This document shows positions 1 through 50,682 of a DNA stretch of 50,682 nucleotides, piece by piece. The stretch's first letter is position 1, and each line of letters starts with the position of its first letter. The position numbers and the translations under genes were made by a program. The notes under the pieces were generated by a model that did not search any database, was not told the DNA's origin, and saw only the letters and a program-made list of their open reading frames with translations. Source of the stretch: a virus; IMG/VR virus record IMGVR_UViG_3300044712_000908, positions 1 through 50,682 of that record, one strand, 5' to 3'.

Positions 1-127
1 CGGCAGGCCGTTCGCGTACAGGTACGCCTCCAAGAGCGAGAAGGCACCCTTGTCCATCGAGCGCTTGCCCTCGGCCGTGTCGACGATCTCTCCGCCCAGG
101 CGCCCAAGCTGCTCGATGAGGGCCATC
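1..127. repeat. 127-bp direct terminal repeat, left copy
   Basis: Bases 1-127 match 50556-50682 exactly. The length equals a common assembler k-mer, and the repeat lies inside an open reading frame that runs through the junction. It is therefore best read as overlap from linearising a circular assembly, not as a biological terminal repeat. Confidence 0.95.
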
Positions 128-3100
128 TGCGGGGACTGCCTCATGGAGAAGTTCTGGTTCTTGATCCCCTTGCCCACGGGCGAGCCCGAGACGTAGTTCC
201 CCACCACCTCGCCCACCGGCGCACCGAAGGGCAGCATCGTGAGCGGGGCCGCGAGCATCTTCCGGGTGAGGTACTGAGACATCGTCTCGCGGTCGTCCTT
301 GCCTCGCCCCGACGCCCACTCGGCGACGACGTTCGTGATGAAGAACAGGGCCAGCGCCTCGCCCGCGTACTTCGTGCTGCTCCAGGCCGCCTCCCCCTTA
401 CCGATCTCGCCTGCCTTCGCAGCGAGGTAGGGCTCGTAGACCTTCGAGTGAGCGTCCCCGCGCAGGATGTTGAACAGCTTGTTGAAGTACCCGTAGAACA
501 GGAGGAGGGAGCCGACGATGTTGCGGGTGCGCAGGATGCCGGCCTGGTTCATCTTCTCCAGGCCCGGGAGCGTGTCCTCCAGCATCTTGTCCGCGTGCTT
601 GATGCGCTCTTGCTCGGGCATCCCTTCCGCGTCGCGGTACGCGCCCTCCCAGATGACGATCGACGAATACTTGTCGATGGCCTGCTGAAGGAAGAAGGCA
701 GTCTCGCGCACGCGGTCGATGGCGTGGTCGTAGGTGTCGCCCACCTTCGCAGCCGCCTTGTCGCCCGCGACCTTCGACGTGACCGCTTCCGCCCAGGTCT
801 CCCCACGCAGCGGGTCCTGCATGCGCTTGCGAAGCTCAAGCACCCAATGCTGCGAGCGCGTGTTCACGACCGTGGACTTGTTCCGAAGCTCCTCGTACCA
901 GACGTCGAGATCGCGCGACCACAGGGCCTTCTCCCCGAGGTCCCGAGAGACGCCGAGGGCGTTGCGGATCGACACCCTTCCCGCTGCAATCGCAACCGGG
1001 ACGTTCGTAAGGTCGCCCATCGCGACGCCCACCGAGTGCCCGAGGATGCCGAGGACAGTCTTGTCGCGAAGGGCCTGGAACTGCTGGACGATTCGGCGCT
1101 GACTCTGGGCGGTGTTCTCGACGTAGCCGTTCGCCACGCCCCACAGCCAGTCCTGGAGCTGGAGGACTCGCTCGCTGCCAAGGTAGCGGACGAGGGTGGC
1201 GTTGAAGTCGTGGTCGGCGAACAGCTTGCCGGTGTTCTTCACGAAGTCATCGAAGGCGATGTCGTGAACGACCTGCACGAGGTGGCCGGACAGGATCCCG
1301 AAGTCGAGCGAGAGCCGGTCGTAGTAGCCAGGGGTACGGGCCTTCGTGTGGCCCTTGTACGTGTACGGGACCTGCCGCGAGTAGTCGCCCTTGTAGTAGT
1401 AGCCGATGTCCGTGTCGGTCGCGTGGAGCGTCTGCTCCCGGGTGGCGAGGTTCCGGTCGTACTTGGCCGGGAAGTAGCCGCCGTCGAGGTAGGTCCACGA
1501 GCCGTCGGGATGCGGGATCTCGACGCTCGCTGCCTTCACAGCCTTGAGGGGCAAGCCGGTCTGCCGTTCCGCCTTGTCCTTCACGAAGGGCCAGAGGTTC
1601 TGGTTGAAGAAGTCCCAGGTCTTCTGGACGAAGGCCAGTTCCTCCTTCGAGAGGACCTCGCCCAGCATCTTGAGGACGTTGTCCTTCTCCCAGCCGTAGC
1701 CCTGGAGGAGGCGCCACTCGTTCTCTGGGTTGCCCATGTGCAGGGCGATCATCATCGCCACGGAGCGGTTCGCGTCCTGGCTGATGGGATCCTCGACCCG
1801 CTTCGGGTCGAACTTGATGTCGAGCCCGTACTTCTTGAGGTCGATCTTCTCCATCATGCGCTGGCGGACCTCGCGCCGGCTCATGTGCGTGAGCCAGTTC
1901 TGGTCCCACCAGCCGTGGATCATCGCTGCCAGGTTGTCGCGGCGTCCGCGCGCAGCCCGGAACTCCGACATGATCGAGTCGCGGATGTTGTCCGACACCA
2001 TGCCGAGCATCGTCTCGGTCTCGGTGAGGTTCCCGTCCCAGGCTTGCAGGTCGAGGGCCTTCTCCGTCCACTTCCTGCGAACGGAGCGGGCAAAGACGTA
2101 GTGGCCGCTCTCCAGCTCGGGCAGATGCTTCGCCGCGATGTCGTCCTGGAGGGTCTTCGTCATGTCGGCGATCTCCATCGCCTCGCCCTCTTTGCGGTAC
2201 GCCGTCTCCTCCTTCGCCCAGTGGGCGACCTGCTTCACGATGCGCTCCACCGCGAGCGCCTCGTCCACGGTGAGGTAGCTCCAGTTGCTCCAGGCATTCC
2301 GCCGGGCCTGGATGGTAGGGCCCGCGGACTTCTGCGAGGCGATGCGCCCTGCGACGTCCGTGACGAGGTCCTCGACCTCCTTCGGGTCGAACATCAAGAC
2401 CTGCGCCTTGTTCTTGGCGTAGTCGACGACGTCCCGTAGGCGCGCGAGAAGCACCGGGGCATACGACTCCTCCCCTGGCTTGGGCTCGCGCAGCCCTACT
2501 AGCTCAAGCAGGCCGTCGTGAACCTCGCGCAGGACCGGCGTCGCCTTGCCGAGCTTCGAGCGGTAGGCGTCGCGCGTCATCCGGCCTTCGAGGTCGGCGC
2601 GCAGCTTGTCCATCTGCTCCCGCCGCTCCTCGGCGGCGAGATACAGCGTATGCAGCCAAAGCTGCTTCTCCTTCGCCTCGAAGGCGCCCTTCAGGTCGCC
2701 GGCCACCGCTGACTCGAAGGCCTTCTGCCACTGCTTCTGCTGGGCCTTCGCGATCTGCTCCGGCTGGAGCCGCCAGAGCTGCCGGTCGCCCGACACCCAC
2801 TTCGCCGCAGTCCTGCGGAAGCCGTCCAGGGTGGCGTGGTCTGCGCGAGCAATGAAGAACTCGTCGCCGATGGCGTGGGCCAGCTCCCGCCACTGCTCGA
2901 TCGCCTTCTCGACGGAGCGGTCGTTGTTGAACGAGACCTCCAGGGCCTTGTCGAACAGGGCCGCCGGGTCGGTCAGGATCTCGGCGAACTGCAACATGAG
3001 CCGACCCTGGACGGTCCGGTCGATGTAGTCGCGGAAGCTGCGAAGCTCCTGCGCACGCTCCAGGAACACGTCGGGCTCCAGCCCGAAGACGCCGGTCATC

Positions 3101-6100
3101 GTCTCCAGGTCGACGCTCGTGCGGTCCTTCTTGCGCCCGCGTGCGTACATGTAGTCGGGGAGGCCGTCGGCAACGGCCTGGCCGTACTTCGCCTTCGTGG
3201 CCTCGTAGTCGAGACGGAACTGGATCCCAGCCTTGGTGAAGCCCTCGATGGCGGCCTTCTGCTCCGGAGGCAGATGGTCGAGCCGGCCGCCGATGGCGAC
3301 CAGGGCGCGCGCCGTCGGGTCGTTGCGGACGTCGTCCTTGACCTGCTCCGTGAGCTTCTCCCGCTCCTGGTTCACCTCGTAGCGGATCTTCCGCTTCCCC
3401 TTAAGGTCGGCGCCGCCAGGCGTGTGGATGGCGTTCTCGGCGTCCTTCAGCTTCTCGATGAGGATGCGCCGCGCCTCGGCCCTCTCTTGCGGCGTCTGCA
3501 TCGTCCCCAGGTTCTTCGCCCGACGGAGCTTCTCCTCCTCCTCCGGAGTCAGCTTCTTGTCGGGGGTCGGGCCCTTCTTTTCGTAGTAGGCGTCCTCGTC
3601 GAAGCCGAACAGCTTCTTGAAGTCCTTGCCCGAGGCCTTCACGGTATGCCGCCCGGCCTCGCCGGTTGCGCCATGGGCCTGCGGGAACCCTTCGTAGCCA
3701 GGGGTCTCCCCGGGCTTGATGGCGATGAGTGGACTCAGCCGGTTGTTCGCGCCGACGCCGATGAGGGCGTTGTCCGCAGCGAAGAAGCGATTGAACGCCG
3801 TCGCCACGTCATCCGGGCCGCCATACGGCTGCGTTCGCTCGGCGAAACCGGAGAGGTCGTAGGAGCCGTTGTCGGCAAGGACGGAGGCCCCGATCGCGGC
3901 GATGCCCTCCGCGCCCTTGAAGACGTTGTACTGCTGATACATCCAGGCGTACTGGGCCATTCGCGTGAAGGCCGACTCCAGCCTGGGGATCGAGGACTTG
4001 CCGTTCGCCACGAACGCCTGGAAGGCGTAGGCGAGCCGCTCCGAGCCGGACCGCTCGTTCTTCCCGAGGAGGGTGGCCGCCTCGGGCGTCAGGCCTTCGA
4101 GCGGCGCCCGCGGGAACCGCTTCTGGGCCTCCGCCAGCAGAGCGGCCGAGACTTCGCCAGGCTCTCCGGCCCGGTTCTGCATCCATGCGGCAGCCATCTT
4201 GAGCTGCGCCATCTGGTAGGCCGACAGCGGCTTTCCGGCTGCGTCGAGAGACGGGATCCCGGCCCAGGCCTGAAGCTCCCTGAAGTCCTCCTCCAGGCGC
4301 GGCGTGATCCGGTCTTTCAGTTCCGAGACGGTGTTCAGGAAGACGGCGTCCGCGTAGTGCGTCATCTCGTGGACTTCGGTCAGGCGCTCCGCGGCGCGCG
4401 AGGCGTCGCGACCGAAGGCCATGTTGAAGTCCGTCATGTAGGCGGTGCCGTCGGGATCGAGCCCTCCGCGCTCCGGCCTGGCCTTGGACGACGAGAACAG
4501 GCCAGCGGCATCACCCAGGTCAGTCCGGCCGGCGCGCGCGACGGCCACGCGGTACTCCTCGCCGAACTGGTCCAGGGTCAGCCAGCGAGGGTTCTTCATC
4601 ATGGTGACGGCAGCCGGCATCAGGCCGCCCTCTGGGTCAGTAGGGTCGACGCCTCGGATGGCGCCTCGCACCACCGGGTCGATGACGTAGACCTTCCCCT
4701 TGCCTCCCTTCGCCATGAGGTTTTGGAGCTGCTTGCGCGAGATGATCTTCGCGCCCTTCGTCCCGGCGGCAGCCTTGGCCGTCAGCCCGTACCAGGGCTC
4801 GCCCTTCGCCAGGCTCTCGCTCGCGACGTACAGGATGCCGTCGGCGTTTCCGGCAAGGCCGAGGGACACGACTTCCTGCGGGTTCGTCAGGCCGGAGGTG
4901 TCACCGCGCAGAAGATGAAACTCGATCCCGGCCTCCTCCGGTCCGAAGCGCCCGAAGTCCCAGTCGACGTCCCTGGCTCCCCGCTCGGCGATGTCCGGAA
5001 CGGAGCGGAGCGCCCGAGCGAACGGGACGCCGCTCGTGGGGCTCGACGCGAACTCGTGCGCCGTCCGCGTGTAGGGGTTCAGGAACTCTCCGCCCTGACC
5101 CTGACCGCCAGAGAGCCGGAACCACAGCGGGTTTCTGGCCCAGAGGGAGTAGGCATCCCAGTCCGGCTCGCCCACCTTCCCGGACTTCACGGAGAGCATG
5201 GCGAAGTAGTGCGCGAACGCCTCGGCGACGCCCTTCGCGACGCCCTTGCGCGATCCCATCTTCAGGAGCGCGAATTCGATGTCCTCCTGGACTGCCTTCG
5301 CAGGCGGTAGGTCGGCGCCCTTCACCTCGATCCGGCGCGGCTCCTTGAACTGCTTGTCCGCCTCGTAGAGGAGGCGGGTGACATCGGTGTTCAGCTCCCG
5401 GACGGTGCGCCCAGCCTCGTCCCACTTCAGGTCGGCGGCGAAGTCCGGCAGCTTGCCGGTGGCGATGATCTTGTCGAGGAAGACGGAGGTCTGGACCTTC
5501 AGGTCCCCGGTCTTCTCCGCAGCGAGGATGTCCTCGTCGGTGGCGCCAAGCTCGCGGGCGACGGCCTCGAAGCTCGTGCCCTCCTTGTCCGCGAACTTCG
5601 AGGCGGCGTCCTTGGTGATCCAGGTCCACAGCCGCTTCCCGCCCGCGCGCTCGCCCATCCTGTCGAGCACGGCCTTCATCAAGCCCGGCTGCTGCTTCAG
5701 CTTGGTCTGCTCGACCCCGGTGACAAGCATCTGGGCGGCGGTGAGGTCGCCCAGGGTGTCCTGGTACATGCGCTGGTCATCGGCGACCCGGCGGAAACCA
5801 GGCACCAGCGAAAGCAGGGCGAAGTCCTTCATGCCCTGGAGGACGCCGTCCACCGTCTTCAGGGCGACCTCGTCGAGGTCGATGGCGCCGAGGTCCCCGG
5901 TGGCCTGGGCCTGGCCCAGCTCGTAGGTGAGGGCACCGACGGAGGCCATGCCGGCCATCGTCGCGGCGGCATGAAGCTGGGCCTTCGAGTAGCCCTTCAC
6001 GAACGAGCCGACCCGGCTCGGCTGCGTCAGCTCCTTGAAGGTCCGCTCCGCGACCTGGAGCCCGAGGGACTTCGTCGTCGCCTTGTAGCCCTGGGCGATG

Positions 6101-7200
6101 GCCTGGGTCCCGAACCGGCCGATGATGCCCTGGATGCCGGCGCCCATCATGGCGAGGGACCGCGCCGTCCCGTCGTCCATCCCGTCGATCGTCTGGAGCT
6201 GGCGCTCCAAGTCCCGCGTTCCGGTTAGGATGTTCGTGACCACGTCGCCGACGACGCCGCCGACCCACGCGCCCGCGGGCACAGCTTCCGGCCCGGCGAG
6301 CCCGGCGATGCCGCCGCCGACGAGGGCGCCGATCTCCGTGCCGGCGATGTTCGTCGCGAGGAAGCCGGCTGCGGACACAGTCCCGGTCAGGAGGGACTGG
6401 AGGCCGGACGCTTCCTTCAGGTCGACCTTCTCCTGCGACTCGATCTTGGCTGCGTTCTCCTTGCCCCACTCGCCCAGCATCGACAGGGCATTCAGGGCGG
6501 GCCTGGCGACCGCGGCGTCGAGCGTGCGCTCCGCCCAGGAGCGGGTGATCTGGATGTCGTTGTGCTCGCCGCCCCAGCGGCCACCGAACCAGTCCTCCCA
6601 CCAGGAGAGCGGCTTCACCTCCAAGGCGAGCTTCTGGGCGGCGATCGGACCGTCCAGGATGAGGCTCGTTGCCGCAGGGTAGCGGCGGGCGATGTTGCCC
6701 CAGTCGGCCGCGGCCCAGACGTCGGACTTCTTCAGCTCCGAGATGGCGCCGATGAGGTCTTCGGGCGAACGCCCGCGAGGGTCGATGAGCGAGTACAGGA
6801 AGGCATCCGTGACCTCCTGCTCGCTCCATTGGCCCGTTTCGAGGAGCGACTGGAGTCGCGGGACGACCTGCCGCTCGCGCGCACGGTCCTGGAAATACTC
6901 GTCGCTCCGAGCCCGGTTCTCCTGCTCGATGTAGGTGAGGTCCGCCTCCGGCGCGGAACCAGCCGGGATCCCCGCGTCGAACTTGATGCCCTCGACCTCG
7001 ACCGACTGCGACGTGGTCTCAGGAACGTCCATGCTCCCGGTGGGGGAGGCCAGGGCCGTCATCGCCTCGTCGGGATTGTTCGGCAGCGGGGTGGGCGCCG
7101 TGATCTTGGTGAGGGCGGCCTGGTCCTCGGCGGCGAGAGCCGGGTTGCTCTGCCTGCGCAGCCGTTCCTGGAACTCCTGGTCGGGGGTCAGCTTGGGCAT
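1..7200 (-). CDS. Giant internal virion/ejection protein with zincin motif (N-terminal 2400 codons, continues at 50555)
   Basis: The gene starts at ATG 7200-7198, four bases after the TAA of the upstream gene, with a GGCGGGGA ribosome site. It stays open to base 1 and resumes in frame at 50555, ending at 50379, for about 2458 residues in all. An Ala/Gly-rich, membrane-active-looking stretch lies near residues 275-325. A zinc-protease signature HEMTH sits at residues 944-948 (H944, E945, H948), and a glutamate near residue 1054 (in SERLAYAFQAF) is a plausible third ligand. The rest is mostly helical and charged. Position after two internal virion proteins and before the fibre fits a protein carried in the head and ejected with DNA, like T7 gp16 or the large polyvalent proteins of other phages. 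No lytic transglycosylase motif was seen. The virion role is inferred from context; the protease motif is seen directly. Confidence 0.85.
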   Translation of the reverse strand, partial: MPKLTPDQEFQERLRRQSNPALAAEDQAALTKITAPTPLPNNPDEAMTALASPTGSMDVPETTSQSVEVEGIKFDAGIPAGSAPEADLTYIEQENRARSDEYFQDRARERQVVPRLQSLLETGQWSEQEVTDAFLYSLIDPRGRSPEDLIGAISELKKSDVWAAADWGNIARRYPAATSLILDGPIAAQKLALEVKPLSWWEDWFGGRWGGEHNDIQITRSWAERTLDAAVARPALNALSMLGEWGKENAAKIESQEKVDLKEASGLQSLLTGTVSAAGFLATNIAGTEIGALVGGGIAGLAGPEAVPAGAWVGGVVGDVVTNILTGTRDLERQLQTIDGMDDGTARSLAMMGAGIQGIIGRFGTQAIAQGYKATTKSLGLQVAERTFKELTQPSRVGSFVKGYSKAQLHAAATMAGMASVGALTYELGQAQATGDLGAIDLDEVALKTVDGVLQGMKDFALLSLVPGFRRVADDQRMYQDTLGDLTAAQMLVTGVEQTKLKQQPGLMKAVLDRMGERAGGKRLWTWITKDAASKFADKEGTSFEAVARELGATDEDILAAEKTGDLKVQTSVFLDKIIATGKLPDFAADLKWDEAGRTVRELNTDVTRLLYEADKQFKEPRRIEVKGADLPPAKAVQEDIEFALLKMGSRKGVAKGVAEAFAHYFAMLSVKSGKVGEPDWDAYSLWARNPLWFRLSGGQGQGGEFLNPYTRTAHEFASSPTSGVPFARALRSVPDIAERGARDVDWDFGRFGPEEAGIEFHLLRGDTSGLTNPQEVVSLGLAGNADGILYVASESLAKGEPWYGLTAKAAAGTKGAKIISRKQLQNLMAKGGKGKVYVIDPVVRGAIRGVDPTDPEGGLMPAAVTMMKNPRWLTLDQFGEEYRVAVARAGRTDLGDAAGLFSSSKARPERGGLDPDGTAYMTDFNMAFGRDASRAAERLTEVHEMTHYADAVFLNTVSELKDRITPRLEEDFRELQAWAGIPSLDAAGKPLSAYQMAQLKMAAAWMQNRAGEPGEVSAALLAEAQKRFPRAPLEGLTPEAATLLGKNERSGSERLAYAFQAFVANGKSSIPRLESAFTRMAQYAWMYQQYNVFKGAEGIAAIGASVLADNGSYDLSGFAERTQPYGGPDDVATAFNRFFAADNALIGVGANNRLSPLIAIKPGETPGYEGFPQAHGATGEAGRHTVKASGKDFKKLFGFDEDAYYEKKGPTPDKKLTPEEEEKLRRAKNLGTMQTPQERAEARRILIEKLKDAENAIHTPGGADLKGKRKIRYEVNQEREKLTEQVKDDVRNDPTARALVAIGGRLDHLPPEQKAAIEGFTKAGIQFRLDYEATKAKYGQAVADGLPDYMYARGRKKDRTSVDLETMTGVFGLEPDVFLERAQELRSFRDYIDRTVQGRLMLQFAEILTDPAALFDKALEVSFNNDRSVEKAIEQWRELAHAIGDEFFIARADHATLDGFRRTAAKWVSGDRQLWRLQPEQIAKAQQKQWQKAFESAVAGDLKGAFEAKEKQLWLHTLYLAAEERREQMDKLRADLEGRMTRDAYRSKLGKATPVLREVHDGLLELVGLREPKPGEESYAPVLLARLRDVVDYAKNKAQVLMFDPKEVEDLVTDVAGRIASQKSAGPTIQARRNAWSNWSYLTVDEALAVERIVKQVAHWAKEETAYRKEGEAMEIADMTKTLQDDIAAKHLPELESGHYVFARSVRRKWTEKALDLQAWDGNLTETETMLGMVSDNIRDSIMSEFRAARGRRDNLAAMIHGWWDQNWLTHMSRREVRQRMMEKIDLKKYGLDIKFDPKRVEDPISQDANRSVAMMIALHMGNPENEWRLLQGYGWEKDNVLKMLGEVLSKEELAFVQKTWDFFNQNLWPFVKDKAERQTGLPLKAVKAASVEIPHPDGSWTYLDGGYFPAKYDRNLATREQTLHATDTDIGYYYKGDYSRQVPYTYKGHTKARTPGYYDRLSLDFGILSGHLVQVVHDIAFDDFVKNTGKLFADHDFNATLVRYLGSERVLQLQDWLWGVANGYVENTAQSQRRIVQQFQALRDKTVLGILGHSVGVAMGDLTNVPVAIAAGRVSIRNALGVSRDLGEKALWSRDLDVWYEELRNKSTVVNTRSQHWVLELRKRMQDPLRGETWAEAVTSKVAGDKAAAKVGDTYDHAIDRVRETAFFLQQAIDKYSSIVIWEGAYRDAEGMPEQERIKHADKMLEDTLPGLEKMNQAGILRTRNIVGSLLLFYGYFNKLFNILRGDAHSKVYEPYLAAKAGEIGKGEAAWSSTKYAGEALALFFITNVVAEWASGRGKDDRETMSQYLTRKMLAAPLTMLPFGAPVGEVVGNYVSGSPVGKGIKNQNFSMRQSPQMALIEQLGRLGGEIVDTAEGKRSMDKGAFSLLEAYLYANGLP

Positions 7201-7203
7201 GGG

Positions 7204-9429
7204 TTAGTCCCCGCCGTCGGGTGCGTCATCGGCAGGGGCCTCGAAGGACGGCGGCGGAGGCAGGGGGCGCTGGACGCCGACGTTGTCGGGCGAGCCGTAG
7301 ACGGCGCCCATCTGGATGTCGAGGGGGTCCGGGTTGACGGTGCCGGGGAGCGTGACGCCGCCAAGCTGCGGCGTGAACCTGGGCTGCGGCCGGTTCTTGA
7401 GCATGAGCGCCCACTCGCCCTCGGCCGCCTCGTCGAGCAAGGCCCTCGCTTCGTCCGGCTTCCCTTTCGCCATCAGGGTCTCGTACTGCTTGGCGATGTC
7501 GTACCGGCCCGAGCCGATGGCGACCTCGCCACCCTGCTTGCCCTTCCAGGTGATGGTTCCGCGGTCGAGGATGATCTGCTTGCGCTGCCGGATCCAGGCG
7601 GCCTTGAGCTTCTCGTTGACGAGCGCCATGTCGGCGTCGCTCGCGTACTCGCCGCGGTACATCCCGTTCGGAGCCGTCTGGAGAACCTCGGCCAGGCCGC
7701 CGAGACTGGAGTCGTAGATGACCCCCTTCGACTCCACGCGGGACAGGTAGATTTTGAACTGGTCCTTCATCTCGTCGAGCGGCACCGGCTTCTGCCGGTC
7801 TTCGACTTGGGCCTGTGCCCACAGGAGAGTCATCTCCTGGGCGGCGATGAACCGCCTCTTGTCCCCCGGGGTCCAGTCGCCCGTGGCCTTCCCGAAGGCG
7901 CCGGAGTCCCAGGTGGCCGCGACGTTGATGAACTCGGAGGCCGCGATCTTCGGCACCATCAGGCCGTTCTTGATGGCGTTCTGCGCCCTGCGGCGCTCAC
8001 CGTCCCAGTAGTTCTTGTCCGTCTGGTGCATCCCGCCCGTGAGCGCGAGCCAGTGGGCCGGGGACGTCTCCGTCACGATGCTCGGATCCCTGTTGACCTG
8101 GTCGGCGAACGCGATGGCGACGCCACGCTGGACGTTGTCCTTCGTCTTGCTCGACCGGCTGGGCCCGTACAGGTTCTCGTTCTGGATCTTCTTGTCGAAG
8201 TAGTCCTCCAGCCTGCGCGCGTAGCCGGGAACGAACGTCGAGAGCCAGTTCCACTCGGTCGTGCTCTCCGCCGCCACCTTGGCGGCCTCGGCGTTCGGCG
8301 CAGCGTTGTAGGCCCCCCAGATGTTCGAGACCCGCGACGCTCCGTCCTCCCGCCACGCCGCCTGAACGATCTTCGCCTGCGCCGCGAGCCGGGCCGTGGC
8401 CTGCTCCATCTCCAGGTCCGTCTTGATGACGCCCTTCTCCCGGAGCATCCGGAGGTTCGCGTAGGCCTTGCCGAAGTCGACTGCGTTCGGAGGGAACTGC
8501 TGGGGGTTCTTGCCAGGCAGCGTCATCACCGGGTTCGGAACGACCAGCTCATTGCCCTCGGCGTCCTTCACCTCCGGGACCTTGCCGCCCTGGAGGGAGA
8601 GCGCGACGTTCACGGCGACGCGGTGCTTGAAGACGAAGTCCTGGGCCTGGCCGATGGCCTGGGGGTGCTTCAGGGCCAGGGCGCCGATGACGCCCTCCTC
8701 CTTGGACATGTGGTCCATGAAGTTCTTGAGGCCCTGGTAGTTCTCGTTCTCGACGAGCCGCGCGATGATGAGGGCCGCTCCGTCCGCAGCGGCCAGGTTG
8801 TGCGCGGCCGTGATCGACGCCGGGTCGGTGTTGCCCTCCATCCGGGCGATCTCCTCGCCGTTCTCGGAAAGCTCGTTCAGGGCCAGGTCCCGCGCGCCGG
8901 ACTCGTCGGCTGCGAGCGCAGAGACGCGCTCCAGGACACCGAGCCGCTTCGCCTGCATCTGGGACTTCTGGTGGCTCTGCCACTCCGTGGCAGCGTGAAG
9001 CTGGATCGACCTGTCCGTCCCGACGGCGGACTCGGCCGTGCGCGCGAGGAAGAACTCCTGGGCCTGCTTGTTCGGGAGGTTCCCGCCCATCTCCTCCCGG
9101 GTCTTGTAGACCAGCTCCGCGGCCCCTGGCTGGGCCGACACGGCATCCATCCCCTGGAGCCCTTGGAACCGTGCCCGGATCTTGTTGATGGCCTTGTCGT
9201 AGTCGATCGAGCGGTCCAGGGCGAACTGCCTGTTCGCCTCCGTCTCCGCCTTCTGCACCGCCTCCTGCACCACCATCCCGGTCTTGAAGACCGTGCCGCC
9301 AGCCGACTCCCAGACCTGGCCGACCCGCGCCGCCTGGTCGTAGTCGATCCGCGAGTACAGCGGACCACGGTCCTCTGCGTTCACAGCCGGGATGTTGTCG
9401 TTCCAGGTAAGCGGGACCCGAGGCGCCAT
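7204..9429 (-). CDS. Internal virion protein (741 aa)
   Basis: The protein is Ala/Gln/Glu-rich and largely helical, with no signal peptide or membrane segment. It lies between the 190-residue internal protein and the giant zincin protein, the usual place for T7-type internal core proteins (gp15-like). The N-terminal 250 residues are rich in heptad-like stretches, and the last 80 are proline-rich and acidic. ATG at 9429 follows the upstream stop by two bases. I assign the role from gene order and composition, not from a recognised domain. Confidence 0.7.
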   Translation of the reverse strand: MAPRVPLTWNDNIPAVNAEDRGPLYSRIDYDQAARVGQVWESAGGTVFKTGMVVQEAVQKAETEANRQFALDRSIDYDKAINKIRARFQGLQGMDAVSAQPGAAELVYKTREEMGGNLPNKQAQEFFLARTAESAVGTDRSIQLHAATEWQSHQKSQMQAKRLGVLERVSALAADESGARDLALNELSENGEEIARMEGNTDPASITAAHNLAAADGAALIIARLVENENYQGLKNFMDHMSKEEGVIGALALKHPQAIGQAQDFVFKHRVAVNVALSLQGGKVPEVKDAEGNELVVPNPVMTLPGKNPQQFPPNAVDFGKAYANLRMLREKGVIKTDLEMEQATARLAAQAKIVQAAWREDGASRVSNIWGAYNAAPNAEAAKVAAESTTEWNWLSTFVPGYARRLEDYFDKKIQNENLYGPSRSSKTKDNVQRGVAIAFADQVNRDPSIVTETSPAHWLALTGGMHQTDKNYWDGERRRAQNAIKNGLMVPKIAASEFINVAATWDSGAFGKATGDWTPGDKRRFIAAQEMTLLWAQAQVEDRQKPVPLDEMKDQFKIYLSRVESKGVIYDSSLGGLAEVLQTAPNGMYRGEYASDADMALVNEKLKAAWIRQRKQIILDRGTITWKGKQGGEVAIGSGRYDIAKQYETLMAKGKPDEARALLDEAAEGEWALMLKNRPQPRFTPQLGGVTLPGTVNPDPLDIQMGAVYGSPDNVGVQRPLPPPPSFEAPADDAPDGGD

Positions 9430-9431
9430 GG

Positions 9432-10004
9432 TTAGTCTCCCGCCCCGTAGTCGGACTCAGGGACCGACCCCCAATCGGGGTGGCCGTTGTTGTAGTCGGT
9501 GCCCGCGCTCTGCGTGGCGGGGGCGCCCTGCGACGCATCCTGCGACGCCCACCAGGAAGTGCCCTGGTAGAGCAGGTTTGCCATGCCGCTGACCATGGTG
9601 GCGTTCGCCATGTCCATCGAGACCGCGGCCTGGGCGGAGAACGTGTCGCCCTGGAGGATGTAGCCGGCTGCCTTCTGGGCCCCCCGAAGGAGGACCATGT
9701 TTTTGTCGACCTCCGAGACGACGCGGACATCGGAGGGGAGCCTGGCGGCGGTTCCCTTGGACAGGTCGACGTTCTGCCCGGCTCCGGTCGTTCGGATGTG
9801 CGAGACGATCTGGTCGGCCCTCATCTGGAGCCGGGAGGCCTCGTAGGAAGCGTCCTCCTTCGCCCACTCGGCCGCGAGACGGGCGGCTGCCGAGTTGTGC
9901 TCTGCCTGGCGAGCCGCAGCCTTCTCGGCATCCATCTGCTTGAACGTCCCGTAGGCCTGCATCCCCATGCCGGCGATTGCGCCTATGGCCGCCGCGTTGC
10001 ACAT
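9432..10004 (-). CDS. Small internal virion protein (190 aa, gp14-like position)
   Basis: The protein begins with a small hydrophobic Ala/Gly stretch (AAAIGAIAGMGMQAYG), followed by an alanine-rich coiled region at about residues 20-65. This layout is typical of T7 gp14-like internal virion proteins that insert into the outer membrane on ejection. The start ATG at 10004 shares one base with the upstream TGA. The C-terminal 35 residues are polar and probably disordered. Function is inferred from position and the N-terminal hydrophobic stretch. Confidence 0.7.
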   Translation of the reverse strand: MCNAAAIGAIAGMGMQAYGTFKQMDAEKAAARQAEHNSAAARLAAEWAKEDASYEASRLQMRADQIVSHIRTTGAGQNVDLSKGTAARLPSDVRVVSEVDKNMVLLRGAQKAAGYILQGDTFSAQAAVSMDMANATMVSGMANLLYQGTSWWASQDASQGAPATQSAGTDYNNGHPDWGSVPESDYGAGD

Positions 10005-10483
10005 CAGTCGGCCTCCTTCCGGATCATCACGATCGGGTAGAACAGCTCGGCCGAATGCCCGATAGGGGCGGGCTCCTGCGCCACCTTGAACCCCACCCGC
10101 CGCGCCCACCGCAGGGCCCGCCCATTCCGCTCGTGGATGACGTTGACCAAGATCGGGTAAAGCTCCAGGAAGTACGCCAGGATACGCCTCGACGCATCGA
10201 CGGCGGCGATGGGGTAGCGGTCGAGGGCCTCGCCCGTCAGCGCCCAGGGCACGCCGACTCCCGAGAGCAGGTCCGCCGTGGCGAGACCGAAGACAGCCAG
10301 CGTCTCGCCGTTCGCGGTGAGGGCCCAGGCATCACGGCTACACCCTACCGACTTTTGGACTGCTTCGACAGGCAGTTGCCTCGACATCGCCCAAACTTCG
10401 GCGGCATCGGAGTCCCTCATGCAGACGCCAAGCTCTCGGATGTGCGCCGAGGTGACGGGCACGATGTCGACTCTATGTGCCAC
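10004..10483 (-). CDS. GNAT-fold internal virion protein A (T7 gp13-like, DUF2833 type)
   Basis: This 159-residue protein has the acetyltransferase-like layout of the T7 gp13 family: an N-terminal strand (VDIVPVT), a helix (SAHIRELGVCM), a central AWALTANGETLAVFGLA strand pair and a C-terminal NGRALRWARRVGFKV segment like the acetyl-CoA-binding end of GNAT proteins. Such proteins sit just after tail tubular protein B in many podoviruses and take part in virion assembly; enzyme activity is not established for them. The gene overlaps the preceding tubular protein gene by 11 bases. Confidence 0.75.
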   Translation of the reverse strand: MAHRVDIVPVTSAHIRELGVCMRDSDAAEVWAMSRQLPVEAVQKSVGCSRDAWALTANGETLAVFGLATADLLSGVGVPWALTGEALDRYPIAAVDASRRILAYFLELYPILVNVIHERNGRALRWARRVGFKVAQEPAPIGHSAELFYPIVMIRKEAD

Positions 10484-12890
10484 CGAAGTCGACCTCCCGG
10501 ATGATGGACGAGACGGTCACGGGCAGCGGATTCGTGTTCACGACGCACGCGCGCCCGGAGCGGTCGAAGATCGACTCGACCGGCAGGTAGGCGATGCGCG
10601 AGTACGTCTCGTTCCCCTCGAAGCCCTCCTCCCCAGGCTCGGGCGCCCACACCGTCAGGCCGCCGTCGGGGTCCGACCCGAGCTGGAAGCCAGCGGAAGT
10701 CTTGGCGATTTCGAGCCCTACCTTCACGACCTCCCGGATGTTGAGGGTCGGGTCCTTCCCGTCCGCTCCGGGCGGGAAGGCGAGGTCGAGCGTCTCGATG
10801 ACCTGGATGTAGGCCGAGCCGAAGCTCGCGAAGACGACCGGGATGTCGGTCGTGATGATGCCGGCGGCGACGATGAGACCCGATCTCACCTGGCCGTCGA
10901 TCTTGCCCCAGATGGTGCCGATGTTGGCGAGGGAGTCTGACACGCTGAACTGCGTCCTGGCGAAAGCCCAGTCCGCTCTGTTCACAGGGTAAAAGTCGTT
11001 GTTCCGGTCGTCTGGGGGAGCCGACCAAGGGGCCGCGGCCGGAGGGTTCGTCGTCCAGTCAGCGATGTCGACGAGGGAGGACTCGGTGCTGACCGTGCAG
11101 GTCACTTGGCGGGCGGTCGTGTAGGCGGTGATGTCGAGCAGGATGCGGTTCGACATCTCCCTGGGACGGATGACCACGCGGTCGCCGACGTCGTCGGCCG
11201 CGAACGAGTCCTCTGCGGTCTCCACCGTCACCTGGTCGCCCAGGGCGATAGTCCCGCCGCCGGCCTTGGTGATGCGAAGGGTGTTCGTCTCCGACGTGTT
11301 CGTGCCGTCGAAGTGGACGGCGCCGTCGAGGAAGTTGTTGGTGATGGCCGGCGGGAAGTCGTCCTGACGTCCGTCGAGCCGCTCCAGCACGTACTGGATG
11401 CCGGCGGCCGGCGTCCCGAGGGTTCGGGCGACGACCATGTACACGACGTCCTCGTCGCCCTCCGGGATGCAGACGAGGGAGACCACGCGCGCGCCCACCA
11501 TTGGGTGTTCCGCCCAAGCGACGACGTCCGTCTCCGGGTCGAGGGTGATCGAGTAGAGCCGGCCGTAGACGTCGTAGGCCCAGCAGATGCGATGTGGCCT
11601 GCGTTGGTAGCACCAGCCCTCGATGGCCCCGGTCTCGGTCGAGCCAGAGAGAAGGCAGATGTCCTTGGAGTCCCAGCCATTTTGCGTCCAGAACATGAGG
11701 CGGATCGGGTAGCCGCCGTCCATCTGGTAGAGGATGTTCCGGCCGATCTGGAGCAGGTCGAGCCACGAGGAGCCCCAGCGGCTCTGCGGCCGGATGTCCG
11801 CCATGTCCGTCGCGGTGAGCGGAGCGCCGTCCGATCCGGTGACGGCCCACTCCGTGCCGTTCGTGAACAGGAGAAGCTGGTCGTGGACGGTCGCGGCGTT
11901 CCGGATCTCCTCGTACTGGGGGGAGGCCACGGAGAAGTCGACCGCGTCGTCCTCCGCCGCCGGCTCGCCGTAGTCGAAGTTCTTGAAGGCCGCGCTCTGC
12001 GAAAGGTACACGTCCGCCGGGCCGTTCGTCGTGTTCGCGAAGACGAGACGCTGCTGGTAGAAGGTCACGACCTGCGGACGCTCGGTCGCGAACGGGTCCC
12101 GGTTCGTCGGCGGCCCCTCCGAGAGCACCGGCGTCTGCCCGTCGTCCCGGAACTGCGTCTGCCCGATCGCGTCGCCGACGTAGCCGTAGAGCCCGTTCCG
12201 GCCGCGGTAGATGGAGTACCGCGTAGAGCCAGCGACGGCGCTCCACGAGATGGTCGCCGGAAGGTCCTCGCTGATGGCGACCTTGCCATCCCCGGGAGGC
12301 AAGAGGACCGCGGACGGAGGCCCCTCCTCGTCCTGGTCGGCATTCCAGGCCGTGACCTTCCACCCCCACTCCTTGGGGGTGTGCTGCTGGTCGCCGACCT
12401 GGTTCACCGTGACGCAGGTGAGCCCGGTGGGAGCGACGACGCTGCGAACGAACGAGACGTCGGCGATCGTCCAGGGCGTGACGTCCGTGGTGCGGGTGAT
12501 CTGGCGAACCGGCTTGTCAGGGCAGGCGATAAACAGGACGTCGCCCGACTGGACGAAGCGCAGGTCCCAGATGTCCGTCGAGGTGTAGGTGGTCGTGAGG
12601 TCGTAGCCCGTGCGCTGCCCGCCCTTGTAGATCCGGACGCTGAGTGGCGTGAACACGAGGAAGTACGACTGGCCTTCGGAGAAGATGAACGGCACGAGCC
12701 TCGCCGCCGCATTGCCGGGCGTGACTTCGAGGCGGGTCGTGCCGGGCCGATTCGAGAGCTGGCCGGTCGGCGTGACGTAGAAGTTCTCCAGCCTGCGAAC
12801 GAAGCTCGGGTAGCGGGGGAGGTCCGTGCGCCCCCAAAGCTCCTCCCGCAGGAGCCCGCCCGACAGGTTCGTCTGCTTGAAGACCGCCAT
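10473..12890 (-). CDS. Tail tubular protein B (gp12-like nozzle)
   Basis: The 805-residue protein opens with the family signature SGGLLREELWGRTDLPRYP, followed by a conserved GQLSNRPGTTRLE segment, as in T7 gp12-like nozzle proteins. Around residues 185-260 there is a fibronectin-like insertion (ISWSAVAGSTRYSIYRGRNG). It is expected to form the distal tail tube below tail tubular protein A. The gene directly abuts its upstream neighbour: ATG at 12890, previous stop ending at 12891. Confidence 0.88.
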   Translation of the reverse strand: MAVFKQTNLSGGLLREELWGRTDLPRYPSFVRRLENFYVTPTGQLSNRPGTTRLEVTPGNAAARLVPFIFSEGQSYFLVFTPLSVRIYKGGQRTGYDLTTTYTSTDIWDLRFVQSGDVLFIACPDKPVRQITRTTDVTPWTIADVSFVRSVVAPTGLTCVTVNQVGDQQHTPKEWGWKVTAWNADQDEEGPPSAVLLPPGDGKVAISEDLPATISWSAVAGSTRYSIYRGRNGLYGYVGDAIGQTQFRDDGQTPVLSEGPPTNRDPFATERPQVVTFYQQRLVFANTTNGPADVYLSQSAAFKNFDYGEPAAEDDAVDFSVASPQYEEIRNAATVHDQLLLFTNGTEWAVTGSDGAPLTATDMADIRPQSRWGSSWLDLLQIGRNILYQMDGGYPIRLMFWTQNGWDSKDICLLSGSTETGAIEGWCYQRRPHRICWAYDVYGRLYSITLDPETDVVAWAEHPMVGARVVSLVCIPEGDEDVVYMVVARTLGTPAAGIQYVLERLDGRQDDFPPAITNNFLDGAVHFDGTNTSETNTLRITKAGGGTIALGDQVTVETAEDSFAADDVGDRVVIRPREMSNRILLDITAYTTARQVTCTVSTESSLVDIADWTTNPPAAAPWSAPPDDRNNDFYPVNRADWAFARTQFSVSDSLANIGTIWGKIDGQVRSGLIVAAGIITTDIPVVFASFGSAYIQVIETLDLAFPPGADGKDPTLNIREVVKVGLEIAKTSAGFQLGSDPDGGLTVWAPEPGEEGFEGNETYSRIAYLPVESIFDRSGRACVVNTNPLPVTVSSIIREVDFGGT

Positions 12891-13775
12891 CTAGAGCCTC
12901 ACCCGGATGAACTCGCTGTCCGGGAGCGCGCCCTCTTGGCCCTGGCGGCAGCCGAGCATGATGGCCTTGCGAAGCGCCGTCTCGGCGCCCTGCCCGATCG
13001 CCCGCGCGTACTCCATCTTCACGGAGAGGGGGAGGATGAGGTTCAGGGCCAGCCGCCAGGCCAGCGCCTCGACGAAGTAGCTCGGGTAGAGCTTCGTCTC
13101 GCTGATCTGCGCTGTGTAGACGATGTCCGGCTCCAGGTAGTCGCAGCAGACGACGAAGGCCGTTCCGTCGGTCGACGGCTCCAGCGCGTAGGGGATCCGC
13201 TGGTCCGCCGCGGGGATCTGGAGCCCGGTGTCGATGTACTGGAGAGCGAGGAAGTCGAGCGGAACGGCAAACGTGTACGTCCAGTTCCCTCTGCTCACGT
13301 AGCTCGTGACCCCGTCGGTCACGGTCGTGAGGGCCGTAGGGCTGAACCGTTTCGTCGCGAAGTTCCAGCGGTACTCCTGGAGCAGGGTGTCCCGCGTCGT
13401 GCCGTACCAGAGGTTCGCCTGGATCGCCTCCGGCGTGCCGTCGGCCATGTAGGTGACGCGCCGCTTGATGCCGCAGATCGAGAGGGCCTGGTTGACGATG
13501 TTGACCTGCGAGATCCCGGCCTGCGCGTCGACCTGAAACACCGTCTCGGCGCTGCGCTGCCCCGCGCCGTCGATGACGACGATCCTGTACCAGTGGGACG
13601 TCGTTCCCGTCGGGTCGGTCCAGAAGAACAGTCCGTTCGTGATGTTCGGGCCGGTCAGGTTGTGGATGACGGAGGCCTGCACGACCCAGGGCCCGGCGGA
13701 GGCGGCCGAACGAGCAATCTCGTAGGACGCGATGTCCGTTTCGGAGGAGGGCGACCAAGTGACCGTGATGCTCAT
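12891..13775 (-). CDS. Tail tubular protein A (gp11-like) with N-terminal FN3-like domain
   Basis: Residues 1-90 look like a fibronectin type III sandwich (TVTWSPSSETDIASYEI, later YRIVVIDGAGQRS). The remaining 200 residues look like the gatekeeper protein that joins portal to nozzle (VNIVNQALSICGIKR, YRWNFATKRF, YFVEALAWRLALNL). At 294 residues it is about 100 longer than plain T7 gp11, which the extra domain accounts for. The start overlaps the upstream gene by ATGA. The tubular assignment is firm from pattern and order; the FN3 call comes from strand pattern only. Confidence 0.82.
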   Translation of the reverse strand: MSITVTWSPSSETDIASYEIARSAASAGPWVVQASVIHNLTGPNITNGLFFWTDPTGTTSHWYRIVVIDGAGQRSAETVFQVDAQAGISQVNIVNQALSICGIKRRVTYMADGTPEAIQANLWYGTTRDTLLQEYRWNFATKRFSPTALTTVTDGVTSYVSRGNWTYTFAVPLDFLALQYIDTGLQIPAADQRIPYALEPSTDGTAFVVCCDYLEPDIVYTAQISETKLYPSYFVEALAWRLALNLILPLSVKMEYARAIGQGAETALRKAIMLGCRQGQEGALPDSEFIRVRL

Positions 13776-14707
13776 GTCGAGCTAGCCTTTCCTGCCACCG
13801 GAGCCGGTACGGACGACACCGCCTTCGGGGCCACCGGCTGCGGGGGCAAAGGGTCGATGACGTAGGCGCGAGGGTTCCGGATACGGCCAGGAGGCAAATC
13901 CTCCGTCGACCCGCCGCCGATGAACATCGGGAGCTGGTGAATCGAACCAGCCGGCAATGGCACCAGCGCCGAGATCGCGACGGCCCCGGCCCCGCTCGCT
14001 GCGGTCGCAGCGGGCAGCGGAACGCCCGAGGAGATCCAGCCGGCGGACACGTAGGACTCGGCCCAGGGCAACGCGAGACGCCCGGACCTCCCGATGGACC
14101 CGGCGCTGGTCGTAGCCGTCGCGGCCGGGATCGCAACGCCAGCTCCAGTCAGCGATCCGGCCGAAGCGACTGCGGTCGCAGCAGGAAGGCCGATCGTCGC
14201 CGAAAGACCGATGGACCCGGCGGACGCCGTTGCCGACGCTCCCGGTGCGTCGGCGCCAGGAACGAAAACCGCCCAGATGGATGAACCGACCATCGGGCTG
14301 AACCGGACCGTATGCGAGGTAATGGTCCCGCCCAGCCAATTGATGACACCGCCTTCTGAGGATCCCGTGGCGGCGGGGAGGCCGACCCTAGCCGGTGCAG
14401 CGACCGCCCCGCCCACTGCGACCGCCGCCGCCGCCGGCAGTGGTAGCCGACCGCGGATCGAAAGCGATCCGGCCGAGCTGGCTGCGGTCGCAGTGGGGAT
14501 GTCGGCGCCGGGGCCAAGCTCGACAAGGCCCGCTCCGAGGGGCGTCGTCGGCAGAGAGCCGTCCTGGCCCTGGACTCGGATCGTGTGCGGGACAGGCACG
14601 GCCGACACAGCCTCGACGCCCGAGACGGTGATCGGCCCGCCTGACGCGGTGATCCGCAGGGTGTGGGTCCCTGTCGGAATCGTGAGCGTAGTCGTTACGA
14701 TCGCCAT
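13772..14707 (-). CDS. Ala/Gly/Ser-rich repeat virion protein (probable tail fibre or appendage)
   Basis: This 311-residue protein is built of degenerate repeats of about 20-28 residues around a core like LPAATAxxSAGSIxxSG, with at least six copies. The same module occurs in the protein encoded at 16587-17723. The N-terminus is a short beta-rich domain and the C-terminus is proline-rich. It lies between the tailspike and tail tubular protein A genes. No catalytic motif is seen. A host-contact or decorative fibre is likely, but the exact role is unknown. Confidence 0.7.
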   Translation of the reverse strand: MAIVTTTLTIPTGTHTLRITASGGPITVSGVEAVSAVPVPHTIRVQGQDGSLPTTPLGAGLVELGPGADIPTATAASSAGSLSIRGRLPLPAAAAVAVGGAVAAPARVGLPAATGSSEGGVINWLGGTITSHTVRFSPMVGSSIWAVFVPGADAPGASATASAGSIGLSATIGLPAATAVASAGSLTGAGVAIPAATATTSAGSIGRSGRLALPWAESYVSAGWISSGVPLPAATAASGAGAVAISALVPLPAGSIHQLPMFIGGGSTEDLPPGRIRNPRAYVIDPLPPQPVAPKAVSSVPAPVAGKASST

Positions 14708-14712
14708 CTAGG

Positions 14713-16584
14713 TCACACGGTCGTGATGGTTCCCTGGTCCACTCCGTCCAGGGCGACGGTGAGCACCCCGGCTCCGGCCGCATCGAGCCGTAGATTGAAC
14801 GTCCCCCCCGCTCCGTCCACGGTCCATTCGATGTATTCGGTGGCGTCGAGGGTGACAGAGCCCGGCAGCGCGCCGGGTATCGTCGCCATCCGTCCGGCCT
14901 CGGCTACGACGGCCTGAGCTGCCGCGGGCCACGCGGCAGGGTCGGTGCCGGTAATGGCGGTGGCGTCAGCGACCCCCGAGAGGCCGCGGCTGATGTATTT
15001 GCCCGCGGTGGCGTAATTCCCGCTCCCGCCGATCCAGTCCAGATCGGGATCGTTGTTGACGCCGAGCCAGTAACTCATGTCCGGCGCGGCGCAGACATTG
15101 CCGTTGAAGAGAACCGCCTCGCAGCCCTGGTCGGCGTACAGGGCCGCCTGCCATGGCAGGCCCGTTCCCATGTCATAAACGTAGTTGTCGTGGACGCGAG
15201 TCTCTGTCCCGCCATAGGCGCCCTGATAGCCGAGGACGTAGATGCCGCCGCCGTCGTACAGCCCGGCCTTGAGGATGTCGTGGATCTTGTTGTGGGCGAT
15301 CTCGTTGGAGTGCGAAGCGGTGACGGAGTCGTCCCAGACCCAGCCGAGGGAGATCGCGGTGTACGGAACCGACGTGATCTCGTTGTGGTGGATCGCGACG
15401 TGGGCGACCACGCCCGCCCAGATGCCGACGGCCCCGCGATACTCCGCTCCGCAGCCCGTGATCAGGTTCGCCCAGACGGAAATGGAGTCCGAGGCGATCT
15501 CCACTCCGCGACCCGAGATATCGGTGACCGTGTTCCAGTCGAAGTCACACCCCGAGGATCCGCCGCCAAAAGAGACCGCCGTCGCTCCGCAATGCTGGAC
15601 GGTGCAGTCCGACACTCGGACGCGCTGGGCGCCCTGGAATGAGAGGGCGGCGGGCGGCGTGGTCCACGCCGGAGCCGTTGCGGGATCGAGGTAGGCGTTC
15701 GCCTGGAGCTCCATGAAGGAGTGGAGCGTCGAGGGACCGAGCCAACCCGCGTGCTCAAAGACGATGCCGACGAACTGCACATCCGAGAGCGGGCTGGCGG
15801 CGCTACTGGAAACGAGCGCCTCCAGTTGCGGCAGCCACGCCTCCACGGTCGCCATGTCCTCGCCCGGCCGCGGGACGTAGTAGATCGTGTCAATCGAGGC
15901 GTTGAGGTACCAGCAACCTGTGGTCGTCGCGTCGAGGAACTCAAGCGCGTTCTCGACCCAGGTCGGAGCGGAGGGCCACCCCACGCCCCACGGGTTGTGG
16001 GCGACGTACTCCGCATAGCTCGCGTCCATTGTGACAGTCGTGGTGGAACCGACGCGGGTTGCGCTCGCGGCGCTGAGCCTGGGTTCGATCCACGCCCGAG
16101 GCAACCCCGTGAAGACGAACTCCAGATCCTGGGGGCGCGCGAAGATCGGAAGGGTGGCGTCGGTCGAGACGTAGGTCTGCCCGCCGTTCGTCGTGCCGAA
16201 CCCAGTAGACGTGCGCCGTGCGCGGGTGGCCCGTTGCCCGTTCATGTACAGTTGACGCGACTGCGCTCCGGCCGGAACGGACGCGCTGTAGATATTCTTC
16301 GCGCCGTCGAACAGCGCCCAGCCGGTGACCGGCACGCCACCCGAGAGCGACGGGGTCTCCCCCGGGTAGGCTCGCCAGTAGTGCGTGAACCCGTTGGCTC
16401 CCGAATCCCCCGAGTCAAGCGTAAGAGGTGCCGCGAGCTGATAGGTACCGCCCCGCAGGTACACGGTGACGTCGTCGGACCCAGCCGCCGCCCGCGCCAG
16501 GGCTCGCGCGGCGGTGAGCGACGCGGCCGTAGCGGGCGTGAGCCCGTCGCCGGAACCCGTCGGAGAGGCGTAGAGACCCAGCAC
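14713..16584 (-). CDS. Right-handed beta-helix tailspike, possible polysaccharide depolymerase
   Basis: The N-terminus reads LYASPTGSGDGLTPATAASL, then VTVYLRGGTYQLAAPLTL, the hallmark of pectate-lyase-like beta-helix proteins in which the first coil follows a YLRGGTY motif. The middle carries many short strand-turn units (VSDCTVQHCG, WNTVTDISGRG, AIHHNEITS, EIAHNKIHD, VHDNYVYDM) of a parallel beta-helix. The C-terminal 60 residues form a separate beta-rich cap. I chose GTG at 16584, two bases after the upstream stop with a GGCGGGGA ribosome site, giving 623 residues; the frame stays open upstream but would overlap the preceding gene. It may bind or cleave host surface glycans. Confidence 0.8.
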   Translation of the reverse strand: MLGLYASPTGSGDGLTPATAASLTAARALARAAAGSDDVTVYLRGGTYQLAAPLTLDSGDSGANGFTHYWRAYPGETPSLSGGVPVTGWALFDGAKNIYSASVPAGAQSRQLYMNGQRATRARRTSTGFGTTNGGQTYVSTDATLPIFARPQDLEFVFTGLPRAWIEPRLSAASATRVGSTTTVTMDASYAEYVAHNPWGVGWPSAPTWVENALEFLDATTTGCWYLNASIDTIYYVPRPGEDMATVEAWLPQLEALVSSSAASPLSDVQFVGIVFEHAGWLGPSTLHSFMELQANAYLDPATAPAWTTPPAALSFQGAQRVRVSDCTVQHCGATAVSFGGGSSGCDFDWNTVTDISGRGVEIASDSISVWANLITGCGAEYRGAVGIWAGVVAHVAIHHNEITSVPYTAISLGWVWDDSVTASHSNEIAHNKIHDILKAGLYDGGGIYVLGYQGAYGGTETRVHDNYVYDMGTGLPWQAALYADQGCEAVLFNGNVCAAPDMSYWLGVNNDPDLDWIGGSGNYATAGKYISRGLSGVADATAITGTDPAAWPAAAQAVVAEAGRMATIPGALPGSVTLDATEYIEWTVDGAGGTFNLRLDAAGAGVLTVALDGVDQGTITTV

Positions 16585-16586
16585 GG

Positions 16587-17723
16587 CTAGATGTCCCCGC
16601 CGTACCAGTCGTCGATCACGAAGGAGGCGTTCTGCACGACGCCCGCCGAACCGCTCGCGATGTCCGTCTGGTTCAACAGCGTGATGCGGAGCGTAAGGGA
16701 GCCATGGGCGGTCCCGGTGTAGAGCCGCAGCGTCGTTCCCTCGGCCTCGATGCGGCATATATTGTCGACGGGAACATCCACGACATGGATCTCAGTGAAC
16801 GTTCCGGCCACACACTTGCAAATGGCGGCGGCGCGGCCCGCGGACTCGAACCCATCGTCCCAATCGAAGATGCAACCCAGATAGTAAGTCTCCGCGCTAG
16901 CGCTGACGCGGACCGCTGGCCCATTGGCTTGGGTCTTGGAAAGAGTCGACTTATCGGCCGGGCTGCCGCTAATGCTCTTGGCCTCGGCGTACTGGTTGGC
17001 CGCGAAGGTCGCGCCGCTGTAGCGCGCCCCGCGACCGGTCCCGACCCCGATCTGGTTCGTCGCGATCTGCGGCGCGGCGAGGTTGGTGATCGTTGTCCAG
17101 TTCGCCCCGAGCCCGCCATTCGCGCGGTTGAAGTCGTCGGAGACGGATGCGGCGGTAGGCGCCGAGATGGTGATTCCACCAGCCGACGACGTTGCGGTCG
17201 CGGCCGGGAGATACCAGGTCGTGACCATCGACTGGGTGATCGCGCCTCCGGCGCTCGTGCTAGTTCCGGCAGGGAGGCCGACGACTCCGGCGAGGGAGAG
17301 GCCGCCACCGGACGTGACGGCGGTTGCGGCCGGGACGCCGAAGGGCGCCGTGCTGGTGAAGGCGATCGTGCCGCCTGCGCTCGCGCCGGTTCCGGCCGGC
17401 AGAGGGAGAGCGCCCCGAAGGCCGATCGAGCCGGCTGCGGACGCAGCGACACCGGGCGGCAGGAGGGCGCCGGCGGCGGCGGTCCAGGCAGTGATGGTCG
17501 CGTCCCACCGATACCACCCGGCCATCGGGTCCGGAGCAGCGACCGGCGTCATGCTCGCGTTCGCAGTCGTGAGCAGGGCGCCGGTCGTGTCGTCGTAGAT
17601 GGAAACGAGCTGTCCGGGCGTGTCGGCCCAGCCGCCCACGGGACGCGCTACCAGCGAACCGTCCCCGTTCGTCTGGTACGTCGCGTGCCCGTCCGCGATG
17701 TCGGCGTCGAGCGCGATAGCCAT
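16587..17723 (-). CDS. Tail fibre-like protein: repeat shaft plus lectin-like C-terminal domain
   Basis: Residues 1-75 form an N-terminal module. Residues 75-205 hold about five repeats of the LPAGTxxSAGGxI type shared with the gene at 13772-14707. The C-terminal 170 residues begin SDDFNRANGGLGANWTTI, a common opening of jelly-roll/concanavalin-like carbohydrate-binding domains. The architecture suggests an adhesin. The gene precedes the beta-helix tailspike, separated by two bases. Receptor binding is inferred. Confidence 0.72.
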   Translation of the reverse strand: MAIALDADIADGHATYQTNGDGSLVARPVGGWADTPGQLVSIYDDTTGALLTTANASMTPVAAPDPMAGWYRWDATITAWTAAAGALLPPGVAASAAGSIGLRGALPLPAGTGASAGGTIAFTSTAPFGVPAATAVTSGGGLSLAGVVGLPAGTSTSAGGAITQSMVTTWYLPAATATSSAGGITISAPTAASVSDDFNRANGGLGANWTTITNLAAPQIATNQIGVGTGRGARYSGATFAANQYAEAKSISGSPADKSTLSKTQANGPAVRVSASAETYYLGCIFDWDDGFESAGRAAAICKCVAGTFTEIHVVDVPVDNICRIEAEGTTLRLYTGTAHGSLTLRITLLNQTDIASGSAGVVQNASFVIDDWYGGDI

Positions 17724-17741
17724 TGCGGCCCTCCTAGAGGA

Positions 17742-18155
17742 CTAGGAAATCCGGCAGAGGCCGCTACCCGAGCTGGGGATCGTGAGCGTGTACTGGGTCG
17801 AGGCGTTCCAGGTCTGGGTGGACCCGAAGTCGTGCCAGAAGATGGTGTTCTTCGGGGTGTCCGTGTCGTTGTAGATGAGGACGTAGCGGAACGCGAACGT
17901 CGCGCTCGGCGTCACGGTGACGTCGGCCCAGTCTGCGTAGGCAGTCGCAACCGAACCGTCGGAGGCCGAGAAGGTGAGGCTTGCGAGCGTCACGCCGCCG
18001 GCCGGGACGACGGTCGTGTCCGTGACCTCGTTCGTGGCCGTGTACGCAGCGGTCGTGTCGGAGATGCCGGACGTGTAGAAGGCCAGCTTGCAGGTCTTCC
18101 CGTTCAGCGAGTTGTACAGCGCACGGTACTTGAAAGCGTTCGTCAGGTACGCCAT
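17742..18155 (-). CDS. Small virion protein, unknown function (137 aa)
   Basis: It is a beta-rich protein with many Thr, Ser and Ala, starting MAYLTNAFKYRALYNSLNG. It sits between the capsid genes and the fibre genes, so a minor capsid, decoration or tail-adaptor role is possible. No family was recognised with confidence. It has a clear AGGAGA ribosome site eight bases before ATG 18155 and a short perfect hairpin (18176-18190) upstream of that site. Confidence 0.65.
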   Translation of the reverse strand: MAYLTNAFKYRALYNSLNGKTCKLAFYTSGISDTTAAYTATNEVTDTTVVPAGGVTLASLTFSASDGSVATAYADWADVTVTPSATFAFRYVLIYNDTDTPKNTIFWHDFGSTQTWNASTQYTLTIPSSGSGLCRIS

Positions 18156-18175
18156 GTAGGTCTCCTAGAGCGAAG

Positions 18176-18190
18176 GTCCCCCGAGGGGAC
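18176..18190 (-). promoter_or_regulatory. Trinucleotide-loop hairpin upstream of the 17742-18155 gene
   Basis: It is a perfect inverted repeat GTCCCC / GGGGAC with a 3-nt loop, in the 109-nt gap 18156-18264. On the minus-strand transcript it lies 20 nt before ATG 18155, upstream of the AGGAGA ribosome site. A second GC-only palindrome (five C, one C, five G) is at about 18246-18256. Nothing else is visible in this gap. Confidence 0.55.
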
Positions 18191-18264
18191 GAATACCGCC
18201 GACGGGGTTCCGGACCCGCACCGTCGAACGGACTGGGCGAGGTCGCCCCCCGGGGGAACTGGTG

Positions 18265-18483
18265 TCATGCAGCGGAAGGCTCCGAGTCGGAGGCCCTGGC
18301 GCCGCGCCGAACCGTCGGTGCCGTGGCCTTGGTTTCCTGCTTGGGCTGCGCGGCCGGGGTCTCCTCGACGAGCACCCATGCCTTGGACGGCTCCCTGTCG
18401 TCCGGGACGGTGATGAGTTCGCCCTCCTGGTACAGGCGCTTGTTGTCCCAGTAGCGAAGGTGATTGACGCGGTAGGTCTTCAT
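18265..18483 (-). CDS. Small virion-region protein, unknown (72 aa)
   Basis: The protein starts MKTYRVNHLRYWDNKRLYQEG, a basic N-terminus followed by a short beta region, and ends in a disordered Ala/Pro/Lys tail. ATG 18483 has a GAGGG ribosome site. Similar small proteins are often found next to capsid cement genes in podoviruses, but I do not recognise a named family. The frame is open further upstream, but that stretch contains the strong hairpin at 18500-18527 and is unlikely to be translated. Confidence 0.6.
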   Translation of the reverse strand: MKTYRVNHLRYWDNKRLYQEGELITVPDDREPSKAWVLVEETPAAQPKQETKATAPTVRRGARASDSEPSAA

Positions 18484-18499
18484 GTTTCCCTCGGAGAGA

Positions 18500-18527
18500 G
18501 AGGGGCGGTCCCGGAGGACCGCCCCTC
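18500..18527 (-). terminator. Strong 12-bp hairpin after the cement gene (attenuator or processing site)
   Basis: The arms GAGGGGCGGTCC (18500-18511) and GGACCGCCCCTC (18516-18527) are perfect, with a 4-nt loop. It lies six bases downstream of the cement-gene stop on the transcribed minus strand. No U-tract follows, so it is not a classic intrinsic terminator. It may stabilise the 3' end of the highly expressed capsid messages or partly stop transcription. Confidence 0.55.
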
Positions 18528-18533
18528 GGTCCG

Positions 18534-19004
18534 CTAGATCATCTCCGCCTTCGTCCACGGGTTGTTCTCGCCGTTGAGGCGGAAGCCCGCGGTGATGGCG
18601 CCCGCCGTGAACGTGCCGGTGCCGACCGTGTAGTAGAGCCGGAGGTACTGGTCGTTCCAGCCCGCCGGGACGTGGATCGGGAACCGGCAGTGGTAGCCGG
18701 CGACGAGGGTCGCGGCCGAGAACGTGCCGGAGAGCGGAGCCAGCACGAGGCTCGTGGTCGCGCCGAACGAGTCGTCGTCGTGCGACTGGAGCGTCACCGT
18801 GAGGGTGGCCGCGTCGGAGGTCGTGAAGGACGTGACGACCTGCACGAAGACCTCCGGCTGATTGCCGGTGAAGAAGGCGTGCCGCAGCGTGCCGTAGTGA
18901 GCCGGCATCGTGTTGGCAGCACCGAGGTCGATGATGTTGGTCGAGGCCGCAGACGACGTCACGGCCTGCGCATTGGAAAAGAGGTTCTGGAGGTCGAGGA
19001 TCAT
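18534..19004 (-). CDS. Bbp16-like capsid cement protein
   Basis: The 156-residue protein begins MILDLQNLFSNAQAVTSS and continues with STNIIDLG, the pattern of the cement protein of Bordetella phage BPP-1 (Bbp16 family), which binds the outside of the capsid to stabilise it. The body is beta-rich (LTVTLQSHDDDSF, YLRLYYTVGTGTF), fitting a jelly-roll. It lies directly after the major capsid gene, as in BPP-1. High expression is expected, and a strong hairpin follows the gene. Confidence 0.82.
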   Translation of the reverse strand: MILDLQNLFSNAQAVTSSAASTNIIDLGAANTMPAHYGTLRHAFFTGNQPEVFVQVVTSFTTSDAATLTVTLQSHDDDSFGATTSLVLAPLSGTFSAATLVAGYHCRFPIHVPAGWNDQYLRLYYTVGTGTFTAGAITAGFRLNGENNPWTKAEMI

Positions 19005-19014
19005 TGTGGTCTCC

Positions 19015-20019
19015 TTACGCCACCTGGGTCTCGGTGGAGATGATCGAATCCGTGACCCGGATCGGAATCCCCATGAAGCTGACGATGGGATGTCCGGCCG
19101 CGTTGTCGACCGTGAGCGTGTAGCTGGCCTTGTTGAGCGCGTGCTTGTGCAGCCCGGCGGCGATCTTCCGGTTGCAGTAGATCACCGTGCGGCCGGCGCT
19201 CGGATCGTTCAGCTTGTAGTAGCTGTCGATCATCCCCTGGATGAGCGTCGCCGTGGTGGTCTCGGCACCGACCGCGGACACGTCGATGTTCCCGAAGCGG
19301 ACCACGTTCCGCCAGTCCTCGACGACGAGGCCGACCTTCCACTGCCACTTCGTGATCCAGGCGGTGAACTTGTTGGTGCCGCCGGAGTCGGTCCAGAGCT
19401 GCTTGCCGAGGTCCTCGCTCGCGAGGCCGGCGGACATGCCCTTCGGGAAGATCCCGTAGACCTGCTTCGGGCCCCAGGTCACGAACCAGATCGACGTGTA
19501 GTCGCCGCCGGAGAGCGTGCCGTAGTCGTCCCAGTCCACGAAGTTCGTGGAGCAGGCGGCCGTGGTGAGGTCGGAGAAGCGCGGGGTGAGGCCCGTGAAC
19601 TTCTCAGGAGCGGTCTTGGTGGAGTGGTAGAACAGGCCGGTCGAGACCTCGTGGCCCATGGCCTGGACGAAGGCCTGGTCCTCGGAGGCGCGGAACGCGG
19701 GGCCGTTGCCGTTCAGCTCGACGAGCGCGGTGTCGACCACGGACATCCCTTCCAGCATTCCGCAGGTCTCGTCGTAGTTGTCGACCTGGCTCTTGCTGGG
19801 CGCGATGCCCTGGTTGATCATGCGCCACGAGACCGAAGGCAGTCCGGTGCGGCTCGACACCCGGTGCCCCGTGGTCAGGTTGCCCTCCTGGAACACGATG
19901 TCCTGGAGGATCGGAATGCGCTGCTGAAGCAGCTCCGCCATCTGGACGATGTTGCCGTTCGGATCCGTCCGCTTCGCCCAGTCGGCCAGGGTCGGAAGCG
20001 TATTGCCGATAGTCGCCAT
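19015..20019 (-). CDS. Major capsid protein (BPP-1 Bbp17-like, HK97 fold expected)
   Basis: The 334-residue protein starts MATIGNTLPTLADWAKRTDP, with the following NGNIVQMAELLQQRIPILQD typical of podovirus capsid proteins of the BPP-1 group. No long N-terminal scaffolding region is present; a separate scaffold gene lies immediately upstream. Gene order portal, Bbp19, scaffold, capsid, cement supports the call. The start at 20019 abuts the upstream stop. Confidence 0.85.
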   Translation of the reverse strand: MATIGNTLPTLADWAKRTDPNGNIVQMAELLQQRIPILQDIVFQEGNLTTGHRVSSRTGLPSVSWRMINQGIAPSKSQVDNYDETCGMLEGMSVVDTALVELNGNGPAFRASEDQAFVQAMGHEVSTGLFYHSTKTAPEKFTGLTPRFSDLTTAACSTNFVDWDDYGTLSGGDYTSIWFVTWGPKQVYGIFPKGMSAGLASEDLGKQLWTDSGGTNKFTAWITKWQWKVGLVVEDWRNVVRFGNIDVSAVGAETTTATLIQGMIDSYYKLNDPSAGRTVIYCNRKIAAGLHKHALNKASYTLTVDNAAGHPIVSFMGIPIRVTDSIISTETQVA

Positions 20020-20697
20020 TTACTGCTCCTTGGGGAACATGGTGGGATACATCGCCTTCAGCCTGTCCTGCTCGGTCTGCTTCGGGGCCGGCGGAGTGCC
20101 GTGACCGCCAGCGAAGGTGTCTTCGCTGAGAGTCTTCCCGACACGTGCGAAGAAGCGGACGATCTCCGGGTGGTTGCCGAGGCCGGAGGTCTGGAGGGCG
20201 TCACGGAGAGCGGGCGTGCCGTACTTGTCGATGGCGCGCTTCGCGCTCGCGAGAACGACCGGGAGCCGCTCGCCGCCGATCTCGGGATCGGCGCGGGAGG
20301 CCTTGGCCCAGTCCGCCTTCATCTGCGCCCAGCTCTGCTTTGCCTTCGCAGAGGCATCGGAGAGCTGCGCAGCGTACAGGTCCAGAGCTTCCTGGGCCTG
20401 TTCTTGGGAGAGCTTCTTCGCTTCCGCGAACTGCTTGAACTTCACGAACCCGGGGTCATCTGCATTGACGCCGACCGGAGGCTTCAGTTGGAGGGGCTGC
20501 CCAGGAGGTGGTGTGCCTTTCGGCTCGTCCTTGGGTGGCTCTCCTTCCCCTGTCAGGAGCGTCGTCTCCTCCGGCGGCTTCTCCGGAGGCTTGGCCTGCG
20601 CAGCCGGCTTCGCCGGATCCGCAGGAGGTGGTGCCGCCTTCTCGGTGGAAGGCGGAGGATCGGTGAGGAGGGTCTGCTGCTTCGGATCGTCAGGCAT
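20020..20697 (-). CDS. Capsid scaffold protein
   Basis: The 225-residue protein has a proline/lysine/glutamate-rich disordered N-terminal third, then a helical, charged region (FKQFAEAKKLSQEQAQEALD) and a lysine-containing C-terminal tail (DRLKAMYPTMFPKEQ) of the kind that contacts capsid subunits. Position directly before the major capsid gene is diagnostic. ATG 20697 overlaps the preceding gene by 8 bases. No protease domain is seen in it. Confidence 0.8.
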   Translation of the reverse strand: MPDDPKQQTLLTDPPPSTEKAAPPPADPAKPAAQAKPPEKPPEETTLLTGEGEPPKDEPKGTPPPGQPLQLKPPVGVNADDPGFVKFKQFAEAKKLSQEQAQEALDLYAAQLSDASAKAKQSWAQMKADWAKASRADPEIGGERLPVVLASAKRAIDKYGTPALRDALQTSGLGNHPEIVRFFARVGKTLSEDTFAGGHGTPPAPKQTEQDRLKAMYPTMFPKEQ

Positions 20698-21058
20698 CGT
20701 TGTCCTCGGTGACGGCCTTGGAGGCGGAGGAGCGGATCTCGTTGTCCGCGCGCAGCCGCTTGAAGTGCTCCGCCTCCATGAGCGCGTACTGCTCCGGGGC
20801 ATAGAGCTTCACGAGGTCGGACAGGGTCGCCGCTCCCCAGCGCCGGCCTTCCCAGAGCGCAGCCGTGCGCTCGGAAGTGTCGCCTGCGCAGACAGCCTGG
20901 AGCCCGAGCAGGTCGAAGATGATGTGGTGCATCAGGATCCGGCCCTGTTCGGACTTCATCGCGTCCTGGATGGCAGTCTCGACGCGCTGCGAACGCAGCC
21001 GGTCGTTCTCGCGGATCCGGCCCTGGGCGGCCTCGTTGGAGAGGTGGCCGTTTTTCAC
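20690..21058 (-). CDS. Bbp19-like protein
   Basis: This 122-residue helical protein has the pattern of the Bbp19 family: EQGRILMHHIIFDLLGLQAV, then EGRRWGAATLSDLVKL and YALMEAEH. Members lie between portal and scaffold in BPP-1-like podoviruses; their role is not established. The gene overlaps the portal gene by four bases (ATGA), so the two are translationally coupled. Confidence 0.75.
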   Translation of the reverse strand: MKNGHLSNEAAQGRIRENDRLRSQRVETAIQDAMKSEQGRILMHHIIFDLLGLQAVCAGDTSERTAALWEGRRWGAATLSDLVKLYAPEQYALMEAEHFKRLRADNEIRSSASKAVTEDNDA

Positions 21059-22887
21059 TGGCTCATTCCGGGTACGGGGGCGGCCCCGATGGAGGCCATG
21101 AGGCGCTGAAGGGCGCTGTCTTGATCGAGCTTCGTGTCGCCGAGGTCCTTCGTGGCGGCGGCGACGCCCGGAGCATTCTCGGCCGCCTGCTGCTGCTGCT
21201 GGGCAGCGGCGCGCTGCTGGCGAATCTGGTCGACGGCCTGCTGTGTACGCAGCAGAGTCGGGTCCACGCCGACCATCTCTGCGTAGTCGGTGATGATCTT
21301 GTCGGCGTCGAGCTTGTCGACGATGTCCGGCATGACCTTCGACATGTTGAGGGAGAGCTGAAGGAGTCGCTCGACGGCAGCGGTGCCGACGAGCTTCTGG
21401 GCCTTCGACATGACCGAGAGGTACTCGACCTTGATCTCGGTGCCGCGAAGCTCCTGCGGCGGGGGCGGGAGCAGGCCCCGGCGGACCATGACGTTGAAGA
21501 CGCGCTCGATCATCGGGTCGAGCAGCTCGTCCTGGATGCGCTCCAGGGTCGGCCCGAGCTGAAGCATCTTCTCCTCGTGGCGCTCGACGATTTCCCGAGC
21601 AGTCGCGGGGATGTTCCGGTCGTCGTTGGTGATGGCGAGCCAGAGGTCCGCGTAGAACGCGGCGTTGATCCTGGCCTCGTGCTCCTTCACCGACAGGTCG
21701 AGGAACTGGACTGCCTGCGGAGAGATGACCATGGCCGGCTCGAAGGTCGTGCCAGGGCCGAGCGTGTCGAGGTAGGTGACGTCTCCGGGAAGCAGGGAAG
21801 CTCGCTGGTTACGCAGCGAGGAAGGCGCCTTCATGGGCGGGTTCACGATCTTGTCGATCGCCTGGGCCTTGCGCTTTTCGTAGAGCTGGAGGGCCTTGGC
21901 ATCGCCGAGGGCGTTCATGCCCGGGGAGCTGCCGTAGACGTCCTCGCCGGTGATCTCCCAGCGGGGGCACATGACGGGCCACTCGTTGAAGCCGCCCTCG
22001 TAGAGGACGCCGTCGGACTCGTCGGCGTTCTTCTCGATCCAGAGGGAGCGCCAGGGCATCTCGGTCGGTGCGTAGACCTTGCCCTGCATCTGGGGCCGGG
22101 CGCGGGGCATGTCGGCGCTTTCGCGCTCGGGCGTCATGTCCGGGCCCATGTCCTGTCCGGTGGGCTCGGCTTCGGAGGCAGGCGGGTTCTCGACCTTGGG
22201 CAGGACGTCCATCTCGTCCTGGTCGGGAAGCTCCTCCTCGTCCTGCCAGCGTGGCTCGACGACATGGACGAGGTCGACCCATTCGTCGTAGCGGCCGTGC
22301 TCGAAGGCTTCGCGGACGTGGCGGGAGACGCGGCTCTTGCCGAAGCGGCGGACGGTCTGCTCGACCGTCATGCTGATCTCGCGGTAGATCGTGTCGACGG
22401 CGAGACGGTGGGAGGAGGCCAGGCAGTATTGGCCGATGGGGAGGACGTAGGCGCGGATGACGTCTTCCTCGTCCTCCTCGATGATCATGGCCGTGGTGCC
22501 GAAGGTGCCGAGGTCGCCGTAGACGAGAGGCAGGGCGTTGTAGAGGTTCGACCGGGCGAAGGTCTCCTCCATCCGGCGCTGCACCTCCTGGAGCCAGCCG
22601 AGCACAGCCGGCGTGCGCACGAAGCCGGGCGCAGCGAGCCGGAACCACGGGCGCGCGGGCGAGGTGATGCCCGACATCATCCCGGACGAGAGGGTCCGGA
22701 CCGCCCGAAGGGGGGTGTTGTTGACGATGTTGGAGTTCTTCTTCTGGCCGCGGTTGCGGTCGGCCTGAAGGAAGCGGGGGCGACGAGGAGCGAGCTGCTC
22801 TCCCAGCTCACGCCAGTGGTCGAGCCAGGAGGACCGCTCGTTCACGAGGTTCGCCCAGCGGGCGAGGACCCTGCCGCGTGCGCTCAT
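21055..22887 (-). CDS. Portal (head-tail connector) protein
   Basis: It is a 610-residue protein of the T7-like head-tail connector family. It opens with a helix (RGRVLARWANLVNERSSW), then NSNIVNNTPLRAVRTLSSGM and SPARPWFRLA, all typical of podovirus portals that form the dodecameric DNA channel. The C-terminal 60 residues are glutamine/alanine-rich and may form the barrel. I choose ATG 22887, which overlaps the upstream stop as ATGA, rather than an earlier in-frame start inside that gene. Confidence 0.9.
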   Translation of the reverse strand: MSARGRVLARWANLVNERSSWLDHWRELGEQLAPRRPRFLQADRNRGQKKNSNIVNNTPLRAVRTLSSGMMSGITSPARPWFRLAAPGFVRTPAVLGWLQEVQRRMEETFARSNLYNALPLVYGDLGTFGTTAMIIEEDEEDVIRAYVLPIGQYCLASSHRLAVDTIYREISMTVEQTVRRFGKSRVSRHVREAFEHGRYDEWVDLVHVVEPRWQDEEELPDQDEMDVLPKVENPPASEAEPTGQDMGPDMTPERESADMPRARPQMQGKVYAPTEMPWRSLWIEKNADESDGVLYEGGFNEWPVMCPRWEITGEDVYGSSPGMNALGDAKALQLYEKRKAQAIDKIVNPPMKAPSSLRNQRASLLPGDVTYLDTLGPGTTFEPAMVISPQAVQFLDLSVKEHEARINAAFYADLWLAITNDDRNIPATAREIVERHEEKMLQLGPTLERIQDELLDPMIERVFNVMVRRGLLPPPPQELRGTEIKVEYLSVMSKAQKLVGTAAVERLLQLSLNMSKVMPDIVDKLDADKIITDYAEMVGVDPTLLRTQQAVDQIRQQRAAAQQQQQAAENAPGVAAATKDLGDTKLDQDSALQRLMASIGAAPVPGMSQ

Positions 22888-23477
22888 GCCCTGTGCCTCC
22901 GACCAGCGCCACGACCCACCCACACGTCGATGGGCTCCATGTCGAGCGGCTCAATGGCCGGCGTCGAACCGCCTCCATCGGAGTTGTCGGCTGTGTTCGG
23001 AGGCGGAGCCTCTCGGAAACCCGGAGGCGGAGCAGTCACGCTGCCAGGCGGGGGAGCGGTCCTGAAGCCGGGAGTGGGAGCCGGGGTCTGGATCCAGGAC
23101 GGGAGGTCCATGGTCTTCCAGTTCGGCAGGGTGGACTTGGGCCACGGCTGGCCCTCGATGCCACGGGCGCCGATGAGGTAGGTGTCGCGGTAGCCTCGAC
23201 GTCCCTGTGTGTCCAGGTAAGAGCGGGACCGCATGGCTTCGGCAGCGACGGAGAACGGGTCGTTCTGGGACAGGTCTTCCATGGCCGCGTCGTTCTCTGC
23301 TTTCGCAGCCTCGGCGCTCTCGCGTGCCATGTCCTCGATGCCGCCGTTGTTGAGGCTTGTGTCGATGCCGCCGGAAAGGCCGCCGAACACGTAGCCAAGC
23401 AGGGGGTCGCCGCCGCCGAAGATGGCGCCGGCCAGGTTCCCGCTCCCCCAATGCAGCGGATTCCAGTCGAACCCCAT
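22884..23477 (-). CDS. Terminase-portal linker protein, unknown (197 aa)
   Basis: The N-terminus is Gly-rich and hydrophobic (LAGAIFGGGDPLLGYVFGGL), followed by an acidic helix (EDMARESAEAAKAENDAAME). The C-terminal 70 residues are a proline-rich low-complexity tail with repeats of the type APPPGFR. Comparable Gly-rich proteins occur between terminase and portal in podoviruses. It could be a minor virion protein. Start and upstream stop overlap by one base. Confidence 0.6.
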   Translation of the reverse strand: MGFDWNPLHWGSGNLAGAIFGGGDPLLGYVFGGLSGGIDTSLNNGGIEDMARESAEAAKAENDAAMEDLSQNDPFSVAAEAMRSRSYLDTQGRRGYRDTYLIGARGIEGQPWPKSTLPNWKTMDLPSWIQTPAPTPGFRTAPPPGSVTAPPPGFREAPPPNTADNSDGGGSTPAIEPLDMEPIDVWVGRGAGRRHRA

Positions 23478-24931
23478 CAGGCGGCTCCTGCTAGGCCATC
23501 AGCCATCGGGTCGTATTCCCAGCGTACACTGTCAGAATGTACTCCCATTCGGGAGACGAAATCATCCGGGCGCCCTGCCGCAGCGACGGGGAGGGCGAAG
23601 GTAAGGGCGAGGGCGTCTGCCTCGTCTGGGGAGGGCTGGCCGCGCTTCTTCAGCTCGTCCTTGGTCTCCAGGGTGAGCCGGGAGTTACGGGAGAACTTGT
23701 AGACCGGGGCGGTCATCCCGGCGATTAGCTCCGGGATGTTCGGGATGCAGCCGCGGTCCTTCACCCAGGCGGCCATCTTCCACCACATCTCGGCTCGCCT
23801 GTTCTCGAAGCGCGTTGCCTCCATCGCCCGGCCACCGAACTCGATGCCCGTCGCGTCGTAGCCGAGCTGCCTCACCCGGTCCACTACGCCAGCCCCCAGA
23901 CCTGTCTGGTCGACGAAGATCCTCTGGGGCTTCCACTCGATGATGGCCTGGACGACGCAGTCAGCCAGTTCCATGAGGTCCAGGTCTCGGTAGACCCGGG
24001 GCCGGTAGGACACGGGGCCCTGGCGGAGGAACAGGACGGACTGGTCATCGCCGAAGCGAGCGCAGTCGACACCGAGTACCCGGGGCTCGAAGGCGAACTC
24101 GTCCTCTCGGACGACCCGCCTTGCGGCGGTCATCGCCTCCTCGGGGCCGATGAGCTTGTCGGCCTGCGCTGGCGGGAACTTCCCGAACACGTTCACCAGT
24201 ACCCAGGGGTTGTCTCGACCCCACATCTCGATTTGCTGCCTCGCCCAGTCCACCGAAATCCGCGGCGCTCGCAGCGGATCGTCCGGGTCCCCCGTGATCT
24301 CCTTCACCCACCACCGACCCCGGTCACTCGTGCAGATGCGCCAAAGAGGTCCCTCCGTTCGGGTGGGGTTTCCCGCACACCACAGCTTCGTCTCCACCCC
24401 TGTAGAAAGTGCAGCCTCCGCAGCAACGACCACCCCTTCTGGGTAGTCCGAGACCTCATCCAGCAGGAGCAGGACGTAGTCGCCGTGGATGCCGGCCATG
24501 GCGTTCGCCTGCTGGCTCTGGTCAGCGTCCTTGGCCCAGCCTCTCGCCGAGATGAACCAGGTATCCGGATGGTCCCGAGCCGAAATCCGCTGCGATGTCT
24601 GGTCGAACAGCTCTTGCAGCAACGGACTCTTGGCCCGCCACTTCGCGAACTCCGTCCACAGCCCGTCCCGCAGGTTGTCCGCCGTGATGCTGGAGCACAC
24701 CACCTTCGGGTGTGGCCGCGTCAGCATGAAGTTCCAGCCGCACCAGGCCAGCACCGTCGTCTTCCCTGGCCCCTTGCACGCCTTCAGCGCCCCGCGCTGG
24801 TGCTTCGCGAACGCATCCAACACCTCAAGCTGCCAGCCGTCCGGCTCTACCTGGAACAGCTCCCGCACCATCTTCGCCGGGCTCGCTCGCCATTCGGCGA
24901 GCTTCCCCTGCGCGTTCGAGAGCGTCGTCAC
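23477..24931 (-). CDS. terL: Terminase large subunit
   Basis: The 484-residue packaging motor carries Walker A KGPGKTT at residues 53-59, Walker B LLLLDE with D158-E159, and a C-terminal RNase H-like nuclease with acidic residues in GVDCARFGDD (D289) and FVDQTGLGAG (D341), plus a late DEADA motif. The ATPase translocates DNA through the portal and the nuclease cuts the concatemer. It starts with GTG at 24931, immediately after the TAG of the small subunit, so initiation is probably coupled. Confidence 0.93.
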   Translation of the reverse strand: MTTLSNAQGKLAEWRASPAKMVRELFQVEPDGWQLEVLDAFAKHQRGALKACKGPGKTTVLAWCGWNFMLTRPHPKVVCSSITADNLRDGLWTEFAKWRAKSPLLQELFDQTSQRISARDHPDTWFISARGWAKDADQSQQANAMAGIHGDYVLLLLDEVSDYPEGVVVAAEAALSTGVETKLWCAGNPTRTEGPLWRICTSDRGRWWVKEITGDPDDPLRAPRISVDWARQQIEMWGRDNPWVLVNVFGKFPPAQADKLIGPEEAMTAARRVVREDEFAFEPRVLGVDCARFGDDQSVLFLRQGPVSYRPRVYRDLDLMELADCVVQAIIEWKPQRIFVDQTGLGAGVVDRVRQLGYDATGIEFGGRAMEATRFENRRAEMWWKMAAWVKDRGCIPNIPELIAGMTAPVYKFSRNSRLTLETKDELKKRGQPSPDEADALALTFALPVAAAGRPDDFVSRMGVHSDSVRWEYDPMADGLAGAA

Positions 24932-25519
24932 CTAACCCTCATCCCCGTCGACAAGGGGGTTACAACCATCCCCCGAAAGAGGTAGGGAGTCTGAAAGTTG
25001 GTTTGCGTTGGGAGGAAGGGCCCCCGGGGCGGGGCGGGCATCCATGTTCTGGGCCCCACCCCCCCTGTCCGCCTGCTGCGCGGGCGCACCCCCGTCGTGC
25101 GCATGGCCCGACTCTGTCGGGCTGCATGGCTCAGGCTGCCCGTCTGCTGCTTGAGCAGCAGGTAGGACGAGGGCATCGACGACATGCAGCTCTCTCTGCT
25201 TAGGCAGAGAGCCCATGACCAAGGCCTCAAGCGTCACCCTCTGGGTGACGTTCACCTGGGTCGAGTGTCGGCCCAGCATGTTCTCAAGCATCAAGGCTCC
25301 AGCCTTGATGACGTTCGCTCCATGCGCAGGCGGAATCTCGCAGCGCACGACGCGCATCAGCATGCGCTCGACCTCCATCGCGACCTTCTGCTTTTCCGGA
25401 GGAAAAGCAGCGGGATCGGCCCGAATGTCGAGAACCTGGTTGTGAACGCTCTCAAGAGCGTTCCACATGGCCCGTTGACCATTCGCAGCCCGAGGCCGAC
25501 CAGTCGTCCCTCTGGGACG
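24885..25519 (-). repeat. Cluster of perfect small-loop inverted repeats in terS and the start of terL
   Basis: Perfect arms with loops of 2-7 nt occur at 24885-24902 (7 bp), 25084-25102 (6), 25106-25122 (7), 25144-25161 (8), 25192-25211 (8), 25232-25250 (8), 25289-25310 (10), 25352-25367 (6), 25388-25410 (10), 25444-25463 (9) and 25505-25519 (6). Three have loop AGA as read on the transcript (25106, 25232, 25505). The arm sequences all differ, so this is not a simple copied repeat. Confidence 0.85.
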
Positions 25520-25552
25520 GCCAGAGCCCGGTCGACGTCCACCACGCGGCAT
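24932..25552 (-). CDS. terS: Terminase small subunit (candidate)
   Basis: The 206-residue protein directly precedes terL. The basic N-terminus (MPRGGRRPGSGRPRGTTGRP) is a common opening of small terminases. It is followed by a helical region (AMWNALESVHNQVL, EKQKVAMEVERMLMRVV) and a disordered C-terminal third. ATG 25552 is preferred over a TTG nine codons upstream. The coding sequence is unusual in holding at least nine perfect short inverted repeats. DNA recognition at a packaging site is the expected role; assignment rests on position and N-terminal pattern. Confidence 0.72.
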   Translation of the reverse strand: MPRGGRRPGSGRPRGTTGRPRAANGQRAMWNALESVHNQVLDIRADPAAFPPEKQKVAMEVERMLMRVVRCEIPPAHGANVIKAGALMLENMLGRHSTQVNVTQRVTLEALVMGSLPKQRELHVVDALVLPAAQAADGQPEPCSPTESGHAHDGGAPAQQADRGGGAQNMDARPAPGALPPNANQLSDSLPLSGDGCNPLVDGDEG

Positions 25553-25959
25553 TCGAGCCCTCGCGCACGTGAGAATCAAACAGCGTTTGATTCTCCGGCT
25601 GATTCATACAGCGGCCCTATGCTGACAGCATAGGGAGCCGGAATCAAGCGACCCGATGGTCACGTATGGCGGTAGCCATACGTGTATGGTCATTTGAGGA
25701 GCATCTACGGAGTAGATGCTGCGCCGCGTCAAGGTTGGGCTGACTCAAAACGCGGGAGCGATGCGCGACATTGAGCTACGCGCGACAACCTGACCAGCGC
25801 GCAGGCGGCGCGATTGCGTGTGTGTTTTGAGGCCAGAATCGACGCTACATAGTAGCGTCCCAAAAGGGATGCTGGACGGGGTGCCCCGGCTCTGCAAGGG
25901 TCGGCGGCGCAGCACCCCACGACGTCGCCCGGCAAGCCCGGGCAGAAAGCGAGCCGCAA
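25553..25959. other. Divergent intergenic region with five hairpins
   Basis: The 407-nt gap between the late minus-strand and early plus-strand blocks has no convincing gene. It holds perfect inverted repeats at 25571-25595 (10-bp arms, 5-nt loop), 25615-25635 (9, loop GAC), 25661-25684 (10, 4-nt loop), 25700-25720 (9, loop GGA) and 25841-25859 (8, loop ATA), plus a small TCCC-AAAA-GGGA. Promoters for both blocks should lie here, but no convincing -35/-10 pair stands out. A regulatory, origin or packaging role is possible. Confidence 0.8.
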
Positions 25960-26772
25960 ATGGCCGACACGACGCAGCCCACGACCACGACGCAGACGCA
26001 GAGCACCCCCGCTCCCGTGAGCGTTCTCCTGATGGGGCGGTTTGGAACGATGCCGTCCGACAGGGCGTACCCGCTGAGCCCGGAGGGCTGGAGCGCGCTG
26101 TGGGCAGACGTCCGGGCAGAGCGCGCCACGGGCTGGAAGCCCGACACGGCGGAGCAGGCTGCCATCGACGCAGCGTACAAGGCCGGCAAGGCGGCGGGGC
26201 TGGGCAGGCAGGCGAAGGCGCCCACGTCGCCGGAGGCGAAGGCCACGACGGCGAAGGCCACGGGGCGGAGCCGCAAGGCTCGGACGGAGCGACTGCCCTC
26301 CGGGCAGCACGTGGTTCTCGGGGTCTTCCACAGCCCGGAAGGCTCGCCGGGAGCCCAGAGGGTCTACCGGCGCTGGTTCAAGACCGCGGGTGAGGCCTAC
26401 GAGGCCGTGGACGTGACGCTGGAGGCCCTCCGGGCCCAGATGGACAAGGCCGGGACCAAGAGCGGCATGTTGACCATCACGGTCAAGGACTACCTGCTGA
26501 ACGAGACCTGGACCATGAAGGTCCCGGTGTCGAACGAGGGGAAGGAGTCCTACTCCTTCAAGCAGGTGGCGAAGCTGGCCCCCAAGGCTCCCCCGGCGAA
26601 GCCGGCCCCGACCGTCAAGGTGGCGAAGCCCGTCGCGAAGCCCGCCCCCCGCTTCCAGCGGGCCGCGAAGCCGCAGAGCCCGAACGCGGACATCAAGAGC
26701 GCCCTGAAGGCCGCGCTCCAGGGGCTCGCCGCGACCCAGGCCGCCATCATGGCGGCGGTCAACGCCCTCTAG
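25960..26772 (+). CDS. First early gene, unknown function (270 aa)
   Basis: The protein has a Thr/Gln-rich N-terminus and a segment (SPEGWSALWADVRAERATGW) near residue 47. A basic Ala/Lys linker follows at about residues 85-110, then a small beta-rich domain (HVVLGVFHSPEG, GMLTITVKDYLLNETWTM). It ends in a Pro/Lys/Ala tail like histone-type basic proteins. It may bind nucleic acid. The ribosome site is weak. A hairpin (26770-26784) spans its stop codon. No family was recognised. Confidence 0.65.
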   Translation: MADTTQPTTTTQTQSTPAPVSVLLMGRFGTMPSDRAYPLSPEGWSALWADVRAERATGWKPDTAEQAAIDAAYKAGKAAGLGRQAKAPTSPEAKATTAKATGRSRKARTERLPSGQHVVLGVFHSPEGSPGAQRVYRRWFKTAGEAYEAVDVTLEALRAQMDKAGTKSGMLTITVKDYLLNETWTMKVPVSNEGKESYSFKQVAKLAPKAPPAKPAPTVKVAKPVAKPAPRFQRAAKPQSPNADIKSALKAALQGLAATQAAIMAAVNAL

Positions 26773-26784
26773 TCCAGAGGACTA
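26770..26784 (+). promoter_or_regulatory. Stem-AGA-stem hairpin over a stop codon
   Basis: TAGTCC / GGACTA is perfect with loop AGA, and the 5' arm contains the TAG stop of the 25960-26772 gene. Just downstream (about 26791-26818) a second, imperfect 10-bp hairpin lies before the next gene. Confidence 0.6.
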
Positions 26785-26823
26785 CAGCGCCGAGAGGGGC
26801 TCGATAGGGCCTCTCTCGACGCT

Positions 26824-26836
26824 TGTCCGGAGGACA
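26824..26836 (+). promoter_or_regulatory. Hairpin TGTCC-GGA-GGACA containing the ribosome site
   Basis: The Shine-Dalgarno GGAGG is formed by the loop and the start of the 3' arm. The ATG at 26838 follows by one base, so folding would mask the site and could tune translation of the first GYLV-family gene. Confidence 0.5.
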
Positions 26837-26837
26837 C

Positions 26838-27110
26838 ATGCAAGCCGACACGTCCAAATGGCCCTACCGCACCTTCCCCTTCGCGAAGGAGGAGCGAACC
26901 TACGTCATCGTCTGCCCAGAGGGCTACCTGGTCACGGATGACTTCAAGAACCCCCGCGTGGAGACGTACACGAAACGCCTCTCCGAGGCGTCCAAGTGGA
27001 CCGGGAGCCAGGTCCAGCGTTGGGGACCAACGCGGCTCGTGAAGGACCAGGAGGTCGACAGGAGCGCACACCTCCTCGACGCCGCTGTAGCACCAGAGGT
27101 GCTGGAATGA
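26838..27110 (+). CDS. GYLV-family small protein 1 (90 aa)
   Basis: It is one of four related proteins encoded close together (26838, 27107, 27845, 28093). The core is YVIVCPEGYLV, then TKRLSEASKW, a Trp-Gly segment and a terminal LLDAAVAPEVLE. This suggests a small alpha/beta fold, with a strand, a turn at GYLV, and a helix starting at the RLSEA motif. I do not know the family. The stop overlaps the next start by ATGA, so the first two copies are coupled. Confidence 0.75.
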   Translation: MQADTSKWPYRTFPFAKEERTYVIVCPEGYLVTDDFKNPRVETYTKRLSEASKWTGSQVQRWGPTRLVKDQEVDRSAHLLDAAVAPEVLE

Positions 27111-27412
27111 CGCTCGGCGAAATCCTCCGCCCCGGTCATCAGTACGTCATCGTGGGCGAACGCGGCTACCTCGCGAAGGCATGGTGCAAGGCTGGAGTCA
27201 CCTTCTCGGACCCCCAATCCTGGACCAGGCGCCTCTCCGAGGCCCACGTGTGGCCCTACGAAACCGTCGCCGGATGGGGCACGGGACAGAGCTACACCGG
27301 AACCGGCGACAAGCAGTACATGGTCGATGTCACCCAAGCAGCAGAGCTGCTACCTGTAGACGCAGTCGAAAACCCCAAGTCCCCGCAGAGCGGGGAAGGA
27401 GAGAAGCCGTGA
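27107..27412 (+). CDS. GYLV-family small protein 2 (101 aa)
   Basis: It shares YVIVGERGYLA, then WTRRLSEAHVW and a terminal VDVTQAAELL with its three relatives. It has a longer loop between the two motifs and an added acidic/Ser tail (KSPQSGEGEKP). It is coupled to the genes on both sides by 4-base overlaps. Function is unknown. Confidence 0.75.
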   Translation: MTLGEILRPGHQYVIVGERGYLAKAWCKAGVTFSDPQSWTRRLSEAHVWPYETVAGWGTGQSYTGTGDKQYMVDVTQAAELLPVDAVENPKSPQSGEGEKP

Positions 27413-27831
27413 GCGACGAGACGAAGAAGGTCAGCCCCATCTCCCCGAGGGAGATCAGCAAGGAGGGCCGCAAGGCCCTGAACGACGCAGGGAACGAGTC
27501 CATCCGCATCTACAAGGAGAAGGCCCGCGCCATCTTCGAGGCGGAGGGCAAGGCGGAGGCCTTCGAGGCCACCTGGCCCAACATCATCGCCTCGTGGGCG
27601 ACCGCCATCGCGGCGGCCTCCGGCAAGGCCGTGACCCTCGACCTCGCCTCCGGAACCGGGCAGGGCCCGGAGGGCGCCGTCCGCGCCATCATGGGCGCCC
27701 TGGAGCAGGCCCTCGGCCAGCACGTCGACTGCAACGACCCGGAGTGCCCCGTCCACGGCAAGGGCAAGCGGGACGACGCGGAGCCGCCCCGGTTCGGCGT
27801 CGTCAAGGGTGGCAAGTCCTACCTGAACTAG
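27409..27831 (+). CDS. Helical protein with C-terminal Cys/His motif, unknown (140 aa)
   Basis: GTG 27409 overlaps the upstream stop. The N-terminal 100 residues are charged and helical (SKEGRKALNDAGNESIRIY). Near the end is DCNDPECPVHG, a compact cluster that could bind one zinc ion together with nearby residues. It interrupts the run of GYLV-family genes and is not a member. No family was recognised. Confidence 0.65.
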   Translation: MSDETKKVSPISPREISKEGRKALNDAGNESIRIYKEKARAIFEAEGKAEAFEATWPNIIASWATAIAAASGKAVTLDLASGTGQGPEGAVRAIMGALEQALGQHVDCNDPECPVHGKGKRDDAEPPRFGVVKGGKSYLN

Positions 27832-27842
27832 CCCGGAGGGCT
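27830..27842 (+). promoter_or_regulatory. Hairpin AGCCC-GGA-GGGCT containing the ribosome site
   Basis: It has the same design as the hairpin at 26824: a perfect 5-bp stem with loop GGA, so that GGAGG lies across loop and 3' arm. ATG 27845 follows. The 5' arm overlaps the stop of the preceding gene. Confidence 0.5.
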
Positions 27843-27844
27843 CC

Positions 27845-28090
27845 ATGCCTCCCGACGAGTCTCGACTCTACGTCATCCGAGCCCTGGAGGGCTACCTCGT
27901 GAAGGTGAAGCCAGGCGGAGAGAGCACAGTCGGCTACGTCTGGACGAAGAACCTCTCCGAGGCGCAGCGGTACGAGTGGAGCCACGTCCGCATGTACATC
28001 GACCAGCCGCAGGGCGCACTGGGCAAGATCGGCACCGGGGGTCACTGGCTCCGCATCGAACAGGCACCCGACGTCCTGGAGGACGACTAG
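27845..28090 (+). CDS. GYLV-family small protein 3 (81 aa)
   Basis: The core is YVIRALEGYLV, then WTKNLSEAQRYEW and a terminal IEQAPDVLEDD, matching the layout of the other three members. It is preceded by a ribosome site held in a small hairpin. Function is unknown; family membership rests on visible residue pattern and tandem arrangement. Confidence 0.75.
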   Translation: MPPDESRLYVIRALEGYLVKVKPGGESTVGYVWTKNLSEAQRYEWSHVRMYIDQPQGALGKIGTGGHWLRIEQAPDVLEDD

Positions 28091-28092
28091 CC

Positions 28093-28338
28093 ATGGGAAC
28101 CTGGGACTGGACCAAGCCCGACCACGACTACGTTCTCGTCACCGAGAAGGGGTACTGGGTCGGGAGGGACGACAAGAAAGGCATCCACGTCTTCTCCCGC
28201 TTTCTCAAGGACGCACACCGCTGGAAGGGGGAGCACACGAAGGCATGGGGCCCGAAACTCATCAGCGACGAGACCGCTCCGCACCTGGTCGACGCCGCGA
28301 TGGCTCCGGAGGAGATCCCGGGTAGCCCCCTGAAGTAG
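28093..28338 (+). CDS. GYLV-family small protein 4 (81 aa)
   Basis: The core is YVLVTEKGYWV, then SRFLKDAHRWKG, WGPKLISDE and a terminal LVDAAMAPEEI. The second half is closest to copy 1 (WGPTRLVKDQ, LLDAAVAPEVL), which suggests duplication of that copy. The start lies two bases after the copy 3 stop. Confidence 0.75.
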   Translation: MGTWDWTKPDHDYVLVTEKGYWVGRDDKKGIHVFSRFLKDAHRWKGEHTKAWGPKLISDETAPHLVDAAMAPEEIPGSPLK

Positions 28339-28350
28339 CCCAGACAGTGA

Positions 28351-28374
28351 AACGCTCTGCGTTCGCAGAGCGTT
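28351..28374 (+). promoter_or_regulatory. 10-bp hairpin with GTTC loop in the 28339-28440 gap
   Basis: AACGCTCTGC / GCAGAGCGTT is a perfect repeat with a 4-nt loop and no U-tract. It lies 12 bases after the last GYLV-family stop. It could protect a message end or stop transcription partly. Confidence 0.55.
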
Positions 28375-28413
28375 GCCCGGAATGGCGACCCGGGATGTGA
28401 CCATCACGCCAGG

Positions 28414-28428
28414 GCTGGCAGAGCCAGC
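28414..28428 (+). promoter_or_regulatory. Stem-AGA-stem hairpin abutting a ribosome site
   Basis: GCTGGC / GCCAGC with loop AGA is followed directly by AAGGAG and ATG 28441, with 12 nt between hairpin and ATG. It has the same arrangement as the hairpins at 29830 and 31683. Confidence 0.65.
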
Positions 28429-28440
28429 AAGGAGAACATC

Positions 28441-28644
28441 ATGTCGGACCGTAACCTCGCGTTTTCCCACACGAACCGCAAGGACCGCCGCATCGCTCGG
28501 GCCGTGAAGCACGGCATGCGCGTCTCCGGAGTCCCGCTCATCTCGCCGGTCGTGAAGCAGGCCCTCCGGGCCATCCACGCCCCCACCAAGTCGACGCCGC
28601 TCCCCAAGGGCTTCGACGACCAGACGCTCGCCATCACGAGGTAG
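28441..28644 (+). CDS. Small basic protein, unknown (67 aa)
   Basis: The protein is rich in Arg, Lys and His (RNLAFSHTNRKDRRIARAVK) with one predicted helix in the middle. It may bind nucleic acid. It has a strong ribosome site preceded by an AGA-loop hairpin. No family was recognised. Confidence 0.6.
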   Translation: MSDRNLAFSHTNRKDRRIARAVKHGMRVSGVPLISPVVKQALRAIHAPTKSTPLPKGFDDQTLAITR

Positions 28645-28646
28645 CC

Positions 28647-28910
28647 ATGCCCCGCTACCGCAGCAACGGCCGGTTCGCTCCCACCCTCTGGTCCGTCGTC
28701 AGGGACGACGGCAAGTGGGCGACAGAGAACCCGCTCCGAAACGTGAACGCTGCGTTCACACAGGCAGAGCGAGAGCTTCGCGCCGTGATGCGCGTCGTGA
28801 AGCTCGCTCACGTCCGGCACCACCCGCTTCAGCCAGGGATCGTCTGCAACCTGTGTAAGGCCCTGGACACACTCGAAAACGTGCGGCAGAGCCGCAAGGG
28901 AAAGAGGTAG
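28647..28910 (+). CDS. Small basic protein with CNLC motif, unknown (87 aa)
   Basis: It starts MPRYRSNGRF and has a central helix (QAERELRAVMRVVKLAH). A His-rich stretch next to CNLC could form a zinc site with HVRHH. It lies two bases after the preceding gene. No family was recognised. Confidence 0.6.
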   Translation: MPRYRSNGRFAPTLWSVVRDDGKWATENPLRNVNAAFTQAERELRAVMRVVKLAHVRHHPLQPGIVCNLCKALDTLENVRQSRKGKR

Positions 28911-28914
28911 CGCC

Positions 28915-29835
28915 ATGACCACGATGCTCGAAGACCTCCAGTCCGCCACCGCCACCGCCGCCGGTCCGCTCCAAGGGAGCGTCGTGTGGTGGGACCTCTC
29001 CGACTCCGAGACGGCCGTTTCGCTGTTCACGCAGCGCATCCGCTCCGAGGGGCTCGACGAGACGCTGCTCCCGGAGCAGCCCCCGCCGGCCCGCGCCCTC
29101 CGGGACGCCGGGCAGGAGACGCTGAAGGGCCACGGCAACAAGAAGGGCATGTACCTCCTCCGTCCCGCTGGGACGTCGGGGGACACCTACTTCTACGCCA
29201 TGGTCCGGGAGGACCAAGTCTCCGCCGGAACGCTGCATCACGGGCAGTCCGCCACGTTCTCCGTCCGGCCGGACGGGATGCTGTCCGTCACCGTGCATGA
29301 CCCCGCGTGCCGCAAGGATGCGGCTGCCGTCGAGGCTGCCTACCTCCGCATCCACGGCACCTACCAGTCGAGGGACATCCGGGAATTCGTGCTCCGGACG
29401 CTGAAGGCTGCCGCTGGCGTTCCGCTGCGTTCGCACGGCGGCATCTACTGGGTCCCCGCGTCCTTCCAGGACGTGGTCGAGAAGGTCAAGCGAGTCATCG
29501 ACTCGCTCGGTCAGTCAGCCTTCTCGATCCTGCCCATCCACGCCACGGCCCTCGGGACGAGGGCGGTCAGCGCCGCTGCCAAGCGGCACCTGGAGGAGGA
29601 GCTGACCACGCTCAAGCAGGAGCTTGACGGGTGGTCAATGGACCTGGCGCACGGAGAGGGCCCGAGGCCCTCCACGGTCCATCGGCGGATCGAGGACTTC
29701 GTCGACCTCCGGTCGAAGGCGCACCTGTACCGCGATATCCTCTCGCTCCAGGTCGAGGACATCGAGGCCCGACTCATCGCTGCGGAGCAGCAGGCGAAGA
29801 AGATCCTCCTCGGCATCGACATCATCCGTTCGTAG
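28915..29835 (+). CDS. DUF6744-like phage protein (306 aa)
   Basis: It starts with a beta strand region (GSVVWWDLSDSETAVSLFTQRI), then LPEQPPPARALRDAG, a central beta-rich domain (YFYAMVREDQV, ATFSVRPDGMLSV) and a C-terminal coiled coil (KRHLEEELTTLKQELD). This layout resembles phage proteins grouped as DUF6744; I recall the family only by pattern. It precedes the MoxR-VWA pair, so it may work with them, which is inference. Its stop lies in the AGA hairpin at 29830. Confidence 0.62.
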   Translation: MTTMLEDLQSATATAAGPLQGSVVWWDLSDSETAVSLFTQRIRSEGLDETLLPEQPPPARALRDAGQETLKGHGNKKGMYLLRPAGTSGDTYFYAMVREDQVSAGTLHHGQSATFSVRPDGMLSVTVHDPACRKDAAAVEAAYLRIHGTYQSRDIREFVLRTLKAAAGVPLRSHGGIYWVPASFQDVVEKVKRVIDSLGQSAFSILPIHATALGTRAVSAAAKRHLEEELTTLKQELDGWSMDLAHGEGPRPSTVHRRIEDFVDLRSKAHLYRDILSLQVEDIEARLIAAEQQAKKILLGIDIIRS

Positions 29836-29846
29836 CAGAGCTACGA
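29830..29846 (+). promoter_or_regulatory. Stem-AGA-stem hairpin at a stop codon and ribosome site
   Basis: TCGTAGC / GCTACGA is a perfect 7-bp stem with loop AGA. The 5' arm includes the TAG of the upstream gene. GAAAGGAG follows the 3' arm directly and ATG 29861 is 14 nt downstream. Confidence 0.65.
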
Positions 29847-29860
29847 GAAAGGAGAACGCA

Positions 29861-30112
29861 ATGGCAAAGGCGAAGAAGCAGAAGGCCGACGTCGTCGGCC
29901 TCACCCACGAGATGCTCCACGGAGCGTACCTGGCGTTGGAGCTGCTCGACACGGCCATGGGGAGCGGCTTCCCCGACATCTACAAGCCGGTCAAGGACCG
30001 GCACCCCGAGATCGGGCCGCTCATCGACAACGCGGAGGCGGCTCTCGCCGCCCTGTACCAGGGGCTCGGCGCCGCTCTCGTCGCGGAGCAGGACAAGGAG
30101 GCCGGGCGATGA
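29861..30112 (+). CDS. Small helical protein, unknown (83 aa)
   Basis: A lysine-rich start (AKAKKQKADVVG) is followed by two helices with a conserved-looking DIYKPVKDRHPEIGPL turn between them. It has no membrane segment. It lies just upstream of a small membrane protein gene, which it overlaps by ATGA. No family was recognised. Confidence 0.6.
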   Translation: MAKAKKQKADVVGLTHEMLHGAYLALELLDTAMGSGFPDIYKPVKDRHPEIGPLIDNAEAALAALYQGLGAALVAEQDKEAGR

Positions 30113-30348
30113 CCCCCACGATCCCGCACGACGTGTTCAGCCGGTGGCTCCGCAAGCGCATCATCGGAGCAACCGTGTGGTCCGCCATCCTGGCGACCCT
30201 CGCCATCCTGAACGCGATCGGCGACCGGCCGACATGGTGGCTCGTGGTGCTCTGCTCCATCTTCGCCGGAGGCGAGCTGTTCGGCGCCATCCACGACGGG
30301 CGCGTGCTCACGATACACAAGCGCATGACGAGCATGACGCCCGAGTAG
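30109..30348 (+). CDS. Small membrane protein, two predicted segments (79 aa)
   Basis: Two hydrophobic segments lie at about residues 20-38 (ATVWSAILATLAILNAIG) and 43-60 (WWLVVLCSIFAGGELFGA). The N-terminus is short and basic. It starts within the stop of the preceding gene. A role at the host membrane is likely; identity is unknown. Confidence 0.6.
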   Translation: MTPTIPHDVFSRWLRKRIIGATVWSAILATLAILNAIGDRPTWWLVVLCSIFAGGELFGAIHDGRVLTIHKRMTSMTPE

Positions 30349-30379
30349 CGCAAGCATAGTAGGCGCATCATGCGACCCC

Positions 30380-30394
30380 TACGGTGAAACCGTA
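30380..30394 (+). terminator. Small hairpin TACGGT-GAA-ACCGTA before a promoter
   Basis: It is a perfect 6-bp stem in the 161-nt gap between the membrane protein and ATPase genes, 14 bases upstream of the promoter-like TTGCAA. It has no U-tract, so its role is uncertain. Confidence 0.4.
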
Positions 30395-30407
30395 CCAAAC
30401 GGGGCTG

Positions 30408-30436
30408 TTGCAATCTGAAAACGGGTCGAGTAACGT
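30408..30436 (+). promoter_or_regulatory. Promoter-like element P1 ahead of the MoxR-VWA pair
   Basis: TTGCAA (30408-30413) and TAACGT (30431-30436) are separated by 17 bases. The flanks resemble the element at 37306-37333: both begin CT, one base, TTGCA, and have CGA just before the -10-like TAA. It lies in one of the few real gaps of the plus-strand block, consistent with a promoter for the genes from 30510 on. Confidence 0.5.
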
Positions 30437-30476
30437 CGCCCCGATTCGCCGCAATTCGCAGTCAACGCAGCGCAAA

Positions 30477-30493
30477 GCTCGGCACGACCGAGC
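30477..30493 (+). promoter_or_regulatory. Hairpin abutting the ATPase ribosome site
   Basis: GCTCGG / CCGAGC with loop CACGA is followed directly by AGAGGAG and, 16 nt after the hairpin, ATG 30510. The position relative to the ribosome site matches the AGA-loop hairpins, although the loop differs. Confidence 0.55.
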
Positions 30494-30509
30494 AGAGGAG
30501 AACGAGCAC

Positions 30510-31676
30510 ATGACGAACGCTACGGTTGCGAGCATCACGAAGGTCGACTCCGCCCTCTCCGCCATCCTGGCGACCCGTAAGTACCTGAACGACCACTTCC
30601 CCCAGAGGGAGGAGCAGGTCGACGGCGTGCTCTGGGCGATCCTGTCCAGCGAGCACGTGGTGCTCCTCGGCCCCCCGGGCACGGCGAAGACGCTCGTGGC
30701 GGAGACGACGGCGCACATCTTCGGGCTCCGCCAGTACCGGACGCTGCTCTCCCGCTTCACGACCCCCCCGGAGGTGTTCGGGCCGCTCTCGCTGAAGGGC
30801 CTGGAGGCCGACGAGGTGCGGTTCCAGACGGCCCGGATGCTGCCGGAGGCGGAGCTGGCGATCATCGACGAAATCTTCAAGGCCGGGACGGCCCTGCTGA
30901 ACACGCTCCTCGCCCTCATCAACGAGCGCACGTTCTACAACGGCACGCTCGGGCCGCAGCCGGCGCCGCTCCGGACGGTCATCGGGGCGTCCAACGAGAT
31001 GCCGCAGGGAGAGGGCCTGGAGGCCCTGTGGGACCGCTTCCTGCTCCGCTTCGAGGTCAAGTACGTGAAGGGCAAGCAGGCCTTCCGGCAGGTCCTCGAC
31101 TCCGAGTTCTCCATCCCGGAGAACGTGAAGGTCTCGAAGGCCGTGCTCGACGCCGCGGCGGCGCAGGCCATGGCGCTCCCGATCCCCGACGCGACCTACG
31201 ACGCGCTGTTCGAGTGCCGTGAGGCCCTCGGCGTCGAGGGGATCGTCGTCTCCGACCGGCGCTGGAAGAAGTCCCTGAACGTCGCCAGGGCCGCCGCGTT
31301 CCTCGCCGGGAACACGGAGGTCGAGCCGCCCGACCTCCTCTGCCTGACGCACTCCCTCTGGAGGGAGCCCAAGGAGAAGGGCAAGGTCGCCAAGGTCCTG
31401 TCCCGCCTGCTCGACTCCGACATCCACACGATGACCGAGATCGTCGAGGCCGCCAGGGAGACCCTGAAGCAGTACGAGGCGTCCCCCAAGGGGGTGAAGG
31501 AGTCCGCGTCGTTCGGGAAGACCCTCCGGGCGATGAAGGAGAAGGCGGAGGCCTTCGCGAAGAAGGCGAGCACGAAGCGCCAGGGCGCCATCCAGCCGCT
31601 CGTGAAGGAGGTCACGGACACCTGGAGGCAGGTCATCCGGCTCGCCGCCGAGTCCGCCGGCCTCCCGCTGGACTAG
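30510..31676 (+). CDS. MoxR/RavA-type AAA+ ATPase
   Basis: The 388-residue protein has Walker A GPPGTAKT at residues 54-61, Walker B IIDE with D120-E121, and the MoxR-family stretch DEIFKAGTALLNTLLALINE followed by R, which matches the RavA branch. A sensor-like GASNEMP and an arginine-finger region (LWDRFLLRFEV) follow. The C-terminal third is helical and lysine-rich. MoxR ATPases act with VWA partners to remodel or assemble protein complexes; the next gene encodes such a partner. The start ATG 30510 is set by AGAGGAG. The substrate in this phage is unknown. Confidence 0.9.
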   Translation: MTNATVASITKVDSALSAILATRKYLNDHFPQREEQVDGVLWAILSSEHVVLLGPPGTAKTLVAETTAHIFGLRQYRTLLSRFTTPPEVFGPLSLKGLEADEVRFQTARMLPEAELAIIDEIFKAGTALLNTLLALINERTFYNGTLGPQPAPLRTVIGASNEMPQGEGLEALWDRFLLRFEVKYVKGKQAFRQVLDSEFSIPENVKVSKAVLDAAAAQAMALPIPDATYDALFECREALGVEGIVVSDRRWKKSLNVARAAAFLAGNTEVEPPDLLCLTHSLWREPKEKGKVAKVLSRLLDSDIHTMTEIVEAARETLKQYEASPKGVKESASFGKTLRAMKEKAEAFAKKASTKRQGAIQPLVKEVTDTWRQVIRLAAESAGLPLD

Positions 31677-31682
31677 CCGCTG

Positions 31683-31699
31683 TGAACGCAGAGCGTTCA
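31683..31699 (+). promoter_or_regulatory. Stem-AGA-stem hairpin between ATPase and VWA genes
   Basis: TGAACGC / GCGTTCA is a perfect 7-bp stem with loop AGA. AGAAAGGAG follows directly and ATG 31714 is 14 nt downstream. The hairpin could set the expression ratio of the two partners. Confidence 0.65.
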
Positions 31700-31713
31700 A
31701 GAAAGGAGATGCC

Positions 31714-33009
31714 ATGAAAAGGCTCGCCATGGAGGTTTCCCGCTGGTCGACGATGATCAAGCGGTGGGTGGAGGGGGACCCTCTCCCGAGGGAGAGTGAC
31801 ACCCCGGCTGCCAAGTGGGAAGACGAGGTCTTCTGCCGGCTGTACGACCACGAGAACCGCTGGCTCCCGGAGGAGCGGGGCGACGGCAAGTGGACCAAGT
31901 GGTCCAGGAAGTTCCACCGGATGGCGGAGCAGGTCCCGGAGTGGGCGCAGCTCGAATCGGACTGCGAAGGCAACCTGCTCCGGTCGTCGGTCTCGACGCA
32001 GTACATCTACGAGCACCTGAAGGACCTCATCGAGGAGGAGCAGAAGGACGGCGGCGGCGGGGGCGAGGGCCAGGACGGCAAGGACCTTCGCCAGAAGGTC
32101 AAGGAGGCCATCCAGGGCGCCGCCAAGGCGAGTGACGACGCCCAGGAGATGGCGGAGGCGTTCGGGCCGCAGCCTGGCTCCGCCATGGGGAACCCGACGG
32201 GCTCCCTGTCCAAGGAGCAGGTCAAGGCCTGGATGGAGACGCTCAAGAAGGCCCCGCACCTGAAGAAGCTGGCGGAGATCGCCGGCCGCTTCCGGCGGAT
32301 CGCCCACAACACCCGGAAGACTCGGGTGAAGCACGCCGCGGACGAGGTCGAGGACGTCGAGATCGGGAACGACCTGTCCAAGCTGCTTCCGCAGGAAGCG
32401 CAGCGGCTCCGGGGCTCCAGGGGCAGCCGGCTCTCGTTCTTCGCCGACTACGCCTCCGGCAAGCTGATGCAGTACCGCATCGGCGGATACGACCGGAAGG
32501 GCATGGGGCCGATGATCGTGTGCATCGACAAGTCCGGCTCGATGAACGGCGACCCCGACATGTGGGCGACCTCCGTCGCCATGGCCCTCATGTCCCTCGC
32601 CCAGAAGGACCGGAGGCCCTTCGTTCTCGTCCCCTTCATGTACGGCCCGGTCAAGATGGTCCGGGTCGAGCCTGGCGAGGCGATCCCGCTCGATGACGTG
32701 CTCATCGCCGCCAACGGCGGCACGAGCATCGACAAGACGCTGAAGGCCTGCCTCGACTACATGAAGAAGGAACAGTCGGAACACGGACTGCTCCGCAAGG
32801 CCGACATCGTGCTCATCACGGACGGCGAGGACGGGACGTCCTTCGACGCGAAGGCCGAGGCCGACGCTCTCGACACCCGCATCGTCGGGATCGGGATCGG
32901 CGTTCCCGCCGGAGCCCTGAATGCCTGGGCTCACGAGTCCGCCGGGGTCGAGAACCTCCAGAACGTCGATGACGACATCGCCCAGATGATCTTCGCAGAG
33001 AAGGTGTAG
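31714..33009 (+). CDS. VWA-domain partner protein (ViaA/CobT-like)
   Basis: The 431-residue protein has a helical N-terminal half with a Gly/Glu/Lys-rich acidic segment near residues 108-135. The C-terminal VWA domain has a complete metal site: D272-x-S274-x-S276 in CIDKSGSMNG, T337 in NGGTS, and D370 in LITDGED. VWA proteins encoded next to MoxR ATPases bind them and direct their activity, as in the RavA-ViaA and cobaltochelatase-like pairs. It lies 37 bases after the ATPase gene. Confidence 0.88.
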   Translation: MKRLAMEVSRWSTMIKRWVEGDPLPRESDTPAAKWEDEVFCRLYDHENRWLPEERGDGKWTKWSRKFHRMAEQVPEWAQLESDCEGNLLRSSVSTQYIYEHLKDLIEEEQKDGGGGGEGQDGKDLRQKVKEAIQGAAKASDDAQEMAEAFGPQPGSAMGNPTGSLSKEQVKAWMETLKKAPHLKKLAEIAGRFRRIAHNTRKTRVKHAADEVEDVEIGNDLSKLLPQEAQRLRGSRGSRLSFFADYASGKLMQYRIGGYDRKGMGPMIVCIDKSGSMNGDPDMWATSVAMALMSLAQKDRRPFVLVPFMYGPVKMVRVEPGEAIPLDDVLIAANGGTSIDKTLKACLDYMKKEQSEHGLLRKADIVLITDGEDGTSFDAKAEADALDTRIVGIGIGVPAGALNAWAHESAGVENLQNVDDDIAQMIFAEKV

Positions 33010-33011
33010 CC

Positions 33012-33251
33012 ATGACTCCCCTCTACGGGGATCCTGGCTGCCCACACTGTCGGTTCCTCGACACGTTCGGCGGAGCCGACTGGTATCTCTGCACCGGCGG
33101 TCACACTCCCCAGATCGTCTCGCATTGGAGCAGGGAGCCCCACGACGTTCAGTCGTTCACGCTGAATCACCCGCCATCCGGCGGGCTCTGGAAGCGTGCG
33201 TATCTGCTCGCAAAAGACCGGGGCATGATCCCGGAGAAAGGTTCGCCATGA
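33012..33251 (+). CDS. Small Cys/His-containing protein, unknown (79 aa)
   Basis: The N-terminus carries CPHC followed by a second cysteine in YLCTGGH, a possible zinc ribbon. The rest is aromatic and basic (SGGLWKRAYLLAKDRG). It starts two bases after the VWA gene and overlaps the next gene by ATGA, so it belongs to the same operon. Function is unknown. Confidence 0.62.
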   Translation: MTPLYGDPGCPHCRFLDTFGGADWYLCTGGHTPQIVSHWSREPHDVQSFTLNHPPSGGLWKRAYLLAKDRGMIPEKGSP

Positions 33252-33754
33252 GTGACGACACGAAGACCAAGAAGGCTCTGCCTCCGCTCACGACCAAGCC
33301 GCTGGAGGTGCCGGAGGACGACCTCGACGCCGCGCTCGACCTCATGCCCGAGCTGAAGAACGCGCTCGCCACGAACGCGGAGATCCGGGATGCCTTCGAG
33401 GCCTACAAGGGCAAGGGGGCCAACGTCGTGAAGACGCTGGCGATGATCGCTCTGAACGCGATGACGGCCGCGCTCCCTGCTCCGAAGGACAAGGAGCAGG
33501 CGCCGGCCGCCATCCTGACGCACGCCATCGGAGCCCTGGCTGCGGCGAACATCCTGACCCAGATGTTCCAGTCCCTCATGCCGGAGGCCCTGGGAAAGGA
33601 CCCCGTGCTCTATCAGCTCATGTCCTTCATCGCCGGCAAGGAGGGCTCGAAAACGTGGAAGGAGCTGCACGCGCAGCTCACCGAGACGGAGGACATGCTG
33701 AAGGACATCAAGGAGGCGATCTATGGCCCGACCGGCAAGCCGCCCGCTGCCTAG
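33248..33754 (+). CDS. Acidic helical protein, unknown (168 aa)
   Basis: The N-terminus is charged (DDTKTKKALPPLTTKPL), followed by several helices with a hydrophobic Ala/Leu-rich middle (ILTHAIGALAAANILTQMFQ) and an acidic C-terminal helix. There is no clear membrane segment. It is part of the MoxR-VWA operon by overlap. No family was recognised. Confidence 0.6.
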   Translation: MSDDTKTKKALPPLTTKPLEVPEDDLDAALDLMPELKNALATNAEIRDAFEAYKGKGANVVKTLAMIALNAMTAALPAPKDKEQAPAAILTHAIGALAAANILTQMFQSLMPEALGKDPVLYQLMSFIAGKEGSKTWKELHAQLTETEDMLKDIKEAIYGPTGKPPAA

Positions 33755-34241
33755 ACTCCTTCGCAACGAGGCCCGCCTCTGGCTCTACGGAGAGACGGCC
33801 GACATCGTGCCGGACACCCTGTCCGGCCTCGGGATCGGCTTTGCCCTGCGTAAGCAGGGCTGGCCTCTCGTGATCGACCTGTCTCCCGATCGCGCGGTCG
33901 TCGTCACCCGGCTGGCCTCGGCCCTGAGCATCGAGATCCGCGAAGGAGCGGAAGCCCCGACCGATCCTCCGCGGCATCCCGGCATCCGGCCGGACCTGTG
34001 TTTCTCGCAGAGCGTGAAGACGAAGGCTCCCGACAAGGCGCGCAATCTTCAGGAGAGGCTCGCGTGCGGGGCATACCCGGAGTTTCAGGCCTGGGAAAAA
34101 GAACGAGGCGCGAAGGACTGCGAGGCGCGTTGCTCCGAGGGGAATTGGGGCTGCACCCTGCCGGCCAACCACCAGGGCGACCACGTCGCTGGCTGCGGGG
34201 GCCATCCGGCTGCGAGGTGGGCGAACGAGAGGGACAAGTGA
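33723..34241 (+). CDS. LGI-module protein 1 with C-terminal Cys/His motif (172 aa)
   Basis: The start ATG lies 32 bases inside the previous gene but has an ideal AAGGAGG six bases upstream. The N-terminal part has a strand-helix-strand layout with LSGLGIGFALRK then a DLSPDRAVVVTRLASAL helix. The C-terminus has C-x3-C-x4-W-x-CT-x3-NH-x-GDHVAG-x3-H-x2-ARWA, a likely zinc site. The same tail occurs in the next gene. Function is unknown. Confidence 0.7.
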   Translation: MARPASRPLPRLLRNEARLWLYGETADIVPDTLSGLGIGFALRKQGWPLVIDLSPDRAVVVTRLASALSIEIREGAEAPTDPPRHPGIRPDLCFSQSVKTKAPDKARNLQERLACGAYPEFQAWEKERGAKDCEARCSEGNWGCTLPANHQGDHVAGCGGHPAARWANERDK

Positions 34242-34672
34242 TCCTCTACGTCACCAGGCGGAAGACGACGGCGGAGGCGGGGTCCCTCTCCGACGCTCTG
34301 TTCGCCCTCGGGATCCCGCACAAAGTGCTCCGCAAGCGGCTGCCGCACACGGTCCAAATCGCCGACGAGCACGAGGGCCTCTGCCAGAGGCTCGCCCTCG
34401 ACCTGGGGATTTCTCTGTCAACGGAGCCGATTGACCCGGAGATCCGGCCCGACCTGCACTTCGTGGGCAAGTCCTACCGCGATATGGAGCCTCGGGATGA
34501 GGTCGAGGAAGACTCCCTGTTCGGCAAGGTCAAGGGTGCCGTCTGCAACGTCACGTGCGACACGACTAGCTGGGTCTGCACGAGGGAGAAGAATCACCGC
34601 GGCGACCATGTCGCCGGGAACCGGACGCACATCGTAGCCCGCTGGGCTGGGGGAAAGGAGGCTGCCAAGTGA
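34238..34672 (+). CDS. LGI-module protein 2 with C-terminal Cys/His motif (144 aa)
   Basis: GTG 34238 overlaps the upstream stop. The N-terminal strand (VILYVTRRKT) and helix (LSDALFALGIPHKVLRK) parallel copy 1. The C-terminal motif C-x3-C-x4-W-x-CT-x3-NH-x-GDHVAG-x3-H-x2-ARWA is conserved at every listed position. The two genes clearly arose by duplication. The motif resembles small zinc motifs of phage proteins, but no function is known. Confidence 0.7.
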   Translation: MILYVTRRKTTAEAGSLSDALFALGIPHKVLRKRLPHTVQIADEHEGLCQRLALDLGISLSTEPIDPEIRPDLHFVGKSYRDMEPRDEVEEDSLFGKVKGAVCNVTCDTTSWVCTREKNHRGDHVAGNRTHIVARWAGGKEAAK

Positions 34673-35115
34673 TTCACATTGCGTTGACAAGTAAGCGCAG
34701 TCTCTCTCCTGCCGTGGACGTCGAGGTGATCCTCGACGGGCTCGGGTACGAGGTCGCGGCGACGCAGCCGAACCTGCTCGTGGTCGACACGGAGGAGGCC
34801 GCAGACGCGGCGATCCGGTGCGCCCTCAATCTTGGGCACGTGGCGCGCGCCCTCACTCCGGAGGAGCCGCTCCCGGAAGACTCCTATGTCTGCCGGAGCC
34901 GCGTCTCGAAGAAGTATTTCCTCCTGGGTGTGAAAAGAGACGGAAACGGAAGCTGGGGGCCGAAAGACCCGCGCAAGAGCTACGTCGCTCCGCTGGCCTG
35001 GTGGAAGAAGGTGATGACAGAGGTGTGGCAGAACCAGGATTTTATCGCGAACGCGGAGCTGGTGCCGTTGGATGCTGCGCTGGCAGAGAGCCAGCCGCGA
35101 AAGGAGCAGGCATGA
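34669..35115 (+). CDS. LGI-module protein 3 (148 aa)
   Basis: The N-terminus (VIHIALTSKRS) and helix with DGLGYEVA, then LLVVDTEEAADAAIRCALNL, repeat the strand-helix-strand-helix layout of copies 1 and 2. The C-terminal half differs: it lacks the Cys/His tail and carries an aromatic segment (YVAPLAWWKKVMTEVW). GTG 34669 overlaps the previous stop. Function is unknown. Confidence 0.62.
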   Translation: MIHIALTSKRSLSPAVDVEVILDGLGYEVAATQPNLLVVDTEEAADAAIRCALNLGHVARALTPEEPLPEDSYVCRSRVSKKYFLLGVKRDGNGSWGPKDPRKSYVAPLAWWKKVMTEVWQNQDFIANAELVPLDAALAESQPRKEQA

Positions 35116-35558
35116 CCAAAAGACCGCAGGGCGCAGTCACGTACAAGGTGTTCTACCGTGACGCGGATCCGGATCACGGCAACAGCCACGAGCACATCGC
35201 CGATGCGCTCCAGGGGCTCGGGATCTGGGCGAAGGCAGACGACAACCGCGGGAATGCGGTCGGAGACCTCACCGTCGGCCCGGAGCACATCGCCGCAGCG
35301 AGGGCCGTCGCGACCAGCATGAGACTCCGTCTCTGGGCGCGACACGACCCGGGGCCGAAGGGCGAGGAAGGGGACACGCACGGCTGGCGCCCGTGTCCGA
35401 AGTGCGGCGGCTGCCCGAGCGGCTTCTGCGAGTGCGACTGCAACGGCACCCGGAAGGTGAAGGCCACGCTTCACGTGAAGCTCCGCGACATCGTGGACCG
35501 CCGTCGCAACCTGAAGGTGAAGCGAGCGAAGCTCCCCCGCAGGAAGGAGGTCGCATGA
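35112..35558 (+). CDS. LGI-module protein 4 with Cys-rich segment (148 aa)
   Basis: The N-terminal layout (VTYKVFYRDAD, IADALQGLGIWAK, HIAAARAVATSMRLRLW) is like copies 1-3. The C-terminal half has a dense cysteine cluster, CPKCGGCPSGFCECDC, which could bind one or two zinc ions, and a basic tail. It overlaps the preceding gene by ATGA. Confidence 0.62.
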   Translation: MTKRPQGAVTYKVFYRDADPDHGNSHEHIADALQGLGIWAKADDNRGNAVGDLTVGPEHIAAARAVATSMRLRLWARHDPGPKGEEGDTHGWRPCPKCGGCPSGFCECDCNGTRKVKATLHVKLRDIVDRRRNLKVKRAKLPRRKEVA

Positions 35559-35794
35559 CGAACCCCGACGATCCGCAGGTCTACTACGACACGCTGCAAA
35601 AGCTGGCGAAAAAGATCGAGGCGGAGCCAAGCAACGACGCCGCTGCGATGTTCGCCGCGACGGCGATGGCTGCGCTCTGGGTGACGCTCGACACGCTCAT
35701 CAAGATGGGCCACCCGCTGCCCAAGGAGTGGAACTTGGGCACGGGGGGCACGGAAGGAGGTGGCTCCAATGGCGGTGGACCGCAGGCTCCATAA
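35555..35794 (+). CDS. Small protein, unknown (79 aa)
   Basis: A helical N-terminus (YYDTLQKLAKKIEAE) and Ala-rich middle helix precede a Gly-rich tail (GTGGTEGGGSNGGG). It has an AAGGAGG ribosome site and an ATGA overlap with the upstream gene. The last 26 bases overlap the next gene. No family was recognised. Confidence 0.55.
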   Translation: MTNPDDPQVYYDTLQKLAKKIEAEPSNDAAAMFAATAMAALWVTLDTLIKMGHPLPKEWNLGTGGTEGGGSNGGGPQAP

Positions 35795-36047
35795 GCTGGC
35801 CCTGAAGGCGCTCCGCGAGTCGCTCCGGGGGCTCAACATGACGACGCGCGTTTGCTCGGAGTGCGGCCTCACCGTCTACGAGAACCGCGACGAGCAGAAG
35901 ATGTACGTCGAGACGCTGGCGATGATCCGCAAGCTGAATGCTTGGGTCGCGAATCCCAAGCACGGAGGTGAGCATGAAAAGAAAGGGGAAGCGCATGGGC
36001 ACACCACTGAAGCTGGCAACGGAGGAAGCGACCCCGATCACGGATGA
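35769..36047 (+). CDS. Small protein with CxxC motif, unknown (92 aa)
   Basis: ATG 35769 has GGAAGGAGG upstream. A basic helix (RRLHKLALKALRESLRGL) is followed by VCSECGLTVYE, half of a zinc ribbon, and a disordered His/Gly tail. The tail overlaps the next gene by 74 bases, so the true end of function may be earlier. Confidence 0.52.
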   Translation: MAVDRRLHKLALKALRESLRGLNMTTRVCSECGLTVYENRDEQKMYVETLAMIRKLNAWVANPKHGGEHEKKGEAHGHTTEAGNGGSDPDHG

Positions 36048-36414
36048 CCTCTCCCGAAACTGGGGGGAGATCGCAAGCGCCATGAAGGACATGGCCGCCT
36101 ACTACGGATACGAGGGAGAGATGCCGGAGCATGTCATCGCCGCCCTCGGTGACGACAAGGGAGCGACTCCGGTCGACCACCGGAAGCGAGTGCTCCAGAA
36201 GCTACACATCTGGCTCCTCGTGAAGTGGGCGAAGGGCGAGATCCCCGGGCCGGCTACCGCAGCGAACCTGGAGATCCGAGCGAAGAAGGCCGAGTCCGCA
36301 GCCGAGTGGTTCAAGAAGATGCACCAGAAGGAGTCCGCCGCGAAGCAGGCTGCGAAGGCAGCCGAGATCCGCAAGACGAAGCCGACCGCCGCCGCCGACA
36401 AGCGGTGGTGGTAG
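35974..36414 (+). CDS. Helical protein, unknown (146 aa)
   Basis: ATG 35974 follows CGGAGG; a second possible start at 35995 follows AAAGGGG. It has a basic N-terminus, a middle region (MAAYYGYEGEMPEHVIAALG) and a strongly charged Ala/Lys helix at the end (EIRAKKAESAAEWFKKM). It may bind DNA. No family was recognised. Confidence 0.55.
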   Translation: MKRKGKRMGTPLKLATEEATPITDDLSRNWGEIASAMKDMAAYYGYEGEMPEHVIAALGDDKGATPVDHRKRVLQKLHIWLLVKWAKGEIPGPATAANLEIRAKKAESAAEWFKKMHQKESAAKQAAKAAEIRKTKPTAAADKRWW

Positions 36415-36430
36415 CGAAAGGAGACCACCA
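36406..36430 (+). promoter_or_regulatory. Hairpin presenting the ribosome site in its loop
   Basis: TGGTGGT / ACCACCA encloses an 11-nt loop containing AAAGGAG, and the 3' arm ends at the A of ATG 36430. The 5' arm lies in the last codons and before the stop of the preceding gene, so translation of that gene would melt it. This suggests coupled or regulated initiation. Confidence 0.45.
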
Positions 36431-36714
36431 TGGCAGAGCACATGGAGATCACGATGAAGCTGAACGACGACAAGGGGATGTGGGTCCTGACGTGTCGGTG
36501 GCGGGGGCAGCTTGCCTTCGCCATGGCGCACCCGGACAAGGAGCACGTCCGGCCGTTCTTCGACCTGCTCACGAGGGCGGAGGAGCAGGGACCGTCGGCC
36601 CTGGTCGGCGCGATCATGGGCATCCGCAAGGCCGCGGAGTCCGTCGGAGCCAGCGTCGCGGAGGGGAACACCGCCGAGGGCGCCGCCATGGCAAAGCTGA
36701 TCGGAGAGGGGTAG
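36430..36714 (+). CDS. Small protein, unknown (94 aa)
   Basis: The beta-strand N-terminus (HMEITMKLNDDKGMWVLTCR) and a C-terminal helix pair suggest a compact alpha/beta fold. A strong AAAGGAG ribosome site lies in the hairpin at 36406-36430. No family was recognised. Confidence 0.6.
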   Translation: MAEHMEITMKLNDDKGMWVLTCRWRGQLAFAMAHPDKEHVRPFFDLLTRAEEQGPSALVGAIMGIRKAAESVGASVAEGNTAEGAAMAKLIGEG

Positions 36715-36716
36715 CC

Positions 36717-36890
36717 ATGCGCGACTTCCTCACGGGCGTGCTCTGCATCTTCATCCCGGCCGCGCTGCTCTACCAGATCCTCACCGGACAGTCGGTCAAG
36801 GCCGCGCTTCTACTCGTGTCCTGGCCGATCCTCGTCCTCGTGCTCGTGTTCCTGGAGAGGGGGACCCATGGCAAGGTTCCGCCTCGATAA
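36717..36890 (+). CDS. Small membrane protein, two predicted segments (57 aa)
   Basis: Hydrophobic segments are at residues 5-20 (LTGVLCIFIPAALLYQ) and 28-46 (AALLLVSWPILVLVLVFLE), joined by a short polar loop. It overlaps the following protease-like gene by 23 bases. It is probably an inner-membrane protein; no family was recognised. Confidence 0.58.
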   Translation: MRDFLTGVLCIFIPAALLYQILTGQSVKAALLLVSWPILVLVLVFLERGTHGKVPPR

Positions 36891-37281
36891 CTGGAAGCGA
36901 TGGAGGGGCAACTGCTACGAGGCCGCCTTCGCGTTCCAGAGCAGGCACCCCAAGGCCATGCTCGTACACGGTATGCCCGTCGGACGCGGCAAGGAGAACG
37001 CGGGCCAGCGTTTCGGGCACGCCTGGTGCGAGATGGACGGGCAGGTGTACGACATCACGCTTCCCGGCGGCACGCGCGGGATGCACCCGCTCCTCTACTA
37101 TGCTCTCGGCGACCTCGTTTACGAGAAGCATACGTGGCGCTACGACCGCGAACGTGCCTGCGTAATGGCGCTGCGCTTCGGCCACTACGGACCGTGGGAG
37201 GGGCCTGAAGCCGAGCCCCCGCTGCGTTCGCAGCCGACACGGAAGGCCCGCCGAAAGGGCCGAAAAGCCTCCCCCGTCTAG
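36868..37281 (+). CDS. Transglutaminase-like cysteine protease candidate (137 aa)
   Basis: The order of putative catalytic residues fits the papain/transglutaminase fold: C16 in GNCYEAAFAF, H51 in RFGHAWCEMD and D62 in VYDITLPGG. The spacing is compact. No signal peptide is seen, so it would act in the host cytoplasm, perhaps on a host protein. The C-terminal 30 residues are a basic tail. The stop lies in the hairpin at 37276. Activity is inferred from motif order only. Confidence 0.65.
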   Translation: MARFRLDNWKRWRGNCYEAAFAFQSRHPKAMLVHGMPVGRGKENAGQRFGHAWCEMDGQVYDITLPGGTRGMHPLLYYALGDLVYEKHTWRYDRERACVMALRFGHYGPWEGPEAEPPLRSQPTRKARRKGRKASPV

Positions 37282-37292
37282 CTTCGCTAGAC
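37276..37292 (+). terminator. Hairpin GTCTAGC-TTC-GCTAGAC after the protease gene
   Basis: It is a perfect 7-bp stem over the TAG stop, followed by ACCCAAAAAGG rather than a U-tract. It separates the upstream genes from promoter-like P2, so a weak terminator or message-end hairpin is plausible. Confidence 0.5.
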
Positions 37293-37305
37293 CCAAAAAG
37301 GTCTA

Positions 37306-37333
37306 TTGCATTTCGGAATGGCGGCGATAAGCT
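37306..37333 (+). promoter_or_regulatory. Promoter-like element P2
   Basis: TTGCAT (37306-37311) and TAAGCT (37328-37333) are separated by 16 bases in a 92-nt gap. The flanking sequence resembles P1 at 30408. It would drive the genes from 37374, including the recombination set. Confidence 0.5.
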
Positions 37334-37373
37334 GGCCGGCATCGCATTAGCACACCCGAAAGGAGATCGCTAC

Positions 37374-38045
37374 ATGGGCATGACAGGTCGCACCACCAGC
37401 CCCTACGTGCTGGAGCGCATCAAGGCGTTTCAGGAGAAGGCGCGCATCGTGAAGAAGATGCTCGGGAACAAGGCCCTTGCGGCGCAGGACTACGCGGCCG
37501 TGAAGGAGGAGGTGAACGACAAGCTGCGGGCCATGGAGCTGGGGGACGTGAGCGACACGTGGCTGCGGATGGCGCGCCACGAGGCGCGCAGGGAGCACGG
37601 GCTCCCGAGCGACGCGCTCGACAGCCCGGAGAACAACGAGGCGCTGCGCTACAAGACCGCGCTCGACATCGCGAGAGAGCGCCACGGGGACGTGACGCAG
37701 AGCGACCTCCAGGCGGCCGTCCGCGAGCGGCTCGGAGGCGGCCGGTCGATCGGGTCCAGTACCGCCACGAAGGCGATCCGCCAGGTGCAGAAGGAGATCG
37801 TCCGGTCGACCCGGACGACGCCGGCGAACGGAGCCCCGGCGCAGGAGGCCCGCGCCGTGCTGGACGACCTCGCCAAGAGGGCAGCCGGCTTGCTCTCGGC
37901 GGACGCCGAGGCGGCGCTGGGGCTCGCGGCGGAGGCCTTGCACCGCGAGGGCATCATCACGCTCACCCTCTCCATCAACCCCGACGGCAAGGCGAGCTAC
38001 ATCGCTGAGAAGCGGACCATTTCCGAGGTCAAGGGCAGCATCTAA
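37374..38045 (+). CDS. Possible DNA-binding protein, unknown (223 aa)
   Basis: The first half is helical and charged. Residues 105-140 (SDLQAAVRERLGGGRSIGSS then TATKAIRQVQKEI) resemble a KfrA-like winged helix segment in which a small region follows a GR-rich turn. The C-terminus has a beta hairpin (ITLTLSINPDGKASYIAEKR). It is the first gene after P2 and has a strong AAAGGAG site. The HTH reading is tentative. Confidence 0.6.
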   Translation: MGMTGRTTSPYVLERIKAFQEKARIVKKMLGNKALAAQDYAAVKEEVNDKLRAMELGDVSDTWLRMARHEARREHGLPSDALDSPENNEALRYKTALDIARERHGDVTQSDLQAAVRERLGGGRSIGSSTATKAIRQVQKEIVRSTRTTPANGAPAQEARAVLDDLAKRAAGLLSADAEAALGLAAEALHREGIITLTLSINPDGKASYIAEKRTISEVKGSI

Positions 38046-38061
38046 CGAAAGGAGCTACTCG

Positions 38062-38742
38062 ATGGCGTACACGATGAAGGCTCGGCTGGCGGCTCTGGCG
38101 AAGGCGCGGGCGGCCCGGTGGCCGAAGCACAAGGACGACGGACAGGCAGCTCCGGCTCCGTCTGCCCCGGAGCCCCCCGAGGGGGTCTACACCCCGAAGC
38201 CTTCCGCCTACTTCGACAGGTTCGTGGAGCAGTGGCACGAAATCACGAGGAAGGAGACGGCAAGCCACTTCGACTACTTCCGCCTGCTTTCGCAGTGGCT
38301 CAAGACGGCGCCCGCTGGCACCGGGGCACGGCTCTCCAGAACCCTCGGGTACAACCCGCAGTGGGCCAGCAACAACATCCGGCCCATCAGGATTTTCGGC
38401 GAGACGGCCTGCCGCGACCTCGCCCTCAAGCACGGCTGGTCCTGGGGCGACATGCGCCTGCTCTCCGCCTGCCCTCGGGACCGCACGCTCCTCCTCGAAC
38501 GCGCCCTGCGAGGCGAGGACCGCCGCAACGTCATGGCGGCGGTCCTGTCTACGTTCGCAGGAGGACGGGTCGCCACGCCACAGGCGCGGCGGGTCTTCCT
38601 GCGAATGATCGACAAGGCGTCCCCGACGCAGATCGTGAAGTGGATGACGGAGTACGTGTCGTCCTGCGCTCCGGCGAGGGCCGCCTCGATCCTCCGAGGC
38701 CTGACGATCCTGACGTCGGGAGGGCCAGGGAGGTCGGCATGA
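38062..38742 (+). CDS. Unknown helical protein (226 aa)
   Basis: After a basic Ala/Pro N-terminus come segments YFDRFVEQWHEITRKETA, SRTLGYNPQWASNN and WGDMRLLSACPRDRTLLLE, suggesting an all-helical fold with a possible HTH near the middle. It directly follows the gene at 37374 with an AAAGGAG site. With no replication protein recognised elsewhere, both genes are candidates for an unrecognised initiator or loader, but nothing in the sequence proves it. Confidence 0.6.
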   Translation: MAYTMKARLAALAKARAARWPKHKDDGQAAPAPSAPEPPEGVYTPKPSAYFDRFVEQWHEITRKETASHFDYFRLLSQWLKTAPAGTGARLSRTLGYNPQWASNNIRPIRIFGETACRDLALKHGWSWGDMRLLSACPRDRTLLLERALRGEDRRNVMAAVLSTFAGGRVATPQARRVFLRMIDKASPTQIVKWMTEYVSSCAPARAASILRGLTILTSGGPGRSA

Positions 38743-38924
38743 GCCAGCGAATGGTGCAGGAGATCCAGGCCGCACGGCAGCACGTCGACAAGGGGCTCAT
38801 CGAGTACCTGGCCGGCAACCGACGGAGGGCGATGGACCAGATCGCCCGAGCGGAGGCCATCCTGTCCGGCCTCAAGCACGCCCTAAAGTCCCAGGTCGGA
38901 AAGGGGAGAGCGAATGGAGCCTAA
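38739..38924 (+). CDS. Small helical protein, unknown (61 aa)
   Basis: It has two predicted helices (MVQEIQAARQHVDKGLIEYL and MDQIARAEAILSGLKHAL) linked by a short basic turn, like an antiparallel hairpin. It overlaps its neighbours at both ends. No family was recognised. Confidence 0.58.
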   Translation: MSQRMVQEIQAARQHVDKGLIEYLAGNRRRAMDQIARAEAILSGLKHALKSQVGKGRANGA

Positions 38925-39762
38925 AGATAAGACCGCGCCCCGCGAGACGGGGACGCCCAATGCGACCGCATGGCAGAAGGCGTGCGGCGGGTCCGTCGTC
39001 GCGTTGCCCGACGGGTATCGCCTGGGAGTGACGGCCAAGACGAGGCGCGACCCTATGGCCCGCTACGCCTCTCAGGAATTCATCCCGGTGATTCCTGAGC
39101 GTTGGCTCTGGACGGTCGAGAAATGGCCGGGCCCTGTCGTGATTGCGCAGGGCGAGGCGGAGACTGTTCCCGCCGCGAAGGCCGCGGCCGAAGCGGCATG
39201 GTCCCGGGCGCCCCGCGAGACGGGGACGACGCCCGCGGAGCGCGAGGCCCGCTCGTCGGTTCGCCTTGACGGGGAGACTCACTGCGTCGATGCCCCGGGG
39301 CCGGGCGACTTCGCCGCGAGGCTCGATGCATTCGCGAAGGAGGAGCGCACCGACGCCCGACTCGCGCACATGGGCTACGAGTCCACGCCGAGCTACGGGA
39401 CCGCCCGTGCCGCGGTCCTCGCGGAGTACGAGAGGGTCGCGGAGACGCTGCGCCTGACGCGGGACGGGGCCGACTTCCTTGTCGATGCCGAGGAGAAGCG
39501 CCAAGAGGCGGAGGCCCTACTGCGCGTCGCCCGGTCGCAGCGCGACACCCTCGAAGCCGCCCTCGCTGCCGAGCACGCGCGCGCCGAGGAGGCCCGCGCC
39601 GCGCTCCGGGAGGCCGCCGAGGGCCTGGACCTCGCCGCCCGATGGCTGCACCTCTCGGGAGCCCCGCACTCAGCCACCACGACCGAACTCGCCGCAGACC
39701 GGGCTCGTCGCCTGGCCGCCTCCCCCGGCGCGGACGACGGAGCAGAGAAGGAGAAAGCATGA
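38914..39762 (+). CDS. Coiled-coil protein with internal repeat (282 aa)
   Basis: An N-terminal domain of about 90 residues contains VVALPDGYRLGVTAKTRRD, and a coiled coil (EEKRQEAEALLRVARSQRD onward) covers the last third. A segment PRETGT occurs twice, near residues 9 and 100, encoded by a 21-bp direct repeat. The start overlaps the preceding gene. Function is unknown. Confidence 0.58.
   Translation: MEPKDKTAPRETGTPNATAWQKACGGSVVALPDGYRLGVTAKTRRDPMARYASQEFIPVIPERWLWTVEKWPGPVVIAQGEAETVPAAKAAAEAAWSRAPRETGTTPAEREARSSVRLDGETHCVDAPGPGDFAARLDAFAKEERTDARLAHMGYESTPSYGTARAAVLAEYERVAETLRLTRDGADFLVDAEEKRQEAEALLRVARSQRDTLEAALAAEHARAEEARAALREAAEGLDLAARWLHLSGAPHSATTTELAADRARRLAASPGADDGAEKEKA
38935..39228 (+). 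repeat. 21-bp direct repeat (38935-38955 and 39208-39228)
   Basis: The two identical 21-base copies are 273 bp apart, exactly 91 codons, and keep the same reading frame. Each copy contains a small inverted repeat CCCCG-CGAGA-CGGGG. Recombination between copies would delete 91 codons without a frameshift. Confidence 0.7.
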
Positions 39763-40067
39763 GCGACCGCAAGCCGAGGATCTTCGCGTTCGTGAACGGC
39801 GGCATCCCGGGCCTGCTTCACGTCGTCGCGCTCGCGGAGGACGGGTCCTGCCTCGCGGGGCACGGATCGTCCAACGTCGAGTGGGCGCGCCACGACATCG
39901 GGATCGGGTCGGACTGGAAGCACGACCTATACGCCGCGCACTACCCGGCCGGCTACGAGGTGGAGTGGGTGGACGATCCGCCGTCGCACCCCGAGTGCGC
40001 AGCGGCCATCGCGAAGGCGAACGCCGGGCCCCTCGCGGACGGGACGAAGGGAGAGACGACGCCGTGA
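39759..40067 (+). CDS. Small phage protein, unknown (102 aa)
   Basis: It begins RKPRIFAFVNGGIPGLLHVV and continues ALAEDGSCLAGHGSSNVEWARHDIG, a pattern I have seen in conserved phage hypotheticals, with a small alpha/beta fold likely. The tail (VDDPPSHPECAAAIAKAN) is helical. It overlaps the genes on both sides by four bases. Confidence 0.6.
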   Translation: MSDRKPRIFAFVNGGIPGLLHVVALAEDGSCLAGHGSSNVEWARHDIGIGSDWKHDLYAAHYPAGYEVEWVDDPPSHPECAAAIAKANAGPLADGTKGETTP

Positions 40068-40414
40068 TCAACGTGCTCGAAGAAACGTGCCGGGACCTCC
40101 GCGCCCGCCTCGCCGCCGCAGAGCGCTCCGTCGAGGCCCTCCGTGGAGTCGAGGCGCTGCTACAGGACCAGATCGACAAGCGCACCGCAGCCCTGGGGGC
40201 GCTCCGCGAGAGGGTCCGCGCGCTGGCCGAGGAGTGGGAGCGGCTCGAACGCGAGTACCGCGGCCTGTACGAGCGGTGCATGGCGAAGGGGGACGAGACG
40301 GCGGTGGACTCGGGCCGGGACGCTCGCAAGCGCGAGAAGATCCACCGGGACCATGCCGCCGCGCTCCGGGGCCTCCTCGCCTCGGGGTCGGACGAAGGAA
40401 GGGAGGGGACATGA
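40064..40414 (+). CDS. Coiled-coil protein, unknown (116 aa)
   Basis: GTG 40064 is coupled to the upstream stop. Nearly the whole length is a heptad-like Glu/Arg/Leu helix (LRERVRALAEEWERLEREYR). The protein is probably a dimeric coiled coil. No domain was recognised. Confidence 0.58.
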   Translation: MINVLEETCRDLRARLAAAERSVEALRGVEALLQDQIDKRTAALGALRERVRALAEEWERLEREYRGLYERCMAKGDETAVDSGRDARKREKIHRDHAAALRGLLASGSDEGREGT

Positions 40415-40647
40415 GCCGGACGCGCAAGGGGGCGAAGGGCCCAGGGTACGAGGTCCCCCGCAAGCGCGAGGGGAAGCGGGGGTGGAGAGATCCCGGCCCC
40501 GTCGCCAAGCGGAAGGCCCACCGCTACGAGCGAGAGCAAGGGAAGGAGGCCGCACGTGAGCCAGGGGCGACGAACGAAGACGGAACACGCAGGAGCCAAG
40601 AACGGCGGCGGCTACTGGGGACACCGTGCGGAGGCGAAAACCGTTAG
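40411..40647 (+). CDS. Small basic protein, unknown (78 aa)
   Basis: It is very rich in Arg, Lys and Gly (TRKGAKGPGYEVPRKREGKR), probably disordered and nucleic-acid binding. It overlaps the previous gene by ATGA and the next by 92 bases in another frame. The last 30 residues are therefore less certain than the start. Confidence 0.5.
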   Translation: MSRTRKGAKGPGYEVPRKREGKRGWRDPGPVAKRKAHRYEREQGKEAAREPGATNEDGTRRSQERRRLLGTPCGGENR

Positions 40648-40882
40648 CCGGCGCCTCCGGCGTCGCCGAGATCGCCAGGCAGTGGACGAACAGGTCAAGG
40701 AAACCACCGAGCCGAAGGACCAGACGAAGGACTACGACCGGATCATCGGGATGCTGGAGGCAGACACCGAGCCGACCATCACGCTCGATGAGGCCGACTA
40801 TCGCAGGTACGTCCAGGACGAGTGGGACTGGACGAGCCAGTGGAAGACGACGAACGCGGCCTACGGCGTGGAGGACGAATGA
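40556..40882 (+). CDS. Small basic-to-acidic protein, unknown (108 aa)
   Basis: GTG 40556 has AAGGAGG seven bases upstream. The N-terminal third (KNGGGYWGHRAEAKTVSRRL) is strongly basic and the rest is acidic with aromatic residues (RRYVQDEWDWTSQW). It overlaps the next gene by four bases. No family was recognised. Confidence 0.56.
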   Translation: MSQGRRTKTEHAGAKNGGGYWGHRAEAKTVSRRLRRRRDRQAVDEQVKETTEPKDQTKDYDRIIGMLEADTEPTITLDEADYRRYVQDEWDWTSQWKTTNAAYGVEDE

Positions 40883-41070
40883 GCCAGAAGGCCACCGCGT
40901 TCGACCGATTCGAGCGAGCGATGCGCGACCTTGTGCGCGTGCTCGATGACGCGCAGGCGAAGGGCGACATCAAGGACGACAGCCCAGAGGGCCGGCTTCG
41001 CCGGGACCTCAAGATGGCGCTGATGATCTACGACGACGCGGAGGCCAGGAAGGGAGAGGGCAATGAGTGA
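40879..41070 (+). CDS. Small helical protein, unknown (63 aa)
   Basis: It is a single charged helical unit (FERAMRDLVRVLDDAQAKGD, then LRRDLKMALMIYDDAEARK). It overlaps the exonuclease gene by 8 bases, so it may be co-produced with it. No family was recognised. Confidence 0.57.
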   Translation: MSQKATAFDRFERAMRDLVRVLDDAQAKGDIKDDSPEGRLRRDLKMALMIYDDAEARKGEGNE

Positions 41071-42076
41071 CAAAAGCCGGCAGCGCGCATGGCTGGAAGC
41101 CCGGAAGACGCTCATCACCGCAACCGACCTGCCGTCGATCCTGCGGCTGCCAGGCGCCTACTCCTCGCCGATGGGCGTGTACCTCGACAAGACTGCGCCC
41201 GTCACGGGCGACGACGACGTGCCCGACTACGTGAAGTGGGGGGCCCGAATCCAGCCGGCGATCATCGCTGGGTACGCAGAGCAGACCGGCCATGACGTAG
41301 ACATGGCTGACCCGTACTTCGTGACCACGGCCAAGCCGTACCCCCTTCTGGGGGCGAGTCTCGACGCTCGCTGGAAGAACGACGACCAGCGGCCGGTGGA
41401 GGCGAAGAACGTCGGCTTCAAGAACCAGATGGAGTGGGGCGAGGGCGGCTCCTCCGACGTGCCGCAGCGGTTCTACGTGCAGGTCATGGCGCAGATGATG
41501 GTGACGGGCACCCGCGTCGCCGAGCTGGCTGCCCTGTTCGGCGGACGGAAGATGGACGTGTTCCGCATCGAGTACGACCCGGAAGTCGCCGCCGGCCTCT
41601 ACGAGGCAGCCCGACGCTTCTGGAACGACCACGTCTACAACGACGTCCCGCCCCCCGTGGACGGCTCCGACGAGTGGAGTAGGTATCTCGCAAACCGGAA
41701 GCAGGCGACCGAGAAGATCCTGACTGCGGACGCAGGGCTCTCGGTCTACGCCGGGAGGCTCGCTCGGATCCGGCGCATCCAGGCGAAGCTGGACGCCCAG
41801 GAGGCCGAGGCGGTCAACAAGATCAAGGAGGCCATCGGGGAGAACAGCGGCATCGCCGGCACGGACTGGCGGGGCGATCCGTGGCAGGCGACCTACAAGC
41901 AGGCGAAGGACACCGCCCGGTTCGACTGGGAGGGGATGACGCGACGGCTCTGGGCCATCTACGGCACTCCCGCGAACGACCAGGGGACGATGATGTCGAG
42001 CTTCCAGCTCACCAAGCCCGGCTCCCGCCGCTTCCTGTTCAAGATGCTAGACAAGAAGAAGACACCCACGACATAG
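41063..42076 (+). CDS. YqaJ-family (lambda exonuclease-like) recombination nuclease
   Basis: The 337-residue protein shows the PD-(D/E)xK layout of viral YqaJ nucleases: ITATDLPSILRLPGAYSSP at the start, WGARIQPAI, D101 in GASLDARW, E113-x-K115 in PVEAKNV, and Q140 in RFYVQVMAQM. Such enzymes resect one strand from double-stranded ends to load an annealing protein. The RecT gene is two genes downstream, forming the usual exonuclease-annealase pair. The C-terminal helical region is of normal length. Confidence 0.87.
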   Translation: MSDKSRQRAWLEARKTLITATDLPSILRLPGAYSSPMGVYLDKTAPVTGDDDVPDYVKWGARIQPAIIAGYAEQTGHDVDMADPYFVTTAKPYPLLGASLDARWKNDDQRPVEAKNVGFKNQMEWGEGGSSDVPQRFYVQVMAQMMVTGTRVAELAALFGGRKMDVFRIEYDPEVAAGLYEAARRFWNDHVYNDVPPPVDGSDEWSRYLANRKQATEKILTADAGLSVYAGRLARIRRIQAKLDAQEAEAVNKIKEAIGENSGIAGTDWRGDPWQATYKQAKDTARFDWEGMTRRLWAIYGTPANDQGTMMSSFQLTKPGSRRFLFKMLDKKKTPTT

Positions 42077-42084
42077 GAGGCACC

Positions 42085-42357
42085 ATGAAGGATGGTCGAG
42101 CGATCACAGGCGAGGAGTTTGTCCTCGTGTGGCAGTCGTCGAAGTCGGTCTCGGAGGTCGCGAAGCGAACGGGGATGACGGTGAAGGCCGCGTCGGTCAG
42201 GGCCAGCAACTACCGCAAGAAGAAGGTGCCGTTGAAGCTGATGAACGGGGACCGCGCCATGCCGCACAACGACTGGGAAAAGCTGGCGAAGCTGGCGAGG
42301 AAGCTAGCAGAGGATGCCGCGGCCGACGCGGCCTTCAAGGCGAGGAAGCAGGGATGA
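42085..42357 (+). CDS. Small HTH protein (90 aa)
   Basis: Residues 10-50 read EFVLVWQSSKSVSEVAKRTG then MTVKAASVRASNYRKKKVPL, a homeodomain-like helix-turn-helix found in many small phage proteins. The C-terminus is an Ala/Lys helix. It lies between YqaJ and RecT genes, so it may be a local regulator or a DNA-binding accessory. The ribosome site is TAGGAGG. Confidence 0.68.
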   Translation: MKDGRAITGEEFVLVWQSSKSVSEVAKRTGMTVKAASVRASNYRKKKVPLKLMNGDRAMPHNDWEKLAKLARKLAEDAAADAAFKARKQG

Positions 42358-42563
42358 GCGACGGCATTCTCATCACAGCCATCGAGCCCATCCGTGACGG
42401 CTTCGTCATCAAGTGGGCCGCCAAGGGTGTCGGTTTCGGCGAGCTGACCGTGTGGATGAACGACGACCAGACGATCCATCTGGACGCCGAGTACATGAGC
42501 GACGAATTCGTCATGCGGGTCTTCAAGACCCTTCTCACGCAGAAGAAGGAGGAGAGCAAGTGA
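42354..42563 (+). CDS. Small protein, unknown (69 aa)
   Basis: It has a mostly beta-sheet sequence (ILITAIEPIRDGFVIKWAAK, FGELTVWMNDDQTIHLDAEY) with a short C-terminal helix. It overlaps both neighbours by four bases and directly precedes RecT, suggesting a role in recombination, though nothing specific is visible. Confidence 0.6.
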   Translation: MSDGILITAIEPIRDGFVIKWAAKGVGFGELTVWMNDDQTIHLDAEYMSDEFVMRVFKTLLTQKKEESK

Positions 42564-43519
42564 GCGATCAGCCGAAGGACCCGAGGGACACGACCGGCCA
42601 GCCTACGCAGGCCATCACCACGGTGGCCTCCGGGCCGCCCATCGCCCTGTCGCTGGAGACGGTGCAGGGCTTCGAGGCGCTCCAGCGGGCAGCGAGGCTG
42701 TTCGCGTCGAGCGACCTCGTCCCGAAGGACTACAAGAACAACATCCCCAACTGCACCATCGCCCTGACGGTCGCGCTGCGCATGAAGGCCGATCCGCTGA
42801 TGGTCTTCCAGAACCTCAACATCATCCACGGCAAGCCGGGGTGGTCGAGCGCGTTCCTCATCGCCTCCGTGAACACGGGGGGCCGCTTCTCGCCCCTGCG
42901 ATTCGAGTTCGTGGGCACGCCGGGCAAGGACGACTGGGGGTGCCGCGCCTACGCGACCGACCTGCGGTCGAAGGAGCGGCTCGACGGCACGACCATCACC
43001 ATCGACATGGCGAAGCGGGAGGGCTGGGTCGGGCGCGCGGGATCCAAGTGGCTGACCATGCCCGAGCAGATGCTCCGCTACCGCGCTGCGTCCTGGTGGA
43101 TCCGCACCTACGCCCCCGAGATGTCCATGGGCTTCCTCACCCGCGACGAGATCGAGGACGCGGGCCTCGACGTGGCCGCCTCCGCGCACGGCGCGATGGA
43201 GGCCCATGACGCGATGCTCAAGCGCATGAATGAACCCGGGCAGAAGGAGGCGGTGCAGGCTGCGTTCGCCGCTACCCCACAGGCCATGGGCGAGGCCGCC
43301 GTCAAGGCTGCGAACGCAGTCATCGAGACGCCTCGAACGCCGCCCCAGGCTTCGCCTGAACCCCCTCCCCCTGCGAAGACAGGCCGTGGGAAGAAGACGC
43401 CGGAGACGATTGCCGCGGTGCGTCAGCGTCTTGCCGAAGCTGGGGTGATTCCGCCCGAGCCGGTGCAGCAGCCTTCGCTTGCGCTCGAAGACGAGCCCGA
43501 GCCGGGCACGGACGGCTGA
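42560..43519 (+). CDS. recT: RecT-family single-strand annealing protein
   Basis: GTG 42560 overlaps the upstream stop, giving 319 residues. The core matches RecT annealases: ALRMKADPLMVFQNLNIIHG, KPGWSSAFLIASVN, WGCRAYATD and the signature MPEQMLRYRAASWWIRTYAP. RecT coats single strands made by the paired exonuclease and anneals them to complementary DNA. The last 90 residues are proline-rich and probably disordered, perhaps a site for partner binding. Confidence 0.9.
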   Translation: MSDQPKDPRDTTGQPTQAITTVASGPPIALSLETVQGFEALQRAARLFASSDLVPKDYKNNIPNCTIALTVALRMKADPLMVFQNLNIIHGKPGWSSAFLIASVNTGGRFSPLRFEFVGTPGKDDWGCRAYATDLRSKERLDGTTITIDMAKREGWVGRAGSKWLTMPEQMLRYRAASWWIRTYAPEMSMGFLTRDEIEDAGLDVAASAHGAMEAHDAMLKRMNEPGQKEAVQAAFAATPQAMGEAAVKAANAVIETPRTPPQASPEPPPPAKTGRGKKTPETIAAVRQRLAEAGVIPPEPVQQPSLALEDEPEPGTDG

Positions 43520-43520
43520 C

Positions 43521-44000
43521 ATGCGAGGGCAGCGTTTGCTGCCCTTCCTGCACAAGTGGGACTCGTCCCGATACGCTCCGGCGTACCTGCGGGCGGGTCC
43601 CCCGGAGAGGATGGTGCAGCAGGCCATCCTCGCCGTGCTTCCGTACCTCGGCGTCTTCGCCTTCCCGATCGACGCGGGAGCGAAGGCGCTCCGGGGCCGC
43701 GCCTTCGGTGCGCTCCGTGCCGCTAACTTGGGCACGAGTGCGCTCGCAGGACGGACGGGAGCCGCAGAGAAGGGCGTCTCCGACATCATCGGCGTTCGCA
43801 AGGATGGCCGCGCCGTGTTCATCGAAGTGAAGAAGCCAGCCCTCCTCGACATCTACGGCAAGGTGCTGGAACCACCCGGGAAACCGTCGAAGGCGCAGCT
43901 CGACTTCCTCTTGACGGGTCACTTGCACAATGCAATAGTCGGCGTCGCCTGGAGCACGAGCGACGTGGATTTCATTTTGGGAGACTCCCGTGGCATGTAA
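43521..44000 (+). CDS. VRR-NUC domain nuclease
   Basis: The 159-residue protein has the compact PD-(D/E)xK layout of stand-alone phage VRR-NUC proteins: PPERMVQQAILAVLPYLGVF, later GVSDIIGV with D88 and FIEVKKP with E102-x-K104. Family members cleave branched or flapped DNA, so it could process recombination or packaging intermediates. It starts one base after the RecT stop. Confidence 0.85.
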   Translation: MRGQRLLPFLHKWDSSRYAPAYLRAGPPERMVQQAILAVLPYLGVFAFPIDAGAKALRGRAFGALRAANLGTSALAGRTGAAEKGVSDIIGVRKDGRAVFIEVKKPALLDIYGKVLEPPGKPSKAQLDFLLTGHLHNAIVGVAWSTSDVDFILGDSRGM

Positions 44001-44397
44001 GGGCTGCAACACCGGGAACACCGCGCTGTGCGATGAACACTGCGGGTGCCTGTGCCACAAGATGGACCGGATGGCGAAGGGCCAAGCCAGGCTGGAGGCC
44101 ATGTATCCGAAGATGTACGCGACGACGACCGCAGCGACGGCGAGCACGTACCTCCCGATCCCCGGGCAGTGGACCGTCACGGGCATCTCGGGGAGCAGCA
44201 TAACCGTCGGCGAAGTCATAAACATCGACGCGGCGGTGGCGCTCAAGAACCTGCACTCGAAGGTATGCCCGGAACGAGCGAGCGACGGAGTAGGTCGCAC
44301 ATACGATCAATGCGCGCAGGACATACTCGACGTCATCGAGGGGCTCCGAGACATCAACGACATGCTGATGGCGGAACTGAAAGCGAGGGATGAATGA
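43990..44397 (+). CDS. Cys-rich protein with long helical tail, unknown (135 aa)
   Basis: It starts with GTG 43990 in the end of the nuclease gene. A cysteine/histidine cluster (CKGCNTGNTALCDEHCGCLC) at residues 3-22 could bind zinc. The middle is Thr/Ser-rich and beta-prone, and the end is a helix (DILDVIEGLRDINDMLMAEL). No family was recognised. Confidence 0.6.
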   Translation: MACKGCNTGNTALCDEHCGCLCHKMDRMAKGQARLEAMYPKMYATTTAATASTYLPIPGQWTVTGISGSSITVGEVINIDAAVALKNLHSKVCPERASDGVGRTYDQCAQDILDVIEGLRDINDMLMAELKARDE

Positions 44398-44642
44398 GTG
44401 AGGTGCGGGCGTGGAAGGTGACGATGAAGGCGGACGAGATGGTCTGGACGAAGATCGTCCACTGCGAGGAGAGGGATCTCGACGAGGCGCTGAACGAGGA
44501 GGCGATCCGCTACTGCCAGGAGACCGGGAGCCCGGTCGTTCTGGAAGCGTGGGCAGAGCCGGCTACGACCAAGGTCGTCCAGCTCTCGTGGTGGGGACGC
44601 TTCAAGCTGTGGTGGTACGACTTCTGGACGGAGGAGGCGTGA
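44394..44642 (+). CDS. Small alpha/beta protein, unknown (82 aa)
   Basis: The strand VRAWKVTMKADEMVW and helix LDEALNEEAIRYCQETG resemble the start of the next gene (LFKVTMREANN), hinting at relatedness. The C-terminus is aromatic and amphipathic (SWWGRFKLWWYDFW) and could touch membrane. It overlaps its neighbours by 4 and 1 bases. Confidence 0.58.
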   Translation: MSEVRAWKVTMKADEMVWTKIVHCEERDLDEALNEEAIRYCQETGSPVVLEAWAEPATTKVVQLSWWGRFKLWWYDFWTEEA

Positions 44643-44827
44643 TGGCGACGAAGAAGCTGTTCAAGGTGACGATGCGCGAGGCCAACAACAAGAGCTGCAC
44701 CCGCGAGGTTCACGTCGTTGCCGACAGCATGGACAGGGCTGGTCGGCGGGCGAAGCACCACAACCCGCACGGCCTGTGGAGCCCACAGGTCATCGCTGTC
44801 GAGCTACTCGACGCCTTGGTGCTGTAA
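44642..44827 (+). CDS. Small basic alpha/beta protein, unknown (61 aa)
   Basis: The strand KKLFKVTMREANNKS, strand REVHVVADSMDRAGRRAKHH and a last strand PQVIAVELLDALV suggest a small fold related to the preceding gene product. It overlaps the methyltransferase gene by one base. Confidence 0.57.
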   Translation: MATKKLFKVTMREANNKSCTREVHVVADSMDRAGRRAKHHNPHGLWSPQVIAVELLDALVL

Positions 44828-45354
44828 TGGCCGGCTACATCCAGACGGCGAAGTCCCAGGACTGGGGTACTCCGTACCCGATCGTCGAGCACGTCTACGG
44901 TGTGTTCGGAGGGACGATCGACCTCGATCCCTGCGGCAACCCGGGGCGGCTCCTGCCGGGCGTCGACCTGACCATCCTGTTCCGGAGCGGCAAGCCGGAG
45001 CGCGTGGGCGTCATCTACGACGACGGGCTTCAGCGGCGATGGACCGGGAACGTCTACTGCAACCCGCCCTACGGCCCGCCGCTGGATGACTGGCTCGCGA
45101 AGATGGCGGCGGAGGGCACGAACGGAGCGAACGTCATCGGGCTCCTGCCGGTCGCGACGAGCCGCAAGGCCTGGCAGCACTACGTGCCGCTGGCGCATTC
45201 GGTCTGCTTCATCAAGGGGCGCCTGCGCTTCGAGGGCGCTCCGAGCAGCGCAGGGTTCTCGTCGGCCATGGTGCTCTGGAGCGACGACGAGAAGATCCAA
45301 GCCCGGTTCCGTAGCGAAGGGCTGAAGCTGGGCCACGTGATGTTGAACCCGTAG
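44827..45354 (+). CDS. Phage DNA N6-adenine methyltransferase
   Basis: The 175-residue protein matches the phage Dam family: DWGTPYPIVEHVYGVFGG near the start, IDLDPC, and the catalytic NPPY at residues 79-82, followed by WLAKMAAEG and a GLLPV strand. It would methylate adenine in phage or host DNA, perhaps against restriction. No partner endonuclease is recognised beside it. Confidence 0.88.
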   Translation: MAGYIQTAKSQDWGTPYPIVEHVYGVFGGTIDLDPCGNPGRLLPGVDLTILFRSGKPERVGVIYDDGLQRRWTGNVYCNPPYGPPLDDWLAKMAAEGTNGANVIGLLPVATSRKAWQHYVPLAHSVCFIKGRLRFEGAPSSAGFSSAMVLWSDDEKIQARFRSEGLKLGHVMLNP

Positions 45355-45363
45355 GAGGACGCC

Positions 45364-45579
45364 ATGAGGAAGCGGAATCCAGGACGAGCCGAAGGACTGC
45401 ACCCCCTCTACCAGGAGACGTGGACTGCACTACTCGATGAGCTGGACGACGCCACCGAGGTATCGGTGGCCGACTACCACGACTCACTCGAAAGGATGAT
45501 CGAGGAGCTGGAATCGCGACGCGATGCGGCGAAGGCCGACCTCGACGCAGACGAGAAGCGGAACAGGGGGGACTGGTGA
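45364..45579 (+). CDS. Small acidic helical protein, unknown (71 aa)
   Basis: A basic start (RKRNPGRAEG) is followed by two helices with many Asp and Glu (LLDELDDATEVSVADYHDSL, RMIEELESRRDAAKADLD). It has a TAGGAGG ribosome site and overlaps the next gene by four bases. Confidence 0.58.
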   Translation: MRKRNPGRAEGLHPLYQETWTALLDELDDATEVSVADYHDSLERMIEELESRRDAAKADLDADEKRNRGDW

Positions 45580-45812
45580 AAAACCCGAACAAGGTCTGCG
45601 AACGCTGCCATCTTCCCCGGAGCGACGGGCATCGGCACTGCGGGGACTGCGGCGCGACGATGCTCAAGGGCGTCGCCACGAAGCACCAGGAAGGGTGCGT
45701 CAAGAGCTGGCATCCGAAGCCAGGACAGGTCTGCCCGAGGTGCAAGAAGCTACTGGCAGCGGGAGCACACTGTCCTGTTCACGGAGATCCGATGCCGAAG
45801 GAGGCGGCGTGA
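45576..45812 (+). CDS. Double zinc-ribbon protein, unknown (78 aa)
   Basis: GTG 45576. There are three knuckles: CERCHLPRSDGHRHCGDCG at residues 8-26 and CPRCKKLLAAGAHCPVHG near residues 54-71, each with paired Cys and nearby His. It probably binds two zinc ions and may contact DNA or protein. Its partner is unknown. Confidence 0.66.
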   Translation: MKNPNKVCERCHLPRSDGHRHCGDCGATMLKGVATKHQEGCVKSWHPKPGQVCPRCKKLLAAGAHCPVHGDPMPKEAA

Positions 45813-46069
45813 AGGACGACTTCGACACGATGGGACTCGTGCGCCACGGCCACTGGCTTCTGTGGGGATACCAGGCCGGGAGACTGCGGTGGGCTCCTCA
45901 CTGGCTGCGCAAGGGGATCGTCGTCGCCTGGAACCACATCGCCTGCCGCATCTGGGGGCACGAGACGTTCGGGCCGATCTACGAGGACGACATCCCTGGG
46001 ATGCGCGTCAAGGCCAAGCCGAAGACCTGTATGCATTGCTCCAAGGTGTTCCCGGAGGAGGTCGAATGA
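45809..46069 (+). CDS. Aromatic-rich small protein with CxxC end, unknown (86 aa)
   Basis: GTG 45809. It has a Trp/His-rich middle (HGHWLLWGYQAGRLRWAPHW then a GIVVAWNHIACRIWGH segment) and a terminal KTCMHCSKVF that looks like half a zinc ribbon. It might associate with membrane through the Trp-rich part. It overlaps the next small gene by ATGA. Confidence 0.56.
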   Translation: MKDDFDTMGLVRHGHWLLWGYQAGRLRWAPHWLRKGIVVAWNHIACRIWGHETFGPIYEDDIPGMRVKAKPKTCMHCSKVFPEEVE

Positions 46070-46140
46070 ACCCAGCCCTGCTCGTGGTCCTGGCTGTCTT
46101 CAACGTGGTGTTCTTGCTCATCATCTTGAGGCGGCGATGA
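46066..46140 (+). CDS. Tiny single-span membrane peptide (24 aa)
   Basis: The whole product is one hydrophobic helix with a basic end (LLVVLAVFNVVFLLIILRRR). It has a GGAGG ribosome site, and both its start and stop overlap neighbours by four bases, which supports translation. It resembles small phage membrane peptides of unknown role; lysis or signalling functions are possible. Confidence 0.5.
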   Translation: MNPALLVVLAVFNVVFLLIILRRR

Positions 46141-46316
46141 AGGCCAACATCATCGGGTGGGCGGTGTTCGTACTCGTCATCTTACTGCTGACCGCAGCCG
46201 AACACTTCGTCCCCCAGAAGGTAGTCCACGAGTGGAAGTCGACTCAGGTGCAGTGTCCTCCATGTGCCTGCCCTGAGTGTCTCCCTCCGGTACCTGCTCC
46301 GAAGGAGGAGCCATGA
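46137..46316 (+). CDS. Small membrane-anchored Cys-rich protein (59 aa)
   Basis: One N-terminal membrane segment (GWAVFVLVILLLTA) is followed by a polar linker and CPPCACPECLPP, a dense cysteine/proline cluster, then a short acidic end. This would place the cluster outside the cytoplasm, where it could form disulphides. It starts within the stop of the 24-residue gene. No family was recognised. Confidence 0.55.
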   Translation: MKANIIGWAVFVLVILLLTAAEHFVPQKVVHEWKSTQVQCPPCACPECLPPVPAPKEEP

Positions 46317-46547
46317 CTCGGGCCTCTCGTGAGCCGGGACACGGGAAGGACTAGGTGAATCCTCATCCCTCGTCGTTGCCCACCCGAACCACCGCACGTG
46401 AACGGGCACGTCCCGTAGGGGATCGGAAGGCATTATCTGCGTTTCACAAAAAGTCCTGTCAAGGGCGTTGCGGTAGTATTTTCTAACCCTCTGAGGTACA
46501 AAGAAAATCCGTTCCGGTCCACTTTCGTGGCGAAAGGGGTAGTCCCA
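46317..46547. other. 231-nt gap with a minus-strand promoter-like pair
   Basis: No convincing gene is seen, only a 13-codon reading frame that starts at 46313. On the minus strand, TTGACA (46462-46457) and GATAAT (46437-46432) are separated by 19 bases, slightly longer than ideal. A small hairpin ACGGG-CACGT-CCCGT (46402-46416) lies just downstream in that direction. The plus-strand promoter of the HTH gene should also be here but is not clear. Confidence 0.5.
46523..46537 (+). promoter_or_regulatory. Hairpin CTTTCG-TGG-CGAAAG overlapping the HTH ribosome site
   Basis: The 3' arm runs into AAAGGGG, the ribosome site for ATG 46548. It has the same design as hairpins at several early genes. 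It could allow control of the regulator at translation. Confidence 0.5.
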
Positions 46548-46760
46548 ATGGGAAAGCGCATGAAGAAGGCGCCCGAGGCGAAGCTGACGCATCCTCTGGC
46601 GAAGAAGCGGAAGAAGGCGGGCATCTCGCGGCTCCTGATGGCTCGGGAGCTGGGCGTGTCGTACACGACGCTGTGGCGCTGGGAATGCGGGCTTACGGAT
46701 CCGCCTCCTTACGCAGAGCGTTCCTGGAGGGGCGCGCTGACGGAGCTGGTCGATGCCTGA
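46548..46760 (+). CDS. XRE-type HTH regulator (70 aa)
   Basis: It has a basic N-terminus, then KKAGISRLLMARELGVSYTT and LWRWECGL, a classic helix-turn-helix with recognition helix SYTTLWRWE. At 70 residues it is little more than a DNA-binding domain. It has its own gap upstream, so it probably has its own promoter and may control late transcription. No lysogeny genes accompany it. Confidence 0.75.
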   Translation: MGKRMKKAPEAKLTHPLAKKRKKAGISRLLMARELGVSYTTLWRWECGLTDPPPYAERSWRGALTELVDA

Positions 46761-46995
46761 CATGGTGCGTCAGCTAGAGGTCGTTCGTGACGTCCACGCG
46801 CGGGGGCTCATCCAGGGAGTCGCGGTGCTGAAGGCGCTCATGGAGCTGAAGCCCCTGTGCCGGACGTCGGAGTACCCGACGCAACCGCTGGATGGCGCTA
46901 TCGAAACCGCTCTGGAGGAAGCGGTGAACGAGGCGCTCCTGTGGAAGACTTCCGTCGCGGCGCAGCGTCGCGCCATGGCGGAGCCCCCGAAGTAG
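46753..46995 (+). CDS. Small helical protein, unknown (80 aa)
   Basis: It overlaps the HTH gene by 8 bases. It is an all-helical sequence (QLEVVRDVHARGLIQGVAVL, AIETALEEAVNEALLWKTSV) with no recognised motif. Close coupling with the regulator suggests a linked role. Confidence 0.58.
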   Translation: MPDMVRQLEVVRDVHARGLIQGVAVLKALMELKPLCRTSEYPTQPLDGAIETALEEAVNEALLWKTSVAAQRRAMAEPPK

Positions 46996-46997
46996 TA

Positions 46998-47026
46998 CAC
47001 TCGCTCGGTGCTATGCCGAGCGTGTG
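46998..47026 (+). promoter_or_regulatory. Imperfect hairpin around the GTG start at 47008
   Basis: CACTCGCTCGG pairs with CCGAGCGTGTG with one mismatch, and the GTG start of the zinc-ribbon frame falls at the end of the 5' arm and in the loop. It may delay or gate initiation there. Confidence 0.4.
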
Positions 47027-47208
47027 GTGGCAGCGGCGGCGATGGGGTCTGGGGCGATGACTGCCCACTCTGCAAAGGGAGAGGTCTTGTTCCAGATCCG
47101 CTTCCCCAAGCCCAGTCGAGCAGAACGCAGGAAGCACAAGAGACAGCGTCTCATCGAGCGGAAAGAGACGTGGTCTCAGGTGCGCGGGGACGTGCTACGC
47201 CGGGCTGA
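47008..47208 (+). CDS. Possible DnaJ-type zinc-ribbon reading frame overlapping the HNH gene (66 aa)
   Basis: The first 27 residues contain CRACGGSGG, then DDCPLCKGRGLV, the CxxCxGxG pattern of DnaJ-like zinc ribbons common in small phage proteins. The rest of the frame runs over the HNH gene in another frame and looks less constrained. GTG 47008 has no good ribosome site. It could be a separate gene or, by a +1 shift near the AAAGGGAGAGG stretch, an N-terminal part of the HNH protein. Confidence 0.45.
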   Translation: MLCRACGGSGGDGVWGDDCPLCKGRGLVPDPLPQAQSSRTQEAQETASHRAERDVVSGARGRATPG

Positions 47209-47512
47209 CGGGCGCTGCGAGAATCCGGACTGCATGGCCGACCTGCATCGCTACGGCGTTGCGGTCGACCACTGGCTGGGCGGCTACGGCAGGAGGACGC
47301 AGAAGCAGTCGGTCCAGTCCTGTTGGGCGCTCTGCGTTCGCTGCAACGACCAGCGGACCATGAACGAGCCGTCCGCCTCCGTCTGGAACCAGCGGTTCTC
47401 CGTCCACTGCCACCGATACCAGTACGAGTTCGTCCCGCACATCATCAACGATCCCTTCTGCGACGACGCTCCCGCCGGTACGTGTCGTCCTCCCGCTTCT
47501 CGTGGTCCCTGA
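47087..47512 (+). CDS. HNH endonuclease
   Basis: The frame encodes CENPDC, then GVAVDHWLGGYG and CWALCVRCNDQRTM, the Cys-knuckle HNH fold with metal-binding His in VDHW. I chose TTG 47087 behind AGGGAGAGG; an ATG at 47057 with a weak site is an alternative. The end overlaps the opposite-strand lysis gene by 68 bases. In phages such nucleases either help packaging or are mobile homing enzymes; position at the end of the early block does not decide. Confidence 0.75.
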   Translation: MFQIRFPKPSRAERRKHKRQRLIERKETWSQVRGDVLRRADGRCENPDCMADLHRYGVAVDHWLGGYGRRTQKQSVQSCWALCVRCNDQRTMNEPSASVWNQRFSVHCHRYQYEFVPHIINDPFCDDAPAGTCRPPASRGP

Positions 47513-47774
47513 AGGCCTGCTGCATCGCCTCACTCCAGCGTCGGTCTTGCTCGGCGTTGAGCCGGACGATCATCTCGGAGATGCCGTTGGAGAGGGCGGC
47601 CTTGATGACGGCCGGCACCCTTTCGTCCACGACGTGCGCGATGAAGTCCTTGGCGGCCTTGCGTGTTTCGATGACCAGCCTCGCCAGTCGGTAGATCCCC
47701 CAAATGAAGGCCGACACGATGAGGATGGCGACGAAGAAGTGCTCAGACAGGTTCGCTCGAAGGAAGTCGATCAT
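47445..47774 (-). CDS. Membrane-anchored coiled protein, spanin-like candidate (109 aa)
   Basis: One N-terminal membrane segment (FFVAILIVSAFIWGIYRLA) is followed by about 80 polar, helical residues ending in a very basic tail (RRERRRRRDR). This layout fits an inner-membrane spanin or another lysis accessory. It is the last gene of the late block, convergent with the HNH gene. Confidence 0.6.
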   Translation of the reverse strand: MIDFLRANLSEHFFVAILIVSAFIWGIYRLARLVIETRKAAKDFIAHVVDERVPAVIKAALSNGISEMIVRLNAEQDRRWSEAMQQAFRDHEKREDDTYRRERRRRRDR

Positions 47775-47780
47775 GGGCGG

Positions 47781-48029
47781 CTACCCCGGGGGATGGTCGT
47801 CCGGATCGAGGCCCTGTCCCACATTGTCGCCCCACTTGGAGTCGGGGACGTCGGGCACATCCGGCATCTTGGGTGGCGGGCCAGGGTCGGTCGGCTTCGG
47901 TAGCCTGGGCCCGTAGACCTTCAGGACTGCGAACACAGCGACAAGCAGCAAGGCGGCCAGGATGCCGTACCAGCCAGAGGCCAGCAGCATCCTGACCGCC
48001 TCGGATAGCGCCTGTTCGAGGCTGCTCAC
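47781..48029 (-). CDS. Small membrane protein of the lysis cassette (82 aa)
   Basis: A single membrane segment (WYGILAALLLVAVFAVLKVY) at residues 20-40 is followed by a proline/aspartate-rich tail (KPTDPGPPPKMPDVPDVPD). The proline-rich tail recalls outer spanin components, but no lipobox is seen. It overlaps the holin-like gene by four bases. Confidence 0.58.
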   Translation of the reverse strand: MSSLEQALSEAVRMLLASGWYGILAALLLVAVFAVLKVYGPRLPKPTDPGPPPKMPDVPDVPDSKWGDNVGQGLDPDDHPPG

Positions 48030-48262
48030 GGAACGGGCGGCGTGTTCGTGGCGGGGTTGCCGCTGGTCGAGGCAGCACCCTTCGCCATGATGAAGCCGAT
48101 GCCGAGGAGCACCGCCTCCGCCGTGACCTTCCAGTCCACGACCGTGAGCGGGTCTCCGTCCACGACCGCCTTGCCAGCGTCCACGAGGGCCCCGAGGATG
48201 GTCAGCACCCCCAGGATGGTCAGGTTCCTCGATGTGGACAGCTTCTTGATGAAGTCGAGCAT
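48026..48262 (-). CDS. Holin-like protein (78 aa)
   Basis: Two hydrophobic stretches (ILGVLTILGALVDAGKAVV and AEAVLLGIGFIMAKGAA) with short polar ends match small phage holins that open the inner membrane. It lies between the transpeptidase-like lysis gene and two further membrane proteins. The holin role is inferred from topology and context. Confidence 0.62.
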   Translation of the reverse strand: MLDFIKKLSTSRNLTILGVLTILGALVDAGKAVVDGDPLTVVDWKVTAEAVLLGIGFIMAKGAASTSGNPATNTPPVP

Positions 48263-48286
48263 TCCTCCTCCTCCTTCCGAGTCACT

Positions 48287-48703
48287 CTACGCTACGTTCA
48301 CAGCCGCTTCGACCCCTGACACGACTTCCAAGTCGTGGTCCTCGCTCTCCCACATCTTGATCCGGACGGGTCGCGGCAGAATGATGCAGCCGTGCGAGGC
48401 GGACCCGGGAACCGAGATCGAGTCCCCGTGAATCAGGAACCCCGACCTCCCGTGAGTTACTGTTCCTGCCTGCGGAAGCAGCCGAATACAAAATGGACCT
48501 CTCCGGGTGTCGAAGAAGACCTTGGTCATCTTCCACAGGCCCTTGGGGATGGGCCCGATGTTCTTGGTGTCATCGAGGCGCGGGTCGTTCTGGCCTTCGC
48601 CCGGCTCGGGGACGCCATCCCCGTCGTCGTAGCCCGAGTAGCCACGAGCCATGTGCTCGCCGTTCCAGAGCAGCTCCCCGGTCTTCTGGTTGTAGGTCCA
48701 CAT
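48287..48703 (-). CDS. L,D-transpeptidase-like (DUF2778/Tlde1-type) protein, probable lytic enzyme
   Basis: The 138-residue protein shows the family pattern: a Trp/Tyr-rich start (MWTYNQKTGELLWNGEHM), NIGPIPKGLW, then GRSGFLIHGDS and SASHGCIIL. Catalytic C106 with H104 and H92 fit the HGC active site. Family enzymes cut or exchange bonds in peptidoglycan stem peptides. No other lysozyme or amidase is found, so this is the best endolysin candidate. ATG 48703 is preferred, just after the preceding stop at 48709. It has no signal peptide, so export would need the holin. Confidence 0.78.
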   Translation of the reverse strand: MWTYNQKTGELLWNGEHMARGYSGYDDGDGVPEPGEGQNDPRLDDTKNIGPIPKGLWKMTKVFFDTRRGPFCIRLLPQAGTVTHGRSGFLIHGDSISVPGSASHGCIILPRPVRIKMWESEDHDLEVVSGVEAAVNVA

Positions 48704-48708
48704 TGCGT

Positions 48709-49008
48709 TCACAGGCCGAGACGTTCGAGTACCGCCGCCTCGTCCTCGTAGACCGTCCCGTAACAGTAGAGGTCGATGACGTTCGACACCTCCACGAGCC
48801 GGTCGCCGGGGGTCGTCGCGTGTAGCTCGGGAGAGCCCAGGCGGATCGCGTTGTAGAGCACGCGCAGCCGCGCGCGGTCCACGTCGTTGAGCCCGTACCG
48901 GGCGCAGACGTCCTCCTCGCGCACCTTGCCGAAGATCCACTCTTGGAGGAGGGCGATGAACAGGGTGGGACGGCTTTCGATCTTCTTCAGCAATGAGGTG
49001 TTCGCCAT
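48709..49008 (-). CDS. Small conserved-looking phage protein, unknown (99 aa)
   Basis: The helical protein includes FIALLQEWIFGKVREEDVCA, a possible HTH-like region, and ends with VIDLYCYGTVYEDEAAVLER. It lies between the tail fibre and lysis genes. No family was recognised by name. Confidence 0.6.
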   Translation of the reverse strand: MANTSLLKKIESRPTLFIALLQEWIFGKVREEDVCARYGLNDVDRARLRVLYNAIRLGSPELHATTPGDRLVEVSNVIDLYCYGTVYEDEAAVLERLGL

Positions 49009-49011
49009 GAG

Positions 49012-50388
49012 CTACTCCTGGGACAGGATGGAGAGACGCTGCGCGTATCCAGGATATGTCCCAAATCCGAGCGAGCGACTGGTAATAGCGAGGCGGTACT
49101 TTCTGTCCTGGGCAACCTGCGCCATGTCCGTGAACGTGCCGCTGACCGAAGCGGCAGTCTCGATGAGCCAGTAGCCGCCGGTCTCCGGGTCCACGTCGAC
49201 CGTCTTGGTCTGCGAGCCCGCGACAGTCGGCGTCGCCACCGTCGCGTAGGCGCCAGCGTTGATAGACCGCTCCAGCGTGAGGGTGTAGTTCGCGGCGTAG
49301 GTCGTGTCGACCCCGGAAGCCGGGTAGTAAGTATGCCCCCCGCTCGCCACGAACGAGTAGTTGATGGTGATGATCCCGCCGTTCGATCCGAACGGCCCCA
49401 TCTCCACGTAGGCCGTCGCCGACGAGTCGCTCGTCTGCGCACTCGTGGACATCGTCCCGACGAGCATCGTGCCCCGGAAGTAAGCGTCGCCATCAGCTCG
49501 GAGGTACTGGATAGCATTCGCCTCCGAACACAGCGAAAGCGAGACGGCCGGCGGCGAGCCGGTCAGGATCCCTGCTCGCATCCCGAACCACTCGACGAAC
49601 TGGCTGCCCGTGCCGAACCCCGTGCCGATGGCCCGGACGACCTGGCCGTTGTCGAGCACGATGCGCCCGGCCGTGATGAGGCCCATGTCCGCCTGAATGG
49701 CCGACAGGCTGGCGACGTTGATCTTCCCGGCCGTAACCGCGCCCGCGCCGATGTGGTTCGCGTTGATCGCGTTCGCAGCGATGTTGTTCGCGCCTACCGC
49801 GTCCGCGCCGATCTTGCCTGCGACAATCGCGCCCGCGAGGATCTTGTCGGCCGTAACCGCGCCCGTAGCGATCTCGTTCGCCGTGATGGCGCCCGCGTTG
49901 ATCTTGTTCGTCGTGACCGCGCCCGCGAGGATCTTCGTCGAGGACACCGCGCCGTCGGCGAGCTTTGCCAATTCGACTGCGTTGTCAGCCAGCTTCGCCG
50001 CGACGATCGAGCCGTTCGCGAGGGCCCCGGCACCGACCGCCCCCGTCGCGATGAGGGTGGCGGTCACGGACCCGGCAACGACGTTCGTGAGGTCGGTCGC
50101 TGCCTTCGCAGCCAACTGGGCGTAGATGTCGGCCAGGTCGGGGGGCGACACGCCCTGGGCAATGGCGAGGGCTTCGATCGCCTTGGCGTAGGCGTTCTCG
50201 GCCTCGGTGACGGCGCCGGCCGCGGCGTTCTGAGCTGCGGCGATGGCGGGTCCCCGCTGCGTTTGCACGCCGTGATTCGAGGCGAAGTCGAGCAGGGCCC
50301 GCCGGCGGCCTCGGCGTCGTCGTGCGAACGGAACGCCGATCTCGACCTGGCGGACGTAGGAGTCGAGCTTCGGATAGGCTACCGCCAT
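49012..50388 (-). CDS. Tail fibre protein with decapeptide-like repeats
   Basis: The 458-residue protein has a helical N-terminal part, then from about residue 105 to 225 a regular shaft of roughly ten-residue units such as GAVTADKILAGAI and NAINANHIGAGA, a repeat common in trimeric fibres. The C-terminal part is beta-rich (ATAYVEMGPFGSNGG, YTLTLERSINAGAYATV) and ends with possible receptor-contact domains. The start overlaps the end of the giant virion gene by 10 bases. Confidence 0.82.
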   Translation of the reverse strand: MAVAYPKLDSYVRQVEIGVPFARRRRGRRRALLDFASNHGVQTQRGPAIAAAQNAAAGAVTEAENAYAKAIEALAIAQGVSPPDLADIYAQLAAKAATDLTNVVAGSVTATLIATGAVGAGALANGSIVAAKLADNAVELAKLADGAVSSTKILAGAVTTNKINAGAITANEIATGAVTADKILAGAIVAGKIGADAVGANNIAANAINANHIGAGAVTAGKINVASLSAIQADMGLITAGRIVLDNGQVVRAIGTGFGTGSQFVEWFGMRAGILTGSPPAVSLSLCSEANAIQYLRADGDAYFRGTMLVGTMSTSAQTSDSSATAYVEMGPFGSNGGIITINYSFVASGGHTYYPASGVDTTYAANYTLTLERSINAGAYATVATPTVAGSQTKTVDVDPETGGYWLIETAASVSGTFTDMAQVAQDRKYRLAITSRSLGFGTYPGYAQRLSILSQE

Positions 50389-50682
50389 AGCTCACCCGTT
50401 TCCGCCTGGCCGAGCGTCCTGAACGGATTGCCCGGCTGGCGCTTCCGCTGCCCGTAGGCGACGCCCGAGAGCACGTCCCCGACGCTCTGGGGCGGGTAGC
50501 GTTCGCTGATGAAGGCGTCGTAGAGGTACTGGCTCGTCCGCCGCCACTGTCGCGCCGGCAGGCCGTTCGCGTACAGGTACGCCTCCAAGAGCGAGAAGGC
50601 ACCCTTGTCCATCGAGCGCTTGCCCTCGGCCGTGTCGACGATCTCTCCGCCCAGGCGCCCAAGCTGCTCGATGAGGGCCATC
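50379..50682 (-). CDS. Giant virion protein, C-terminal end (continues from base 1)
   Basis: This frame joins the frame at 1-7200: base 50555 follows base 1 on the minus strand after removing the 127-bp overlap. The unique part is 59 codons including the TAG at 50381-50379. The end of the protein (RTSQYLYDAFISERYPPQSV, then a GDVLSGVAYGQRKRQPG region) is basic. The stop overlaps the fibre start. Confidence 0.85.
   Translation of the reverse strand, partial: MALIEQLGRLGGEIVDTAEGKRSMDKGAFSLLEAYLYANGLPARQWRRTSQYLYDAFISERYPPQSVGDVLSGVAYGQRKRQPGNPFRTLGQAETGELWR
50556..50682. repeat. 127-bp direct terminal repeat, right copy
   Basis: It is identical to bases 1-127. It shows that the sequence closes into a circle of about 50,555 bp. 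Confidence 0.95.

Follow-up and report, generated by a model that had tools for sequence, protein, structure and literature searches.

Perfect small-loop hairpins in the terS and early genes of a phage: a maintained array and a possible role as DNA sites

Introduction

Why should a phage gene be packed with small perfect hairpins while still encoding its protein? The question is raised by the terS locus of a virus DNA of 50,682 bases (G+C 0.667), the whole of which we call the window. An earlier note, made from the letters alone, drew attention to the hairpins and offered a packaging signal, RNA control of terminase expression, or template switching as explanations. Here we ask how far the hairpins extend, what they have in common, whether another phage has them, and which explanation best accounts for them. 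The array is real and evolutionarily maintained.

Results

The phage and its terS gene

Scans with Pfam and PHROGs place the structural genes on the minus strand, left of 25.6 kb; the plus-strand genes right of 25.96 kb include those for DUF6744, a MoxR-like ATPase, a vWA protein and RecE/RecT-like proteins (Table 1). The longest ORF of the record has 957 aa. The genes for DUF6744, the MoxR-like ATPase and the vWA protein are grouped in one phage, at 28915-33009. The probable host, judging from the nearest cellular relative of terL, is an Anaeromyxobacter-type myxobacterium; DUF6744 homologues, found in 24 of the 195 genomes of the phylum (Myxococcota) to which an Anaeromyxobacter MAG led, point the same way.

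The ORF at 24932-25579 is without a Pfam or PHROG match. Its assignment as terS follows from its position and from tblastn against relatives, in which homologues adjoin terL on its upstream side in L011, L055, L066 and L089 and have parts of the N-terminal GGRRPGxGRPRG and of a second motif, RVTLEALVxGSLP, in common. A start near 25549 is more likely than the listed TTG. The AlphaFold model of TerS is weak (pLDDT 59) and gave no significant Foldseek match; the model for the product of gene A, the first early gene, is likewise weak (pLDDT 51). The G+C content at codon position 3 is 0.67 in terS, versus 0.83 in terL and 0.91 in the portal gene, and it is possible that the low value in terS is a compositional cost of the hairpins.

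Table 1. Genes and hairpins of the window, with counterparts in the second phage (L010/L124) where given
Feature	Position	Strand	Remarks
Nozzle/tail protein gene	10473-12890	-	
Major capsid protein gene	19015-20019	-	
Protease gene	20020-20802	-	
Head-tail connector gene	21055-22923	-	
terL	23477-24931	-	
Left-most hairpin	24885-24902		GCTCGCC-attc-GGCGAGC; in first codons of terL
terS ORF	24932-25579	-	Listed start TTG; homologues directly upstream of terL in relatives
terS hairpins, start positions	25084, 25106, 25144, 25192, 25232, 25289, 25352, 25388, 25444, 25505		
Hairpin	25106-25122		GCCCGAC-aga-GTCGGGC (transcript sense)
Hairpin	25144-25161		Over codons PAAQAA; L010 counterpart at same place, CCGGCTGC-ttct-GCAGCCGG
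Hairpin	25192-25211		8 bp, loop 4
Hairpin	25232-25250		CGTCACCC-aga-GGGTGACG (transcript sense); codons VTQRVT; L010, CGTAACCC-aga-GGGTTACG
Hairpin	25289-25310		10 bp, loop 2
Hairpin	25388-25410		10 bp, loop gga (transcript: tcc)
Hairpin	25444-25463		9 bp, loop 2
Hairpin	25571-25595		11 bp, GAGAATCAAAC-agc-GTTTGATTCTC; straddles listed TTG start, just upstream of likely terS start
Three long non-coding hairpins	25615-25635, 25661-25684, 25700-25720		Arms 9, 10, 9
Hairpin	25841-25859		8 bp, GACGCTAC-ata-GTAGCGTC, then CCAAAAGGG
Gene A (first early gene)	25960-26772	+	39-40% identity to L124 counterpart
Early genes up to MoxR-like ATPase	25960-30384	+	Dispersed hairpins of ~15 nt, arm 5-8, loop mostly AGA/GGA/TCC
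DUF6744 gene	28915-29835	+	66% identity to L124 counterpart

Number and extent of the hairpins

The perfect inverted repeats of 24885-25519, of which the earlier note had claimed at least eleven, were recounted as exactly eleven, none overlapping another (arms of 6 bp or more, loops of 2-8 nt). The three loops it had read as AGA on the transcript were found at 25106, 25232 and 25505, the arms are indeed unrelated apart from the closing pair, and its view that the hairpins are compatible with a coded protein is right. Hairpin density in terS is far above that in 2000 synonymous-codon shuffles: seven hairpins have arms of at least 7 bp and six have arms of at least 8 bp, against shuffle means of 0.59 and 0.17 and maxima of 4 and 3, respectively. 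Other 648-bp windows of the contig have means of 1.1 and 0.30.

The hairpins at 24885-25519 are thus as described, but the array is not limited to that span. Its left end is at the terL/terS border; from there it extends across terS and the divergent intergenic region, and within the early genes it reaches about 30.4 kb. Five further hairpins, with arms of 11, 9, 10, 9 and 8 bp, lie at 25571-25859, which is mostly non-coding, and the longest arms, of 8-11 bp, are in the divergent intergenic region. Through the plus-strand early genes the excess is weaker and the arms are shorter. When arms of at least 6 bp and loops of 3-4 nt are counted, terS has 9 hairpins versus 0.65 in synonymous shuffles, DUF6744 has 13 versus 2.3, and the ORF at 27181 has 5 versus 1.0; the portal, RecE and RecT genes do not exceed their shuffles, and to the right of 34 kb hairpins are almost absent. 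Folding of 24932-25870 gave z-scores of -15.5 for the plus strand as DNA, -14.5 for the plus strand as RNA and -5.7 for the minus strand as RNA.

We considered and rejected a regular spacing of about 50 nt, as random placement with exclusion varies similarly (p = 0.21 for the window core, 0.08 for the wider window region and 0.047 for L124). Fast protein evolution was also rejected as a cause: the VWA gene, at 43% identity, gives 8 versus 2.0 in the window and 2 versus 1.4 in L124, without motif loops. Near the capsid gene there is an isolated perfect hairpin with arms of 12 bp, the longest in the window (GAGGGGCGGTCC-cgga-GGACCGCCCCTC, 18500-18527), which is possibly a terminator.

Loops and stems

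What do hairpins with unrelated arms have in common? Enrichment is found only for loops of 2-4 nt, and the early-gene peak is at exactly 3. For triloop hairpins in the early genes of the window and the relative, 36 with 4-bp arms are observed versus 38 expected, 32 with 5-bp arms versus 9.6, and 39 with 6-bp arms versus 3.3; the excess begins at arms of 5-6 bp, and there is none at 4 bp. The early-gene loops are usually AGA, GGA or TCC, with C-G or T-A as the closing pair. The 5' base of that pair is a pyrimidine in 13 of 13 hairpins of the window core and 13 of 14 in L124, versus 10 of 22 in the left half of the window. Among triplets flanked by a pyrimidine-purine closing pair, the share found in a stem of at least 4 bp is 61% for AGA, 39% for GGA, 34% for TCC and 25% for TCT; for the other triplets tested, including the stable DNA loops GAA and GCA, it is 11% or less. 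A codon artefact was rejected as the source of this preference, since it persists within each codon phase (p = 2e-10, 6e-5 and 1e-8).

Pairing is perfect or absent. Motif loops with all 6 of 6 pairs number 47, where 0.3 are expected; those with a single interior mismatch number 8, near the chance value of about 3.6. The near-perfect hairpins, about a dozen cases, have an apparent excess of A.C over G.T. G.U pairs are not enriched in stems on the sense strand. Loops on that strand are about equally GGA (23) and TCC (27), while AGA and TCT stand at 20 versus 2, with background pentamer counts of 22 versus 5. In terS and the intergenic stretch the loops are more varied than the early-gene motif and the arms are longer; one interpretation is that a shorter stem may require a preferred loop.

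The second phage

The nearest relative found, still a distant one, is L010/L124 (L010: IMGVR_UViG_3300035148_000724), with a terL identity of 72-73%. More than 100 terL relatives were compared, and only this closest one, L010, has a similar array upstream of terL. At about 150 loci, the best 2-kb window for perfect triloop hairpins holds 21-22 in the relative's contig, 15 in the window and at most 7 elsewhere. No further carriers were found in viral and genome scans, in phage and plasmid collections, or at the DUF6744 loci inspected in Myxococcota genomes. In both phages the array is bounded on the left by the terL start, hairpins are most crowded and have their longest arms in terS and the divergent intergenic region, and towards the right the excess dwindles over 4-5 kb. 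In L124 the motif-loop excess persists to the right of the MoxR start, at 13000-16000, where 12 of 67 sites are in stems of at least 5 bp, and so reaches further than in the window. Near-identical palindromes also occur near terL in L118 (1669-1736 and 3849-3937) and in L104 and L121 (3662-3974), as GCGCCACT-AGTGGCGC and TCCTCCCCCGT-ctg-ACGGGGGAGGA; these are repeats of one sequence, whereas the arms of the window array differ.

Hairpin pairing is kept in the one close relative. Neither outcome that the earlier note named as a refutation, a density no higher than in shuffles or a lack of conserved pairing, was thus seen. In coding sequence six hairpin centres coincide exactly between the two phages, versus 0.33 expected (p < 0.001), and most hairpin positions differ, so that there is turnover. 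The hairpin at 25144-25161 has 7 of 8 pairs kept in L010, one of these compensated. In the VTQRVT hairpin (25232-25250) one pair has changed on both sides, both changes being synonymous; the peptide matching this site in terS relatives is usually (S/T)G(R/K), so the hairpin phages deviate where most relatives have glycine. At the place corresponding to the hairpin at 25571-25595, L124 has AGAGAACC...GGTTCTCT (9737-9764). The non-coding hairpin at 25841-25859 has its L124 counterpart at 10031-10049, GGCTTCCC-tac-GGGAAGCC, then CCAAGAGGG; position, arm and loop lengths and the following CCAARAGGG are common to both, and 5 of the 8 pairs have changed on both sides. In the aligned genes of the two phages, amino-acid identity is 55% in hairpin codons versus 56% outside, identity per codon position is about equal inside and outside hairpins, and the differences split evenly between the arms (p = 0.78).

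Discussion

What maintains the hairpins? The reading we prefer, and hold only tentatively, is that they are selected DNA hairpin sites, probably extruded near divergent promoters and read by a candidate factor. Each site would act as DNA and have a perfect stem, no shorter than 5-6 bp and reaching 11 bp in terS and the intergenic region. Divergent transcription of the late (minus-strand) and early (plus-strand) operons would make the DNA negatively supercoiled, so that small hairpins or cruciforms extrude, and a phage or host factor would then read the loop and the perfect stem, as the N4 virion RNA polymerase does on its triloop promoter hairpins. For N4 it is established that supercoiled DNA can extrude hairpins of 5-7 bp with a 3-nt loop in vivo, and that a protein reads them (PMC4496689). 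Selection would maintain a sufficient number of sites rather than individual ones, which would lead to turnover and to use of synonymous codon freedom.

DNA rather than RNA is indicated by the equality of GGA and TCC on the sense strand, by the lack of a G.U excess and by the perfect-or-absent pairing. That something recognises the sites is favoured by the specificity of the loop, the threshold in stem length and the abrupt limit at terL. We place the divergent promoters from gene orientation alone, since a scan of 24800-26100 gave no promoter-like match. Among the larger ORFs of a contig that may be incomplete, Pfam and PHROGs revealed no hairpin-binding protein, no giant virion RNA polymerase or other polymerase match, and no other candidate reader. 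Several observations count against sites of this kind: dozens are many for a recognition element, the array is in two genomes only, with most positions unshared and varied loops in terS and the intergenic region, and perfect-or-absent pairing is also expected from template-switch repair. We give somewhat less credence to the broader proposal of a dsDNA phage lineage with a dispersed, degenerate DNA element, in which perfect stems of 5-6 bp or more, with freely varying arms and an RGA/TCY triloop, would occur dozens of times in terS and the early genes and be read as DNA by a candidate hairpin-recognising factor.

Of the three mechanisms proposed in the earlier note, two are weakened and template switching is still the main rival. 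Might hairpins without function be made and re-perfected by template switching during replication, at a mutational hotspot at the divergent region or a nearby origin? We think this unlikely, though it deserves serious weight. The perfect-or-absent pairing, the few one-mismatch forms and the many gains and losses are the traits that prompted the same proposal for the coding palindromes of Nematomorpha mitochondria, whose binary character was taken by the authors as a sign of repeat conversion (PMC6649704). Template switching is reported to create and maintain perfect hairpins with compensatory changes (PMC8794818) and to be active in coding DNA (PMC8604942), and conversion can yield compensated pairs. 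Against it, divergence in the arms does not exceed that elsewhere, and neither arm is preferentially rewritten. Multi-base copying into one arm was not seen, a comparison of limited power with two genomes and a long divergence; on these alignments recent wholesale copying of one arm is argued against, and single-base conversion would be compatible with two genomes this distant. Nor does template switching predict the preference for AGA, GGA and TCC over GAA and GCA, the stem-length threshold, or the sharp stop at terL in both phages, while hairpins abound in the similarly conserved DUF6744 and the genes beyond 34 kb have almost none. On a rough population-genetic reading, selection of moderate strength at each site would produce an excess of perfect forms together with few near misses, so that the binary pattern agrees with selection as well as with conversion.

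A terS-specific packaging signal and RNA control are less likely. If RNA hairpins in the terS and early mRNAs governed translation, processing or stability, which we consider improbable, one could understand why the sense RNA folds better than shuffles, why there are conserved hairpins ahead of the terS start and of gene A, and why AGA outnumbers TCT in sense loops. This last asymmetry, however, largely tracks the background pentamer counts. RNA helices tolerate G.U pairs, yet the stems lack them beyond chance, and the near equality of GGA and TCC loops on the sense strand means that a single RNA loop motif is not what is kept; together these weaken the case for RNA control. There was no match to a curated Rfam model.

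Packaging sites (pac) often lie in or near terS. An extended pac-like signal for terminase, centred on terS, would agree with the identification of the ORF as terS by position and homology, and with the finding in both phages that the densest, longest-armed part of the array is terS and the 400 bp upstream. We judge it quite improbable, because the array continues for about 5 kb through the early genes (4-5 kb beyond terS in both phages); in addition, the other terL relatives, which also need to package DNA, lack the array. That the array is due to chance or base composition, or is a series of intrinsic terminators, is very improbable indeed, as nothing beyond the genome's high G+C speaks for it, none of the dinucleotide, codon-order and synonymous shuffles reproduces the array, and a scan of 24800-26100 found 1 terminator versus 0.8 expected by chance, the hairpins lacking the combination of stem and T run.

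Comparison with known systems

The phage pair is a clean test case for whether perfect hairpins in coding DNA are kept by functional selection or by template-switch conversion, as the two predict different read-level variants. Because ordinary motif and homology searches miss hairpins whose arms vary freely, an entire class of DNA element could go unnoticed. What known systems resemble the array? The RGAG-loop RNA packaging signals of hepatitis B virus (PMC7612645) also combine many stem-loops and unrelated stems with a common purine-rich loop motif, but they are RNA elements read by the capsid protein, whereas the present pattern is on both DNA strands, without G.U pairs. Template-switch (quasipalindrome) footprints (PMC8794818, PMC8604942) are similar in having perfect short inverted repeats and compensatory changes; unlike them, the array has no arm bias and no raised divergence, its loop motif is specific and its regional limit is sharp. 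The Nematomorpha palindromes (PMC6649704) are alike in being perfect repeats in protein-coding genes, in their binary character, their many gains and losses, their use of codon degeneracy and their codon-phase bias. They are mitochondrial and up to 284 bp long, however, whereas those described here are about 15-25 nt, with a fixed short loop bearing a motif, in one region of a dsDNA phage.

The N4 virion RNA polymerase promoters (PMC4496689) are likewise small DNA hairpins of an early region, with a 3-nt loop of the GGA type and a C-G closing pair. In N4 the promoters number three, some of their stem bases are conserved, and the polymerase is a giant virion enzyme; the array described here has dozens of sites, its loops include AGA, and no conserved stem bases were found in arms that are unrelated apart from the closing pair. 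The array does contain the N4-type arrangement of a 3-nt loop closed by C-G on a stem of 5-7 bp, and in both systems the non-conserved stem bases may vary, provided that they remain paired.
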